Below, piece by piece: positions 1 through 64,000 of a stretch of 64,000 nt of DNA. The notes under the pieces were generated by a model. The model saw only the letters and a list, made by a program, of their open reading frames with translations. It had not been told where the DNA came from and ran no database searches. The DNA is from Alentia gelatinosa. Lineage: Eukaryota; Annelida; Polychaeta; Phyllodocida; Polynoidae. A program made the translations under genes and the position numbers. Positions within the stretch are counted from its first letter, which is position 1. Every line of letters starts with the position of its first letter. The DNA lies in NCBI GenBank assembly GCA_950022655.1, contig OX465584.1, positions 53,586,789 to 53,650,788 on the forward strand. The letters are read 5' to 3'.

Positions 1-1436
1 CTCCACGCAAGATGGGCTACCTCTGGTAGTAAGTCATCGATGACCTGATGGGAAGAGAAAAGAGATTCATTATTACCATCGTTGAGTTTGGTCCAATCAA
101 TACAGTCAATTTTGGCATAATCGAAATACATATTTCTATCGGATGCGCAAATGTGGCTATTTTCTGACTTATTTTCAGGTCTAGATTTGATCGTGTTCGA
201 ATCTACTTCTCCACTAGCCTCATCATGCTCGGGAGAATTTATTATTACTACAGGTGTAGCTTTACACCTTTCGGTCTCTGTGTCGAGATCGTGTAGCATT
301 CGCAATACGGTTTCATCTCCCTTTTTGTGGGAGTCACCGCAATCGGCTCCCGCCTGGGTGTCACCACGGGTTTGTGTGGTATCACCCAGTCGGGGTTGCA
401 CGTGAGTTGTTTGTTTCACGTGTATGGCATGTCCAGAAATATTGGTATCATGTGTCCCAATATCCCTGGTTGCAGTGTCAGTGGTATGTATGGTACCAGT
501 GTGACAGCAGGTTCTGACATTAGTAGTGTCAATGTCATTGTCTGCATACCCAAACTTTTTGCTGGGTATATCAGGGTCTGTGTAGGCACTTTCATTACCA
601 CACAAATCCCTTACCTGATCTGGCTTTTTGGGCCTGATAGGTTTAAAGAAATCAGTGATCATTGATTTCCTATGTGTAGTGACAGCAGTGTCTCTCGACC
701 CCCGAAGCGAGTGGACAGGGGTGCGAGTGACAGCGTGTTGACCGTCTCCATAGGCTCCCGTGTGACGGGCGGTGCTGCCTTGGTGTCGGCCGGACACCCC
801 ATGTCTCGGCGCCCGATTGCCGGGCCCGTGTTGGCGGTATGGCATGCCGTCTCCGGCCGCCCGGGTGCCGCCGAGAAAACGAGCGGCACCGGCCTCTAGG
901 ACCCGGGCGCCGCTGCCGTGTTTACGGCCCGTCGTGCCGTCTCCGGCCGCCCGGGGTCCGCCGTGTACGCGGTAAACCCCGTCCGGCACGGCTGCGAGAG
1001 CAGCGTGACTCGACGCGGAATGCGATCTACAAGATCGGTCATCCGGGTCGTTACTACCCTGTCTGTTAATGCTAGTCGGACATTGTGTGTTGTAATCGAA
1101 AGCAGAAACATGGTCAATCAGGTCGACAGGGTTAGAACAAGTGAAAAGCAGGCGATTAGAACTTACCTCTTCGTCTGTTTTGGATTTTGGCATCGTGCCA
1201 GCTCGTCCGAACACGCCGTAGTTCGATACAGGGTCGTTGGGGGAGCTGTCTTTGAGTGTTGGAACGTCTCCCGACGCCGTCCTCTTTCGCTTGTTGGTAG
1301 TTGTGATAAAGTTGCCACTCGACGTTGGGGTTGTCTCGTGGTGTGAAGCAGCATCGGACGCATTCTCTGTGTCGTCAGTGGCTGTAAAGAGGTTCCGGGC
1401 CACAGCCGGCGTGGAGGAGCGCCCAGAGTTCGCCAT
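1..1436 (-). CDS. Long open frame of unknown, probably transposon, origin; 3' end outside window
   Basis: Read on the minus strand, the frame is open from the ATG at 1436-1434 to the left edge: 478 codons without a stop. An in-frame TAA lies about 25 codons upstream of that ATG, which fixes the start. The N-terminus is Ser/Thr/Asp-rich with a basic patch (NKRKR). The middle (about 670-1000) is GC-rich and Gly/Arg/His-rich and holds two imperfect copies of a G-G-x-R-A-A-G-D-G block. It is followed by KSMITDFFKPIR, which resembles a PCNA-binding PIP degron except for Lys in place of Gln. Two stretches inside the frame, GAG|GTAAGT near 1168 and CAG|GTAAGG near 617, look like splice donors, so a spliced host gene is possible. 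An intronless frame of this length in a repeat-rich flank suits a retroelement ORF1 better. I do not recognise the family. Confidence 0.5.
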   Translation of the reverse strand, partial: MANSGRSSTPAVARNLFTATDDTENASDAASHHETTPTSSGNFITTTNKRKRTASGDVPTLKDSSPNDPVSNYGVFGRAGTMPKSKTDEEVSSNRLLFTCSNPVDLIDHVSAFDYNTQCPTSINRQGSNDPDDRSCRSHSASSHAALAAVPDGVYRVHGGPRAAGDGTTGRKHGSGARVLEAGAARFLGGTRAAGDGMPYRQHGPGNRAPRHGVSGRHQGSTARHTGAYGDGQHAVTRTPVHSLRGSRDTAVTTHRKSMITDFFKPIRPKKPDQVRDLCGNESAYTDPDIPSKKFGYADNDIDTTNVRTCCHTGTIHTTDTATRDIGTHDTNISGHAIHVKQTTHVQPRLGDTTQTRGDTQAGADCGDSHKKGDETVLRMLHDLDTETERCKATPVVIINSPEHDEASGEVDSNTIKSRPENKSENSHICASDRNMYFDYAKIDCIDWTKLNDGNNESLFSSHQVIDDLLPEVAHLAW

Positions 1437-2078
1437 AGCGTTTGTCAGTGGTGCTGTCGGGCTGGCTGACGTACGCTTCAGGTCAGTAGAACTGAGTGGA
1501 AGTTAGGTGAAATAGACGTGTAATCGGCGAGCGACTGCTGGTATGTGACGGCGTTCTCTCGGCGGGCGGGCGGCGTGTGAGTTAATTTATTCCGGTCAGC
1601 TTCAAAGGAAGGTATCCACTGGTCAATGCTAGTCACATGCTGTCTAATTAGGTCACTGATTGGTGTTAATTGAGACAAAGAGAGGCGGGAAACGTTCTAA
1701 ACCAATGTGAATGTCTGGCTTAGCAATGTTTGGGTGCCTGTGGAGGGGAACCAGTGTGAACTGTATGACAGTGGTGTCCTCTGGTGTGATTTTATGGCAT
1801 TGATGTTAGAGAGAGTCTGTGGTGGCGCTCCCTATAGTGTTTTGTGTGGAAGTGTGTTAATGGTTTGTTCAGGTTAATGTTATCTGTCTGAACCATACCA
1901 GCAGTTTCAAATGCGTACATTCTCGTCAGGCTATATTGGCTGATTACGTGAATATCGTCCTCTCCGTTAGGAGGATTATTCTTGGGGTTGAAGGTCAGAA
2001 GTGGTTTGGAGGAATAGATTGCAGAAGACCGTCACATTTCAGTCGCCTCGTTGGTGGTGGGTATAGAGAGATTCAAAT
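1437..2078. other. No gene recognised
   Basis: This may be the leader of the minus-strand frame that starts at 1436. Short open frames here have no recognisable motifs. No repeats were found. Confidence 0.5.
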
Positions 2079-2240
2079 ATGATAAAAATGATTTGCGTTG
2101 ATTCGGGCGTCTCCGCGTTCCCGGTGGGGTGTGGGTGACTGTTCGGAGCGGGCAAAAAATTTTTTGTCCGATCCGAACAGTCACCCACACCCCACCGGGA
2201 ACGCGGAGACGCCCGAATCAACGCAAATCATTTTTATCAT
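2079..2240. repeat. Near-perfect 162-bp palindrome (foldback element)
   Basis: The arms 2079-2147 and 2172-2240 are exact reverse complements over 69 bases. The 24-base centre is itself palindromic with two mismatched pairs around AAAAAATTTTTT. The whole 162 bp can fold into one hairpin of about 81 bp with two mispairs. The arms are GC-rich within AT-rich flanks. There is no obvious target duplication (AAAT on the left, GTTT on the right). A hairpin MITE is the most economical reading; a very recent inverted duplication is the alternative. Confidence 0.9.
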
Positions 2241-3098
2241 GTTTACAAGAGTTTGCCTCAAAAGTGCATTTCTAGGCCTCTTTTCAGGATCATACAACTA
2301 CCCCCCTCCTCCATACACTTAATTCTGTGACTGAGACCACCCCACGCAGTGGGACCTGCTCACGCCGGGGCAAGCACACAACCCACCAGCGGTAAACTCG
2401 CCCCACTCAACTAAAACATCTTTAACTCAGCAACAAATCATCCTAACCTGCAATTCCCCCACCAGCAGCCTAAAACGTGAGTTTCATCCATCTCTTATCT
2501 CTACCGTGTCATCCCGCTTGTCTAGTTCTGTGAAAAACTATGAATAATTCAGCTGGGCTCTGATATTCAAGGACCACGGACAGTCACTTGTTCGTTAATC
2601 ATGATAGCCGCCTAGTCACAAGCGGGATTTGGGTTTTACACTATATGACAAACTCTGTACAGGCAATATAGTCCCTGGGCCAATCTGGAAAAGAGGCTTA
2701 TTTTAGGAGTTGGCTGCCCCCCCTGGAAACATTTGTTTTATTGTTTTATCTTGTAGATCCATCCTTCTAGTTAATATTTCCACTTGATGCGCTCTGGCAA
2801 GTGGTCGGATTACCATGGCAACAGCTGTTAAAGAGACCTCCCATCAAAATGCCTGAACACCTATAATTCTGAGTGCTGAAAACCATTACTTGGTTCTGTG
2901 TTCTTTTAAGTATTACAATGACTCATTAGATTAAACTCTTGTATTGGACTCCATAGTCTGGTCCTTTGTGGACTCAGTACAGCAAATATAATCAAATATG
3001 TCTTCTCAGTGGCCTACAGCAGCCTTTTTCATGTGTGTACCGTTAATGTCCCCTTTACACATCTGCAATTTTCCACATATTTGTTTCCTAAATAATTT
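2241..3098. other. No gene recognised
   Basis: AT-rich sequence with frequent stops in all frames. I see no coding, RNA or repeat signal. Confidence 0.5.
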
Positions 3099-3606
3099 AA
3101 AGACTATGTAATCTTTTCATATGCAGTTTTTTGCTATCTGACCATATTGTAGTATCCCGTAGGAACATTTTAAGGTATTTTAAGGGTTTTGTGATATCAG
3201 GTTCCAGGTGTATTACCGATTTCGCTACCCCTGCCGCTCAAGTTGTTTGACATACCTGAGAGTCAGTACTGAAGACATATGGTGTCTAAAGGCTATATGA
3301 CCTTTATATATGCAGTTGTTTGCTATGTTGCCATGTTCTGGCATCCCTTAGACACATTTTAAGCTATTGTTTAGTGTTCTGTGATCTCAGGATCCAGTTA
3401 AATAACCAATCTTTCTATCACTACCGCCACCATCATTTGACATTTTCGACACCCAGTTCCAATGACAGAATGCCTGAAGGCTATTAAATCTTTTCATATG
3501 CAGTTTTTTGCTATGTGCCCTATTGTGGCATCCTTTAGAAATCTTTTGAGCTATTTTTAGTGTTTTGTGATATCAGGTTCCAGGTATATTACCGATTTTG
3601 CCATAT
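3099..3606. repeat. Diverged tandem repeat, period about 188 bp, 2.7 copies
   Basis: Three copies begin near 3100, 3289 and 3476. They share a head containing CATATGCAGTT and TTTGCTATG and, near the end, GTTTTGTGATATCAGG (GTTCTGTGATCTCAGG in copy 2). The third copy stops at about 3606. The copies differ by substitutions and small indels, so the array is old. No open frame spans it. Confidence 0.75.
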
Positions 3607-4063
3607 GTAATAGAAAATACACACCATGACTAGATCTATAGTAACAAATATGATAGGGAAATAGAGTTTAATAACCCTGCCTTCACTTTCGAATGTGTTA
3701 GATTTGCACTATCATAATGAATTGTCAAGTGCCTGCGGCCCCTATCATAGCTCAAGCACCTGTCAAAGTCATAAAAGTTCATTTTCGATTAATATTTTGG
3801 TTATCATATGATAGCATCAGTTATATTTCTCTCTTTTAATCGAATTCTATCAGTTTAATACTCAGTTAAAGTTTATTGTTCAGGAAAACCACATCGCAAC
3901 TAGCACAATGTCCGTTTGCATTTGAAAATTTAGCTGGTTCCCGGGTCTGTTGCCCACTACCAGTGATACACTCTGGAACAAGCTGTAAACCACTGCCAGG
4001 TTTGCACCCGTGCAGTACTCCCTGCCTGCTAGCTCTTAGCAGCAGGGGGAACCAGCCAACCTG
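3607..4063. other. No gene recognised; degenerate LINE sequence may begin here
   Basis: The 3876-4079 open frame has no recognisable motif. Residues encoded from about 4055 on (ANLDFSW) may be the eroded start of the RT fragment that follows. Confidence 0.4.
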
Positions 4064-5090
4064 GACTTCTCCTGGCTAATCCATAGACTAAAAAACATAG
4101 GTATACACAAGCAAATAGTTAACTGGGCCAAAAATTACAAATAGATACCAATGCACATTAGCAAACCAAAAACTTTCTCTGCCTCGACGTATCTCATATG
4201 GAGTCCCCCAGGGGTCTACCCTGGGCCCTCTTTTCTTCCTTATTTTTATAATCTCACTAGAAACCTCATTAAGGCACTGCAAAATCAAAATGTACATCAC
4301 AGGGAATAACTACCCACACCTTGTCGACTCCCTACAGAATGACCTAGACCAAGTATACAGCTGGTGCAATCATAATAAACTCACTATTAACCTAAGCAAG
4401 ACCAAAGTACAAAGGTTTGGCACAAAGAATACTCTCTCAAGAACACTGAACTCTAAGTTAACTCCAGGGAACTCTAATCTGGATGAAGTAGAGAACTTCA
4501 AATATCTAGGAGTCACGTTAGATCGCTCATTGAATTATACATCGCATATCAAAGACACAATAAAAAAAGTTGCACACAAGAACTATCTGCTTACCTACAT
4601 TCGAAAATACCTTATGAGACAACAAGCCATTATGGTGTACAAAACAAAAACCCTGCCGTATCTTGACTATGGAGGTGCACTGATTCACGATACCAACAGT
4701 ACATTGCTAACACGCCTACAGAGATGCCAGAACAAGGCACTTAGGATATGTCACAACTCTCAAAACCGTATACCCACAAATATTCTTCACAAATCATTTA
4801 AATTAAACTACCTGATAGATCGACGAATTACCCAGCTCCATAAATTAGCTTACAAACGCAGTAAAGTAGCTACAAATCTAACTGGCCAAACCCTCCAAAC
4901 ACATCTCCACGACGGCCCTGTACTTCCTATCAAGCAACAAATTCGAACTAGCAATTTCAAAGAATCCGTATTGTACAAAGCCGCTAATCTATGGAACAAG
5001 CTAAGTCCGGCGCTAAGGCTTACCCACACCGAGAAAGATTTCCACACTGCCATTAAACAAATTCAAAGAAACAAAATTGACCATTACTAA
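4064..5090 (+). pseudogene. 5'-truncated non-LTR (CR1/Jockey-like) reverse transcriptase
   Basis: The fragment begins in mid-RT. One frame encodes LKNIGIHKQIVNWAKNY and then meets a TAG at about 4139. A one-base shift restores the frame, which runs through NRYQCTLANQKL and the hallmark YGVPQGSTLGPLFF to the stop at 5088. The catalytic YADD box is replaced by YITG (about 4292-4303), so the enzyme is dead. The C-terminal part keeps typical LINE features: NLSKTKV, FKYLGVTLD, and the RCQNKALRICHN segment after the RT core. The DPhe-rich tail resembles other LINE C-termini and has no RNase H. The translatable part after the Met at 4290 is 266 residues. Confidence 0.85.
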
Positions 5091-5492
5091 GAAAACAGTG
5101 CAATACTTACCTGCAAACCGGACCCATCTTTTCTTCCCCCCCTCCAAAGAACAATACACATAACCGAATCAACTCAACACATTTCCAACACTCATTATCA
5201 TAATTCGGACCAGGGTGTCCACCATGCCTTGCCTAGGACTTTAAATGTTTACCCATATCAACATGTTATCACTAGACCACCGACAACATATCATTAATTT
5301 CTCTGCTAATGATTGATGACCGATGTATTGTACCTAAGTAACACCGCCCTGCCTGTAAGCTTACTCGGTAAGCAACTCGCTGTATGTCAACTGTTCCACT
5401 GGAGCCACCGGAAGATAGGACACTTGTAGTCCTAGGTGTTTACTCCAGGGTAAATAAAAAACCTAAAAAAAAATAAAATAAAAATAAAAAAC
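5091..5492 (+). mobile_element. 3' UTR and A-rich tail of the truncated LINE
   Basis: The roughly 400 bases after the RT stop end in GGGTAAATAAAAAACC followed by an A-rich run (about 5453-5492). This resembles the tail of the larger LINE at 13150-13178 (GTGAAATAAAAAAAA...ACC). It is the expected 3' end of a retrotransposed copy. No target duplication was detected. Confidence 0.6.
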
Positions 5493-6018
5493 CTTCTGCA
5501 CCGGATCTGGTTACCTTACGTGTCCCCACACATGCTTTGTTGCTGCCCTGGTCTCCGGCCCATCAGCCTGGGACCTGGGCCCACTCAACGTCACCGCCAT
5601 GCCGGCCTCCGGGCTGCCCACCACCTCATGTCTGGTAGCGTTCTCTTCATGTGTCTCAACGTTGGCTGGCCGTCCACCAACCCAACCCGGGCCTGACCAC
5701 ACTATCGGACAGCCTGCTCAGAGCTCCACTACATGCCGCCCAGGGCTTGCTATGCCTGGAGCCTCCCCCCCCTGGCCCACCATCAGTGAATTTGAATATT
5801 CCTGCACCTACAGAGCAATTGCCTCTGCAACTTCCCTGGAGAAAGCACCATCACTTTGCTATGGCCGTCGTCTTCAGATCACTCTCCCTCACTGGACCCC
5901 GCCCACTGGCTGTCTCAATAACTCGTGACATTTCTCGTGTTATCAAGTAACTCAATAAATTCTATATCCATACCATGCCTCTGTGTTAGTCACTAGGGCT
6001 AACTGGAGGAGTTAGCGG
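5493..6018. other. No gene recognised; Pro-rich overlapping open frames
   Basis: Two overlapping frames (5599-5928 and 5651-5950) and one opposite frame all reflect a GC-rich stretch, and none has a recognisable domain. The segment around 5900-5945 (CTCGTGACATTTCT) recurs around 6530-6545, so both may be remnants of one repeat family. Confidence 0.4.
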
Positions 6019-6324
6019 TAAAGCCCAATGCCCATCTACCGATTTCGTAACATTCATGTATCTTTGTCGGCGACAAACGGATGGTAATTTGTCTCACCCA
6101 AGGCATCCTAATGGATTTGGTTGTAGTCGGTAGATCTAGAACAGCTAAGCAAGGGTCTGCCAATGATTAGTAGACCGATTTGCTTAGGACTAATATCCAC
6201 CACCCCATCTCCTTCGCCGGTCGAGAGAAGGTTACATAATTTGCCTGCGACAAGTTCACCGACTCCTATACGATTTGGGAACTAATCGCTCAACCCTGAA
6301 TCAGTAGATGGGCATCAGGCTTAA
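6019..6324. mobile_element. MITE, about 305 bp, with 25-bp imperfect terminal inverted repeats
   Basis: The left end reads TAAAGCCCAATGCCCATCT. The right end is its near reverse complement, AGATGGGCATCAGGCTTA, with the match running about 25 bp inward (CTACCGATT against AATCAGTAG). There is no coding capacity. Non-autonomous DNA-transposon relic. Confidence 0.65.
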
Positions 6325-6802
6325 TGTGAAGCAGAAGACCGTTGCCATAGACGCTCCCTCGTGTGGTTCCGGTCACATGGTTCCAGTCAGACGACCACCC
6401 ATCTCTGCAACCAGTCTGCATCCACTTTAACCCTGGGATGCAAACAGAAAGGAACCACCCATCCTACAAAAACTCTTCACTTTCCTTTCCTCAACTTCCC
6501 CTTAGTAACTTTGTAGGGCCTTCTCAATGGCTCGTGACATTTCTGTTATACTTTTATAACATTTTATACTTCTAATTACTGTATAAAATATTATCTCAGG
6601 TTAGTCATTATGGCTTTTTATGTAGCATGGGTTGTTTCTGCTTTAATTTGTCAGTCATCAGCTGTAATGCATGTGCATAGTGTCTGACAATTTCTGTATC
6701 AAGTGATGCTGCAGGAATGGTTAGATTCAATGCATATAGACATAGTTAAATGAATTTACTGAAAGCCTGAGCTTCTATTCAAGTTGATTATTGAAACCAT
6801 AT
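6325..6802. other. Probable intron or 5' flank of the transporter gene
   Basis: No coding signal. Because a strong splice acceptor follows at 6803-6816, at least the end of this stretch is probably intron after an unseen 5' UTR exon. Confidence 0.4.
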
Positions 6803-6816
6803 TTTTTTCTTTTCAG
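6803..6816 (+). promoter_or_regulatory. Splice acceptor ahead of the transporter coding exon
   Basis: TTTTTTCTTTTCAG is a long pyrimidine tract ending in CAG at 6816, with the ATG 16 bases later at 6832. This argues that translation starts at 6832 and not at the in-frame ATG at 6784, which lies in the intron. Confidence 0.8.
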
Positions 6817-6831
6817 AGAGATTCCATCAAA

Positions 6832-7857
6832 ATGGCGCTTAGAAAGGAGGCTGTCCTTAGCTATGGCTGTATACTTTTATTCATTGTCTGCTGGGTTGGT
6901 TCTAGTACTGCCGTGCAACTTCTTCAGAGAGAAGTACCCGACTTCCAATTGAGCTTCTTCAGGTACCTTGGCGGAATGCTTTTGGCTGCAGTTCCCCTTT
7001 GCTTCTACACAAGGGAAAAGCTTGCAATTCCCAAGAACTTATATCAGTATATATTTTTGATGGCTATATGTACTCTGTCTTATAATATCCTTGCCTTTTA
7101 TGCAACCTCCATTCTTCCACTGACTCATGTGGCAGGCCTTACATTGGCTTTTCAGGCTATGATAATCTGCCTTGTATCAAAAGTATATCTGAAGGAGGAA
7201 CAGAAGAGCATAACTATTGTATCCATCTTTGGATGCACAATTGGAATATTGTGTTTAGTACAGCCTTGGCATGACTTTACAAATGGATTTACACCAGGGT
7301 TTATCAAACTGCATACAGGACATATGAACACATCAATGGACTCAATGAATGTTTCTCTTGGTCATTCGATTCAAACAGTCATCTCAAGCAATCCTTGGCT
7401 TCTACCAAGTGGTTACTTAGCAGTATTATTGGCTTCATTCTGTGATGCTGCATTTATGTTGTCTGCTGGTGTTTACTTGAAAAATGAGAACCCTGCATTG
7501 TTGATATTTCTAACATCTACATTGTGTGTACCATCCAGCCTGGTGCTTTCTCTGTACTTTGAACAACCTGTTTTCATCACAAATCTAGATTCTATCATTT
7601 TGGTGTCTATACATGTTGTTGCCACTGCAGTAGCACTTCTGGCAGAAGTGAAAGCTTGTCAATCGATAAATCCTACAGAAGTGTCAATATTTGAGAGCCT
7701 TATAAGTATCGTCAATTTATTGCCTCAGTACACCATACTTAGTGCACATTTGTATGGAAGAAAGAATGCCTTAGAAGTAATCGGCTGCATCATCCTGACT
7801 GGATCGGTGATATTAAATGGATTGTTCTCTAGGGATAATGAAACACATTTATTTTAA
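6832..7857 (+). CDS. EamA/DMT-superfamily membrane transporter (SLC35G-like), single coding exon
   Basis: A 341-residue multi-pass membrane protein. Hydrophobic segments lie near residues 9-28, 42-60, 71-92, 97-118, 127-144, 192-213, 222-242, 252-271, 283-304 and 314-331, giving ten helices as two five-helix EamA repeats, the usual architecture and length of the drug/metabolite transporter superfamily. LLQREVPDFQLSFFR after helix 1 and PLTHVAGLTLAFQAM in helix 4 fit the SLC35G/EamA group. The loop between the two repeats (about 145-190) has N-glycosylation sequons NTS and NVS and probably faces the lumen or outside. The likely role is small-solute transport across a cell or organelle membrane; the substrate cannot be read from sequence. 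The start follows a splice acceptor. No frameshift or stop is seen. Confidence 0.85.
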   Translation: MALRKEAVLSYGCILLFIVCWVGSSTAVQLLQREVPDFQLSFFRYLGGMLLAAVPLCFYTREKLAIPKNLYQYIFLMAICTLSYNILAFYATSILPLTHVAGLTLAFQAMIICLVSKVYLKEEQKSITIVSIFGCTIGILCLVQPWHDFTNGFTPGFIKLHTGHMNTSMDSMNVSLGHSIQTVISSNPWLLPSGYLAVLLASFCDAAFMLSAGVYLKNENPALLIFLTSTLCVPSSLVLSLYFEQPVFITNLDSIILVSIHVVATAVALLAEVKACQSINPTEVSIFESLISIVNLLPQYTILSAHLYGRKNALEVIGCIILTGSVILNGLFSRDNETHLF

Positions 7858-8631
7858 CCCAGTAAGCCATTTTCCTAAATCCTGTTTCCATTGGTCAATT
7901 TTCCATCACCTATCTACAGTCAGGAACACCAACAGAATTTTGGCACTTCTGAAGCAATCGGTCATTGGAAATGACCGAGCTGCTGAAAAGACCAACAACT
8001 TTTTCTGCTTAGATTATGCAATGTGGCACCACTGACGGATTCATTTCCCGACTGACAGGATCAAAGCCCTTTCATTTTATCAGGGATCCAAGAAGGAAAA
8101 ACTCCTGGTATGCGAGGCAAATGAAAACCCCACTGATTATTTGATACCAACATACAGTCGTTGGCACCACCGACTGATTTTTGAGAGAACTACAAAGTCA
8201 CTATCGTTTTCATTGACCAATGGAAACGGGCCTATAGGCCAATTAAAATGGCACCGACTATTTTAGTTTGTCTGCAGGCACCCATTGAAAAAGGGTTAAG
8301 GACATTTCTAGTTTTCCCTTTGCTAGATATCAGTTTTGCGCTAGTTATTGACTTCCATATACTTGTAAAGTGTTATTTCTACACGCTTATATTATGTCTA
8401 CATAAACTCCACATTTTATTACTGGTGAAATGTTATTTGTAAATGTCTACTTCGCTGCCATTTGGAATTATAGAGGAATTCCTGTTTAGATCAAGTCAGA
8501 TGAAGAATGATCGATTTGGCATTGTTTTTGAAAATGACTCTGGGGTAAGATAGGAAACTATACGTTATATATAAATATATAACCTTGTGATCTTCAGAAA
8601 GACAGCTGGCCTGACTTAACCGGTAAACATA
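7858..8631. other. 3' flank/UTR of the transporter; no further gene
   Basis: No coding signal after the stop. No canonical AATAAA was found close by; AATTAAA at about 8240 is the nearest candidate poly(A) signal. Segments near 7960-8240 repeat words such as CACCACTGA and CACCACCGACTGA and may be an old repeat. Confidence 0.4.
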
Positions 8632-9267
8632 ATGAGTAGACTCCTGATAGGGGATTCCAGGATCCGCTATTTAAGCAGTGACATACGCATTATGCAAAAC
8701 TTTGTGACCCATAGCATCAGTGGCGCCCCGATGGCCAGGGTACGCATGTATCTGCGCACTCCCGGTAATCTAATAGGGGTCCTGATTATATATGTGTCAG
8801 CTGGAATTTGTGACCTCACCACAAAGGACAAGGACAAGCTGGTCATGTTACGACTCGAAAGTCGGGAGGGCCAACTCGGGAGAATAATAAATGTGTGTGA
8901 GAAAATGATCGAGGAAGTGAAAGAAATAGACCAACAGATCAAGATAATCTTCACAACAGTATACTCTATGAGTCTGCACGTCTGGAACAAAGGCAACGCG
9001 AAGTATGACAACGATCAAGAAGAGCTTAACAACCGAGCGCTGGAATTATCAGCAGAGATAGGGCGACTGAACGACTCTCAGGGATTCCAGACTCCCAGGA
9101 TCCATCACGTTATCCACCGCTATCGAGTTAATACACGACGCACCTACCATCTACTGACGGCTATGACGGACGGATGTCATCCAGACACCTTAAAAACCTC
9201 AAAGAAGATGGTGAAGATGCTTATCAGGACAATGCTGAACAACAAACAAGCAGGAATACATCAGTAA
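8632..9267 (+). CDS. SGNH/GDSL esterase-like ORF, probably LINE ORF1 (ES domain)
   Basis: An intact 211-residue frame. LLIGDSRIRYL places the block I GDS motif at residues 7-9 (candidate nucleophile Ser9). VSAGICDLT (about 56-63) matches the strand and loop of the Asn block, with Cys/Asp in place of the usual Asn. MTDGCHPD supplies the C-terminal Asp180-x-x-His183 pair. The SGNH fold is a known ORF1 domain in CR1-type LINEs, and an EN-RT ORF2 lies downstream in the same orientation. The gap to ORF2 (796 bp) is long for one element, so the two could come from separate copies. Whether the ORF is active is uncertain because the Gly/Asn oxyanion residues are not canonical. Confidence 0.65.
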   Translation: MSRLLIGDSRIRYLSSDIRIMQNFVTHSISGAPMARVRMYLRTPGNLIGVLIIYVSAGICDLTTKDKDKLVMLRLESREGQLGRIINVCEKMIEEVKEIDQQIKIIFTTVYSMSLHVWNKGNAKYDNDQEELNNRALELSAEIGRLNDSQGFQTPRIHHVIHRYRVNTRRTYHLLTAMTDGCHPDTLKTSKKMVKMLIRTMLNNKQAGIHQ

Positions 9268-10063
9268 AATGAACTATGGTTCTAACTCGGCTAGGTATCG
9301 GACTTCACTAAGTCATACCGACCTGAGCCTAATATCGTGGATTCTACACTCAAATAATTACAACTATAACTAACTCATTAGGGTCTGTTCATGTATCATG
9401 CTGCCTAGTTAGGCTTCTCTAAGTCGGCTAAGCTGTATATCAATGTATCATGCTCAATGTTAATATCACAGCTCGCAATTTATTCTACCTAAAGTATAAC
9501 CTCTGTACAATAGTCATATTGCTAACCCAATAATTAGTATAGAATACTTAGTTCCTTGTATGGCAAAGTTTTAATTCCTTTTATGTAACCTATCAACTCA
9601 TCTAATATAATATTTTATTGATTAGATCTCGCCGAAAAATGTCTAAATACCTGTAGCACCTAGAATTCTTACTCTAGACAACCGGTTTTGACTTCACAAA
9701 GTCAGCTGGTTCTTAAGGTAATGAACTTATCCTTATCAAAGGATATATAAAGCAAGTAGTTACACACTGTTCAACGCATAAAACTCATTCAGCGTACCTG
9801 ATAATCGCCTTTGTTCGATAATATGGTAGTATAATAACTTAAGATAAAAACATCCAGATCAACAACCATACACGGTGGAGCAGCACCAAAATTTGAAATC
9901 ATCGAATCACCCGTTACTGAGGACAAGCTTTATAGCAGTATGCCCCATGTGACGGAGTATACAGACATGCCGGCAGTATACGCTCGCATGACACTGTGCA
10001 TCATCCCTCATATTCATCCCATACTTTTTCATACTGGTCATAATGTCTTTCCAAGTATAAAAT
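9268..10063 (+). other. Spacer between esterase-like ORF and LINE ORF2
   Basis: AT-rich with no long frame. It could be the inter-ORF region of one LINE, or the 3' end of one element followed by the 5' end of another. Confidence 0.4.
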
Positions 10064-12877
10064 ATGGTTAGACCTATGATTAAAATTGGTTACCTTAATG
10101 TAAGAAGCCTGTTCAAACATATTGAGGAAATTCGTTATCTCTTTAGAGATGTTGATTATATGTGCTATGGTGAATCGTGGCTGACAAACTTGCATACTCC
10201 GGGAATGATTGCCCAAGAAGGCTTTACAACTATTAGAAAGGACAGAGATGCAAAAATTGGTGGAGGTTTAAGTTGCTTCGTAAAAGATAAACACTGTAAA
10301 TATTGCACCTTAGAAGATGAATGGACCCACTCGGACGAGAATTGTGAAATTATGGTCCTAAATGTTATCAAAACAAATAACAAGAAAATGTTAATTGTGT
10401 ATTACTATCGCCCCCCATCCGGTGATCTGGTTTTGTTTCTGTCACTACTGAACGAAATTAAAAATGATGATAGATATGTAAATTACGAATTTAATTTTAT
10501 TGGTGACGACAACATCAATACTAGGTCACGCAACAGTCCTGAAAGCAGAAAACTTTTCGAGTTCTTACATAGTCATGACCTAAAAAACTATGTTGAAGAG
10601 GTCACCCGACCTGAAAGTGGCACCTGTATTGACCATTTTCTAAGTAATGGCAGGTTCATTGAATCAGTAATAATAGACAAGCACCTAATAAGTGATCACT
10701 TTCCCATTATTATTCGTAGACAATTTATCCCCCCTCAACCCGAACCCTGTGAATTTTTTGGACGAAGTTATAGAAGATATTCCACCTTAGATTTTCAGGC
10801 ATACTTATACCGACAAAATTGGACAAGTTTTTATCGAAATAGTAACCCAGATAAATAGTGGAAAATAATGAGTGATATAATTGAGACATACCTTAATGAA
10901 CACTGCCCACAAAGGGTATATAGCTTCACACAGAAAAAGGCGGAATGGCTAACGGAGGACATAATAGATCTAATGGTCGAAAGAAAAGAGATTATCAGCG
11001 ATCACGTATTCTATAAAACCCACCAGGGACGTAATATGGTGAAATCCCTAAAAAAAAGAATAAATAATCTGATCAAGAAGGCTAAAAGTGAATATTGGAA
11101 AACGAAACTAGCTAATGCCTCGAAATCTCCGAGGAAATTTTGGAGTCTGGCAAAAAATCTATATGACCCCGAGGACAATATAAATATGACTAAAATATGT
11201 AGTCATGAAGGAACAGACATTTTTGAAGGACAGGCTATGGTTAACTATGTGAAAACTTTCTTTGCAGTTGGTGGAAACAAACCAAACAAAATTTCAGTGA
11301 ATAAAATAGATGGATATCAGTATGAAGCGGATGCGTTATGCAACCTAACTATAACACTAGATCAGGTCTATTATGTAGTATCTGAAATTGACGATAAAAA
11401 ATCTAGCGGCTTACATGGGATAAATGGACACATCCTTAAAGATGCATTTTTTGTTCTTATAGATCAGCTACGTCTACTATTTCAAAATATTTTAGACTAC
11501 TCATCTTTTCCTAGCTCATGGGCTCACACAGAAATTATTCCTATACCAAAATCATCAAATCCGACTAACGTGAATGACTGGAGGCCAATTTCGTTGTTGC
11601 CTCTACCTGGTAAACTTTTTGAACGTATTTTACACACTTATATATCTAATTTTATAGAAAAGGGTAATCTTTTTAACAATAATCAATATGGTTTTAGACA
11701 AGAAAGAGGGACAACCGACGCAGTCATGCACTTGGTTAATGACTTATATACACATAGAGATAACAAACGTCTTACCCCGTGCCTTTTTATAGATTTTAGT
11801 AAAGCGTTTGACCGGGTTAATAAGAAAATTATTGTAAACAAACTTTTAAAAAATTTCTCTTTAGGGAAATACATAACCAAGTGTATTGCTAGCTATTTAT
11901 CATACAGATCCCAAAGCACTAGAGTTGGCAGCACTCTGTCCTCTAGCACAGAAAATTTTTCAGGTGTCCCTCAAAGGAGTATTATAGGTCCGCTGCTTTT
12001 TAACTGTTTTATTGATGATATTAAAGATTTACACTTTCAATGTACTCATCTATTTTACGCTGATGATTTAGTTCTATATACCAACGATACCGACATTAAC
12101 AACAGCATACACCGTTTACAAAATGACATTTCACTGCTGGAGAATTGGTGCGCTGAAAATGACATGGTGATAAACGAAAAGAAGACAAAATTATGTATTT
12201 TTGGATCAGCTATACAACTTCGTAGTAATTTGGACAAAATAAATAATTCTGATATTGTGATCAACAACAGCTTGATACCTAGGTGTGAGTCCTTTAAGTA
12301 CTTACGGGTAACCCTAGACAATACACTATCTTGGAAAAATATGATAACCCATACTACCAAAAAGGTAAACCAGAGGCTATATCAGTTGTATAAAATTAGG
12401 AGAGACATAACTGAGGAAACCAGTATAAAGATCTATAAGACTATGATATCTCCAATCCTAGACTATAGTGGATACTTTATTAATGGTGCAAATAAAATTT
12501 AGCTTGAAGGGTTACAGAAATTACAGAATCGTGGATTACGAATTTGCACAAGAAGCAAAATTAAGGACATGAGTATCAAAGACCTTCATGATCGTTGTAA
12601 TATTGATTTCTTAAGAAATAGAAGATTGTACTTGTTGCTTGTATTTATGCGTCGATTTGCCAAGGACAAAACTTGCAAAACGAACCCAAAGACCAGATCC
12701 CAACACAAAAGACAAATAAAGCTAAAAAGACCACACACAGCGATCTTTAAAAAGAACCCCCTATATGAGGGGATGGTTGTATGGAATTCTTTGCCAAAGG
12801 AAATACAGTGTTGCTCATTGTATCAATACAAAAAACATGTGAAAATGAAATCTAAGTTGCTGTGTGACAAAGTGTAA
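10064..12877 (+). pseudogene. LINE ORF2 (endonuclease + reverse transcriptase), CR1/L2/Jockey-like, two amber stops
   Basis: One continuous frame of 938 codons interrupted only by TAG at 10856-10858 and TAG at 12500-12502. N-terminal APE-type endonuclease: LNVRSL, GESWL, YYRPPSGD, FIGDDNIN (family consensus GDFN), GTCIDHF and SDHFPI. RT domain: EIIPIPKS, WRPISLLPL, NQYGFR, FIDFSKAFDRVN, GVPQRSIIGPLLF (consensus PQGS), and an intact FYADDLVLY. The thumb and C-terminal region continue through FKYLRVTLD, LEGLQKLQNRGLRICTR (directly after the second TAG) and LKRPHTAIFKKNPLYEGMVVWNSLP. Apart from the two stops the frame is undamaged, so the copy is young or its stops are recent. Confidence 0.9.
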
Positions 12878-13178
12878 ATATATGAAGACCTAAGACCTGT
12901 GATAATGTACACTCCCTCATCTCATCTCATTATCCCATTATACTGTATCACCTTTATACCTAAAACATAAGCATCACATGATGCCTTGACCGACTCGTTA
13001 TTGTTAATCGTACCCTCTTAACAATGTAATATACGCATCAATGAGATGCTCTGACAGAAATTGTTAGTCGCTTTAATTGTGTAAACTGTTCTACGGGACA
13101 CACAAAACCTGCTAACAGCAGAATGTCTTTGTAACGCTTTATGTGAAATAAAAAAAAAAAATAATAAAAAAAACCTAC
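12878..13178 (+). mobile_element. LINE 3' UTR with A-rich tail
   Basis: About 270 bases of non-coding sequence end in GTGAAATAAAAAAAAAAAA and a further A-rich run closing at about 13178. This is the 3' terminus of the element whose ORF2 ends at 12877. Confidence 0.65.
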
Positions 13179-13838
13179 ATAACTCATTGATTGTATACCT
13201 TTATCTTTATGATAACTATACCGCAGAATGTGGATTGGTTATTTTCAAACCTATTTTATGGAGGTATATAGGTATCTATGTTGGAAGTACACATGTTATA
13301 ACCGAAATATATAGGTCAGAGCCACGTTCAATGATGAAATATTAAAATTCATTTTACCAGCTTTTCATATTTGGACATTCCTGTGGGTGTCTGATGTTCA
13401 GTTAATTATTTTAATCTTACTGACAAATCAATGCTGACAAACCCAGTATAGTCTCATGTTGGTCAGTATTGATTCCTGCCATTGGTACTACCAGAAAAAA
13501 AGTTTAATTTAGATGAAGATTAGTAGCAATTGAAATCATGTGTTTGTCTTTATTTGATAGATTCTATTGTCTATCTATGAAATAGTACCTTTCGCTAGTA
13601 TTAATAATGTTATTGCCCTAGGTCTTTAGTGAATGACCACTAGCATGTAAGTAATTAATTCTAGATGCGGCCAAAGCAGTGTACGAAGGAGTGCCCTGCC
13701 CTTCTTTGAATATTGCTCATCTGTACTCGGTAGTATGAGGAAGAAGGATAGAACTCTCTAGCCAAATCAAACATCTGAGGATTGTGAATTATTCTAAACC
13801 AGTACAATAGGTGTATGTCAATATCGGACATGCTACTT
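13179..13838. other. No gene recognised
   Basis: AT-rich sequence without a long frame or clear repeat. Confidence 0.5.
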
Positions 13839-14010
13839 TGTCACGAAACTAGTGAAACAGGTCCATAATGTGATGATTTGTCTAATTCTTATGTTTGGGG
13901 GTCTGTCTTTTCCTAAGGGCAGCTACGTGTGTTGTTACGAAACTAGACAACCCCAATGTCTGTATGGTGTCACAGACATGTCACGAAATTAGTGAAACAG
14001 GTCCCAGGGC
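13839..14010. mobile_element. Composite fragment of the CAGGGACCTGTTTCA MITE family
   Basis: Two right-hand termini of this family (ending GTGAAACAGGTCC at about 13866 and 14010) flank a block containing GGCAGCTACGTGTG and CAATGTCTGTATGGTGTCAC. The same arrangement recurs at 31873-32041, so the composite itself has been copied. Confidence 0.6.
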
Positions 14011-14228
14011 ACTGATTCGGACCCCGAATGGCAGAGTCTTTTCTTGTAGTAGGACCCCACAAAGGATATGACGAGGAGCGGCAAGTCACTGGGGCATATC
14101 CTGAATTTTTTAAGATTGAGCTGATTGCTGTGTAGATAGTAGGGAGGTCATGGCTAGTGTGCTTCCCATTATATATACGTCGGCGTATGTGTCCGTTGAT
14201 ACCACCATCTAGGACATACCATGGGGAA
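14011..14228. other. No feature recognised
   Basis: Short unassigned stretch between two MITE family members. Confidence 0.4.
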
Positions 14229-14735
14229 CAGGGACCTGTTTCAGTAGTCTCGTGACATAAGGCTTAGACAGACATCAACAGCGGCACCAACAGTGCAAGC
14301 AACAGCGGAAAAAGACTAGCAAATATAAGAAGATCGAAGTGGCCAATCTTCTTCATATTTGGAACGATTATAGATTATTTGTATCCCCTACTCATGTTAA
14401 AGTGTCATTGCTTAATTCTTACGAGAAGTGAGTGAAACTCTGTGTGTCATCGTTGGAATCTTGTCATCTGTCTGTATGGTGTCACAGACGCTATCTAGAC
14501 ATGTCACGAAACTACTGAAACAGGTCCCTGGAGTGGGCCCTCAAGTGGCCAATCTTCTTCATATTTGGAACGATTATAGATTATTTGTATCCCCTACTCA
14601 TGTTAAAGTGTCATTGCTTAATTCTTACGAAAAGTGAGTGAAACTCTGTGTCTCATCGTTGGAATCTTGTCATCTGTCTGTATGGTGTCACAGACGCTAT
14701 CTAGACATGTCACGAAACTACTGAAACAGGTCCCT
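14229..14735. mobile_element. MITE of the CAGGGACCTGTTTCA family with an internal 206-bp tandem duplication
   Basis: The left terminus is CAGGGACCTGTTTCAGTAGT and the right terminus its reverse complement, ending GAAACAGGTCCCTG. The terminal repeat is about 30 bp. A 206-bp segment (14340-14545) that includes the right terminus is repeated at 14546-14751 with only two noticed differences, so the element now has two right ends. The inner sequence matches the copy at 27093-27393 in the opposite orientation. Confidence 0.75.
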
Positions 14736-14751
14736 GGAGTGGGCCCTCAAG

Positions 14752-14849
14752 GGCTAGCTCTTTCGTCTCCTCCAGAGGCATTTTTTAACATGCTGTGGGT
14801 TGTTCACGGTCAATGAGCGACAGGATACTTATTTTCTGACAGAACTAGC
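14752..14849. other. Junction between MITE and LINE remnant
   Basis: No independent feature recognised. Confidence 0.3.
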
Positions 14850-15334
14850 ATGATCTCTGTTACTTTTGTTCTTGTTTCCACAATTCATGAGTTTTGGTAC
14901 ATTCCAAGAAACATTGTGACAGAGTATCATCTTCATTACAAAAATTGCATGTGGGTTTGTTGACAACTTTCCTTTTAAAAAGATAGATATCGTTGAGCAA
15001 TGGTGTTAATTATCTTATAATGAAGTGATTGCAGTTTTGTGTCTCTTGTGGTAAGGTACACATTCAAATAAATTTTACTCCACAACTGCTCATCTACAAG
15101 AGATAATTTATATCATCTGCGCCACTTGAATTTAGAAGTTGGAGTCTTTATTCTGAAGGAGTTAATTATATTGTATATGTTCGTATTGTTACTGTTGCAG
15201 ATATTGACAGCCTTTCTAGCCCTACCGTTGATATAAATGGGATTATATTGAGTCTTAACATCAGAAAAGGCCAGTTTTGACAACCATGGTATAGACCTCC
15301 GAATGTGAAATAGATGTAAAAATGCTATGAGCAA
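14850..15334 (-). pseudogene. C-terminal part of an L1/Tx1-like LINE ORF2
   Basis: The minus strand encodes QYNPIYINGR, then FKWRR followed by a stop, and, in continuing frames with shifts, KLSLVDEQLW, LHYKIINTIAQRYL and the zinc-binding segment CNFCNEDDTL...CFLECTKTHELW. A Cys/His motif after an LHYK(I)INxI block is typical of the C-terminus of L1/Tx1-type ORF2 proteins. Stops and frameshifts make it a pseudogene. It is separated from other parts of the same domain (16171-16596) by an ORF1-like segment. Confidence 0.7.
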
Positions 15335-15339
15335 ATGTT

Positions 15340-16255
15340 ATTTCCATTCATAATGGAAATCTCATTAAATAAATGTACGAGAATATCATAGGAAATTATT
15401 GATCAGTAAGCCATTTATATTTGAAAGTATGATGAATGCTTCAATAAACCCAGAGAATGGATTTAATAGTTGTTCTCAAGTATCATCAACAGGAATATGT
15501 ATTATGGTATAGACATCTACATGTGTGAACAGATGGCAACTGATTACTTAATTAAAATAGTTGAATCCTAAATCCTAGTTTCTTTTTAAGTATATCATGT
15601 AAACTTTTTACTTTATTATATATGTTGGCATATTTCTTTTGAGATGTTTGTCATTTGTTGGCTAACATTTTCGATTTTGACTTGTGCCTGGTCTTGCATA
15701 CCACGAATCCCATTCAACTTGCGGTTGTGACTGAATTTTTCATTGAGGGTCTTGGTCAACTGCCCTATTTCTCTGGCTAATAGGTCAACTATGCCACTCA
15801 GTTCGCTCTCTAATAGCCCCTTAGCGCTTGATGCACTAATGTTTGTTTGGCTAGAGGGTACTTCATTTGGAGTACTGCTAGTGCCCTCTGTAGTCCTCTT
15901 ACTAACACATTTGTAATCTGTTTTCCTTCTACTTCTAAGATATATTCAGCACTATTATCATGGTCCATTGATATGTGATTCCTGTCCATTGATATGTGAT
16001 TTCTGTTGATTTGCTTCACCACCATGGCAAATATTCACATGGTCACTCAGCCATGAAAGTTCTATTAAAAGAAACCAAGTCAGTAGTGGGGCAGGGACAC
16101 GGGATACTGGGATACTGGACCCCTGCTCATTCAACCAGGCCTTTATAGTTTGGACATTGATAGTGAAGGGTTAGATTCTCTGCAGTAAGCTGAAAACCTG
16201 TGTGAGCATTCTAACTTCTAGATGACGTATATGAGCGCGATTTCCCGCGCTCAAA
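15340..16255 (-). repeat. Left arm of a 2.4-kb inverted repeat: LINE 5' end with coiled-coil ORF1
   Basis: On the minus strand the arm starts at about 16255 with TTTTTGAGCGCGGGAAATCG and carries an ORF1-like reading frame between about 15990 and 15590. That frame passes through NEVPSSQTNISASS and a heptad-like stretch, LLESELSGIVDLLAREIGQL, then KTLNEKFSHNRKLNGIRGMQ. The sequence down to about 15340 matches 16605-17720 in inverted orientation, with indels. Together with 14850-15334 it may be one internally deleted L1-like copy (5' end, ORF1, then ORF2 C-terminus). Confidence 0.6.
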
Positions 16256-16596
16256 AAGGGACAAGAACCATTGTATTTACTGCTTATTTTGATAGCTGAC
16301 ATGAGTCTCTTATTAGAAATTAGGTCGTTAATACAAATTATACCAGCTCTTCCCCAGAATTGTTCCAAACCAGTAGATGCATCAATACTAATGAACTTGT
16401 TTCTCCAAATACACTCATATTGTCTGTCTTCCTCCATAATGGGGTGACGTAGGTAGATTTTAAACCATATGGTAAACAATTCTTTATAAAATATTGGTAA
16501 TTTATCAACAAAGGTCTCCTTTTGATTTCTCAGGAAAGTCTTAAACAACTCCATATCCGGGGCTGAAGCCAAACCTAGAAGTTCTCTAAATGTCAT
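16171..16596 (-). pseudogene. L1/Tx1-like LINE ORF2 fragment (post-RT region)
   Basis: A 141-codon minus-strand frame whose DKLPIFYKELFTIWFK and CIWRNKFISIDASTGL, then FWGRAGIICINDL, match the pattern that follows the RT domain in L1/Tx1-like elements (short proline start, Trp-rich, then an N/D-L 'indl' block). Its two ends overlap or abut the inward ends of the large inverted repeat at about 16255 and 16605. It is either the target of two insertions or the remnant loop of a rearranged LINE. There is no independent start signal. Confidence 0.6.
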
Positions 16597-16604
16597 TGTT
16601 CATG

Positions 16605-17720
16605 GTTTTTGAGCGCGGGAAATCGCGCTCATATACGTCATCTATTAAAGGTTAGAAAGCTCTCACAGGGTTTCAGCTTGCTGTAGAGAATCTAACACTT
16701 CACTATCAATGTCCCAACTATTAAGGCATGGTTAAATGAGCAGGGGTCCAGTATCATGCCTTACCATACCCCCTGCCCCACTACTGACTTGGTTCCTTTT
16801 TATAGAACTTTCATGGCTGAGTGACCTTGTGATCGTGTGTGTGTTGCAGTGTAGCAAAATCAACAGAAATCATATATCTACTAGGTATAAAATACTTAAT
16901 ATGAAAACCAGGATTCTATTAATGGTTCAAGAGAAGGGACAATTATGGTATTTTGAGTGTGATAAGTATACAAAAAAGATCAGTACTTCAGTGGAAACAC
17001 TCTCAAAATGCTGACACACTGACCTGTGAACAATCAGCTGTGAGTACCAACGGTGAATATTGATTTGATTGACTTTATCTAAAAGTATAGTCAATAGTAA
17101 ACCTGGAGAAATGATCTCAATGGACCATGATAATAGTGCCGAATATATGGATGTTCCAGAAGATACAGCATCTGAAGATGGCAAAAGAATTCATAGAAGG
17201 AGGGAAAACAGATAACAAACATGTTAGTAAGAGGACTACCAAGAGCAGTCCAAATGAAGTACCCTCAAGCCAAACAAATATTAGTGCATCAAGCTAAAAC
17301 TAAGACCCTCAATGAAAAATTCAGTCACAACCGTGATGTGTCAGGGTGACGAGTTGAATGGGATGTGTGGTGTGCTAGACCAGGCACAAGTCCAAATCAA
17401 CAACGTTAGCCAACATACGACAAACACCTCAAAAGAAATATTCCAACGTATTTAAAAAATAATAAGCTCATATGATATACTTAAAAAGAGGCTTAATGAT
17501 GATCAACAGAAATCTGAAAAAACACAAACCTATTAAGAACACTCTAGGCCTGATGTCACCTTGATTTAAATGTCACATCTGCCATGATACAAATGGCCTA
17601 CCATGATACAAATGGCTTACCAATAATTTCCTATAATATCTCTTACTTTTATTTGATGAAATGATTTAGGTATACCGCGCTCTTCCATTATAAATGGAAA
17701 TAACATTTGCTCCTAGTTAT
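16605..17720 (+). repeat. Right arm of the 2.4-kb inverted repeat: degenerate LINE 5' end and ORF1
   Basis: Starts with the same TTTTTGAGCGCGGGAAATCG as the left arm. At 17118 it encodes MDHDNSAEYMDVPEDTASED, then frames containing KTLNEKFSHN and DQAQVQINNVSQ that mirror the left arm, now full of stops and small indels. The match ends near CCATTATAAATGGAAATAAC (about 17690-17715), mirrored at about 15340-15360. Confidence 0.6.
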
Positions 17721-17794
17721 GACATGCTCTGGTTTTCCATTGCACCCTAGATGTTTCGTATGTATATTCAATAGAAGATTTAGACCCCCATACT
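17721..17794. other. Junction between two inverted-repeat complexes
   Basis: Short AT-rich link; nothing recognised. Confidence 0.3.
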
Positions 17795-19105
17795 TTATTA
17801 GAGCGTGCTTGCACGCCCTAAATACATCATCTAGAGGTTAGAGTGGTCACATTGAACTTTCAGTGTGCTTCCAGAAAACTATCCCTTTACTATCTGTGTG
17901 CTATTCACTGTGCTATTGAGAAGCGAGCAGGGTGCCAGTGTCTCAGAGTCTTAGAGGTGTGCCCAGCTGACCATGACCAATCACTCAAGACCGAAATACC
18001 TCATGACCCACTTGTGCTTGATCTGTTTGGATCCTAGATAGGCAGTTGAAAAAATGGCAAGTTGACTGGGTGCAAGTGTGTTATAGAGAAGGATCCATAT
18101 ACTGAATCTAACCCAAAACTTTCAATTGTTATTCATTTATAATTGCACGCTCATTCATCAATGATGAATATACTATTAGCTCCTAGTTGGTAGTGGTAGA
18201 GTGTAATACGAGATCCTGTTGACCTTGCTGTAGGATAAACTTCTATATCAAGATTAGAGTAAGTTTGGACTTTTTGGACTAGTTCCAAATCAATGTATAG
18301 ACGACTCCCATTCGATCTCTAAATCTTGCTTGGGGCATAAAATGATATCATCAGCATAAAGATAAAATTTGCTTTTAATAATTGGTGGAGGGGATAACTT
18401 TCATCTCTTGAAAACATCTTTTACAATTCATAATTACCTTACTCATTAATTAATAAAATGGATAAAGCCAACACTGACCCCTATCTGACTCCATTTATGC
18501 TAAGAGACCAATCGGATAATTCGTTATTGGATTTGATACTTTGTGACAGATACGGTAGGATTCAATCCGTTTAACCTGACAGGGTTGTAGTTTTAAATTT
18601 ATCAACTTCTACAGCAGTATTCTATAGCGCACTGTTGAATGCCTTGCTTAAAGATGAGTTACGTTGAGTCTTGATGAGTCTTGATGATAATTTCATTAAA
18701 AGCTAGGAGCAAATAGTGTGTTCAACATAGATGAGTGAGCGTGCAATTATGACTGATTAACAAGTGAAAGGTTTGAGTTAGATTTAGCCTATGTATAGTT
18801 TTCTGTAGTACACTTGCACCCAGTCAACTTGCCATTTCTGCAACTGCCTATCTAGGATCAAAACATATCCAGCACCAGTGAGTCTTGAGGTAATTTGGTT
18901 TCGAGTGATTGGTCATGGTCATCTGGGCACGCCTCTAAGAGACTGTGACACTGGTTCCCTGCTCTGTTCTCAATATCACAGTGAATAGCACACATATAGT
19001 GAAGCGATAGTATGTATGCGGTACCCTGAAAGTCTATATGGACCCCTCTAAACTCTAGACGATGTATATAGCACGTGCAAGCACGCTCTAATAAAGACCC
19101 GCCCT
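17795..19105. mobile_element. 1.3-kb foldback complex with about 400-bp inverted arms
   Basis: The left arm 17795-18210 begins CTTTATTAGAGCGTGCTTGC (with minor variants). The right arm, 18700-19105, ends with its reverse complement. Shared words within the arms include the complement pair CACTTGCACCCAGTCAACTT and AAGTTGACTGGGTGCAAGTG. The outermost bases resemble the GAGCGCG...CGCGCTC start of the neighbouring inverted repeat, followed in both by A(T/A)ATAC(G/A)TCATCT. Between the arms lies a minus-strand RT core. This may be two opposed LINE 5' ends or a long-TIR DNA element that captured LINE sequence. Confidence 0.6.
18230..18690 (-). pseudogene. L1-like reverse transcriptase core, degenerate
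   Basis: On the minus strand, SINGVR*GSVLALSILLINE (consensus INGVRQGSVLSPLLF, with the Gln codon now TAG) is followed after a shift by FYLYADDIILCPKQDLEIEW, which keeps the YADD catalytic box. The spacing between the two motifs is right for RT. Several stops. It may be the missing RT core of the same LINE whose later parts lie at 16171-16596 and 14850-15334. Confidence 0.7.
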
Positions 19106-19286
19106 TCACACAGTGAGAGTACGGGTCTGTGTGTAGAAGCTGTCGCAACCAGTCAGGTTGACAGCAGAGCCAGTCAGAGGGCATATAAGGCAGGTGGGAG
19201 GGGGCTACAGGCCTCTTCTGAGTAGGGATCGAAACAGGTCAGAAGAAGGCCACGTGACTGCAGTGTTGGAATATAACCCGAGTGAT
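19106..19286. other. Unassigned; TATA-like sequence
   Basis: GCATATAAGGCAGGTGGGAG near 19180 looks like a TATA box. With the AATAAGGCTG further on at about 19440 it could be LTR-like, but neither LTR border could be defined. Confidence 0.25.
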
Positions 19287-19686
19287 CAGAGGAGGTGTGA
19301 AGCATAGCGCCCCCTATAGGGAAACAACTCATATATGCGATCGCGGCAGGGTTCAAGGCGCCACTTTCAAACCTGCCAGCAGAGGGGAAGGAGCTCTTGA
19401 GAGTGGACTGTGTGTGGCTTGTAAGCCATAGCCTATGAGAAATAAGGCTGTATTCCACAACAACAAACAGCCATAAAATGTGGAGCTCTATTGAGCTCTA
19501 TTGTGGTTTGGAGTACATTAGATATCGCTCTATCAATATCTGAACTGATTTTTGATAGAGCTCTAACAGTTTGTATGTAGTAGCTGTTACTAGTTAGCCT
19601 ATTTTAGTATAGGAATCCACATTCAGCTGTCATTTGAGACCATGCTAAAACGATAGGGGGCGCTACGATTCACACCTCCTCTGCAG
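19287..19686. mobile_element. Possible 400-bp TIR element
   Basis: The left end, CAGAGGAGGTGTGAAGCATA followed by GCGCCCCCTAT (19287-19317), is matched by the inverted right end (19655-19686), GGGGGCGCTACGATTCACAC followed by CTCCTCTG. Identity is about 85% over 30 bp. There is no coding capacity. Confidence 0.5.
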
Positions 19687-19689
19687 AGT

Positions 19690-19830
19690 GATAAATAGAC
19701 ACACACAGACACATGTACACTAACACATAAATACACAAAAAATACACATACACACATGCAGATATCTAGACACATGATACACAGAGTTCCATGCATATGC
19801 CCCAACACTACCACCACCACCAATCACCAC
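19690..19830. repeat. CA-rich low-complexity tract
   Basis: Imperfect (AC)n with GACACA and TACACA interruptions, then CCACCACCACCA. Simple sequence; open frames here are artefacts. Confidence 0.8.
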
Positions 19831-19989
19831 TACGTGTCTGATGGCCGTGTGGGCGGGGCATACTCTTTAGAATTAATTAACAGAGATTATTTGCTTTGTA
19901 TCAGCTTTAACACTTTTCCCTTGTGTCAGACTATTTCCCTTATACTTTTGCCAGTCTCATGTCGAATTTGATTTATGTGGAAGGACACA

Positions 19990-20341
19990 CATAGTACATT
20001 GTCTCAGACATAGTCACATTGAAATCTTACTCTTAGGCTTTATTCTTTAGACGACATATACAGATGTTATTGACAATACATTGGTAGGAAAAAACCTAGA
20101 CTACACCGTTGATACTGTTGACTCCTATAACACACGTGGGAATGTAAAAACTGTAATAAAGGTAGCAAGACCCAGGACCGAGAGATATACACATTGCCCA
20201 TTATATCAGGGTAATGAATTCTGGATCTTACTGAAACATTATATAAAAAAGCTAGTATCATCTAACGATTTCAAAACTGAGAAAAAGACGTATCTACTGA
20301 GACCTGATATCCATGTTAAAGTAAGAGAAATATATCAATAA
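19990..20341 (+). pseudogene. C-terminal remnant of a non-LTR retrotransposon ORF2
   Basis: The frame 20081-20341 encodes DSYNTRGNVKTVIKVARPRT, then QGNEFWILLKHYIKK and FKTEKKTYLL. This follows the 'Y-N-T-R ... R-T ... G ... W-N-x-L ... F-K-x-x-L-K-x-x-L' pattern at the C-terminus of CR1/RTE/Jockey-like LINE proteins. Everything upstream of it is missing. Confidence 0.6.
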
Positions 20342-20582
20342 CATCAGAAAAATATGTCAATAACATCAGAGTTATATAACCTGATTGGGTTTCTGGGAGT
20401 GATATGACCCGAGATCTAGAATTATAGCTACATTAATTATACCTTACCATTTCCTTGTGTGCTGATATATAAATGATAGTAGGGAATCTAGTTTATTTGA
20501 TAAATTACAATAGTGATAGTCCATATCCAGACACATGAGCAACCATATTGTATTTGTTCTGTCCTTGTCTGTGCATTATGTT

Positions 20583-21911
20583 GGGTCGGATTTTTGAAAC
20601 CTGCTAAATTGCGCTTTGATCCTGGGATCAGACACCAAAATTTTTTTTTTAGAATAATACATCATTTTATATTTTATATAAGTCACCTACTAAGTACCTT
20701 CCAGAAAAACATTATTCCAACAAAATCAGATGAATGGTTTAGATTTGAGAGCCGTTTGAAGTTGTGTATAATACTGCATGTTGTCCAACCCCCTAAATAT
20801 TTGAAATTTCAAGAAATTTTATAAATGCTTATAACTTAAGAAAGACTAATATTATATGGTGACACATATTATATTTTACCCAGAATACCTTTTTCATATA
20901 TTAGATTTAAAAGAAAAGCTCTGAACCATATTTAGGGTGTTGTGCAACACAGGGGTGTCGGACAACACGAGGGGTGTCGGACAACACATTAATAGAATTA
21001 CTCAGAACAATGAGAAAAATAATATTTGAGGTTATAATCCTTTATATTTTTAATGAAATGATAATAACCTATATTTTACAAAGCAAACCACTCAATTACT
21101 GATAAAAAAACACCCCAAAATCATAACTTGTAACACAGCATGTTGTCCGACACCCCGGGGTGTCGGACAACACGTTTTCAGTTTTTGAACAATAACAAGT
21201 ATATTTTTTTATCTAGAAAAAAAACCAAATTGGGTATTCATGAGTGGTAGGGGTACTTAACATAACCTGAGATATTTGTTATTCTATTATGATTATTATC
21301 TCTTTTATACATCCTTTAGAGGTGTGTTGTCCAACAACCCATTTTTTTGGAAAAATATCATCATGGAATCATACTGTTCTGACATCAGAATGAATAAACC
21401 GATTGTGTTGAAACTTTCAGGTATTACAGCCAGGATTCTGGTCAACATTGTACAATAAAGGAAAATTTATATTCCACTTTATATTTCATTTGTATTGTCC
21501 TCTGAAAGTCGGGGTGTTGAACAACATGCTCTATGGGTCTCTATGTTGGAAAAATTGAAGGTCCTGGATAGTTTTTACCATTTTGATATTTTTTCAATCT
21601 TTTACCAATTTTCAAAATTATACTGTCTACACTTCTCATAACATATGCTTTAAACATGTTAGTAAATACAATTGGCTCAAAATTGTTTCTCCCATATTTT
21701 GAACAAAGTGAAAATCACTAGAAAATCACAGTTTTTGTTGATTTTCGAAGGGAAAAATTCCTCAGAGCTCTACAAAACCCTATGTTGGAAAGAAAGCCTA
21801 TCAAAAGATGCACCAAATAATTTCATTTTTACATTGATGGGATACGTCTATACAACATGAACCTTGAAAGAGCTTATTTGGGCAATTTAGCAGGTTTCAA
21901 AAATCCGACCC
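20583..21911. mobile_element. 1.33-kb element with perfect 30-bp terminal inverted repeats
   Basis: Terminal repeats 20583-20612 (GGGTCGGATTTTTGAAACCT then GCTAAATTGC) and 21882-21911 are exact reverse complements. TTATGT stands one base before the left end and two bases after the right end, a possible target duplication. No transposase frame is present. The interior carries the motif GGGGTGTCGGACAACA or its complement at about 20958, 20977, 21132 and 21159 (the last two form one palindrome). Weaker forms occur at about 20780, 20937, 21325 and 21512. Non-autonomous DNA element with an unusual internal iteration. Confidence 0.8.
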
Positions 21912-22199
21912 TGTTATGTATATGTTCCTGGACCAAGTAAGGAAAAACCGCCCGTAATTAGGGTGATTATAATGTCTGTTTTCTGAAATCTAAAAAAAAC
22001 ACCCTAGAGGTGAGAGGCGTGACAAACACGTGATCCTGCTTGCTGCCTTCCTATTGGCTATGTTGGGAACCTGGTCCGCAACTCAAAGTGGATACATTTG
22101 TATCACGAAAATGCCCTTATAAATTCTAAAACTATGTAAAATTAAAATCTCTTGGGATTCTGAACCTCATTGAGGCTAATTGGAAATTGGTAGTAATTC
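21912..22199. other. Flank of the DIRS-type element
   Basis: AT-rich; no gene. The left terminal repeat of the downstream retroelement may start here but I could not define it. Confidence 0.4.
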
Positions 22200-22348
22200 T
22201 ACGGGAGGAATGAGTGGCGCCACCTAGCGCTTATGCGATCGCATCGCAGATGCGCACAGTACTCCACAGAGGGCGCCTCCAGCGATCTTCAAGGCAGCGT
22301 TTGCTTCGGACAAGCTAATTTAAGAGCTCGCTCAAATCACTCGCAAAG

Positions 22349-23599
22349 ATGGGTAAAAACACCCCAAAGCGAAGAACGAAGGATCAGACGAAGGTAGTTG
22401 AAGACCAGGAAAACGACGATGTCATTTTTAGCAACAAGTTTGTGAGCTTTGACAGAAGGTTTAGCGTTTTGGAGGCGGCACTCGCGGAGATAGCGGCAAA
22501 ACTGAACGGCAATGGCGCCTGCTCAGATCCAGGCACCTCAGCAAATAAGGCGACTTCGTCTCCCTCGATGCAAGCGCCGACGGCCGAGACACTCCAGCCT
22601 CGAGTCCTCCAGGGCATCACAGACGGTATAGAAAATGCTTTCATCGAAAAAGTGGTGGCCTCGGCACCCGCTCAACAAGGAGGAGTCCCGGCGGCCCTGG
22701 CATCCTACGCGGGAACGTCGGCCGCTACGCTGGGCACCATGGCACCCGACAACACGGCGGCAGCGCTTGCACGGCCGGCATCCCAGGGCACCACATTCCA
22801 AGCCGCGCTCTTGGAGCAGAGGCGGGCTGCAGCCTTGGTACCGCCTATGACCGTTAGGCCTGCTAGGCCCGACGACGAGGTGGAGGACCAGGTACGCAAG
22901 ATTCTGGAGACCACGGCCTCAAGGGTCAATGAAGCTGGTAAATATAAGTTTTTCCCACATTTGTATGTGTATCGAGGCCCGGAGAGAACGAAGACAGGCC
23001 TGAACGACCTCACATTGGCAGAGTATGCATGGGCATTGTTACGAATTATTAATGATGATGATTTCCCCCCCCAATACGTGGCACCTCTGGTGGCACACCT
23101 GGAGGAGGTCCTCGAGGACGCCCGGGAATTCGACTTTGCTCAGGTTTGGAGGTGGTCAGAACGGGTATTCGCGATGGTCAGCGAGGACCGCCTACGCTAA
23201 GGCTGGCTCGAGGACACTCGTATTCAGCTGCTCAGAGTTGCGATCTCACAGGTCTATGCAGGCCGCATAACTTATGCAGTCGATAATGTCAAGGGGAAGA
23301 AGGCTAGGGACGACACAGCGAGGCCGTGCCAGCCGTTCAACAAACTGGGGGGGTGTGATAAGCCCCCCGGGCACGTGGAGGCGGGCATTCGCATGAACCA
23401 CATCTGCGCGTACTGCTCTGTCTATACGGGGGCATCCAACGGCCATTCGGAGGTAGCATGCAGAGTAAAGCAGAGGAATCTAAGCGCGGCAAGTCCCGCA
23501 AGCGCTTCACGCTTCCCGGATCAAGTCTCCACCCCCCCCCCCAGGTTTTTCGTCGGTAGGCGAGGCGACTCATCACCGGTCCCGCCTCGCTTCAGCTGA
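22349..23599 (+). pseudogene. Gag-like ORF of the DIRS-type element, one in-frame stop
   Basis: The frame opens with MGKNTPKRRTKDQTK and a low-complexity Ala/Pro region. From residue about 170 it enters a conserved domain (DDEVEDQVRKILE, YKFFPHLYVYRG, WRWSERVFAM). TAA at 23198-23200 interrupts it, probably replacing a Tyr codon, and the same frame continues with GWLEDTRIQLLRVAISQVYA to TGA at 23597. The continuation ends in a Cys/His-rich segment (C-x5-LGGC, then HICAYCSVYTG...HSEVACR) typical of the nucleic-acid-binding tail of such gags. The stop makes the copy non-functional unless read through. Confidence 0.75.
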
Positions 23600-25619
23600 C
23601 AATGTACAAGAGTTTGTTTGTTTACCCGTGCCTACGGCCTACACTTTGCCTACGGCCGATGATTGTGTTACGGGGGGTCGTGGCCGTCGCTGTCCCGGCG
23701 CGCCCCCCCCCCCCCGCCGATTACTATGTCGAAAGTACCCTCCACGTCCACGACGGAGGCGCGTCCAGCACCTCAGCAGATGAACCGCTAGAGGGCGCCA
23801 CAGGCGCGTCCCTAGATGCGGCAGGTGGCGCCGCAGGAGACAGTGAGGATGCGGCAGGCACCCCCCCGGTTCCTCGGGTTGCGCCCCTACGGTGTGGGCC
23901 TGCCGCCTACGCAACGGTCGTGAAATCCATCTGGCCTCGCCCATCTCCTGGAGTGTGGGGGGGGGCACGAGGCAATTGAGAGGGCATACAGCGAGGTCCG
24001 GGTCTCGGGCCTCCCGAACTACCTCGGGGCGCGGATACCCGTTCCCTCGGGCATGCGGATCGATGCATGGAGGGCAGCCTTAGTCGACTACCACGATAAT
24101 CAGGTCGTCGAATTTCTGGAGTACGGCTGGCCGTTGGGATTCACTGGCGCCAGCCCCCCCACCTCCACGCACCGCAACCACGCCTCCGCGGAGAATTACC
24201 CCCGCCACGTAGCGGCCTACCTGGAGAAGGAGCTCGGGGAGGGGGCGTTGGTAGGCCCGTTCCGGGACCTGCCCTTCACCCCGTGGTCGGCCGTATCTCC
24301 CCTCATGACTGGTCCAAAGAGGGGCTCCTCCAGCAGGAGAGTAATAGTCGATATGTCCTTCCCCCCCGGGGGCGGGGTCAACGCGGGCGTGGAAATGGGC
24401 CCCCATCTGCCGTACGCCCAGACATGCACCCTCCCTACGGTCGCCGACCTAGCGGAGAGAGTTCGGGCACTCGGAAAAGGGGCGTGGCTTTGGAAGGCCG
24501 ACATGGCCAGGGCTTACCGCCAGCTGCGGGTGGACCCTCGGGACCTCCCCCTCCAGGTCGTCGCGGCCAAGGGGAAGTATTACATCGACCCCTGCTGCCC
24601 ATTCGGCGCCCGCCTCTCGGCCTCCGCATGTCAGAGAGTCACACGTGCAGTCACCTACCTCCTGGGCCGTGGGGGCCACCACGCGTTGTCGTACATCGAC
24701 GACTTCGCGGGCGCCGAGGCCACGCGTCAGGAAGCGACGGACGCCTACACCGCCTTCGAGGGCCTCGCGGCGCGCTTGGGCCTGGTCCTCGCCGCAGATA
24801 AGTGCAGTCCTCCGGCCCAACGAATGGAGTGGTTAGGGATTGACATAGATACGGTCGCGATGACCCTGCGCATCCCGGAGGACCGGCTGGCCGACGTGGT
24901 GAGGGAATGCAAGGCGTGGATCGCCCGTAAAGCCATCACCCGGGCCCGCCTACAGTCCATCGTCGGCCGCCTCATATACGTCGCCCGTTGCGTATCACAA
25001 GCCCGCAAGTTTGTTGCCCGCGCCCTCGCCTTCCTACCTCGAGTCCCGGGAGTGGGCGTGGCGACCATCCCAGCTGCGGTGAAAGAGGACTTTCGGTGGT
25101 TTACACGTTATGCAACGGCCGCCAACGGCGTGGTCCTGGTGTCTCCACACAGAGAACAGTTTGGTATATTCGTGTCTAGCAGGGACGCGGTCATCGTCGC
25201 TAAAACGGCCACCACGAGCTTGCACCAGGAGGCGACCGGCACCGCGGCCGCCCTCGGCCCAGGGTTCCGGTTCCACCGGTAGCCATTCTCCAGGGCATTG
25301 CTACTCTCGGCGCGAGGGCGCCACCCGGGGCGGCCGTCGTCGTCCACACGGACGACATGGCTCCAGTTGAGGCCATCGCCTCAGGCCGAACTAACGACCC
25401 GGTCGTCTCGGCCGTAGCCCGCGAGATCTGGCTGGCGGCAGCGTTGTGGGATGTCGATGTCAGTTTTGTATACGCGGCCGTTGCGGAAGCCATCGCTCCT
25501 GGCGGCCGTTCCTTTGTAAATATCAACCCCGTATTTGATATAGATGTTTTTGCTTCCATCCTATCTAGGCACCGGCACCCCCCTGCATGCCCAGATGATG
25601 GCATCCCTGGCGTCGGCTG
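23600..25619 (+). pseudogene. RT-RNase H ORF of the DIRS-type element, frameshifted
   Basis: The main open part, 24053-25282 (409 codons), extends in frame upstream through LLECGGGHEAIERAYSEVRV to a TGA near 23920. RT motifs in order: PLMTGPKRGSSSRRVIVDMS, WLWKADMARAYRQL, YIDPCCPFGARLSASACQR, SYIDDFAG (catalytic YIDD box), LGLVLAADKCSPP and WLGIDID. A shift near 25270 moves the RNase H part to another frame, where VVVHTDDMAPVEAIASGRTN, then PVVSAVAREIWLAAALWDVD (25330-25460) carry the second acidic motif. The 23602-23979 segment is Ala/Gly-rich linker. Confidence 0.8.
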
Positions 25620-26517
25620 AGGCCCCCACGACGCGCCAGAACCACCTCATTCAGGCCCAGGCCTACGTGCGTTTCGCCGTCTCATCAGGATTCGATCCTC
25701 GCTGGCCGACCGTTGCCTACGGGGCCCTCTACACCCAGGCCTGGCCAATTCATTTCGGGCCCCGGCAATGGCCGCCAACTATCTATCAGGAGCCCGGACC
25801 TGGATACGCCGCCATGGCGGGGACCCGGCACTGCTATTTGCGGACGAGGTCCTCGCGGTTCAGCGCGGTACCAGACGCCTCTCCGTCCACGTTCCGGCAC
25901 CGGCCCCTGCAGGTCGCCTTCAAGAACTCCGGCACGTGCTTCTCTACTTATCCAGGGCCGGGCCCTCAGCCCTCGTCCCCCGGGCGGCTCTACTTATTGC
26001 TTACTTCACGTTTCTACGGGCCTCGAACATCGTATCCCCGTCATTGACCTCGTGGGGCGGCCCCCACACCCTTCAACGAGCGGATATACAGGCCCAGCAT
26101 GGACTCCTCAGGATCCACGTGAGATCGACCAAGACAAGGTCACGTGCGGCCCCCCCTCACGTGGTCGATCTCCCGCGCTTGGCGGATCCGCTGATCTGCC
26201 CGGTGGACGCCTATAGGAACTATGTCGCGGCCGTTCCGGCCCCTCCACGGGCGCCAGCGTTCATCCTATCATCATCAATCCCGCTTACCTCTCGGCCGTT
26301 GTGCGCCATCATGCGTACTGCCTTGGCGGCCGTGGGATTCCCGGCGGCCGAGAGAGTAACACTCCACTCCTTGAGGAGGGGGGCAGTCCACGATGCTGTG
26401 GCTGCGGGGGTTCCCCAGAGTGTTATCTCCCATCATGGCACCTGGAACAGTGCCGCTGGCATTAGGCCTTACTTACCCCCGTCGGGAAGGACGTCGACCC
26501 CTTCCCGACTGTATTAA
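25620..26517 (+). pseudogene. Tyrosine recombinase of the DIRS-type element, one frameshift
   Basis: The N-terminal core-binding part (TTRQNHLIQAQAYVRFAVSS) is in one frame. After a shift around 25730-25770 the catalytic domain runs from Met 25768 to the stop at 26515. It keeps the tyrosine-recombinase residues: FLRASNI (Arg I), VRSTKTRSR (Lys region), LHSLRRGAVHDA (His-x-x-Arg), HGTWNSAAG (His/Trp) and the nucleophile region GIRPYLP (Tyr). This enzyme would insert the circular cDNA. The catalytic set looks complete; only the frameshift is damaging. Confidence 0.8.
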
Positions 26518-26700
26518 TAAGTTTGGCATTTATGCCTATGCCCTTTGGCATAATTTCTCACGTTTGAGAACATTTTTGTATTTCAGGGTTATTTACTACG
26601 GACACTAAATACTCATGTCTTATCTAAGATTACGATGTTCACATCCCATCTAATCTCGAGTTGTATTAATACATGAACTTGTCTCACTGAAATAAATTCC

Positions 26701-27092
26701 CTGTAATTCCAATTCCGCCTCTGTTATAATTAGCAATTGTAAGGGAAAATTCTTGTCTCAGGGAAAGGTAATCTTATACCGGTGACACACCAAGCGAGTC
26801 ATGGTGGCGATCTTAAGAATGGTATTTATGTGAGATATTATTTCATAGTAATATTTCCCGATTATAATTTAGGGCCTCAGGTGAAATATGAAATATTAGT
26901 TCCCATACACACCATATTGTGTTGATGATTACGAAAATTGCTGAAATTGCTCAGACGAGGAGATTATGTTCCAGTACAGAATCTCAACAGGATCTGTATC
27001 AACTCTCATCACATCACCACCTGAGAGATGTGGTTGCAGGATGGAATGCTCTTGTCCTGCCGTTTGGGCAGGGTGGTTCACTGCTGACTTCT
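26701..27092. other. No gene recognised
   Basis: AT-rich sequence downstream of the DIRS-type element, with no supported frame. Confidence 0.4.
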
Positions 27093-27393
27093 GAGACCTG
27101 TTTTAATAGTTTTGTGACATGTCTAGATCGCGTCTGTGACACCATACGGACAGATCACAAGATTGCAGTCAATGACACACGGAGTTTCACTCACTTCTCG
27201 TAGAAATTAAGCAATGACACTTTAGCATGAGTAGGGGATACATATAACCTATAATCGTTCCAAATATGAAGAAGATTGGCCACTCCGATTTTCTGATATT
27301 TGCTAGTCTTTTTCCCCTGTTGCTGGCACTGTTGGTGCCGCTGTTGATGTCTGTCTAGGCCTAATGTCATGAGACTACTGAAACAGGTCCCTG
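27093..27393. mobile_element. MITE of the CAGGGACCTGTTTCA family
   Basis: The left terminus is eroded (GAGACCTGTTTTAATAGTTT). The right terminus, ACTGAAACAGGTCCCTG, is intact. The interior matches 14280-14480 in opposite orientation, including AGTAGGGGATACATATAACC and GTTGGTGCCGCTGTTGATG. Confidence 0.75.
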
Positions 27394-27404
27394 ATGGACA
27401 GAAC

Positions 27405-27530
27405 CCACACCTCTCACCCTCCACTCTCACCTCACACCCTCACACCCTCACCCCTCACCTCCGTTCTCACTTCACCACCGTCTCTCTCCACATACACACG
27501 TATTCATTTCCCACCCACCCACATCCTATA
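27405..27530. repeat. CT/CA-rich low-complexity tract
   Basis: Imperfect repeats of TCACACCCTCAC and related words. Frames here are artefacts of composition. Confidence 0.7.
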
Positions 27531-28126
27531 TTTATTTTTCATCATACTTCGTAGGCCATTTTTATATTTTACCAAATATTATATGTATTTATAACAACAT
27601 CTTTCTAACAATGTATTATTATCACTCAACTATCTTACCTATACTACTATCATATTATCACAAATGTTTTATCAAATATTGTTCGTGTACTTATCCACAT
27701 CAATTCATCTGATTTCATTTTCCATATTTTATTGTAATTTATCGTTATTAATAAGAAATAAGAAACAGTATTTTTTCCACGCTGCCTCATCATCTTTCTC
27801 CGTCCCTAGCTCAGCAGTGTCACAATAACAATAATTGTAGCGAGAGCAAATGTCGTCAGGGCATTGGAATGTCATGGTCATGTGACCGAGGACCACGTGA
27901 CTGGAACCAAATGAGGTGACGTGGTTAGTTATACCATCCTATTTTTAACACATTTCCGCCATTAGTTATACCATCCTCTTTTTAACACATTACCACCAAC
28001 CTCCTGTTAGGCCTAACGGTGATAGTAATTCCTCTATTCGTGAACATATCATTAGTTATCATGAAGATCCTTTGTCTGTGTTGCAAAGCATTTAAAGGTC
28101 TCTCATGACTTCAACGAAATTGAACA
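27531..28126. other. Intergenic; short 37-bp direct duplication
   Basis: TTAGTTATACCATCCT(A/C)TTTTTAACACATT occurs twice in tandem at about 27925-27998. Nothing else is recognised. Confidence 0.5.
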
Positions 28127-28509
28127 TTAGGCCACATTTAAAAAAACAAACTTGTTTCTCATCACCGCGCGCATCAGAAAAAACGATTTTAGAAGATTTT
28201 TTTTTTTTTTTTAAATAGATGAACCTTGATAGAAATTATGAAAGGTATGTGCATTTAGTATCAAATTAAAGCTCCTGATGTCAGGGATGATGCATTAAAT
28301 GTATAGCCAGTAAAACTCTGGAAACCCCGCGTAAGCAGACACCCCGCATAAGCAGCCACTTTGGCCCGGATCAGAGGGTGTTCGCTTATGCAGGGTTTTA
28401 CTGTATGTCTGCCATCTTTGATTTAGCAAAAAAAAAAAAAAAAAGCGCCCTCGTCATATTTTTCATGGCTTGGTGATGAGAGACAAGTTTGCTTTTTTTA
28501 GTGGCCTTA
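28127..28509. mobile_element. MITE with TTAGGCCAC ends (copy 1)
   Basis: The terminal repeat reads TTAGGCCAC...AACTTGTTTCTCATCACC on the left and GGTGATGAGAGACAAGTTTG...GTGGCCTTA on the right. Internal A and T runs and a CCCCGCGTAAGCAG/GCTTATGCAGGG pair recur in copies at 37930-38219 and 47731-48094. Confidence 0.8.
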
Positions 28510-28901
28510 ACATGGCAGTTAGTTTTTTTATATAAAAGAGCAGTTTTTATTTCTATGTCGGTCTGGCCTCTTCTGAGTTCTGTTATGCATTACAGCCCAA
28601 TTCCTGTTAGCCTTATAGAATTATATGATAACTGTACAATGAATCACAATTGATGAAATATAATGTTAACATTCTGTCCTATGGTGTCCATATGTTCTTT
28701 TGTTACTTTTGTGCAATTATTCACTAAGTTTATTATTTAGTAAATTGCTTTATTTCACCCGTAGAATAAGTTTAGCATAGGAATAACATTATAAAAAGAA
28801 TTTCTCATCAACCTGGAGATTTATATGGTCCTAATTGGATTTGTTTAAACAGTTTGATATTTGGATGCTATTAGATGTCCTTGAAAGACTTGGGATAGAT
28901 C
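28510..28901. other. No gene recognised
   Basis: AT-rich; frequent stops. Confidence 0.5.
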
Positions 28902-29041
28902 AAGAACCGCACTCAAAAAGTAAAATACATAATACTCCACTCGTTTGGATGCTCTATAATCGTCACTTGATTTCGCCTCAATAACGATTACGGTGCATCC
29001 AAACTCGTGGAGTATTGTGTATTTTTACGATTTTTGGTTCA
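28902..29041. repeat. Hairpin element, AATACTCCACTCGTTTGG type
   Basis: Left arm AGAACCGCACTC, then AATACTCCACTCGTTTGGATG. Right arm GCATCCAAACTCGTGGAGTA, then GGTTCAG, pairing over about 48 bp. The same stem, including AGAACYGCAC, forms the hairpin modules inside the 100-bp array at 60256, 60987 and 63812. Confidence 0.75.
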
Positions 29042-29271
29042 GTTTTATATGATTCTTGTCGACAATATGCAAAAATGCCCGACGGGGATGTATGTTTTCG
29101 TGATGTAAGTATGAGCATGTATACAAAGTACTTTATTTCTCTTAAAATAATACGATTTTCCGAGAAGAAAATATTATTTAAGAGAATGACGTCAATCAGG
29201 AACCGAGAAGTGGCTGTAAAGTGGTGTTGTCCGTTATTTTGAAATACTTGTCGGCAGAGGTGTGTGCTGCC

Positions 29272-29596
29272 ATGGTAACACAGCTATGCGTTGAAAAGAC
29301 AGCATTCCACATACTCACAAAGGCTAGTGCCACCATCGAGGTAAGTCGCCTATTACAGTTTATTTCTTCTATATTTTTTTCTTATTCTCTCCTTTCTTTT
29401 TTTGACAATTTCTGTTCAGGAAATGGTGTCTTTATACAAAGTTGGTGTTCTTCCGCTCTTTATATTTTGTTACATCAAGTACTTCTAACATTAAACCTTG
29501 TGTTTACAGGCAGTATTCAAACACAAGTTGTTACAAATTATAAATGGAATGAAATATGGTAATGGATGGCTGTGGATGGATAAATACATAAGGTAA
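29272..29596 (+). CDS. Possible two-exon small gene (or upstream exons of the receptor gene)
   Basis: ATG 29272 opens 23 codons ending in ATC GAG|GTAAGT at 29340/29341, a perfect donor. TTGTGTTTACAG at 29498-29509 is a good acceptor. Joining 29272-29340 to 29510-29596 keeps the frame and gives a 51-residue peptide ending at TAA: MVTQLCVEKTAFHILTKASA, then TIE joined to AVFKHKLLQIINGMKYG. The frame is open for about 64 codons upstream of the ATG, back to TAA at 29079-29081, so the real exon may start earlier after an unseen acceptor. I do not recognise the product. A second donor-like GTAATG follows at 29559, so both pieces could also be non-coding exons of the receptor gene downstream. Confidence 0.35.
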
Positions 29597-29902
29597 AGAG
29601 GTATAGTCCTGAGTGCTGGGTGGATAACCTTCCACATGAATTTAGTTGGTTGCTGTTAACCATTTATGGATATTAATTACGATTGTGCATTTTGTTTAGT
29701 TGTGGTAGTTGAAGTTACAACCTAGCCACATTCCTTCTGAACATTGACTTTATTGTTGGGAGAAACATGTTGCAAGAAGTATAATGATTAAAGTATTCAA
29801 ATTCCTTTATGTTTCAGCAGTCGAGATGATATTCTTAGATATGCTCATTATCATTTTCATATGAATTCTGACAACAACAAATACAGGTCGGGCATCAGGC
29901 CT
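29597..29902. other. No feature recognised
   Basis: Possible 3' flank of the putative small gene. No clear poly(A) signal. Confidence 0.4.
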
Positions 29903-30496
29903 CATTACCCTACCCCTGGATGAAAGTAGAAAGCAGTAGCTGGGAAAATAAAATTTTATTGAATTTTATGCAGTAAAGTAGTAGATAAAATTTTATGTCG
30001 ACCTTACTGGACGACATATTAGATGTAATGATAATAAGAGGTAAGTAATAATACATGGAATAATTGACATTGGAATAAAAGTCAATTATGATAAAATTAT
30101 AAGATAGAAATACAATGTTGGATTGTATTATGGGTAATACAATGAGAATTGTATGATAATAAAAGGCCCTACGTGAGTAGTTGAGAAAGAGAGAAGGTGT
30201 GGGTGGGTGGGACGAGAAAAGTGTAGAGTACGTGTGTACTGTATGGAGGGTAGAGTAGAAGTGAGACCGGGGTCCGGACCGGGGTCGACCACGTGACTGC
30301 GTGGTTAGTGTGAAAGCCGCGAGGGGGCAGGAGGGGCGCCTGTGAGGCGCGGTAGAGGGGGACACCAGAGGTGGCAATGACTACCCCTGACCAAAGGCCA
30401 TGAGTCACCCATTACCCTACCCCTGGATGAAAGTAGAAAGCAGTAGCTGGGAAAATAAAATTTTATTGAATTTTATGCAGTAAAGTAGTAGATAAA
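29903..30496. mobile_element. 594-bp element with 87-bp terminal direct repeats and 7-bp target duplication
   Basis: 29903-29989 and 30410-30496 are the same 87 bp (CATTACCCTACCCCTGGATG to GTAGTAGATAAA). The heptamer CAGGCCT abuts both outer borders (29896-29902 and 30497-30503), as a target-site duplication should. The ends are not TG...CA. The interior (420 bp) has no recognised protein; a 155-codon minus-strand frame crosses one repeat and is low-complexity. On the minus strand the repeat contains AATAAA. Could be a TRIM-like, Penelope-like or other non-autonomous retroelement. Confidence 0.8.
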
Positions 30497-30790
30497 CAGG
30501 CCTTATAAGCGCGTTTCTCATACTCTTCCTTACCCATTGGGAAGCATTACGATGGCCAGTCAGCTTATTTTCTTTTACTTTTAGTTGAATAACTCGCTCT
30601 TTTCATTTGTGTAATGACACACTGGTAGGTAGACAATAAGAAAGAAACTGATGAGCGTTTGGTCTGTGTCCTCGTTCGCCATCGAGTTTGGAGTGCGCAG
30701 TAATATGAACGAGGCGAGAGCCAAGTGAATATTCTGAAGCACTCCCAAACGAGATGATGAACAGGGACCAAGCACGAATATGTTTCTGAT
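30497..30790. other. No gene recognised
   Basis: No supported frame; overlapping short minus-strand frames have no motif. Confidence 0.4.
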
Positions 30791-30915
30791 TTTATCTTAG
30801 CCTGGAAATATTTATCTGTTTATCACCCACTGAGTACGAGTTACCGTTCTCGTAAGCCTGTAGAGAACGAGTTCCTAATGTTAAGCCTATGGACGTTTAT
30901 ACCAGGCTAAGATAA
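30791..30915. mobile_element. TIR module, TTATCTTAGCCTGG ends
   Basis: Ends TTATCTTAGCCTGG and CCAGGCTAAGATAA are exact complements. The internal pair GTTCTCGTAAGCCTGTAGAGAAC forms a small hairpin. CCTAATGTTAAGCCTATGGA near the right end recurs in the modules at about 62070-62090 and, in variant form, 37080-37100. Confidence 0.7.
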
Positions 30916-31730
30916 TGGCATTTTTCTAGTCAAGATTCATCAACTAGTTATATGAGTAACGATTATTCAGTGTTTACTCAAGATATCTCAACAGACTGTA
31001 GATGAGCACACAGAGCTAGTATGTGGTCAACTAAAGGTTCATTTGTGACAAATAGACAGTAACTGCAGAGGCTTCATTGTTTCAACCACTTTTGATTTCG
31101 TTGTTGGCCTTAAAAGTCGGTCGGTGTGCGTGCTATATATAACGCAATTTTAGGGAGAAAAAGTGTTGCCTGGTTTTGGAATTTTACGCTTATTAATAAT
31201 TTATCGGGAACGTGTAATAATCGGTCAGCTAAGACCGAAACCCATAATGGGTGGCAAAATCGTCAGATAGAAGCGCCATATAATGTTTTTACCCAGTTCA
31301 CACTTACCGATTATGACCACCGATTATAGAATCTAGTACCGATTTTTAATCATTCCTCATAAAATATTGGCAAGGGTAAACAGCAAAATTCAAAACACGC
31401 TCAACAATTTCTCAACCCCAAATTGCAAAAATTGGCATCACCGATCGAATTGCGAGGCCACAGACGATTCCAAAGCGCTTTAAAATCGTCGGCAAAGGGA
31501 ACGCCAATTTTCCAAAATGTACCGTCAGAAAGTACCTGTTCAGAACCTTCACATCTCTGGCAACTATTTTGTTACACAATGCAAAATCTGTGGGTCCTTC
31601 GCAGGTGATTTCAAATTGTGTACCGCGTCGGAGACCTTAAAAGTCGGTCACACTCCAAGCCATTGAGACGATTACACATGAGGAGCAATTTCTGAAAAAG
31701 TAGAGGTGTTTCCCGATGTTTTACAACATC
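30916..31730. other. Repeat-derived sequence, no intact gene
   Basis: Words such as AAAAGTCGGTCGGTGTG (about 31110), TTCACACTTACCGATTATG (about 31300) and AAAAGTCGGTCACACTCC (about 31640) point to one or two eroded MITEs. Boundaries could not be set. Confidence 0.45.
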
Positions 31731-31900
31731 TGGGACCTGTTTCACTAGTCAGTGACATGTCTAGATGGCGTCTAGATGGTGTGTCCGGTTTCATAAGAAC
31801 TAGACATAAGACTTTGTTTTGTCCGTTCTTGCTAGCACTGTTGGTGCCGCTTTTCATATCTGTCTAACACTTTTGTCACAAAACTAGTGAAACAGGTCCA
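31731..31900. mobile_element. Short MITE of the CAGGGACCTGTTTCA family
   Basis: TGGGACCTGTTTCACTAGTC on the left and ACTAGTGAAACAGGTCCA on the right. The interior holds TTGGTGCCGCTTTTCATATC. Confidence 0.7.
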
Positions 31901-32041
31901 TGATGTGTCAGGATTTGTCTAATTCATATGTTTGGGGTCTGTATTTCCTAAAGGCAGCTACTTGTGGTGTCACGAAACTAGACAAACCCAATGTCTGTAT
32001 GGTGTCACAGACATGTCGCGAGACTAGTGAAACAGGTCCCT
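31873..32041. mobile_element. Composite fragment of the same MITE family, second copy
   Basis: Matches 13839-14010 through both right-hand termini and the block between them. It shares its first terminus with the element at 31731-31900. Confidence 0.6.
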
Positions 32042-32130
32042 GGGGTTTCTTCTTTGACGATTTCATCGGAGGCACCAAAGGTCGGTCGGTGATGCCATGT
32101 TATGCAATTTCGGGTTGAGAAGTCGGCGAC

Positions 32131-32414
32131 CAGGGACCTGTTTCAGTAGTTTCGTGACATGTCTAGATGGCGTCTGTGACACCATACAGACATATTGGGG
32201 TTGACGAGTTTCGTGACAACACAAGTAGCGCTGGCACAAGTGGCCCTGTAGTGTCACTGTTCACAAAAACGATATTGTGACGCAACATGCGACAATAGAT
32301 GTGACACGCGTTATGAAATGTGACTTCGTTTTCTCCATTCTTGCTTGCACTGTTGGTGCCGCTTTTCATGTCTATCTAACACTTTTGTCATGAAACTAGT
32401 GAAACAGGTCCCTG
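32131..32414. mobile_element. MITE of the CAGGGACCTGTTTCA family, 284 bp
   Basis: Left CAGGGACCTGTTTCAGTAGT, right ACTAGTGAAACAGGTCCCTG. The interior contains GGCGTCTGTGACACCATACA and TTGGTGCCGCTTTTCATGTC. This is the cleanest full-length copy in the window. No certain target duplication. Confidence 0.8.
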
Positions 32415-32769
32415 GTCTGCACTTCATCTTTTTACACTTACTGATATTTTATTGGAAATGCATAATGATCGGTCGGCGGTTTCAGATTCTTGAATCTGTT
32501 GTAAAAATCGGTAGGTGTAAATTTTACCTGACGCTTGTCGGCGTGGCAATCCGGCTTAGTATAGTCTGTCGTTAGTTTTCCTTTTGCATCGTATTAGGTG
32601 GGTGCCGGGACTTATATATATATGTTCAAGCACTCATTTTTAAGTTGACCTTGTTCATTAAGAAATTGTCAATACCTTGTTCTATGTGTAGCAGATGAAA
32701 TGACTGTACCTTATATTTAGCAATCTATTTCACCAGAGTTGTTTTTTAATAACAGTTTTTCCATGCTCG
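32415..32769. other. No gene recognised
   Basis: Contains AATCGGTAGGTGTAAATTTT, related to the eroded repeat at 31100-31660. Confidence 0.4.
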
Positions 32770-33058
32770 CGCGTTTACACTAGACAACCTTTCAACACAA
32801 CTAGGTTTTTACAGTATCCCCAGCGGTCTAGATAATAAGTTCTGAATAAGTTCGGCTTCAAATAGTTGTCGGCCGTCAAGTGATCTACATAATCTCCAGG
32901 TGGTGCCAAATTGTGTAATCTGACATAATCAGATGATCTGTAATCGCCACGCACCTGACATTTACACTAGACGAGTTCTAGCATTTTATGGCTGAAAATC
33001 GTCAGGTGGAGCTAAATCCAAGAATTGCCGCCCATAATAATCAAGTGTAAACGCCGGG
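32770..33058. mobile_element. MITE, GGCGTTTACACTAGACGA family (copy 1)
   Basis: The left end is CGCGTTTACACTAGACAACC. The right end, AAGTGTAAACGCCGGG, is its complement. An internal TTTACACTAGACGAG repeats the terminus. Related copies lie at 45827-46170 and 58003-58376. Confidence 0.7.
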
Positions 33059-33539
33059 ATACATGGATTACTATGCATGTTGGATTACTTGTTCCATATG
33101 TTGGATCTGTTATGTATTTTTTCATGATTCATTTTTCTTTCTGATGCGGGGTTTTATATCAGACAAAGTGTTGAAAATCATTTTTTTTCCCATGTGAACA
33201 TTTTATTCAAGAAGAAAAAAATAGAGGATTAGGTGGTTTCTTTCAATACAGCTTCTACAGTATATGTCTCTACTTTGTATTACTGGAAATACTAACATTA
33301 TAAAGAAAAAAATGTTTTTGAAATATCTAAGAATCACTATTTTTACTTTCATTAACTTTTAGAATCTGTGTTGGCATGTGACTATCCCATATGAAAATGC
33401 CTTGTACGAGGGTAGTCTTTATATCAAAGGACATTTCAACCTATATTGTGAATTGATAATTCGTGAAATATGAGGTAATCAGAAATTAGTGGAAATATTT
33501 TTCACGAAAAAAATAAATGTATTAGAGACTATTAATTGA
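33059..33539. other. Probable intron or 5' flank of the receptor gene
   Basis: AT-rich with no coding signal. It ends in a splice acceptor. Confidence 0.4.
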
Positions 33540-33553
33540 ATGGTTTGTTTCAG
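33540..33553 (+). promoter_or_regulatory. Splice acceptor ahead of the receptor coding exon
   Basis: ATGGTTTGTTTCAG ends at 33553, 80 bases before the ATG at 33634, implying at least one 5' UTR exon upstream. Confidence 0.6.
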
Positions 33554-33633
33554 ATTCGGACAACTATCCAACGCACTCTCAGTAATCTCCTGGGAAAGAG
33601 ATCGGATGCTCAAGCCCCTTACTAGGTCTTGCA

Positions 33634-36366
33634 ATGGGTCCCCCAACAAACTGCAGCGCCGTTCTACTACAGGCGGAGAACAAGAGAACTAACGACACCT
33701 TCCTCTTCATCTCTGGTTTCGTAGCCGTGTTCCTCACGATTGCGCTAGGTAGCTTGGCGAACCTCTATGCTTTTCTAAGGATAAGATCTTCCTGGAGGTG
33801 GAACCCAATGCTGTGTAACCTGGCAGTGGTAGGTCTGGTGGCCTCATCTATGTCTGCCCCAGTCTACGCAACCGACGTGCTACTCAGACATGTATTCTCC
33901 ATCAAGTCTTCTCTACTCTGTCAAGTGACACAGTACCTGTGGACAGCCTGTGAGCTCCCACTCTGCATAAGTCTCTCAACGATTGGCTTCCAAAGGATGC
34001 GAAATGTCTTCGCGACATTCTCGCAGAAGCCTTCGGTGGCGTTTGAGTTTATCGCGATCATCGTTGCCTGGGCTTCAGTTATACCACAATGTTGCATGGG
34101 GGTGGGGGGAGACCCTGTTGACTGCACACTAAGTTTAGAAGAAGGTGGACTACCTTCTCTGAATTCGGAAATTCACAGCCATTTCCATTGGCAATCCAAG
34201 CACAGTTCCTTGCTGCTTGTTTTATTGACTGCCTGCTCAATGTTCTCAGCATATGTACTTACCATATGGTATTTAAGGTTCAGAGTTTACCGAGAGCAAC
34301 CAATGGTGACCCATCCCCCTATTCGTCTAGATAAATTCTCCACAGCGCATCAGTGTGCCACGACTGGCTTCCGGGCCAGGGATCACTCAATGATGGAGTC
34401 CCATGTGGAGAAGACGACCGTCACCTACATGTTGGCTAAGCATGTTCTGATGACACATGGTTGGAGACAGCCAAGTTCAACATCCAATCATGATCTTTCG
34501 GGAGAGGTTCTAGGCACTTGTGTGGAGACCTTCCCAGAGAATAGCATCCCTTCACCTCTGCCAAGGGACTGGGAGCAGTGTGTGTCTGTGCAGAGAAGAC
34601 GCAGTAGCCTTGATGTCTCCACGATATACTCCATGCACCAGAGTGATGTTCGGGGTCCAGCACAGCTCCAGAACCATCCCATGGGGAGGGTGAGCCTTCC
34701 CGGCTGTATCTCCCCGGAGATGGATGACTTTGCCCCCGGAGAGCAGACCGAATCCTTCAAACATCATCAGTGGAAGCTGCAGCATAGTTACAGGTCTCAC
34801 AGAAATCATTTCATGGACATTGACCGCTTGACGGAAAGTCGCATCTCAGAAGAGTCGTCCATGCACATGAGGCAGTCTGACAGTCCTTGGGCAGAGCAGA
34901 TTACTCCACCATTTAACAGGGCCAGCCAGAGTGATCCTTTTAATGATGCTGGAAGAACATACCTAGAAAGATCCAACAGACTTTCTCCATATCAAGGCAC
35001 AAAGGTATTCAGCTTAAGCAGTTTGTCTTCGGATGGTGAATCAGTCGGGAAGTTAAGTCTTATCAGTATTGGTTCACGGAGGAGTTCAAAGCGAAGGCGA
35101 TCAATTAATCTAGATAAATTACTTCATGCGGGAAGGAAGAAACGCAAATCAGAGATCAATGAGGTGCAAAATGATGAAAATGCTTCAAGAACTGTGAATG
35201 CTTCAGTACAGACAGACTTCAGTAATGATGCAAAAGTGAAGCAGGAAGCAGAGAGTGAGAGAAAACACTCCATAAGCAAATCCTTTAAGAGGGCCTCCAG
35301 CTTCGACCAAGCGACACTGAAGTTGAAGAGATCGCAAGTGGCCGCAGAGTCTCAAGGCGTCCAATCTGGCAGGAAGTATTCAATTCAGCGTAGTAGAAAA
35401 AGATTAGATTCCCAGAAGGCAGGAAAGAAGAAGAAATCCAAGGGTACCAACAAAGAACAAGGACTGAGATCACCTTCATGGAAAACTGATGGCTCAACAT
35501 CCTTCAACTTGCCACCTTTGAGGCATGAGCGACTGAATGCCAGTGGTATGCCTTTTTTTGAAACATCCCCTGGTGATCCTGCAGACTGCTTCAAGAAGAC
35601 TCCCACTGAGTCTGAGCTGGAGCAGCAATATGCCGAGAGCGTCAGTGACTTTGTCGTACAACGCGACAGAACATCAGGTTCAAAGGTGTCCTCCAAGACG
35701 CTCTCTACACAGCCCATAGAGGAGGCACTGCGAAGTAGTCTCCATAGTCCTGAGGCGAAATCCAAAAAGTGCACCACACAACGCTCTACGAAGGCCAGCC
35801 GCTTATCAGAGGTGGATGTGTTTCAGTTCCTTGATGAAACAGAGGACAAGGAGAGTAATATTTCCAATGCGAATTCCCGGGTCACTCTACAATGCTGCAC
35901 AACCAGGGTGGAGAGAAGTCTATCCTGCCAGAGTGACCCTTCTGGTTTGACCATAGCTCGTCCAGTTCGCAGGCTCACCTGGGCTCCGGTACAACTCAGG
36001 AGTGGTCTGTCTCATAGGACGACAGAGGAACCCATACAGAGACTGCGAGTGACCCACATGGCAGCACCTTGGCAGGTTGGGCGAATCACGAAGCATGACG
36101 GAGCGTATTATGCAGGAAGGAAGGCAGCGTGGTTGATGAGTTATTTTATTATTACAATGGTGCCGCTAGCTATATTCAGAGTGGTTTCTGACACTTCGAG
36201 CTGCTCACCAGAAAGACCAGCCTCATCCTGCCTTCTACAGGCCCTGAGTTATCTGTGCTTCATCATAAATCCTTTCTCTTATATCCTCTCAAATAAGAAC
36301 TTATTAAGAAGACCTGGAAAAATCACGGATATCAGGCGGCCTTTTACCACTGCATCAGTCCCTTAG
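33634..36366 (+). CDS. Class A (rhodopsin-like) GPCR with very long third intracellular loop
   Basis: A 910-residue single-exon receptor. The N-terminus has sequons at Asn6 and Asn20. Helices lie at about 25-49 (GSLANLY, the conserved Asn of TM1), 57-80, 96-120, 136-155 (Trp146), 191-214, 831-850 and 865-885 (NPFSY, the NPxxY motif of TM7). Cys96 at the start of TM3 and the Cys of ECL2 (Cys164) can form the usual disulfide. Departures: TM2 lacks the Asp of LAxxD (LAVVGLV), the D/E-R-Y box is FQRMR, and TM6 has TMVP for CWxP. About 600 residues separate TM5 and TM6. This loop is Ser- and basic-rich, with KRRRS, RKKRKS, KKKKSK and many RxxS sites, and looks disordered and phosphorylatable. Ligand and subfamily are unknown; atypical switches suggest unusual or constitutive signalling. 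Confidence 0.85.
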   Translation: MGPPTNCSAVLLQAENKRTNDTFLFISGFVAVFLTIALGSLANLYAFLRIRSSWRWNPMLCNLAVVGLVASSMSAPVYATDVLLRHVFSIKSSLLCQVTQYLWTACELPLCISLSTIGFQRMRNVFATFSQKPSVAFEFIAIIVAWASVIPQCCMGVGGDPVDCTLSLEEGGLPSLNSEIHSHFHWQSKHSSLLLVLLTACSMFSAYVLTIWYLRFRVYREQPMVTHPPIRLDKFSTAHQCATTGFRARDHSMMESHVEKTTVTYMLAKHVLMTHGWRQPSSTSNHDLSGEVLGTCVETFPENSIPSPLPRDWEQCVSVQRRRSSLDVSTIYSMHQSDVRGPAQLQNHPMGRVSLPGCISPEMDDFAPGEQTESFKHHQWKLQHSYRSHRNHFMDIDRLTESRISEESSMHMRQSDSPWAEQITPPFNRASQSDPFNDAGRTYLERSNRLSPYQGTKVFSLSSLSSDGESVGKLSLISIGSRRSSKRRRSINLDKLLHAGRKKRKSEINEVQNDENASRTVNASVQTDFSNDAKVKQEAESERKHSISKSFKRASSFDQATLKLKRSQVAAESQGVQSGRKYSIQRSRKRLDSQKAGKKKKSKGTNKEQGLRSPSWKTDGSTSFNLPPLRHERLNASGMPFFETSPGDPADCFKKTPTESELEQQYAESVSDFVVQRDRTSGSKVSSKTLSTQPIEEALRSSLHSPEAKSKKCTTQRSTKASRLSEVDVFQFLDETEDKESNISNANSRVTLQCCTTRVERSLSCQSDPSGLTIARPVRRLTWAPVQLRSGLSHRTTEEPIQRLRVTHMAAPWQVGRITKHDGAYYAGRKAAWLMSYFIITMVPLAIFRVVSDTSSCSPERPASSCLLQALSYLCFIINPFSYILSNKNLLRRPGKITDIRRPFTTASVP

Positions 36367-36424
36367 GAGAATATGACGCAGCAAACTTACCACAGTCACC
36401 TCCGCTCAGTACTAAATTTGAACG
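36367..36424 (+). other. Start of receptor 3' flank
   Basis: Non-coding after the TAG stop; no poly(A) signal seen before the tandem repeat. Confidence 0.4.
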
Positions 36425-36628
36425 AATTTATCGTTCCCCATTCCTCTCCACTTAGTATCGATATGGGACTAAATAATCCTTTCCCATCCACCTCCAATCA
36501 GTATCAACATGGAACTTGATAATCATTCACAAGTCCCCTCCACTCAGTATCAAAATGGGACTAAATAATCGTTCCCCACTCCCCTCCACTCAGTATCATT
36601 AAGGGACTAAATAATTGTTTCCCATGGG
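36425..36628. repeat. 46-bp tandem repeat, about four copies, in the receptor 3' region
   Basis: Copies of CCTCCACTCAGTATCAAAAT followed by GGGACTAAATAAT recur with a constant 46-base step (CTCCA at 36446, 36492, 36538 and 36584). It begins about 60 bases after the stop codon, so it probably lies in the 3' UTR. Confidence 0.85.
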
Positions 36629-36991
36629 ACCTTTATTTGTTTTGTTTATAGGACAAAAAAACACCAAGGTTTGCGGTGTTATGTTTTGCTCCTCGAGTCG
36701 TGGAGACTTATGATGAATACATTATGCAGATCCTGATGCAGTTTCGACCACACCAATCCGACTCTAACTGTCAATGAACCCCGCAATGCATGCACAGTGC
36801 AGCATATAACAACAGGATGAAGCCGGGAATCCCCACATACTATCATGAAACATCACGAAATTTCATATGATTGCTTATATGGCATGAGTTGTCTTCGCGG
36901 CATGATATCACGAAGCGGAGCTGAGTGGTATCTGTAGCAGAAGACAACGAATGGGATATAAACAATTATATAAAATTGAGTGATGTTTAGA
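36629..36991. other. No gene recognised
   Basis: Contains a Thr-poor, A-rich stretch and no supported frame. Confidence 0.4.
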
Positions 36992-37123
36992 TTTTATCCT
37001 ACCCTGTTACATGTTTTTAACTTCATATGTCACCCGTGGCATATAAATATTTTATGCCATAACCGTGACATACAGTCACACCATGTTAAGTCTATGGAGG
37101 TTTATATACAGGGTAGGATAAAT
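36992..37123. mobile_element. TIR module, TTTATCCTACCCTG ends
   Basis: TTTTATCCTACCCTG at the left and CAGGGTAGGATAAA at the right. The inner pair TGGCATATAAATATTTTATGCCA forms a hairpin. GTTAAGTCTATGGAGG near the right end matches the family word. Confidence 0.75.
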
Positions 37124-37929
37124 ACTGACACCTGGCAGCGGCTTAGATCCTTTTCTACCCCTACTCCAGGGTAAACATGATAGATAACTACGTTGGATCC
37201 TGCATGAAGCAGGGTCGGATTGACACTGGGTGTATATGAACTCCACCAGGAAGCTCAACTCAAAGAACTGATTTACGCCAGACATTGTCCTATTGACTTT
37301 TGTACACGTACCACCTAAAAGGTTTTTCCTATGAAGCTCACCGTTATTAATTCCAATTAGACATGTTCTTCATATCAGCATACTGTTCAAAATCACCTGA
37401 TCAATATACAATTCAATTATGACGTTCACCTAGAACCTTACTAGTAAAATTCACTCAAAGTTTATAATGACTCACCGAGTACTTTAGTAATCTATTGTAG
37501 AGAACGACTTATGAAAAGATATCTGAAGAATTACAACCTTGATAAAGAACAACTTGGGTTTGAAATATCGGTTCAATGATAAACGCCTTTAAAATCTACT
37601 TGCTTGTTACTGGGACATACTGTCTACACCACCTCTAAAAAAATTATGTTGAATAATTGATTCGGAGATGAGGAATATATACATACATAACAGTAGGTAA
37701 AAACATTTAAATTGAATAAAGTCTGATTATACAATAGAATAGGATGTGTGTTTGTTGTTTGGAACATTTTCGTCTGTTTCGTAGAGATCACTATGTTCAT
37801 TGGCGAACAGAATGTGTCACCAGGCAGGTTAGATCATGACTAGATTTTCAATATACTTGAATCTTTTTTCTTAAATATCTCTTTGCTATCTGATTTTGGA
37901 AGTCTTCTATTTCCTGAATCCAGAGATTA
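37124..37929. other. No gene recognised
   Basis: AT-rich; no repeat or coding signal strong enough to report. Confidence 0.45.
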
Positions 37930-38219
37930 TAAGGCCACTAAAAAAACTTGTCTCTCTTCACCAAGCCATGAAAAATATGACGAGGGTGCGATCCGGGCCA
38001 AAGAGGCTGCTTACGCGGGGTGTCTGCTCACACGGGGTTTCCAGATTTTTACTGGCTATACATTTAATGCATCCCTGACATCAGGAGAATTAATTTGATA
38101 CTAAATACACATACCTTTCATAATTTCTATCAAGGTTCTTCTATTTAAAAAAAAATTCTAAAATCGTTTTTTCTGATGCGCGCGGTGATGAGAAACAAGT
38201 TTTTTTTTTAGCGGCCTAA
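37930..38219. mobile_element. MITE with TTAGGCCAC ends (copy 2)
   Basis: Opposite orientation to copy 1. It begins AAGGCCACTAAAAAAACTTG and ends AGCGGCCTAA. The internal words TTACGCGGGGTGTCTGCTC and TCTGATGCGCGCGGTGATGA match the other copies. Confidence 0.8.
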
Positions 38220-38805
38220 CCTGAGTAAACATGCGATTTCTTTCTTTGTTCTGTTTTTCATTTCGGTAGTTGGAAAAGCACGTTGTTGCTTGATCTGAGA
38301 TTTCTACCAGCGCGCAAATTCTAGCCAATGCTCTTTCTATAAATATTAGATACTCGGTGATATACTTTCTATTTCTCATATACGTTAACGTTGAGTGTTT
38401 AAACTCAGTTCTTCGTCGGTTTAGATAGGCATCGTTCTGAATTTCTTAGAAAAAGGGGTCAGCTATGTGGCTTTTTAATTTCCAAAAAGGTTCGAAAGGT
38501 AGTAAAGAATTCACAAAATTGTAAATATTCTTGGTGCACAGCCAAATTTATTCTCGAATATATGTTTATGCTAAATGGAACTCCTCAAAACATGTAAAAG
38601 GATGTTATGTTAAGCCACATCTTTTTGCATTTATGTGCAAAAAGAGGTTTAAATCAATGAAGAATCCCTTGAAAAGGGAGTGTTTTCGAATTTCAAGAGC
38701 TATCGCTTTCTCCAACCAGGAAATTATTGTGTTCATGAATATTGCGGCCGATGTTGACTACGAGTTCCCAATGAAAAGTCTATGGGGAAAATTCTAGGGG
38801 TGAGA
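38220..38805. other. No gene recognised
   Basis: The 88-codon frame at 38531 has no motif. GGGGTGAGATACAT at 38797 resembles the right end of the TTATC...GATAA modules. Confidence 0.4.
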
Positions 38806-38961
38806 TACATACACAATAATGAATGGTTTTGTGTACGAGTGGCCGTAATCTCCGAGTAGTTGACGCGTAGTAATATCCGAGCGATTAGCGAGGATATTAC
38901 GTCGTCAACTACGAGGAGATTACGGTCACTCGTATACAAAACCAGTGGTTATTGTATTTAT
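38806..38961. repeat. Hairpin element with CGAGCG apex
   Basis: Arms of about 70 bp: GATACATACACAATAATGAA and AATGGTTTTGTGTACGAGTG pair with CACTCGTATACAAAACCAGT and GGTTATTGTATTTATT. Apex ATATCCGAGCGATTAGCGAG then GATAT. Confidence 0.8.
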
Positions 38962-39635
38962 TAACCACCTACAAGATTAATAGCAAGTCTATTGCAATAA
39001 AAAGTTTCTGCAAGACATTTAGTTCCAGACACTACTGCACTAGCAAGCATGTCAGTAATTCGGTGTAGACTTACACCAATAATGTAGTTCGCCATTTCCC
39101 CATGATTTTGGCATGCAAAGCATGTTATGACAGTGATTTTTGATGGTAAATGAGATAATTATGACTGATTATAAATAATTAATATTGAATGAACATTCAA
39201 GAAACTTATTTTGAAGTGCATGATAATTTGACCTCATTATGGATAGGACTTTTTTTTCCGGAATCTCCTGCAGGAGATTCTGACATGCCAGAATCTACGG
39301 GTAGCTACTTCCAGGTGCCCTATTCATTCCCTATGGAGACTCCGTAATAGGTGGGTAATAAATATTCATCCTTCTCTGCTCCAATACAGTTATCTCTCCT
39401 ATCCTTCACAGCACCGCAGTGGGCCACCCCTGCTTGAAACTCCAACGACCACATGAGCAGCTCCATGAACTCCATGCACTACGAGGCCCTCTGCCGGTAA
39501 TTTGGTGGTACTAACAGCTCTGAGCAACTCATGTGACTTGGGTTTCCATGTGCCGAGCTCTGGTGATGATATCGATATAAATCCATGGTTTTATGGTCAG
39601 GCGGCGATAAACCATTAGAGGTTGATATATAGTAT
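38962..39635. other. Intergenic, small palindrome
   Basis: GAATCTCCTGCAGGAGATTC near 39261 is a perfect 20-bp palindrome. CCCTATGGAGACTCCGTAAT and GGTGGGTAATAAATA near 39340 resemble the right end of the TIR modules. Confidence 0.5.
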
Positions 39636-39926
39636 TATTATATACCTGTGGCTGTATGAACTACGCATACTGCCCGCTCCTACCCATGGCGTATTTATAC
39701 CCGTACGCCACAGTGTGACGTACGGGGTATGTGATCACGTGACCAGGTATAATTTTGCCATTTTTAGGTATATAATAAAACGAAAACAGGCTGACTGACT
39801 TCGTATGTAAAAATACTTGGTAAAAATATTGATCACATACATCCCTCTGCCTCTGGCATCGGGATGTATGTGATCAAAAATTTCACCGCATATTTTTGAC
39901 GTACAAAGACAGTAAGCCAGTTTCCG
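39636..39926. mobile_element. TIR module plus hairpin, TATTATATACCT type (copy 1)
   Basis: The TIR module is bounded by TATTATATACCTG and AGGTATATAATA (39636-39777). The adjoining hairpin, AAAACAGGCTGACTGACTTC ... AGTAAGCCAGTTT (39783-39926), has the loop TCTGCCTCTGGCATC. Confidence 0.8.
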
Positions 39927-40007
39927 TATAATACACGAGCTTTAGCGAGTGCTTCATCATATCAACTTTGAGCGTTTCACCTGCCTGTTCCAAAGACATC
40001 GCCTGTT
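39927..40007. other. Spacer between the two copies
   Basis: Nothing recognised. Confidence 0.3.
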
Positions 40008-40340
40008 TTATTATATACCTGTGGTAGTATATACTACACATACGGCCCGTTCCTACCCATGTCGTATTTATATCCGTACGACACCTAGGTGACGTACGGG
40101 ATATGTATGTGGCGTACGGGGCATGAACGGCGGCAAAATCCAAAAACTCCCCCAGAAGCAAGGTAAAAAATTAGATATTTTAAGGTATATAATAATAGAG
40201 AAACAGGCTGGCTGTCTCCGTACGGATAGAATACTTGATAAAATCAGCGATTAGATGAACTTCTGCCTCCGGCATCGGTTCATATAATCGCCGATTTTAC
40301 CGCGTATTTTATCCGTACAGAGACAGTAAGCCTGTTTCTT
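40008..40340. mobile_element. TIR module plus hairpin, TATTATATACCT type (copy 2)
   Basis: TTATTATATACCTGTGGTAG to AAGGTATATAATAA (40008-40195), then hairpin GAAACAGGCTGGCTGTCTCC ... AGTAAGCCTGTTTC (40198-40340) with loop TCTGCCTCCGGCATC. Same order and orientation as copy 1, with different stem sequences in which both arms have changed together. Confidence 0.8.
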
Positions 40341-41099
40341 TATAGTATTTGTTATCCATCTTCAGAAAGAATGAAAACAACCTTATCCTTTGTGGTGTTC
40401 TTATTACCTAGAAGGGTCAATGTTTATGGAAGACAGATTATGGACAGATTATTATACATATGTACATGTTCTTCTGTATATGTAATCACTTTGTATTTGC
40501 AAACTATATATTTTCCAAGAGGTTCCATGATGATCTTCATGCACATTCAGTAGAACCCCGGGACACCCCGCTTAAACATCTGCTGGGAGAGAAACAGACA
40601 CTTACACGTAGTGGGTCAAGATGCCACAGATTTAACCCAACCAGAACTAACGTAGCTCTATAGTTCCAGTGTATGGTGGCCAGTGTAATGTTCACCACGA
40701 GATGTCCCTCGCGTGTAGATCTGATATAAATCCGTGATGAGAAACAAGATGGCGTCACCAGTACCGTAGCCGTGCCATCCTCAGTTTCTACACGACATGG
40801 ATTGTGTTGTCTTATGACAATACCTGACCCAATTGTAACATGAGGACGTTACAGAAACATGACCTGTCCCAGTTTGACACACTCTAGATAGGGAATTATA
40901 ACACTGCATCCAATCAGTTATAAAATGGTAGGATCTTCTGGTTATGGTTAGATTGTGTACGGACTGACAGTAGGAGTGTCCTTTTGGGGGTTTTAATACC
41001 GGACTTACAGATAGGACCGAGAATAGACACAGAAGGCATGCCATAGACATACAAGGGTAAGTGAGTTGTATGCGTATTTTGTGGGCTATTAATCGGATG
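40341..41099. other. No gene recognised
   Basis: No supported frame. ACAAGGGTAAGTGAG near 41050 is donor-like but isolated. Confidence 0.4.
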
Positions 41100-41640
41100 G
41101 CGATTGGTCGCTATGAGTTATAGGCGAGGAACAGGAGTTGTAGGCGGGGCACAGGAACTAGGGGATATGAGTATAGACGAGGTATAGGCAATACACATGA
41201 GGTATAGGCGAGGTATATGAGGTATAGGACCAAGGGCATAAGAGGTATAGGACCAAGGGCATAAGAGGTATAGGTAGCGCATATGCGGTATTGGAACTAG
41301 GGCACATAGGGTATAGGCAGGGCATATGAGGTATAGGAACTACGGCAAATAAATTAAAGGAGGGGCCCATTAGGCATAGGCAGGGCTTATGAGGAATATG
41401 CGAGGTATATGAGGCTTAGGCAGGCTTTATGAGGTATAGGAACTAGGGCATATGAGATATAGGCAGAGCACATAAGGTATTGGCAGGGTAAATGAGGTAT
41501 AGACAAGCTATAGGTAGGGCATATGAGGAATAGGCAGAGTCTATGAGTTATAGAAACAAGAGCATATATGAGGTATTGACAAGACATATGAGGTATAGGC
41601 AGAGTATATGATGTATAGGCAAGGTATAAGAGGTGCATGT
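41100..41640. repeat. Purine-rich minisatellite (GAGGTATAGGCAGGGCATAT type)
   Basis: Degenerate 16-40-bp units of GAGGTATAGG joined to CAGGGCATAT, AACTAGGGCATAT or ACCAAGGGCATAA, all on the same strand. Frames on the opposite strand are artefacts. Confidence 0.85.
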
Positions 41641-42355
41641 GGGACATATGAGGTATCGAGGCACAGAGTAAGACAAAGACACAGAGAGAATGAGACAGAA
41701 AAAGAGAGTGAATGACACACACAGAGTGAGATAGAGAGTGAGTGAGACACAGAGAATGAGTGGGACAAAGAGAGTGAGACACAAGGAGAGAGTGGGACAC
41801 AGGGAAAGAGTGAGGCACAGTAGGAGAGAGCAAGAGGTAGAGGTAGGCAGAGAATGAGACAAAGAGTGAGGGTGAGTGCCACAGAAAGATAGAGAGTGAG
41901 TGAGACACAGAGGGGAAGTGAGAGACAGAGAGAGAGAGATAGTAAGTGACAGAGAAAGTGAGAGGTAATGCGCGAGACAGAGAGTGAGAGGGACAGAGAC
42001 TGAGTAAGACACACAGAGAGACAGCAGAGATAGAGAGTAAGACACACAGAGAAACAGAGACATAGGGAATGACAGAGAGAGTGGGACAGAGGGCGTGTCA
42101 TAGAGAAAGACAGACAGAGAGATTGAGAGAGAGATACAGAGCGAGATAGAGAGAGACAGAGAGAGATATACAGAGTGACATAAAGAGAAACAGAGAGTGT
42201 GAGAGAAATATAGACCAGAGAGAAATACATAGTGACCTAAAAACAGACAGACAGAGCGACAGACAGACAGACATAGTGACCTAGAGAAAGACAGACAGAC
42301 AGAGCGACATAGAGACAGAGACAGAGACAGACACAGAGAGAGAGTGAGAGAGAGC
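41641..42355. repeat. GAGACAGAGAGTGAG purine-strand microsatellite
   Basis: About 700 bp of A/G with regular C, mostly GAGA, GACA and GTGAGA words. The complementary frames (Leu/Ser/Cys/Val-rich) are translation artefacts. It lies immediately upstream of the CpG-rich exon. Confidence 0.9.
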
Positions 42356-42588
42356 GGGCCATACAGATGCGCGTTGGGCGCCGTGTGACTGGACTCGCGG
42401 CCTGGAGATCGCCAGGAAAATCGATCGACTTCCTCCCCTGCCTCTGAGCATAGTCGACCGGCGGCAGCGGCGGCGACGCAGGTGGCGGGGCAGCAGCAGA
42501 CCTGCTGGCAGCAGCAGCAGCAGCAGCAGCTGGCAGCAGGAGGAGCAGGCAACGGCTGCTTCATACCTTCTCTGAGCACTGGAGGAAG
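42356..42588 (+). promoter_or_regulatory. CpG-rich promoter/5' UTR exon of the unknown multi-exon gene
   Basis: The only CpG-dense, GC-rich stretch for many kilobases. It holds CGGCGGCAGCGGCGGCGACG and a CAG run (CAGCAGCAGCAGCAGCAGC). It ends in GGAG GAAG|GTAAGAC at 42588/42589, a strong donor. It lies 1.4 kb before the coding exon in the same direction. The transcription start cannot be set. Confidence 0.55.
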
Positions 42589-43388
42589 GTAAGACAGAGC
42601 CCAAAGCCTTAGGATGCGCTCTGGATCGGACCCTCCCAGACCCCCATCGTCACCCTGATCCGGGCTGTCTCAGAGGCAGCCGGGGAGATCAGAGGGTGTA
42701 GGGTGATTCCCCGGACTCCTACCAACCTGCACCTCCTGGGGGGTGGAAGTGGGAGCGGAGTGTATGTTATAATCATACAGTAAGCACTGGGCTGTGAGTG
42801 TCTCAGTGACAGTACTCGGCCACCACCTAGAGCTACTCACGACTACTGCCTGCTCCAGGAGAATACCGCGGCCATGGAGAAGCCAGGAGAACCCTGCAGG
42901 ATACAGGAGGAGGTCTGGCCTATCGCTAACAACCCCTGGAGTCACGCTATTTGGTCATGCTGGAGGATTGCAGCCCAAGGTTAGCCGGTGTATATGGCAA
43001 GTGGGCAGGTCTGGTTTATGGGGTATAATTCCTGGACTGACAGTGTGTGACAGTGTGACACTGGTTCCCTGCGCCGTGTCTTTGCCTCGCAGAAAGCATT
43101 GACAGGAGCCTCCTGTGGTGACACTGCACGGTAGGATAGATATATTAAACCCATATTGTAAGCCATACCAGATGTCATACACCAGCCCCAATTTAGTCAT
43201 TCACGACACCAAGTATCTACGATTTATATCAATAGCTGGGTCGATCTCAAACTGATTTGTGAACAGATATCAAAATCGATGTGACCCAGCTGTGTGCCGT
43301 TTATATATAACTCATCCAGGGCTTTCACATCTCGACAAAGTGTCTCTACATAGTGCATAAAACGTCGAAAATCTTCAATAGGTCAAAC
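42589..43388 (+). other. First intron of the unknown gene (inferred)
   Basis: No coding signal. CAGCCCAAG|GTTAGCC near 42980 is a weaker alternative donor. Confidence 0.4.
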
Positions 43389-43902
43389 AGTGATTGCTAG
43401 CGTTGCCATCATCTGCAAGGATATTGTAAAATAGCATCACTATAGTCAGCAGACAACTGCTGTTATCAGTTGTTATAATCCATGGATAATCGTGAGACGA
43501 GGCTAAAACCCCTGTATGGCAAGCCGGAAGAACAAAAGAAACAATCCATTGATATCTGCATCAACCACCTGGTGTTTTGTGCTGTCGGGGACAAGATGGC
43601 TGCTTCCATAAAACAATATCTATCTGCCCTAAACGTAACACACTATAGGGCATAGAGTGATTGCTAGTTTTGCCATCATCCACCAGGAAATTGTAAGATA
43701 GCGCCACTGTAGTCAAGGGACGGCCACTATATTCTGCAGTTATAATCTATAGATAATAGTGAGACAAGGCAAAAACACTTTTATGGCAAACCCCAAAAAA
43801 TACTTTTTATAGATTCCATTGAAAACTGGACCCGCTACCTGGTGTTTTGTTTTGCATTGGGGGCCTCCATAACACAGTAGCTATGTGCCCTATAGGGAGT
43901 AC
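43389..43902. repeat. 267-bp tandem duplication, diverged
   Basis: Copy 1, 43389-43655, and copy 2, 43656-43902, share AGTGATTGCTAG, TTGCCATCATC, TAATGTGAGAC-like words, ACCTGGTGTTTTG and CTATAGGG. It ends about 45 bases before the first coding ATG. Confidence 0.7.
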
Positions 43903-43946
43903 ATCGTTAAGTTAAGATCTATAAGTGGACCTATACCAAGAGCATA

Positions 43947-45074
43947 ATGGGCAACGTGCAACTTCAGCAAGGGCAAAATCAAGGTGTAGGGGAAGGTGTT
44001 GAGACTTCAGCCTCCACCCCTGACTCAGGCCCTGGATCCTTCATCGGGCTGTCCAACCTTAGACGTCCCTCATGGATCCGTACCAACTGGAGCATGACTC
44101 TACGGCGGTCCCGGTCCACCGGCTCCGACCAGGAGGGGTCGGTCCAAACATCCCCGACCACCGACACGGCCGTACAGACACCGGTCACAGTCCCGCCCGA
44201 TTTCGGGGAGAGAGTCAGTAACACCATAGCTCAATGCTACAACAACACCCGCAGTAATAGCACCCAGAATGGCCACCACCATATCAGGACCCCTACTGCC
44301 ACAGGGCCCAGCCTGGAGGAAGCACTGCTGGGGAACGATACGGATAACAGCTATCTGCCCATGCCGATAAGTACAGGTGTCACTAACCATGGCTTCAGTG
44401 GGCTGCCTATGACACTGCCACCTGCTGTGCTGTCAGAGCTGTCAGAGCCGGAGACTCCACCATTGTGTAGGCCAAGTCTGGCCAACCCAGATCTCCTCAG
44501 ACTCACCCACATCGTCCCTGACGATGATTTCAACCCGGATTCCCCACTGATTGACTCCGGGGAGGGTTCCTCGAGCTCATCCTTAGAGTCACTCCGATTG
44601 GACACGGATTTCGTCCTGGGGCAGAACGGGTTAGCTGAAGCCAGTAGCACGCTGGCGACTGGATTATCGTTAGTGTTAAGGGGCGCTATTAAGACTCTCA
44701 AAAAGGAAGGGGATTGCCGTGAGGAAAAACTGGCCACTCTGCAGAAGATCAAGGAGCTTGTGGTGGACAAGGAGGAGCAGCGGGAAAAGATCTCGGATGT
44801 TATGCTCGCCCTGGGCTACCCTGATGTATACAGTGGACTGGTCCAGAAATACCTCGATGATGATGGTCTAACTGTAGATTCCACCGATGAGGGGGCCACC
44901 GGGGAATCCCCAACAAAAACTAGGTGGAAAATGCTGGAAATAATCTATTTGACATGCGTGAAAATATCCGATAAGAGTGCGGCCTTCGGTAAAGCTTTGA
45001 CCGATGCAGGAATGCTGAAAACCACCACGGACACTCTGAATAGAGAGGACTACAAGAACAAGTGCACCGGCGAG
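43947..45074 (+). CDS. Unknown gene, coding exon 1 (376 codons)
   Basis: Begins MGNVQLQQGQNQ; Gly2 might be myristoylated but the rest of the consensus is weak. Residues 1-240 are low-complexity, Ser/Thr/Pro-rich and probably disordered. Residues about 235-376 (RGAIKTLKKEGDCREEKLAT, LQKIKELVVDKEEQ, EKISDVMLALGYPDVYSGLV, MLEIIYLTCVKISDKSAAFG) look helical, in the style of ARM/HEAT repeats, though I cannot name the family. The frame runs on into the intron, but GGCGAG|GTGAGC at 45074/45075 is a strong donor in phase 0, and exon 2 joins without breaking the frame. No clear acceptor lies just upstream of the ATG, so this exon may be longer in the UTR. Confidence 0.7.
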
Positions 45075-45315
45075 GTGAGCGATAATAGGTTGATTTGTAA
45101 TACTCGGGGCTCGCTTGTATTGATTTGTTCATCGATTTAGTATCCATAGAGAAAAGAGATATAAAAAAGGAAGCTGCTCTTCCGGACAGGCCTGTCTGGG
45201 AGTCTATTGAACCGGTCTATTGTGGCATTGTACCAGTCGCAGTGGTGATTGGTGATGAGTTGTTACCATTGTATGTTACCCGTGTTTACACTTGACGATT
45301 CTGACCGACGATTCT
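45075..45315 (+). other. Intron sequence
   Basis: No feature recognised before the MITE cluster. Confidence 0.4.
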
Positions 45316-45822
45316 GGGGCCTGTTTAATAATCTAGGATCGTACATGTAAACCCTTTTCTATATGCCTAAGGCCCGGCGTCCACCTACTACGATAGAATC
45401 GTAGACCTCCCGATATGGCACCGATACAAAATGTCAAAATCGGTGCCATATCGGGAAGGTGCAAAATCGTAGACATATGTCTAGACATGCCAATCCACCA
45501 CGCATTGTATGGGGGTTTTATCGGTGTCTAATCGCAGAAACGTGGTCAACTGCCCCGATATTAGGGGACCTTCCGACGCGATTTTGATTTTTTATCGGGA
45601 GGTGCATCGTAGGGCATATCGGTGCCATATCGTAGTAGGTGGACGCCGGGCCATAGAGAGCACGGGAAGTTGTGGGTCAACTTTGTTTAAAGCCTATAGA
45701 CGGCTTAATGGATGGCTAAGACTGTCTTAGCGAACAGGCTTAAATATTATCCAACGATAACCCTTGTACGAGGGGTACAGAAACGGGCCTTCTTGTGCGA
45801 GCCTAGATTATTAAACGGGCCC
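45316..45822. mobile_element. MITE GGGGCCTGTTTAATAATC (copy 1), split by another MITE
   Basis: Left terminus GGGGCCTGTTTAATAATCTA, right terminus TAGATTATTAAACGGGCCC. Without the insert at 45371-45652 it is about 225 bp, close to the intact copy at 54204-54416 (213 bp), which shares GTACATGT, AGACTTAAATAT-like and CTTGTACGAGG words. Confidence 0.85.
45371..45652. mobile_element. 282-bp MITE, GGCCCGGCGTCCACCTACTA (copy 1, nested)
   Basis: Termini GGCCCGGCGTCCACCTACTA and TAGTAGGTGGACGCCGGGCC are exact complements. The interior has GATATGGCACCGATA and its partner TATCGGTGCCATATCG. Exactly the same length as copies at 54644-54925 and 58490-58771. Confidence 0.9.
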
Positions 45823-45826
45823 TAGG

Positions 45827-46170
45827 TAATTTGCACTGCCTTACAACTTTCAGCAATAAAAGCCTAGAGGTCATCTAATGTAAACGCCAAGCGCGTGGTG
45901 ACTGCAGATTGTCTGGTTACATCAGATTATACAGTTCAGCACCACCTGACGACTATTTGACATGCTCTGACGCCTGCGACTATTTCAAGCAGGCTTGAAC
46001 TGGTCGTCCACACGGACAGCGATTCTGTGAAAATCTATAGTCGTCACTGTAAATGCTCGGGCACCTTCTGAGGGCGACGATTTATCTGGTGGACATTCCC
46101 ACCACCTGACGACTACTGGCTTGACGATCTATAGTCGACACTTTTCTAGTCGTCTAGTGTAAACGCCAGG
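45827..46170. mobile_element. MITE, GGCGTTTACACTAGACGA family (copy 2)
   Basis: The right end is CGTCTAGTGTAAACGCC. The left part, TCATCTAATGTAAACGCCAA, lies about 55 bases inside. Shared interior words include CACCACCTGACGACTA and CAGATTATACAG. Confidence 0.7.
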
Positions 46171-47091
46171 TTAGGGTCTGTTCCACTGGGCTTTAAAGGC
46201 ATATCGGACAGCTTTGCTTGAAAATTAAAACCCATGTCAGTTTCCCGAAACTTGAATATATGATGATCTATAAGTATTTTAGAACACCTATCTAACTTAG
46301 AGATCGGGGTCACCATGCTACTTTTCGATTTAGAGATCAATATTATGGTGAATTCATAATAGAATATATAGAAATTCTATAAGGTTGCTTTTGACAGAGT
46401 AAAACCCATGTCATTTTCCTCATACTCTCACAGAATATGATAGATTTGCAGTACAACACATTTAAGTTTTAAATTTATGGGTCACCTATCCTAGAATTCA
46501 AGAAAACCATATTTCTCAGTGCATTTCCTATGTAAAGGAAGCAAATGTAAATGGCCCTATTTCACCTATTAAGATTGAATAAACTGAACAAAACGTTAAC
46601 TTGACTCATTTAGAATTAAAATGAATCATAAAGAACCAGTATTGATAATTAACAATATTCAAAAATCACCCGGTGGCGCCACGGTGAATTGTAGGATATG
46701 TCTTTAACACCGTTATTCCACCTGGAGGCATCATTCTTCAGTCAAAGGGTTAACAAATGGTTAGTCCCAGACAATATGTGTGGGCGACGCACCACCATCA
46801 CTGAAATGCCAGACACGCCGAGTGGATGTATTGAATAAAACCAAATGTCTAGATTCTGTGGCATTATCATTGGGCAACAAACACCTCAGCGATTTTAATT
46901 CCTTTGCTATTGGAAGTCTCTTTCTGAGGGTCGTTGCTCCTAGATATATGGGAAAAGCGTTGCTCCAGTAAAACCGGATCGTGTTATGTAGTATTGTTAT
47001 TTTCATATCATATCGCTACCTTTTACAGCCTCGTATTTTCAGTGTGATAGGTGAAAGGTTCATTAGATTTTTAATTGGGTATATAGACAAT
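46171..47091. other. Intron sequence, no gene
   Basis: No supported frame on either strand. CAATATTCAAAAATCACC and neighbours may be an old repeat. Confidence 0.4.
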
Positions 47092-47226
47092 AATCGATGA
47101 TTTTGTGGACAGGCGGCCGTAAACCACGAGTGGTTGACGCGTGGTAATACACTCGCTAGCGCTCGTGTATTACGACGTCAACCTCGAGTGGTTTACAGAG
47201 CTGCCTGTCCACAAAATCATCGTTTG
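47092..47226. repeat. Hairpin element with CTCGCTAGCGCTCG apex
   Basis: Arms AATCGATGATTTTGTGGACA, GGCGGCCGTAAACCACGAGT and the complement ending GCCTGTCCACAAAATCATCG. Apex ACACTCGCTAGCGCTCGTGT. Closely related to 50955-51105. Confidence 0.85.
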
Positions 47227-47483
47227 TTGTATTTATTATCCATATTTTCAAATAAATTAAACTCAGTTATTGCCATAATAAATGGTATAACAATAGGGAC
47301 TATTTCTCTGCTCTATAGCAAAAGGGACTATTCTTCCCGTATACCATGGTTTTGAGGCCGTATACCACAGGTTTGAATCCGTATACCACAGTTATGGTAT
47401 CTGACAGGTTGTATACAATGGGCCATGGTTTACTGAGTCCCTATGCATTTTCAATGGGGGCTTTGTATATGATGGATAATAAA
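47227..47483. mobile_element. TIR module, TTATTATCCAT ends, next to the hairpin
   Basis: TATTTATTATCCAT (47230) and ATGGATAATAAA (47472-47483) bound a module with several copies of CCGTATACCA and its complement. Same hairpin-plus-module order as at 52063 and 60256. Confidence 0.65.
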
Positions 47484-47730
47484 GATGGCGACATGATTAT
47501 GGAGCAACACTTTCGACCTGGGATCGCCTGGCGGGGTCACAGTTTACAGCGGCAGTTCAATTGCCTTCATCTGTTTACACATGCCGATATTTCATCAAAA
47601 TCGGTAGGTGTAATTTCGGCCAAAGAACCATGTTCTATTCATGTGGTCTGGGGTCAGTTTAAATAATTTTGAATCTATCTAAAGATTTCACATATTCTAC
47701 CTGTCACACTGCCATTTTGTACTTGTGAAC
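47484..47730. other. Intron sequence
   Basis: Nothing recognised. Confidence 0.35.
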
Positions 47731-48094
47731 ATAAGAAAACTCAAAAAACTTGTTTCTCATCACCAAGCCATGAAAAATATGACGAGGGCGCTTCTTTTTT
47801 TTTTTTTTTTGCTATATCAAAGAGGGCAGACATACAGTAAACCCCCACATAAGCGGACACCCTGTGATCCGGGCCAAAGTGGCTGCTTACGCGGGGTGTC
47901 CAGATTTTTACTGGCTCTACATTTAATGCATCCCTGACATCAGGAGCTTTAATTTGATACTAAATACACATACCTTTCATAATTTCTATCAAGGTTCATC
48001 TATTCAACAAAAACAAAACAAAAAATCTTCTAAAATCGTTTTTTCTGATGCGCGCGGTGATGAGAAACAAGTTGTTTTTATTTGAGTGGCTTAA
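47731..48094. mobile_element. MITE with TTAGGCCAC-type ends (copy 3)
   Basis: Begins TAAGAAAACTCAAAAAACTT and ends TTTGAGTGGCTTAA. It shares CCAAGCCATGAAAAATATGA and GGCTGCTTACGCGGGGTGTC with copy 2. Confidence 0.8.
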
Positions 48095-49252
48095 TGAACA
48101 TATTTTTTTCTATTTCAATTGATGAATATGGCTGTTCTATGTTAGTTTGAATCATCTACGAGACCTCAGGGGATATCCTCCACTAGGACACCTTTCTGTA
48201 ACTGGACGAGGGTATTGAAGACATGGTTCACTTTTGGACTTTTTGCGGTGCCTCATCCGCAGGGATAGTCCCAACCAAGATTATTTTTCAAATGCTAGGC
48301 TAGAAGGACCTCTAAAAACGCCCATATGTGGGTGGCTACTGGTGTTTTTGTGGTTTTGTTGGCTATAATCGGATCGCAAAATTGTTTTTACCATTACTTT
48401 AACGATCCGACTGGGAAGCGTTGAGCCCGTAATATCTGATCGTATCCCTTTATTGATTAACGGGGTATCGTTAGTTTTTACAATATGATAGCGATACGAC
48501 AACTACAGGGGCACAAAGTCAATGAGACAGGGGAAGATAAATTAGTTCATTACAGATGGCAGCATAATTAAAACTAGTCTGTCATCTTGTGTGCATCGCT
48601 GTATGCTGAAGGTAGAAGAACAAGGGGTGGGGGATCGTGGTGCCACCACCCATCGCTATTGAGAATAGGTTTATCAGATAAGGCTGTTTTAACCAGATAA
48701 TATACAACGACACGATCCACATAATAGTAATCGCATAATTACCGCATTTTACGAGGCGATGGTGGTACATACGATTACGACGCGATCCGCTAAATTTCGG
48801 GAGCAACGTTTAGGCCCTCGGATCGCTATTCTGCGATTTGCAACTCTGTGGTAAACTTGGAGCAGCGGCCCCCCTGAGGTGCCCACTGACCTACTTTAGC
48901 AATGACGATATATACAGTGATAAGTAAACAATGTATTAATGTGGGCAATAATCATATGTAAATAATATTTTTATAAAGAGCAATGTTTATTAACATTCTC
49001 GATACATGATTTCAATTAAGAAATATGAAGCATGTAATACAAATGTACAAAACATGGTTTAACAGTTGTGAATGATATTCATGGTAGTCTGTTTTCAAGC
49101 TCTTCTCTTTTTTTCTCTTTTTTTGTAAGTATAATCAATGAGAATCAGAATGAAAAGTTTGGAATCTCCATTGGAATACACTAGTTGTCACCGTTTCTAT
49201 TTTCAGTCATTTAATCTTAATACAGTCATTTGCTTCCGGATGTTTGTACCAC
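48095..49252. other. Intron sequence, no gene
   Basis: Words such as ATCGGATCGCAAAATTG (about 48370) and GGATCGCTATTCTGCGATTT (about 48820) may be ends of an eroded inverted-repeat element. No frame is supported. Confidence 0.4.
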
Positions 49253-49318
49253 CAGGGAGCTGTTTCAATAGTTTCGTGACATGTCTGTATGGTGTCTGTG
49301 ACACCATACAGACAGATC
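49253..49318. mobile_element. Terminal fragment of the CAGGGACCTGTTTCA MITE family
   Basis: CAGGGAGCTGTTTCAATAGT, then GTGACATGTCTGTATGGTG, and its own short inverted partner. Only one terminus is present. Confidence 0.6.
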
Positions 49319-49541
49319 AACACAAGTCACGAGGTGGATAATCAGAGCAACTCTCTTCATTATCATTGACTTCTGGGTGCAGAAATTGAAGAAAAATTAG
49401 GAGAATTTTTTTATATTTTTTTTTTATTTGGCACGTTGGCATACAGGAGTCGCGGTCTTTCACACACCAAATTGACAATAACCATGTAAACAATTTATTA
49501 GTGTGGACGATAATCATCCTGTATTCCCTTTTACTGCCCAG
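49319..49541 (+). other. End of intron before exon 2
   Basis: CCTTTTACTGCCCAG at 49527-49541 is the splice acceptor. Confidence 0.6.
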
Positions 49542-49648
49542 TTTTACTGCGACACGACTTCGTGGATGCTGGAGCTCGTCGGGAACTGCTACGACGATAT
49601 CGCCAGGGATGACGACCTGCGAAACGTCTGCAAGCGCACAGTAGAATG
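49542..49648 (+). CDS. Unknown gene, coding exon 2 (107 nt)
   Basis: Bounded by CTGCCCAG| and |GTGAGTG. Joined in phase 0 to exon 1 it reads FYCDTTSWMLELVGNCYDDI, ARDDDLRNVCKRTVE, and ends with TG of a Trp codon (phase 2) completed by exon 3. The helical, Cys-containing composition suits an alpha-solenoid repeat. The exon would be hard to see without phase matching because it is short. Confidence 0.75.
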
Positions 49649-50533
49649 GTGAGTGGGCTCTCCTACTACCTCGTTTCTATTGGCAGACGATTTTTTTTTT
49701 TTTTTAATTTATCGGCAAGTATTACAGGCAGTCTGCGAGTAGCAGGTTTTTTATGCCTTTTCAGAGCATTTACAGTATTTGCATCGACAACTATACCAGT
49801 CGAGTATACATATATATACAAAGTGAAAAGGAAATAGGTGATAGGATGTGATGTGATGAGATGATTTACATATACTGTCAACTATACCTGTATATACATG
49901 ATCCCTCATACAGAGTTCTGCTCTTAAGCTTCACAAATTTTACAGCGGATATTTTTTAATTAATAAGGAAGTTTTAAACAAGTACAACTCAGCAGCTTCC
50001 CAAGTCAGTTTGATGGATGGTTTATTGGTATGAACAGTCGCACACAACGTACCGGCAAGAGTAGCCTTTTTCAAGTCTTTTTTTTTAATTACTCTTAAAG
50101 TTGACGGTGAGACTCAAAAAACAAATATCGGTATTTACAAGAAACGGATAAGAAAGTTGCTGTATGCCTGAGGAATGTTGATACCTGACTTAACTACTTG
50201 GAAGATCTGTAATTCATTTTTCCATCTCATCTTTTCATCAATTATCCCTATGGGATCTTGTATATATTATTTGTACACCATGAAGGAACTTGTTACTGAA
50301 GGAACCATATGTACTGCTGGTCACCGAAGTGATCTCAAACCTGCTACTGCAGATGTCACTTATGCAACTGTATCGTTTTGCGCAAATAATTTTTTTTTTT
50401 TTTTAATTTCTCGGTGGTGCCAACGACTTCATTATCCATCGTATACAAAGACTCGATTGGAAATAGATGGGACTCAGTAAACCACAACCAATTATATAAA
50501 ACCTGTCAGATACCACAACCGTGGTATACGGCC
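49649..50533. other. Intron sequence, no gene
   Basis: AT-rich with T runs. Small frames (49646, 50175) have no motif. Confidence 0.4.
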
Positions 50534-50667
50534 TATTATCCTACCCCTAATAAAAAACGCCATAGGCTTAACATGGGATTTGCTTATGTCACGGGTAGTG
50601 ACATAAAGTGTTGTTTATGCCACTACTTTCTGATACTAAAAAAATATGGAAACGGGGTAGGATAAAA
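50534..50667. mobile_element. TIR module, TTATCCTACCCC ends
   Basis: ATTATCCTACCCC and GGGGTAGGATAAA flank a module with the internal hairpin GTAGTGACATAAAG...TTATGCCACTAC. GCCATAGGCTTAACATGG near the left end is the family word in reverse orientation. Confidence 0.75.
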
Positions 50668-50672
50668 TCTAG

Positions 50673-50806
50673 ACGCCACTCGTTTGAGTTTGAGCTTATT
50701 CATGCCACTTATTTTGTTGGCTCTGTAATATCACTCGTCTTCGACTCGTGAAATTATGGAGTCAACAAAATGTGTGGCATAAATAAACTCAGACTCAAAC
50801 TCGTGA
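50673..50806. repeat. Hairpin element with CTCGTCTTCGACTCG apex
   Basis: CACTCGTTTGAGTTTGAGCT and TTATTCATGCCACTT pair with AAATGTGTGGCATAAATAAA and CTCAGACTCAAACTCGTG. It directly adjoins the TIR module at 50534. Confidence 0.8.
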
Positions 50807-51105
50807 CGTCTCTTGATAAAATCGATGATATACGGCCTAAAATCCATGGTATACGGAAGAAATAGTCCTCTTGTACTATAGAGCAAAGAAATAGTCGTTG
50901 CTGTTATACCCTTTAATATGCCAATTACTGAGTTAGATTTACTCGAGGAGATGGATAATAATTGCAACAAACGATGGTTATGTTGACAGGCGGCTGTGTA
51001 AACCACCCGAGGTTGACGTCGCAATACACTCGCTAACACTCATGTATTACTACGGGCCAACCCCTCGTGGTTTCCGGCCACCTGTCCACAAAAACATCGT
51101 TTATC
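50807..51105. repeat. Hairpin plus tail related to the 47.1-kb element
   Basis: The tail (50807-50955) has GATATACGGCC, CCATGGTATACGG and GATGGATAATAA. The hairpin, AACGATGGTTATGTTGACAG ... CACCTGTCCACAAAAACATC, has apex ATACACTCGCTAACACTCAT. The stem has more mismatches than its relative at 47092. Confidence 0.7.
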
Positions 51106-52062
51106 TTCTATGTATATCGTCATCAATTTATCGGAGAGGGTGCAGTGTGTGCACTGTTTCTATTGTATTTTCCAGGTACACACAGATTGAATTGGCATTT
51201 TTACATAATCTATGCCAAATTAATCGGTGGGCATTATCTGTTGGTTTTGTTTCTATTACCCATCTGCCGTCGGTGTAACAAAAATAATCTCTCAGACAGA
51301 AACCTATAGACACGTCCAATGTAGTCCCCGTGTAAGGAATCTACTTGGTTCGAAACAGTGTTTGGGGTCACCCCGCGACACAGGACACATTTGCTCTGAA
51401 CGGACCCTATCCCTTTACCCGGGGTTTCTCCTGTAAATTTGACGTGTGCTCAACAGTTTAGCAAAGAATTCACCTTTTTCTGCTTTATTCTAATTTTGGT
51501 TTAAGAAAATGAGGTATTCTAGTCTGACGCTGAGTTGAGAAGATCCCCGAGAATTAATATCGGATGCGAAACCGAAAGTATTCGCTTACATTTCGCCTGG
51601 CACACATGATGTTTTGTATCCCTCACCATTGTGGTGCGCTTGTCTTGTTTTATAAATGGAGCCTCCGAGTGTAAACCGTGACAACAGTATCCTAACAGAT
51701 TATTTATGCTGTGTGGGCTTTAACACTTATGTCTGCAACAACCAAGTTAAGTGATACGAGAAGAGGAATTGGGACTGTATTTTTCACCTGATACAAAGTG
51801 TCCATAGAAAACATATGGAAAATGAGTGCGTATGTAAAAATGGTGCGTACCTAAAATGAACTAGATGTTATTGTTGAAGCCACTAACCAAGAATCCCCAA
51901 GTGTTGTTTTGTGTTCCCAATCTTTATTGATTTTACAATCAGTGATACATTTGGTTCCATGTTTTAATAATCATATATCGTCATACTAGTCTCGGCGGTC
52001 TGCCATCATCAGAGACTTGATAACAAAATGAATTAATATTGGTATGCCACTAATCAGGAAAA
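51106..52062. other. Intron sequence, no gene
   Basis: No supported coding frame or repeat. Confidence 0.4.
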
Positions 52063-52236
52063 AGGTGGATGATAAATACACAATATTGACTGGTTTTAGA
52101 TACAAGCGGCCGTATGCTCCGAGGAGTTGACGCGTAGTAATATCCGAGCGTATGCGAGGATATTGCGCAGAGTCAACTCTGAGGAGCATACCACCGCTTT
52201 TATCTGAAACCAGTCTATATTGTATTTATCATCCAA
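52063..52236. repeat. Hairpin element with CCGAGCGTATGCGAGG apex
   Basis: GGTGGATGATAAATACACAA, TATTGACTGGTTTTAGATAC pair with GTCTATATTGTATTTATCAT; the arms span about 75 bp each. Confidence 0.85.
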
Positions 52237-52515
52237 CCTTTCTGGACAAGTGGCATTTCGATATCAGTTCGTTTCGGTTATCCATTATTTTTTCGGACGC
52301 ACTATTTTTCCGTATGAGCTACCCGGAGCATACAACATATCCGTATGCACCGGGTATGTGCATACAAACTCCCTATATGTTTTTAATGGACACTTTGTAT
52401 TAGGTGGATGATAAATACGAAATAGACTGGCTTCAAATAAAAACGGTTGTATGCCCCTCGCAGTTGACTCCGTGCAATATCCCCGCTTGTATTTGAAACC
52501 AGTCAATATTGTATG
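52237..52515. mobile_element. Spacer module and second hairpin of the same family
   Basis: A spacer of about 165 bp leads to TAGGTGGATGATAAATACGA and a second, shorter hairpin (52401-52515) closed by GAAACCAGTCAATATTGTA. Two hairpins in the same orientation separated by a module. Confidence 0.7.
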
Positions 52516-54203
52516 TATGTATATATGCAACATCTGCAGAGCTGTAAAGCCAAACTACCAATTTGTTGGGAGTGAAAGAGGAGGAGGGCATTGTCAATGT
52601 TAAATTATGAATTTTAGACATCTCAGCTGCTTCTCTTACATCTGCAAGTCAGTCGTTTGCCCATCCAAAGTTTTTACAACTCTGAATAATCACGTGTTCC
52701 TAGTTACAAAACAAGGTCATGTACAACGCCATGAGATGTTTCTAGACAAGGAAGTAGTGCAAGTCACAATGTCAGATATGGCACCAAAAACAACAGATTG
52801 AAGTGTAGTATGTGTGCTGTAAAATGTGCCTGAAACAGGTATTATGAAGTGCACGTTTTCTCTTTCATGAATAAAAACGAGATAGAACACAAAGTACTCC
52901 TTATTCAGAATAAGAAATAAGTTTATTTATGGAATTTTAGATACAGTTCCAGGCAAGGTACTTTGTTGGAGTCCATAAGGACTTATATATGTAAACAGAC
53001 TTACATATAACGAAAAATAAAATGAATAAGGGATGAATAAAAAGTGCATAATGATGAAAACATTGATATTCAGATACTATGAATTTTCTTCTGATAGGAA
53101 ACTGATAGTTTTAAAGGAATATAGCTATAGTACATCTATAAAGGGTGTGTTCCATTAACCCGACGGAAATATAACATCGTCGGGTGTGTGCTATACATGG
53201 CTTTAGTGTACAAAACCACAGCCTACCAGGAAAAATAGTGCCAACCGACCTAGAAAAACTAGGTGTACATTCATTCATCTTTTGTATTCAGTTTCAATCT
53301 TTTAAGAACTTTATGAACAAGAAAAACAAACACGGACTATTTTCTGAGCAAGGCTTAATTCAAAATGGTATCGACATTAGATTGTGTGGTTTGGTAGTGC
53401 ATTAATAAAGCGCCCGAAACCGACGTCGGATGGGGCCACAGACTTCCTAAAACGCTGCTCCACTGGGCCCGTCTTATAGAAACGACACAGTTGCCGACGT
53501 TGGGTGGTCGCCGCCGACGCTGTGTGGTAAATGCAGGCCGTATTTTATCGACGCCTCCATCGTCTCAGTGGAATACCCGCTTAAGATAAAGGACACTTCA
53601 GAACTGCTGTAGTATGCCCGGTGGAAAATTTGGAAGATAATTTTCTCAGATTTAGCAATTTGAAAACTAGAACCTTGGGGCAGAGATACTCCAACCGTAC
53701 AGAATCTCTGCTAGGAGAGTGTCTCTTATCTGACTATCTGATTGACCCAGACTAAGTTTTTAGGTCTATGTACAAAGGTATATGTGATCTAAAGAAATGA
53801 CACAAGCAGGAACAAGCGATCTTATTAAGACAACGTCGATATTTTACCTCAGGTTGACCATATGACCACAGCTCTGTCAATATCGGAGGCAGCACTGTAT
53901 CTTTAACAACATCCGTACGCTTGGTACGGACATATAGGACTAGAAGGAGGAAGTGATATACAGTTTCTGTCCTAGAGGATGCAGCTCGTGGCTTACTACG
54001 TGGGATCTATACTCGTGCGGCCATGTAAGTCTAGAAATAGAGACAGGGGAAGATTATTCTCGGGTTAGTTTATTGGTTTGACTTGATTTATATCGAGCAT
54101 CAGTTGTACTGAAACCGACGGGTCGGGTCTTCTTTGCCGAACCTCTGACCTTGGCCCATATATCTATCACGACTAGGTCATAGCGCGAACACATATCAGG
54201 CCA
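52516..54203. other. Intron sequence, no gene
   Basis: Small frames at 52607 and 53184 have no motif. CATTAACCCGACG (53155) and CGTCTCAGTGGAATACCCG (53560) may be ends of a degraded element; the link is weak. Confidence 0.35.
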
Positions 54204-54416
54204 GGGGCTTGTTTAATAATCTTGGATCGTACATGTTGACCCCTTTCTGTATGCCATAGAGACCCAGGGACGATGTAGGTTATTCAAGACTTATGGACAA
54301 CTGTATACAGCTAATACTATGTTAGCAAACAGACTTAAATATCATTAAACGATAGACCTTGTACGAGGTAAAGAAAATGGTCTTCTTGCGCGATCCTAGA
54401 TTATTAAACCGGCCCC
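54204..54416. mobile_element. MITE GGGGCCTGTTTAATAATC (copy 2, intact, 213 bp)
   Basis: GGGGCTTGTTTAATAATCTT to TAGATTATTAAACCGGCCCC. It serves as the empty-site reference for the nested copy at 45316. Confidence 0.85.
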
Positions 54417-54643
54417 AGATTTCACCACTACTTTTCGTTAGGCCCAGTTCGCACCTGCCGACGGAAAACGCACCGATATCATATCGGGAAGAGACAAGTC
54501 TTGGACTATGTACTCGGTGTGTCCTCCCATGTCAATCAAATTCGCCGTTGTTCCTTGATACTGACCAAAGCACCTTGCCATGAGAATTTTGAGCCAAAAG
54601 AGAAAATTGTCTGAGACTAGGGGAAATGTGCGAAGGTGCTTAA

Positions 54644-54925
54644 GGCCCGGCGTCCACCTACTGCGATAGAATCGTAGACCTCACGATATGGCACCAATAC
54701 AAAAAGTCAAAATCGGTGCCATATCGGGAAGGTGCAAAATCGTAGACATATGTCTAGACAAGCCAATCCACCATGCGTTGTATGGGGTTTTTATCAGTGT
54801 CTAATCGCAGAAACGTGGTCAACTGCCCCGATATCAGGTAACTTTCCGACGCGATTTTGATTTTTTATCGGGAGGTGCATCGTAGACCATATCGTTGCCA
54901 TATCGTAGTAGGTGGACACCGGGCC
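54644..54925. mobile_element. 282-bp MITE, GGCCCGGCGTCCACCTACTA (copy 2)
   Basis: Termini GGCCCGGCGTCCACCTACTG and TAGTAGGTGGACACCGGGCC. Very similar to copy 1 throughout. Confidence 0.9.
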
Positions 54926-55393
54926 TAATAGTAAGAGGCACCAGACAGACCTGTCATACACTTATTGTGAAAATAACGAGACCTCTGTGATGTAACACAT
55001 AACGTGATGGTCAAAGTCTCCTCTGATATTGTCCATGTAATTTACCATACATAGCAGCAAGACTATTCACTCTTTTTGTTTTGTGTTTTAATTGGGTATT
55101 GATTCGAAATACAAGTATTTTGTTCTGCCATCATCCCCTCTGATTTCTGCGAGACTAATTCATAGCCATGCTTACACCTCAACAAATATCTACATAAAAC
55201 TAAATACATGTATATACAAAACATCAACAAAAAATTGATGATGATATTATTTTGATCATTCTTGTCATTCTTTCACACATCTACATACCCTATAGGCCCT
55301 ATCTGTTTTACTTTATTTCTGTCGTGCCCTGTACCTGGATTCATATTTTGTTCAAGTTTTGAATATCATAAATAATGCTTCGAGACGGTATCT
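54926..55393. other. Intron sequence
   Basis: Nothing recognised. Confidence 0.4.
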
Positions 55394-55631
55394 GGGAGCT
55401 GTTTCAAAAGTCGGGAGGGTGCTAAACGAGAGTACTCATCGCCACAGCGAGAGGCCAACAATGGAACTTGAGGCGTCGCTGTCGAGGTAGAGGTGCCGCT
55501 CTCTATGGGATATTGGTAGTAGTTTTGCTGCCGCTTTGATTTGAGGTGCCGCTCGCTGTTGCCAGCCTCTCGCTTTCAAAATGTGACGTGCTGCTGGCGA
55601 GACCTCATTCGACTTTTGAAACAGCTCCCTG
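55394..55631. mobile_element. MITE, 238 bp, GGGAGCTGTTTCAAAAGTCG ends
   Basis: GGGAGCTGTTTCAAAAGTCG and CGACTTTTGAAACAGCTCCC are exact complements. The interior is palindromic as well (AGCGAGAGGCCAAC and TGCCAGCCTCTCGCT). The terminus resembles the CAGGGACCTGTTTCA family. Confidence 0.85.
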
Positions 55632-55639
55632 GTCTCTGC

Positions 55640-56050
55640 CAAGAATGCCTCATGGCATTATATGATTTATGCTGGGAATGCCTCAAAGCTTTATCCCGCT
55701 TTATAAAGCATTATCTAGCTAGGACTGCCTCAAGGCAATATCCAGTCTACCCTGGGGAATACATCAAGGCAATATCCAGTATATGCTGAGGAATGCCTCA
55801 AGGTATTATCTGGTTTATGCTGGGAAATACTTCAGGGCATTATAGAGTATATGCTGAGAAATGTTTTAAGGCATTATCTGCTTTATACCGAGAAATTTAT
55901 ACTTCAAGGCTTTATCCAGTCTATGCTGAGAAATACCGTAAAATTCAAGGGAATTTTTTTACAGTGTAATGCTTTAAGGAATTATCATGTTTATGCTGGG
56001 GAACGCCTCAAGGCATTAGCTAGTCTATGCTGGGGAATGCTTCAAGTCAT
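55640..56050. repeat. About 42-bp tandem repeat, diverged, upstream of exon 3
   Basis: Units of TATGCTGGGGAATGCCTCAA then GGCATTATCTGGTT, about nine copies. A two-unit remnant lies at about 57660-57715 inside the exon 3 array. Confidence 0.8.
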
Positions 56051-56097
56051 TGTCCACCGTGAATGGGTTTTAAACACTGTCTCTCCGTGTTCTGCAG

Positions 56098-56321
56098 GTA
56101 CCTGGAGTGCGGTAACGAGTCGCTGCGGCTGAAGGCCGGGCAGACCATGCTGATGATGCTCCTGAAGGACCGCGTGGAGGACCGCCTCCAGGTGATGGCC
56201 GACGCCGTGTCCGGGGCGGCCGGCCACGACTCCTCCAGCACCGCCGGCGCCGACCTGCTGGAGCCCACGTTTTCACCGTACAACGCTACAACAACAGACG
56301 ACACGACCACGGGACTCTCAG
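56098..56321 (+). CDS. Unknown gene, coding exon 3 (224 nt)
   Basis: Acceptor CCGTGTTCTGCAG| at 56097. The first G completes Trp (TG|G) from exon 2, giving RTVEW-YLECGNESLRLKAG, QTMLMMLLKDRVEDRLQVMA and a linker, then TFSPYNATTTDDTTTGLSG. The donor CTCAG|GTTAGTG at 56321/56322 is phase 1. GC-rich, unlike its intron flanks, as expected of coding sequence. The last 48 bases and the donor are the seed of the tandem array that follows. Confidence 0.8.
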
Positions 56322-58002
56322 GTTAGTGTCAGTGTGTGTCTCTGTGTCTCAGTGTCTCTGTGTGTCACTTTACAACGCTACAACAACAGACGACACGACC
56401 ACGGGACTCTCAGGTCAGTGTGTGTGTGTCTCTGTGGGTCTATGTGTCACTTTACAACGCTACAACAACAGACGACACGACCACAGGACTCTCAGGTCAG
56501 TGTTTGTGTGTGTCTCAGTGTCTCCGTGTGTCACTTTACAACGCTACAACAACAGACGACACGACCACGGGACTCTCAGGTTAGTGTCAGTGTGTGTCTC
56601 TGTGTCTCAGTGTCTCTGTGTGTCACTTTACAACGCTACAACAACAGACGACACGACCACGGGACTCTCAGGTTAGTGTCAGTGTGTGTCTCTGTGTCTC
56701 AGTGTCTCTGTGTGTCACTTTACAACGCTACAACAACAGACGACACGACCACGGGACTCTCAGGTCAGTGTGTGTGTGTCTCAGTGGGTCTATGTGTCAC
56801 TTTACAACGCTACAACAACAGACGACACGACCACAGGACTCTCAGGTCAGTGTTTGTGTGTGTCTCAGTGTCTCCGTGTGTCACTTTACAACGCTACAAC
56901 AACAGACGACACGACCACGGGACTCTCAGGTTGGTGTTTGTATGTGTCTCAGTGTCTCTGTGTGTCTGTGTGTGTCACTTTACAACGCTACAACAACAGA
57001 CGACACGACCACGGGACTCTCAGGTCAGTGTTTGAGTGTGTCACTGAGTGTTTCTGCGTCATTGTGTGTCAATGTGTGTCACCGTGTAGCGCTACAACAA
57101 CAGACGACACGACCACGGGACTCTCAGGTTAGTGTGTGTGTGTCTCAGTGTCTCTGTGTGCCACTGTGTGTCACTGTACAACGCTACAACAACAGACGAT
57201 ACGACCACGGGACTCTCAGGTCAGTGTGTGTGTGTCACTGGATGTCTCTGTGTGTCACTGTGTGTCAATGTGTGTTACTTTATGTCACTTTACAATGCTA
57301 CAACAACAGACGACACGACCACGGGACTCTCAGGTCAGTGTTTGAGTGTGTCACTGAGTGTTTCTGTCACTGTGTGTCACTGTGTGTCAATATACAACAC
57401 TATAACTGCATACGACACGACCACGGGACTCTCAGGTCAGTGTCAGTGTGTCTTTGGGTGTCTCTGTGTGCCACTGTGTGTCAATGTGTGTTACTTTGTG
57501 TCACTTTACAACGCTACAACAACAGACGACACGACCACGGGACTCTCAGGTCAGTGCTTGAATGTGTCTCTGGGTGTTTCTGTGTTAATATGTGTCAATG
57601 TGCTCTCAGGTCAGTGTTTGAGTGTGTCTCAGTGTCTCTGTGTGCCACTGTGTGTTATCAGGTCTATGCTGAGAAATGCCTCAAGGCATTATCTGGTCTA
57701 TGCTGGGAAATGCCTGGAGTGTGTCTCAGTGGCTCTGTGTGTTACTGTGTGTTACTGTGTGTCACTTTACAATGCTACAACAACAGATGACCCGACCACG
57801 GGACTCTCAGGTCAGTGTTTGAGTGTGTCACTGTGTGTCACTTTACAACGCTACAACAATAGACGATACGACCATGGGACTCTCAGGTTAGTGTCAGTGT
57901 GTCTCTGGGTGTCTCTGTGTGCCACTGTGTGTCACTTTACAATGCTACACCAACAGACGACACGACCACGGGACTCTCAGGTCAGTGTTTGAGTGTGTCT
58001 CA
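56274..58002. repeat. Exon 3-boundary minisatellite, main block
   Basis: Each unit contains TACAACGCTACAACAACAGA and CGACACGACCACGGGACTCT, CAG|GTYAGTG, then a TGTGTCTCTGTGTC spacer. Unit ends (last base of CTCAG) lie at 56321, 56413, 56495, 56579, 56671, 56763, 56845, 56929, 57023, 57127, 57219, 57333, 57435, 57549, 57810, 57885 and 57980, plus a partial at 57609. All keep GT. A three-unit block of 258 bp (56322-56579) is repeated at 56672-56929. Long open frames here (up to 398 codons) are array artefacts. Confidence 0.9.
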
Positions 58003-58376
58003 CCCGGCGTTTACACTAGACGACTTAATATGTGGCGACTGTAGATCGTCAAGCCGATAGTCGTCAGGCGGTGGCAATGTCCACCGCAAAAGTCGTCAAC
58101 GTCAAAATTTACCTGAGTGTTCACACTGATGACTATGAGTTTTCACAGAATCGCCGCCTATGTAGATGACTAATTCAAACCGGCTTGAAATAGTCGTCAG
58201 GGCCAGAGCGTGTCTAATAGTTGTGAGGTGGTGCTTTATTGCGTAATCTGACGTAATCAGACGATCTGCAGTCGCCACGCTCTTGGCGTTTACACTAGAC
58301 AATTTCTAGACTTTTACGGCTGAAAGTTATCAGGTTCAAGAATCGCCGCCTATAATCGTCTAGTGTAAACGCCGGG
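58003..58376. mobile_element. MITE, GGCGTTTACACTAGACGA family (copy 3), inserted in the array
   Basis: CCCGGCGTTTACACTAGACG and CGTCTAGTGTAAACGCCGGG are exact complements. It separates array units. Confidence 0.85.
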
Positions 58377-58840
58377 TAAGTGTCTCTGTGTGCCACTTAA
58401 CAATGCTACAACAAGAGACGACACAACCACAGGACTCTCCGGTTAGTGTCAGTGTGTGTCTTTGTGTTTCTCGGTGCCACTGTGTGTTAGGCCTGACGTC
58501 CACCTACTACGATAGAAATTTAGACCAACCGATATGGCACCGATACAAAAAGCAAATATCGGAGACATATCGGGAAGGTGCGAAATCGTAGACATATGTC
58601 TAGACATGCCAATCCACCATGCATCGTAAGGTTTATTTTTCGGTGCCTAATCGCAAAAACGTGGTCAACTGCCCCGATATTAGGTGACCTTCCAAAGCGA
58701 TTTTGATTTTTTATCGGGAGATGCATCGTAGACCATTTGGGAGCAATATAGCAGTAGGTGGATGCCAGGCCTAACTGTGTGTCAACATACAACACTATAA
58801 CTACAGACGCCACGACCATGGGACTCTCAGGGGAGAATTT
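58377..58840. repeat. Exon 3-boundary minisatellite, distal diverged units
   Basis: Unit ends at 58441 (CTCCG|GTTAGTG) and 58830 (CTCAG|GGGAG, donor lost), separated by the 282-bp MITE at 58490. Confidence 0.75.
58490..58771. mobile_element. 282-bp MITE (copy 3), inserted in the array
   Basis: GGCCTGACGTCCACCTACTA to AGTAGGTGGATGCCAGGCC. More diverged than copies 1 and 2 but exactly the same length. Flanked TTA| and |TAA. Confidence 0.85.
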
Positions 58841-59286
58841 GTGTGTCAATGTGTCTCTGTGTGTCACTGTGTGTCAGTGTGTGCCCCCCTCCCTTTTATA
58901 TGTGTTACACAGGGAAAGGATATACGGAAAATTTCCTGATTTATTTTACACTGCATGCATACTTTATGGTTGGCCCCTAAATAAGTGCAAACCTTCTGCA
59001 TTTGTAAAATTGATATCATGTAAATGCCAGTGCGACCCTATTGTAGATTAAGATATGTGTCATATATATATAACGCTTTCTTCAAATTAATTTCCAGTAA
59101 ATATCTGATATATAATTCTTTGAATCAGCTGTATGATGCATTGGTATAGCCATATCGGGGAAAGGTTTTATATTCAAGGTTCATTCTTCACATTAATTAA
59201 CGTAAACAATTGATTATATATCTGATATTTCAAGCTTGATATCAGTTATGTTGCATGCTGCATCGTCGAAATGAAAATAGAATGTG
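58841..59286 (+). other. Intron sequence
   Basis: No feature recognised. Confidence 0.4.
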
Positions 59287-59338
59287 AATAATGATAATAA
59301 TAATTACAACTACAAAAATAATAATAATGATAATAATG

Positions 59339-59387
<49 letters not shown>

Positions 59388-59399
59388 TAATAAATGATA
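59287..59399. repeat. (TAA)n microsatellite 33 bases before exon 4
   Basis: Almost pure AAT/TAA units with a few TGA interruptions. Frames across it are artefacts. Confidence 0.9.
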
Positions 59400-59432
59400 T
59401 TTACTTGACCTGCCCCCTGGTGGATCCTACAG

Positions 59433-59634
59433 GCAGTGAAGATGTGGCGGAAGCGCTGGCGCAGGAGCTGATACGGCGCATGCTCGGCGGGGGGCCGGGA
59501 GCCGGAAGTACCGCCGACGACGTGCTCGACGACTTCATGGACGCCATGTCGCCCGAGAAGCGCAAAGTGCGCGAGGCCGAGCACATGGCTGAGATCGGCA
59601 TGCACACCGTCTACGTGCAGAACATACGCCGGTG
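59433..59634 (+). CDS. Unknown gene, coding exon 4 (202 nt); gene continues
   Basis: Acceptor GGTGGATCCTACAG| at 59432. Its first two bases complete Gly with the last G of exon 3, so LSG-SEDVAEALAQELIRRMLG reads through. It continues with a Gly-rich turn, TADDVLDDFMDAMSPEKRKV and REAEHMAEIGMHTVYVQNIR, then R and TG|GTACGT (phase 2). With exons 1-3 it gives 553 residues. Family unknown. The last 50 bases plus the donor are the seed of the 100-bp array. Confidence 0.8.
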
Positions 59635-59773
59635 GTACGTATCATACAGAAACAGGCTTACTGTGGCTGTAGGTTATGAATATGTGGTAAAATTTACTAA
59701 TATGTAGTCAGTTTTACCAGGTATTTATCAGATACAGACATAGTATACCTGTTTTCTTTTTATTATGTTCTAG

Positions 59774-60255
59774 TGTTACTATCTATGATCACATGGCTGA
59801 GATCGGCATGCACACCGTCTACGTGCAGAACATACGCCGGTGGTACGTATCATACACAGGGATTCTCCACTAGTGTTACTATCTATGATCACATGGCTGA
59901 GATCGGCATGCACACCGTCTACGTGCAGAACATACGCCGGTGGTACGTATCATACACAGGGATTCTCCACTAGTGTTACTATCTATGATCACATGGCTGA
60001 GATCGGCATGCACACCGTCTACGTGCAAAACATACGCCGGTGGTACGTATCATACACAGGGATTCTCCACTAGTGTTACTATCTATGATCACATGGCTGA
60101 GATCGGCATGCACACCGTCTATGTGCAGAACATACGCCGGTGGTACGTATCATACACAGGGGTTCTCCACTAGTGTTACTATCTATGATCACATGGCTGA
60201 GATCGGCATGCACACCGTCTACGTGCAGAACATACGACGGTGGTACGTATCATAC
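59774..60255 (+). repeat. 100-bp exon 4-boundary array, block A (5 units)
   Basis: Units start (base after TAG) at 59774, 59874, 59974, 60074 and 60174. Each has TGTTACTATCTATGATCACA then the exon 4 end through CATACGCCGGTG|GTACGTATCATAC and ACAGGGATTCTCCACTAG|. The first unit is preceded by CTTTTTATTATGTTCTAG, a good acceptor. From T after AG to TG before GT is 69 nt with no stop, in the frame of exon 4. Confidence 0.9.
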
Positions 60256-60586
60256 TTATATAGAACTGCATCGAGAATCTTATAAATAGACAATACTCCA
60301 TGAGTTTGGATGGGCTGCAATCGTCATCGAGGCGAAGCCGAGTGATGATTACGGCTCAGCCAAACAAGTGGAGTATTGTCTATTTTATGATTCAAGTGCG
60401 GTTCTGGATTTATCTTACCCCTTTCTATGACATTGAATATCATCACAACTTCAGAATAATCAGAATAAACTTAGCAAATTCACTACGCCACGGCCGTGGC
60501 GTAGTATTTTCACTTTACCAGGGTGATCTTGAGTATATTTTTCCAATGTTATTCCAATAGCTTAACTTGTACCAGGGGTGAGATAA
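60256..60586. mobile_element. Hairpin + TIR module inside the array (copy 1)
   Basis: The hairpin, with stem TAAATAGACAATACTCC / GGAGTATTGTCTATTTTA and apex CGAGGCGAAGCCGAG, is followed by a module bounded by TTATCTTACCCC and GGGGTGAGATAA whose centre is the perfect palindrome CTACGCCACGGCCGTGGCGT. It sits exactly between CATAC and ACAGGG of the array unit. Confidence 0.85.
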
Positions 60587-60986
60587 ACAGGGATTCTCGA
60601 CTAGTGTTACTATCTATGATCACATGGCTGAGATCGGCATGCACACCGTCTACGTGCAGAACATACGCCGGTGGTACATATCATACACAGGGATTCTCCA
60701 CTAGTGTTACTATCTATGAGCTCATGGCTGAGATCGGCATGCACACCGTCTACGTGCAGAACATACGCCGGTGGTACGTATCATACACAGGGATTCTCCA
60801 CTAGTGTTACTATCTATGATCGGATGGCTGAGATCGGCATGCACACCGTCTACGTGCAGAACATACGCCGGTGGTACGTATCATACACAGGGATTCTCCA
60901 CTAGTGTTACTATCTATGATCACATGGCTGAGATCGGCATGCACACCGTCTACGTGCAGAACATACGACGGTGGTACGTATCATAC
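60587..60986 (+). repeat. 100-bp array, block B (4 units)
   Basis: Units start at 60605, 60705, 60805 and 60905. Variant codons at the D-H position: GAGCTC in unit 2 and GATCGG in unit 3. The last unit has CGACGG for CGCCGG just before the insertion, as in blocks A and D. Confidence 0.9.
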
Positions 60987-61318
60987 TTATATAGAACTGC
61001 ATCGAGAATCTTATAAATAGACAATACTCCATGAGTTTGGATGGGCTGCAATCGTCATCGAGGCGAAGCCGAGTGATGATTACGGCTCAGCCAAACAAGT
61101 GGAGTATTGTCTATTTTATGATTCAAGTGCGGTTCTGGATTTATCTTACCCCTTTCTATGACATTGAATATCATCACAACTTCAGAATAATCAGAATAAA
61201 CTTAGCAAATTCACTACGCCACGGCCGTGGCGTAGTATTGTCACTTTACCAGGGTGATCGTTGAGTATATTTTTCCAATGTTATTCCAATAGCTTAACTT
61301 GTACCAGGGGTGAGATAA
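60987..61318. mobile_element. Hairpin + TIR module (copy 2)
   Basis: Near-identical to copy 1; noticed differences are TATTTTC/TATTGTC and GATCTTG/GATCGTTG. It lies 731 bp from copy 1, so block and module were duplicated together. Confidence 0.9.
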
Positions 61319-61818
61319 ACAGGGATTCTCGACTAGTGTTACTATCTATGATCACATGGCTGAGATCGGCATGCACACCGTCTACGTGCAGAACATACGC
61401 CGGTGGTACATATCATACACAGGGATTCTCCACTAGTGTTACTATCTATGAGCACATGGCTGAGATCGGCATGCACACCATCTACGTGCAGAACATACGC
61501 CGGTGGTACGTATCATACACAGGGATTCTCCACTAGTGTTACTATCTATGATCGCATGGCTGAGATCGGCATGCACACCGTCTACGTGCAGAACATACGC
61601 CGGTGGTACGTATCATACACAGGGATTCTCCACTAGTGTTACTATCTATGATCACATGGCTGAGATCGGCATGCACACCGTCTACGTGCAGAACATACGC
61701 CGGTGGTACGTATCATACACAGGGATTCTCCACTAGTGTTACTATCTATGATCACATGGCTGAGATCGGCATGCACACCGTCTACGTGCAGAACATACGC
61801 CGGTGGTACGTATCATAC
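61319..61818 (+). repeat. 100-bp array, block C (5 units)
   Basis: Units start at 61337, 61437, 61537, 61637 and 61737. GAGCAC in unit 2 and GATCGC in unit 3. Unit 1 has GTACATA at the donor, as in block B. Confidence 0.9.
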
Positions 61819-62111
61819 TTAGAAGGAAACCCACGAGATGGAAATAGCTTGGTCCGTAATCCACCGAGTTTGACTGCAGAGTAATTCACGAAGCGAAGCT
61901 GAGTGAATTACTCTGTGGTCAAACGAGGCGGAATGCAGATGAAGTTTTTTTCATCGAGTGGTTTTCTAATTTTATCTCACCCCGTATAACACTATTTATT
62001 GATGAAATGAATCACCAAATTAGCTATTGAGTATTGGGTACACGAACCTCACTGCCGTGGAGTACGAGTCCTAATGTTAAGCCTATGGAGGAAAATACAA
62101 GGGTGAGATAA
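61819..62111. mobile_element. Different hairpin + TIR module at the same unit position
   Basis: The stem TCCACCGAGTTTGACTGCAG / CTGTGGTCAAACGAGGCGGA has apex CACGAAGCGAAGCTGAG, followed by TTTTATCTCACCCC ... AAGGGTGAGATAA. CCTAATGTTAAGCCTATGGA is near its right end. It starts directly after CATAC, like the other modules, but has a different sequence. Confidence 0.85.
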
Positions 62112-63811
62112 AGAGGGATTTTCCACTAGTGTTACTATCTATGATCACATGGCTGAGATCGGCATGCACACCGTCTACGTGCAGAACATACGCCGGTGGT
62201 ACGTATCATACACAGGGATTCTCCACTAGTGTTACTATCTATGATCACATGGCTGAGATCGGCATGCACACCGTCTACGTGCAGAACATACGCCGGTGGT
62301 ACGTATCATACACAGGGATTCTCCACTAGTGTTACTATCTATGATCACATGGCTGAGATCGGCATGCACACCGTCTACGTGCAGAACATACGCCGGTGGT
62401 ACGTATCATACACAGGGATTCTCCACTAGTGTTACTATCTATGATCACATGGCTGAGATCGGCATGCACACCGTCTACGTGCAGAACATACGCCGGTGGT
62501 ACGTATCATACACAGGGATTCTCCACTAGTGTTACTATCTATGATCACATGGCTGAGATCGGCATGCACACCGTCTACGTGCAGAACATACGCCGGTGGT
62601 ACGTATCATACACAGGGATTCTCCACTAGTGTTACTATCTATGATCACATGGCTGAGATCGGCATGCACACCGTCTACGTGCAGAACATACGCCGGTGGT
62701 ACGTATCATACACAGGGATTCTCCACTAGTGTTACTATCTATGATCACATGGCTGAGATCGGCATGCACACCGTCTACGTGCAGAACATACGCCGGTGGT
62801 ACGTATCATACACAGGGATTCTCCACTAGTGTTACTATCTATGATCACATGGCTGAGATCGGCATGCACACCGTCTACGTGCAGAACATACGCCGGTGGT
62901 ACGTATCATACACAGGGATTCTCCACTAGTGTTACTATCTATGATCACATGGCTGAGATCGGCATGCACACCGTCTACGTGCAGAACATACGCCGGTGGT
63001 ACGTATCATACACAGGGATTCTCCACTAGTGTTACTATCTATGAGCACATGGCTGAGATCGGCATGCACACCGTCTACGTGCAGAACATACGCCGGTGGT
63101 ACGTATCATACACAGGGATTCTCCACTAGTGTTACTATCTATGATCACATGGCTGAGATCGGCATGCACACCGTCTACGTGCAGAACATACGCCGGTGGT
63201 ACGTATCATACACAGGGATTCTCCACTAGTGTTACTATCTATGATCACATGGCTGAGATCGGCATGCACACCGTCTACGTGCAGAACATACGCCGGTGGT
63301 ACGTATCATACACAGGGATTCTCCACTAGTGTTACTATCTATGATCACATGGCTGAGATCGGCATGCACACCGTCTACGTGCAGAACATACGCCGGTGGT
63401 ACGTATCATACACAGGGATTCTCCACTAGTGTTACTATCTATGATCACATGGCTGAGATCGGCATGCACACCGTCTACGTGCAGAACATACGCCGGTGGT
63501 ACGTATCATACACAGGGATTCTCCACTAGTGTTACTATCTATGAGCACATGGCTGAGATCGGCATGCACACCGTCTACGTGCAGAACATACGCCGGTGGT
63601 ATGTATCATACACAGGGATTCTCCACTAGTGTTACTATCTATGATCGGATGGCTGAGATCGGCATGCACACCGTCTACGTGCAGAACATACGCCGGTGGT
63701 ACGTATCATACACAGGGATTCTCCACTAGTGTTACTATCTATGATCACATGGCTGAGATCGGCATGCACACCGTCTACGTGCAGAACATACGACGGTGGT
63801 ACGTATCATAC
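62112..63811 (+). repeat. 100-bp array, block D (17 units)
   Basis: Units start every 100 bases from 62130 to 63730, nearly identical. Variants: GAGCAC at 63030 and 63530, GATCGG and TATGTATC near 63600-63640, and CGACGG in the last unit. The last three units copy the order seen at the end of block B. Confidence 0.95.
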
Positions 63812-64000
63812 TTATATAGAACTGCATCGAGAATCTTATAAATAGACAATACTCCATGAGTTTGGATGGGCTGCAATCGTCATCGAGGCGAAGCCGAGTG
63901 ATGATTACGGCTCAGCCAAACAAGTGGAGTATTGTCTATTTTATGATTCAAGTGCGGTTCTGGATTTATCTTACCCCTTTCTATGACATTGAATATCATC
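63812..64000. mobile_element. Hairpin + TIR module (copy 3), cut by the window edge
   Basis: Same as copies 1 and 2 from TTATATAGAACTGCATCGAG to the window end inside the TTATCTTACCCC module. The array probably continues. Confidence 0.9.

Follow-up and report, generated by a model that had tools for sequence, protein, structure and literature searches.

Intron 4 of a gene in the window, the 64,000-nucleotide stretch of Alentia gelatinosa DNA analysed here, holds a tandem array of 100-bp units that copy the end of exon 4 together with its splice donor. This array is very probably a minisatellite of the mirage type, most likely removed whole with intron 4, and seems to belong, as a very large member, to an already known kind of repeat. 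In support of this reading stand the copied exon-intron junction, an open reading frame that runs on without the array, block duplication within the array, and similarly built arrays in other introns.

Table 1. Exons, arrays and inserts. Coordinates above 64000 continue the window numbering along the same contig.
Feature	Position	Strand	Remarks
Probable first coding exon	43947..45074	+	376 codons, then GTGAGC; putative assignment
Exon 3	56098..56321	+	224 nt, same gene as exon 4
Array in intron 3	56322..58840	+	copies exon 3 end and donor; 19 places including the native one, GT after 18 of 19
Exon 4	59433..59634	+	202 nt, ends in phase 2; donor TG/GTACGT, acceptor TCCTACAG
Exon 4 donor to unit 1 acceptor	59635..59773	+	139 nt; best acceptor tract of the array, 12/15 pyrimidines
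100-bp array, units 1-31	59774..64000	+	units 32-44 beyond the window, to 65726
Insert I, copy 1	60256..60582	.	foldback element, spacer after unit 5
Insert I, copy 2	60987..61314	.	after unit 9, 99.4% identical
Insert II, copy 1	61819..62112	.	after unit 14
Insert I, copy 3	63812..64000	.	after unit 31, crosses window end to 64139
Insert II, copy 2	64544-64837		after unit 35, outside window
Exon 5	67175-67376		preceded by CCGCAG; begins GCTGAAGGACC
Exon 6	68201-68297
Exon 7 array	69156-70732 (L010 5156-6732)		139-bp unit, copies acceptor and exon 7 start
Exon 7	70701-70987
Exon 8	72259-72456
Next gene, two exon-end arrays	L011 5907-6396 and 7108-8855
L050 arrays	8007-8910 and 9222-9567		tandem boundary copies at both ends of one intron

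Host gene, array anatomy and origin of the unit

The exon edges in Table 1 were read from the sequence in this analysis rather than taken from an annotation. Joined without the array, exons 3 to 8 give 402 codons and a stop, with AG before each exon and GT after exons 3 to 7, so the reading frame is complete in the array's absence. Exon 4 meets exon 5 in frame at TG/G, a tryptophan codon, across a 7540-nt intron that contains the array. The phases of the probable first exon and of exon 3 do not meet, so at least one intervening exon is missing from the model. Three database proteins (P0001-P0003) are 95, 94 and 81% identical to exon 4, and all of these matches stop at the donor tryptophan or four residues past it. 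Pfam gave no family for exon 4, for exons 3-8 or for the probable first exon, a comparison with PDB sequences found nothing for the product of exons 3-8, and none of the 7999 candidates scored in a database search with the 402-residue protein reached an E value of 0.001 or better. Elsewhere in the window, long open frames at 4119-5090, 10061-12877 and 22319-26517 resemble retroelement proteins, with motifs seen by eye that we take to be reverse-transcriptase-like; two long single-exon frames (33586-36366 and 6763-7857) look by eye like membrane proteins, one perhaps a seven-helix receptor.

A pattern requiring AG, TGTTACTATCTAT, CGGTG and GTA exactly finds 44 full units between 59774 and 65726, 31 of them in the window, with a truncated unit 3′ of these at 65758. 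Such a pattern alone might miss damaged units; a core search that tolerates errors returned 45 matches including the exon 4 copy, that is, the same 44 units, so none had been missed. Tandem Repeats Finder likewise reports the array as 100-bp units. A first-pass annotation of the window had described 31 units of AG, 69 nt and GT, without stops, in phase 2 and continuing the exon 4 frame, and the unit search bears this out. The array that it placed at 59433 to 64000 is present, but exon 4 itself starts at 59433; the repeats begin at 59774 and run on to 65726. The segment between AG and GT, hereafter the mini-exon, measures 69 nt in 43 units and 72 nt in one. Since all 44 have AG before, GT after and an open frame in the exon 4 phase, each is formally usable as a frame-keeping mini-exon, as had been proposed. 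The gap between one donor and the next acceptor, given earlier as only 31 nt, has that length in 27 of 30 cases in the window; the other three span 324-363 nt because dispersed elements sit within these spacers, and 139 nt separate exon 4 from unit 1. Across the whole array there are 38 spacers of 31 nt and five insert-bearing spacers of 324-363 nt, the latter placing certain neighbouring units at normal intron distance from one another. The predicted RNA fold of the unit is no better than that of shuffled sequences (z 0.63).

The unit equals exon 4 over the 53 nt upstream of the donor, and over 56 nt with the exception of a single base (GAT, where exon 4 has GAG); past the donor, its first 14 nt equal the start of intron 4. 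The simplest reading is that the unit arose by one tandem duplication spanning the junction of exon 4 with intron 4, which took in 53-56 nt of the former and about 44 nt of the latter. GAG, as in the exon, is retained in four of the 43 units with a 69-nt mini-exon and in the truncated last unit, two of the 44 units match exon 4 across all 56 nt, and unit 1 is identical to the consensus. The opening 13 nt of each mini-exon have no counterpart in exon 4, in agreement with the earlier observation that the unit start is absent there. The further suggestion that this start (TGTTACTATC) derives from the true next exon fails, as exon 5, which lies outside the window, begins GCTGAAGGACC and does not match. 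Probably, 100 bp spanning the junction (exon part, donor and intron part) was duplicated in tandem and the copies were amplified, most likely by unequal exchange.

Inserts I and II are dispersed foldback elements. They occupy the identical position in the unit, after ATCATAC, and both start with TTA and end with GGTGAGATAA. Insert I folds as a single strand far better than shuffled sequences (z -8.6). Both inserts have related copies in other parts of the retrieved sequence; examples are 28864-29050 and locus L043 for insert I, and 73825-74105 for insert II. A C>A change at position 64 is found only in units 5, 9 and 31, exactly those that precede insert I, and this linkage points to one insertion that was copied along with its neighbours. 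One insertion of each element followed by block copying explains the distribution of both: the foldback elements probably entered single spacers and then multiplied in blocks with the adjoining units.

Sequence change and splice signals in the units

Over its 69 sites in 43 units (the 72-nt one is omitted from the table of changes), the mini-exon shows 12 distinct changes, four silent and eight amino-acid changing. This density is as high as that in the spacer, where five distinct changes fall on 31 sites in 38 spacers, a count that omits the five spacers with inserts and the sequence preceding unit 1. Within the low power of the comparison, the units thus show no coding constraint. Random change would be expected to yield 21-25% silent changes and 3-4% stops; the chance of zero stops among 12 changes is 0.62-0.66, and that of sparing AG and GT in 17 changes is 0.50. 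Chance accounts for the intact frames and splice sites, so that intact units, in a test of low power, say little for selection, and these features were rejected as evidence of it.

Differences between units were earlier said to fall mainly in the Asp-His codons. Positions 16-19 hold 12 of the 22 unit-level differences and five of the 12 distinct changes. Plain random change does not explain the latter concentration (P 0.0004, for a region picked post hoc). The cluster adjoins the duplication breakpoint, and its GAG is the form seen in exon 4; conversion, or an effect of the breakpoint itself, looks like a simpler cause than selection on the protein.

The acceptor common to 36 of the 44 units has eight pyrimidines in 15 positions, and the six native acceptors have 9-12. 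Units 6 and 15, which lie behind inserts, have six, and among the four acceptors scored in the array only that of unit 1 reaches 12. On an approximate donor matrix, the sequence GTACGT, present in 39 of the 44 units and identical to that of exon 4 itself, scores 6.5, the variants GTATGT (three units) and GTACAT (two units) score 6.8 and 2.9, and the native donors of exons 3-7 range from 3.4 to 10.2.

Boundary-copy arrays elsewhere in the genome

Three arrays of this anatomy reside in the one gene, at exons 3, 4 and 7. The exon 7 array contains 12 acceptor places, counting the native one, and 11 of these are followed by GTAAGG at a distance of 24 nt. In the next gene, the exon ends at 79912 and 81117 continue into 20-bp and 41-bp arrays of 24.9 and 44.3 copies, respectively, according to Tandem Repeats Finder. 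At the first of these, the repeated junction CACAG/GTA combines an acceptor with a donor, resembling a recursive splice point.

One of 20 random 10-kb loci (L050) also contains boundary-copy arrays. Its two arrays offer eight donor and five acceptor places, native sites included, with AG kept in four of the five acceptors, and the exons flanking the intron, as read from the sequence, join in frame. The 20 loci comprise 60 tandem arrays, seven of which, including those at L050 8007 and 9222, were read by eye; of the six read first, one, at L050 8007, copies an exon end. A donor-consensus scan of these 60 arrays with an approximate matrix was too noisy to give a rate. Three further random loci (L045, L046 and L048) consist almost wholly of satellite DNA, with periods of 470, 350 and 316 bp.

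The older exon 3 and exon 7 arrays give mixed signs of constraint. In the exon 3 array, variation is lower in the copied exon part than in the remainder of the unit (0.050 versus 0.175-0.218); in the exon 7 array it is not (0.121 versus 0.070-0.127). Frame-keeping lengths of 24 nt can be drawn in both of these arrays too, at sites chosen by hand.

Mirages and rival readings

Mirages are described in the lancelet Adh3 and globin genes as tandem copies of intron-exon boundaries, in units of 10-160 bp and many with AG and GT; RT-PCR points to regular splicing, the arrays are unstable in length, and a model of intron gain has been built on them (PMC3087553). Troponin C mirages and similar repeats in PGBD5 have been added since (PMC3902484), and both reports present such repeats as not disturbing splicing. 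The amphioxus arrays (Adh3, BflGb6, BflGb9 and troponin C) resemble the one in intron 4 in being minisatellite-type copies of an exon-intron boundary, on the donor or the acceptor side, with AG and GT. Here too the unit spans the boundary, with 53-56 nt of exon 4, the donor and 14 nt of identical intron start, and the splice signals recur in every unit. Of the homogenised interior and distinct edges typical of mirages, the truncated last unit with its GAG and the plain block duplication are in keeping, yet unit 1 equals the consensus. The accounts of the amphioxus genes differ from what is seen here in that BflGb6 has three and six units of 150-160 bp, compared with 44 of 100 bp, and in that the present case adds block-multiplied element inserts and three arrays in one gene. 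A search for GFP, run to see whether the host might be a lancelet, came up empty, and it was equally silent in all 14 controls.

Other systems are partly comparable. Minisatellites at exon-intron boundaries, of variable number, are reported for human duplicated genes, where RNA supports new introns or alternative forms (PMC2812944), although those units average 30 bp and four repeats. In an earthworm metallothionein gene (PMC12783039), duplications of exon 4 are absent from the final transcript and the intron carries repeats, but the extra exon copies number two, one of them inverted, and the repeats are not described as boundary copies in the parts of that paper drawn on here. Intron gain by tandem genomic duplication in the potato RdRp gene (PMC4974935) likewise involves a duplication carrying splice signals; there a new intron is claimed, whereas the array described here lies inside an existing one.

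On the mirage reading, the array would most likely be spliced out whole within intron 4 as exon 4 joins exon 5. Counting against it are the AG, GT and open frame kept in all 44 units, as a used exon would keep them, though chance explains this; the cluster at positions 16-19 and the lower variation of the exon part in the exon 3 array; and the few units (three and six in BflGb6) of the cited published mirages. It is improbable that some units are instead spliced in as cassette mini-exons, each adding 23 in-frame residues and varying the length of the protein. Their length, splice signals and in-phase frames would suit such a role, most of their donors are those of exon 4, unit 1 has a good acceptor tract at 139 nt from exon 4, and the five long spacers could act as normal introns between some units. 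Set against this are the common acceptor with 8/15 pyrimidines and 38 spacers that, at 31 nt, are below intron length. The first-pass suggestion that some units could be used found no support: the frame of the gene stays open when they are left out, the mini-exon carries changes at the same density as the spacer, and chance accounts for what is intact. Inclusion of a subset, unit 1 above all and the units behind inserts, is likewise unlikely; the protein would then grow by 23-residue steps, with an array changing fast between individuals, and the array would be an exon factory seen at work, of which the genome would contain many.

Very unlikely, too, is a role of the repeated donors as U1 decoys or docking sites, or, at junctions such as those of the next gene's arrays in which GT directly follows AG, as recursive splice points, by which splicing would be tuned or the long intron shielded from early cleavage. 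Donor-side copies occur in five of the seven arrays described, and the idea is otherwise speculative; but two arrays copy acceptors (exon 7 and L050), and retention in the exon 4 array does not exceed chance. That the assembly has collapsed or inflated the copies is most improbable. The near identity of the units, in one assembly, would favour such an error, but linked variants and inserts stand in ordered blocks, and other genes contain arrays built in the same way. The exact number of 44 units may nevertheless be off.

The presence of seven arrays in a pair of adjacent genes and a single random locus suggests that copied exon boundaries may be common in the genome. They would in that case provide natural tests of how splicing chooses among dozens of identical donors, and of the model, put forward for lancelet globins in the account cited above (PMC3087553), in which such copies yield new introns and exons.
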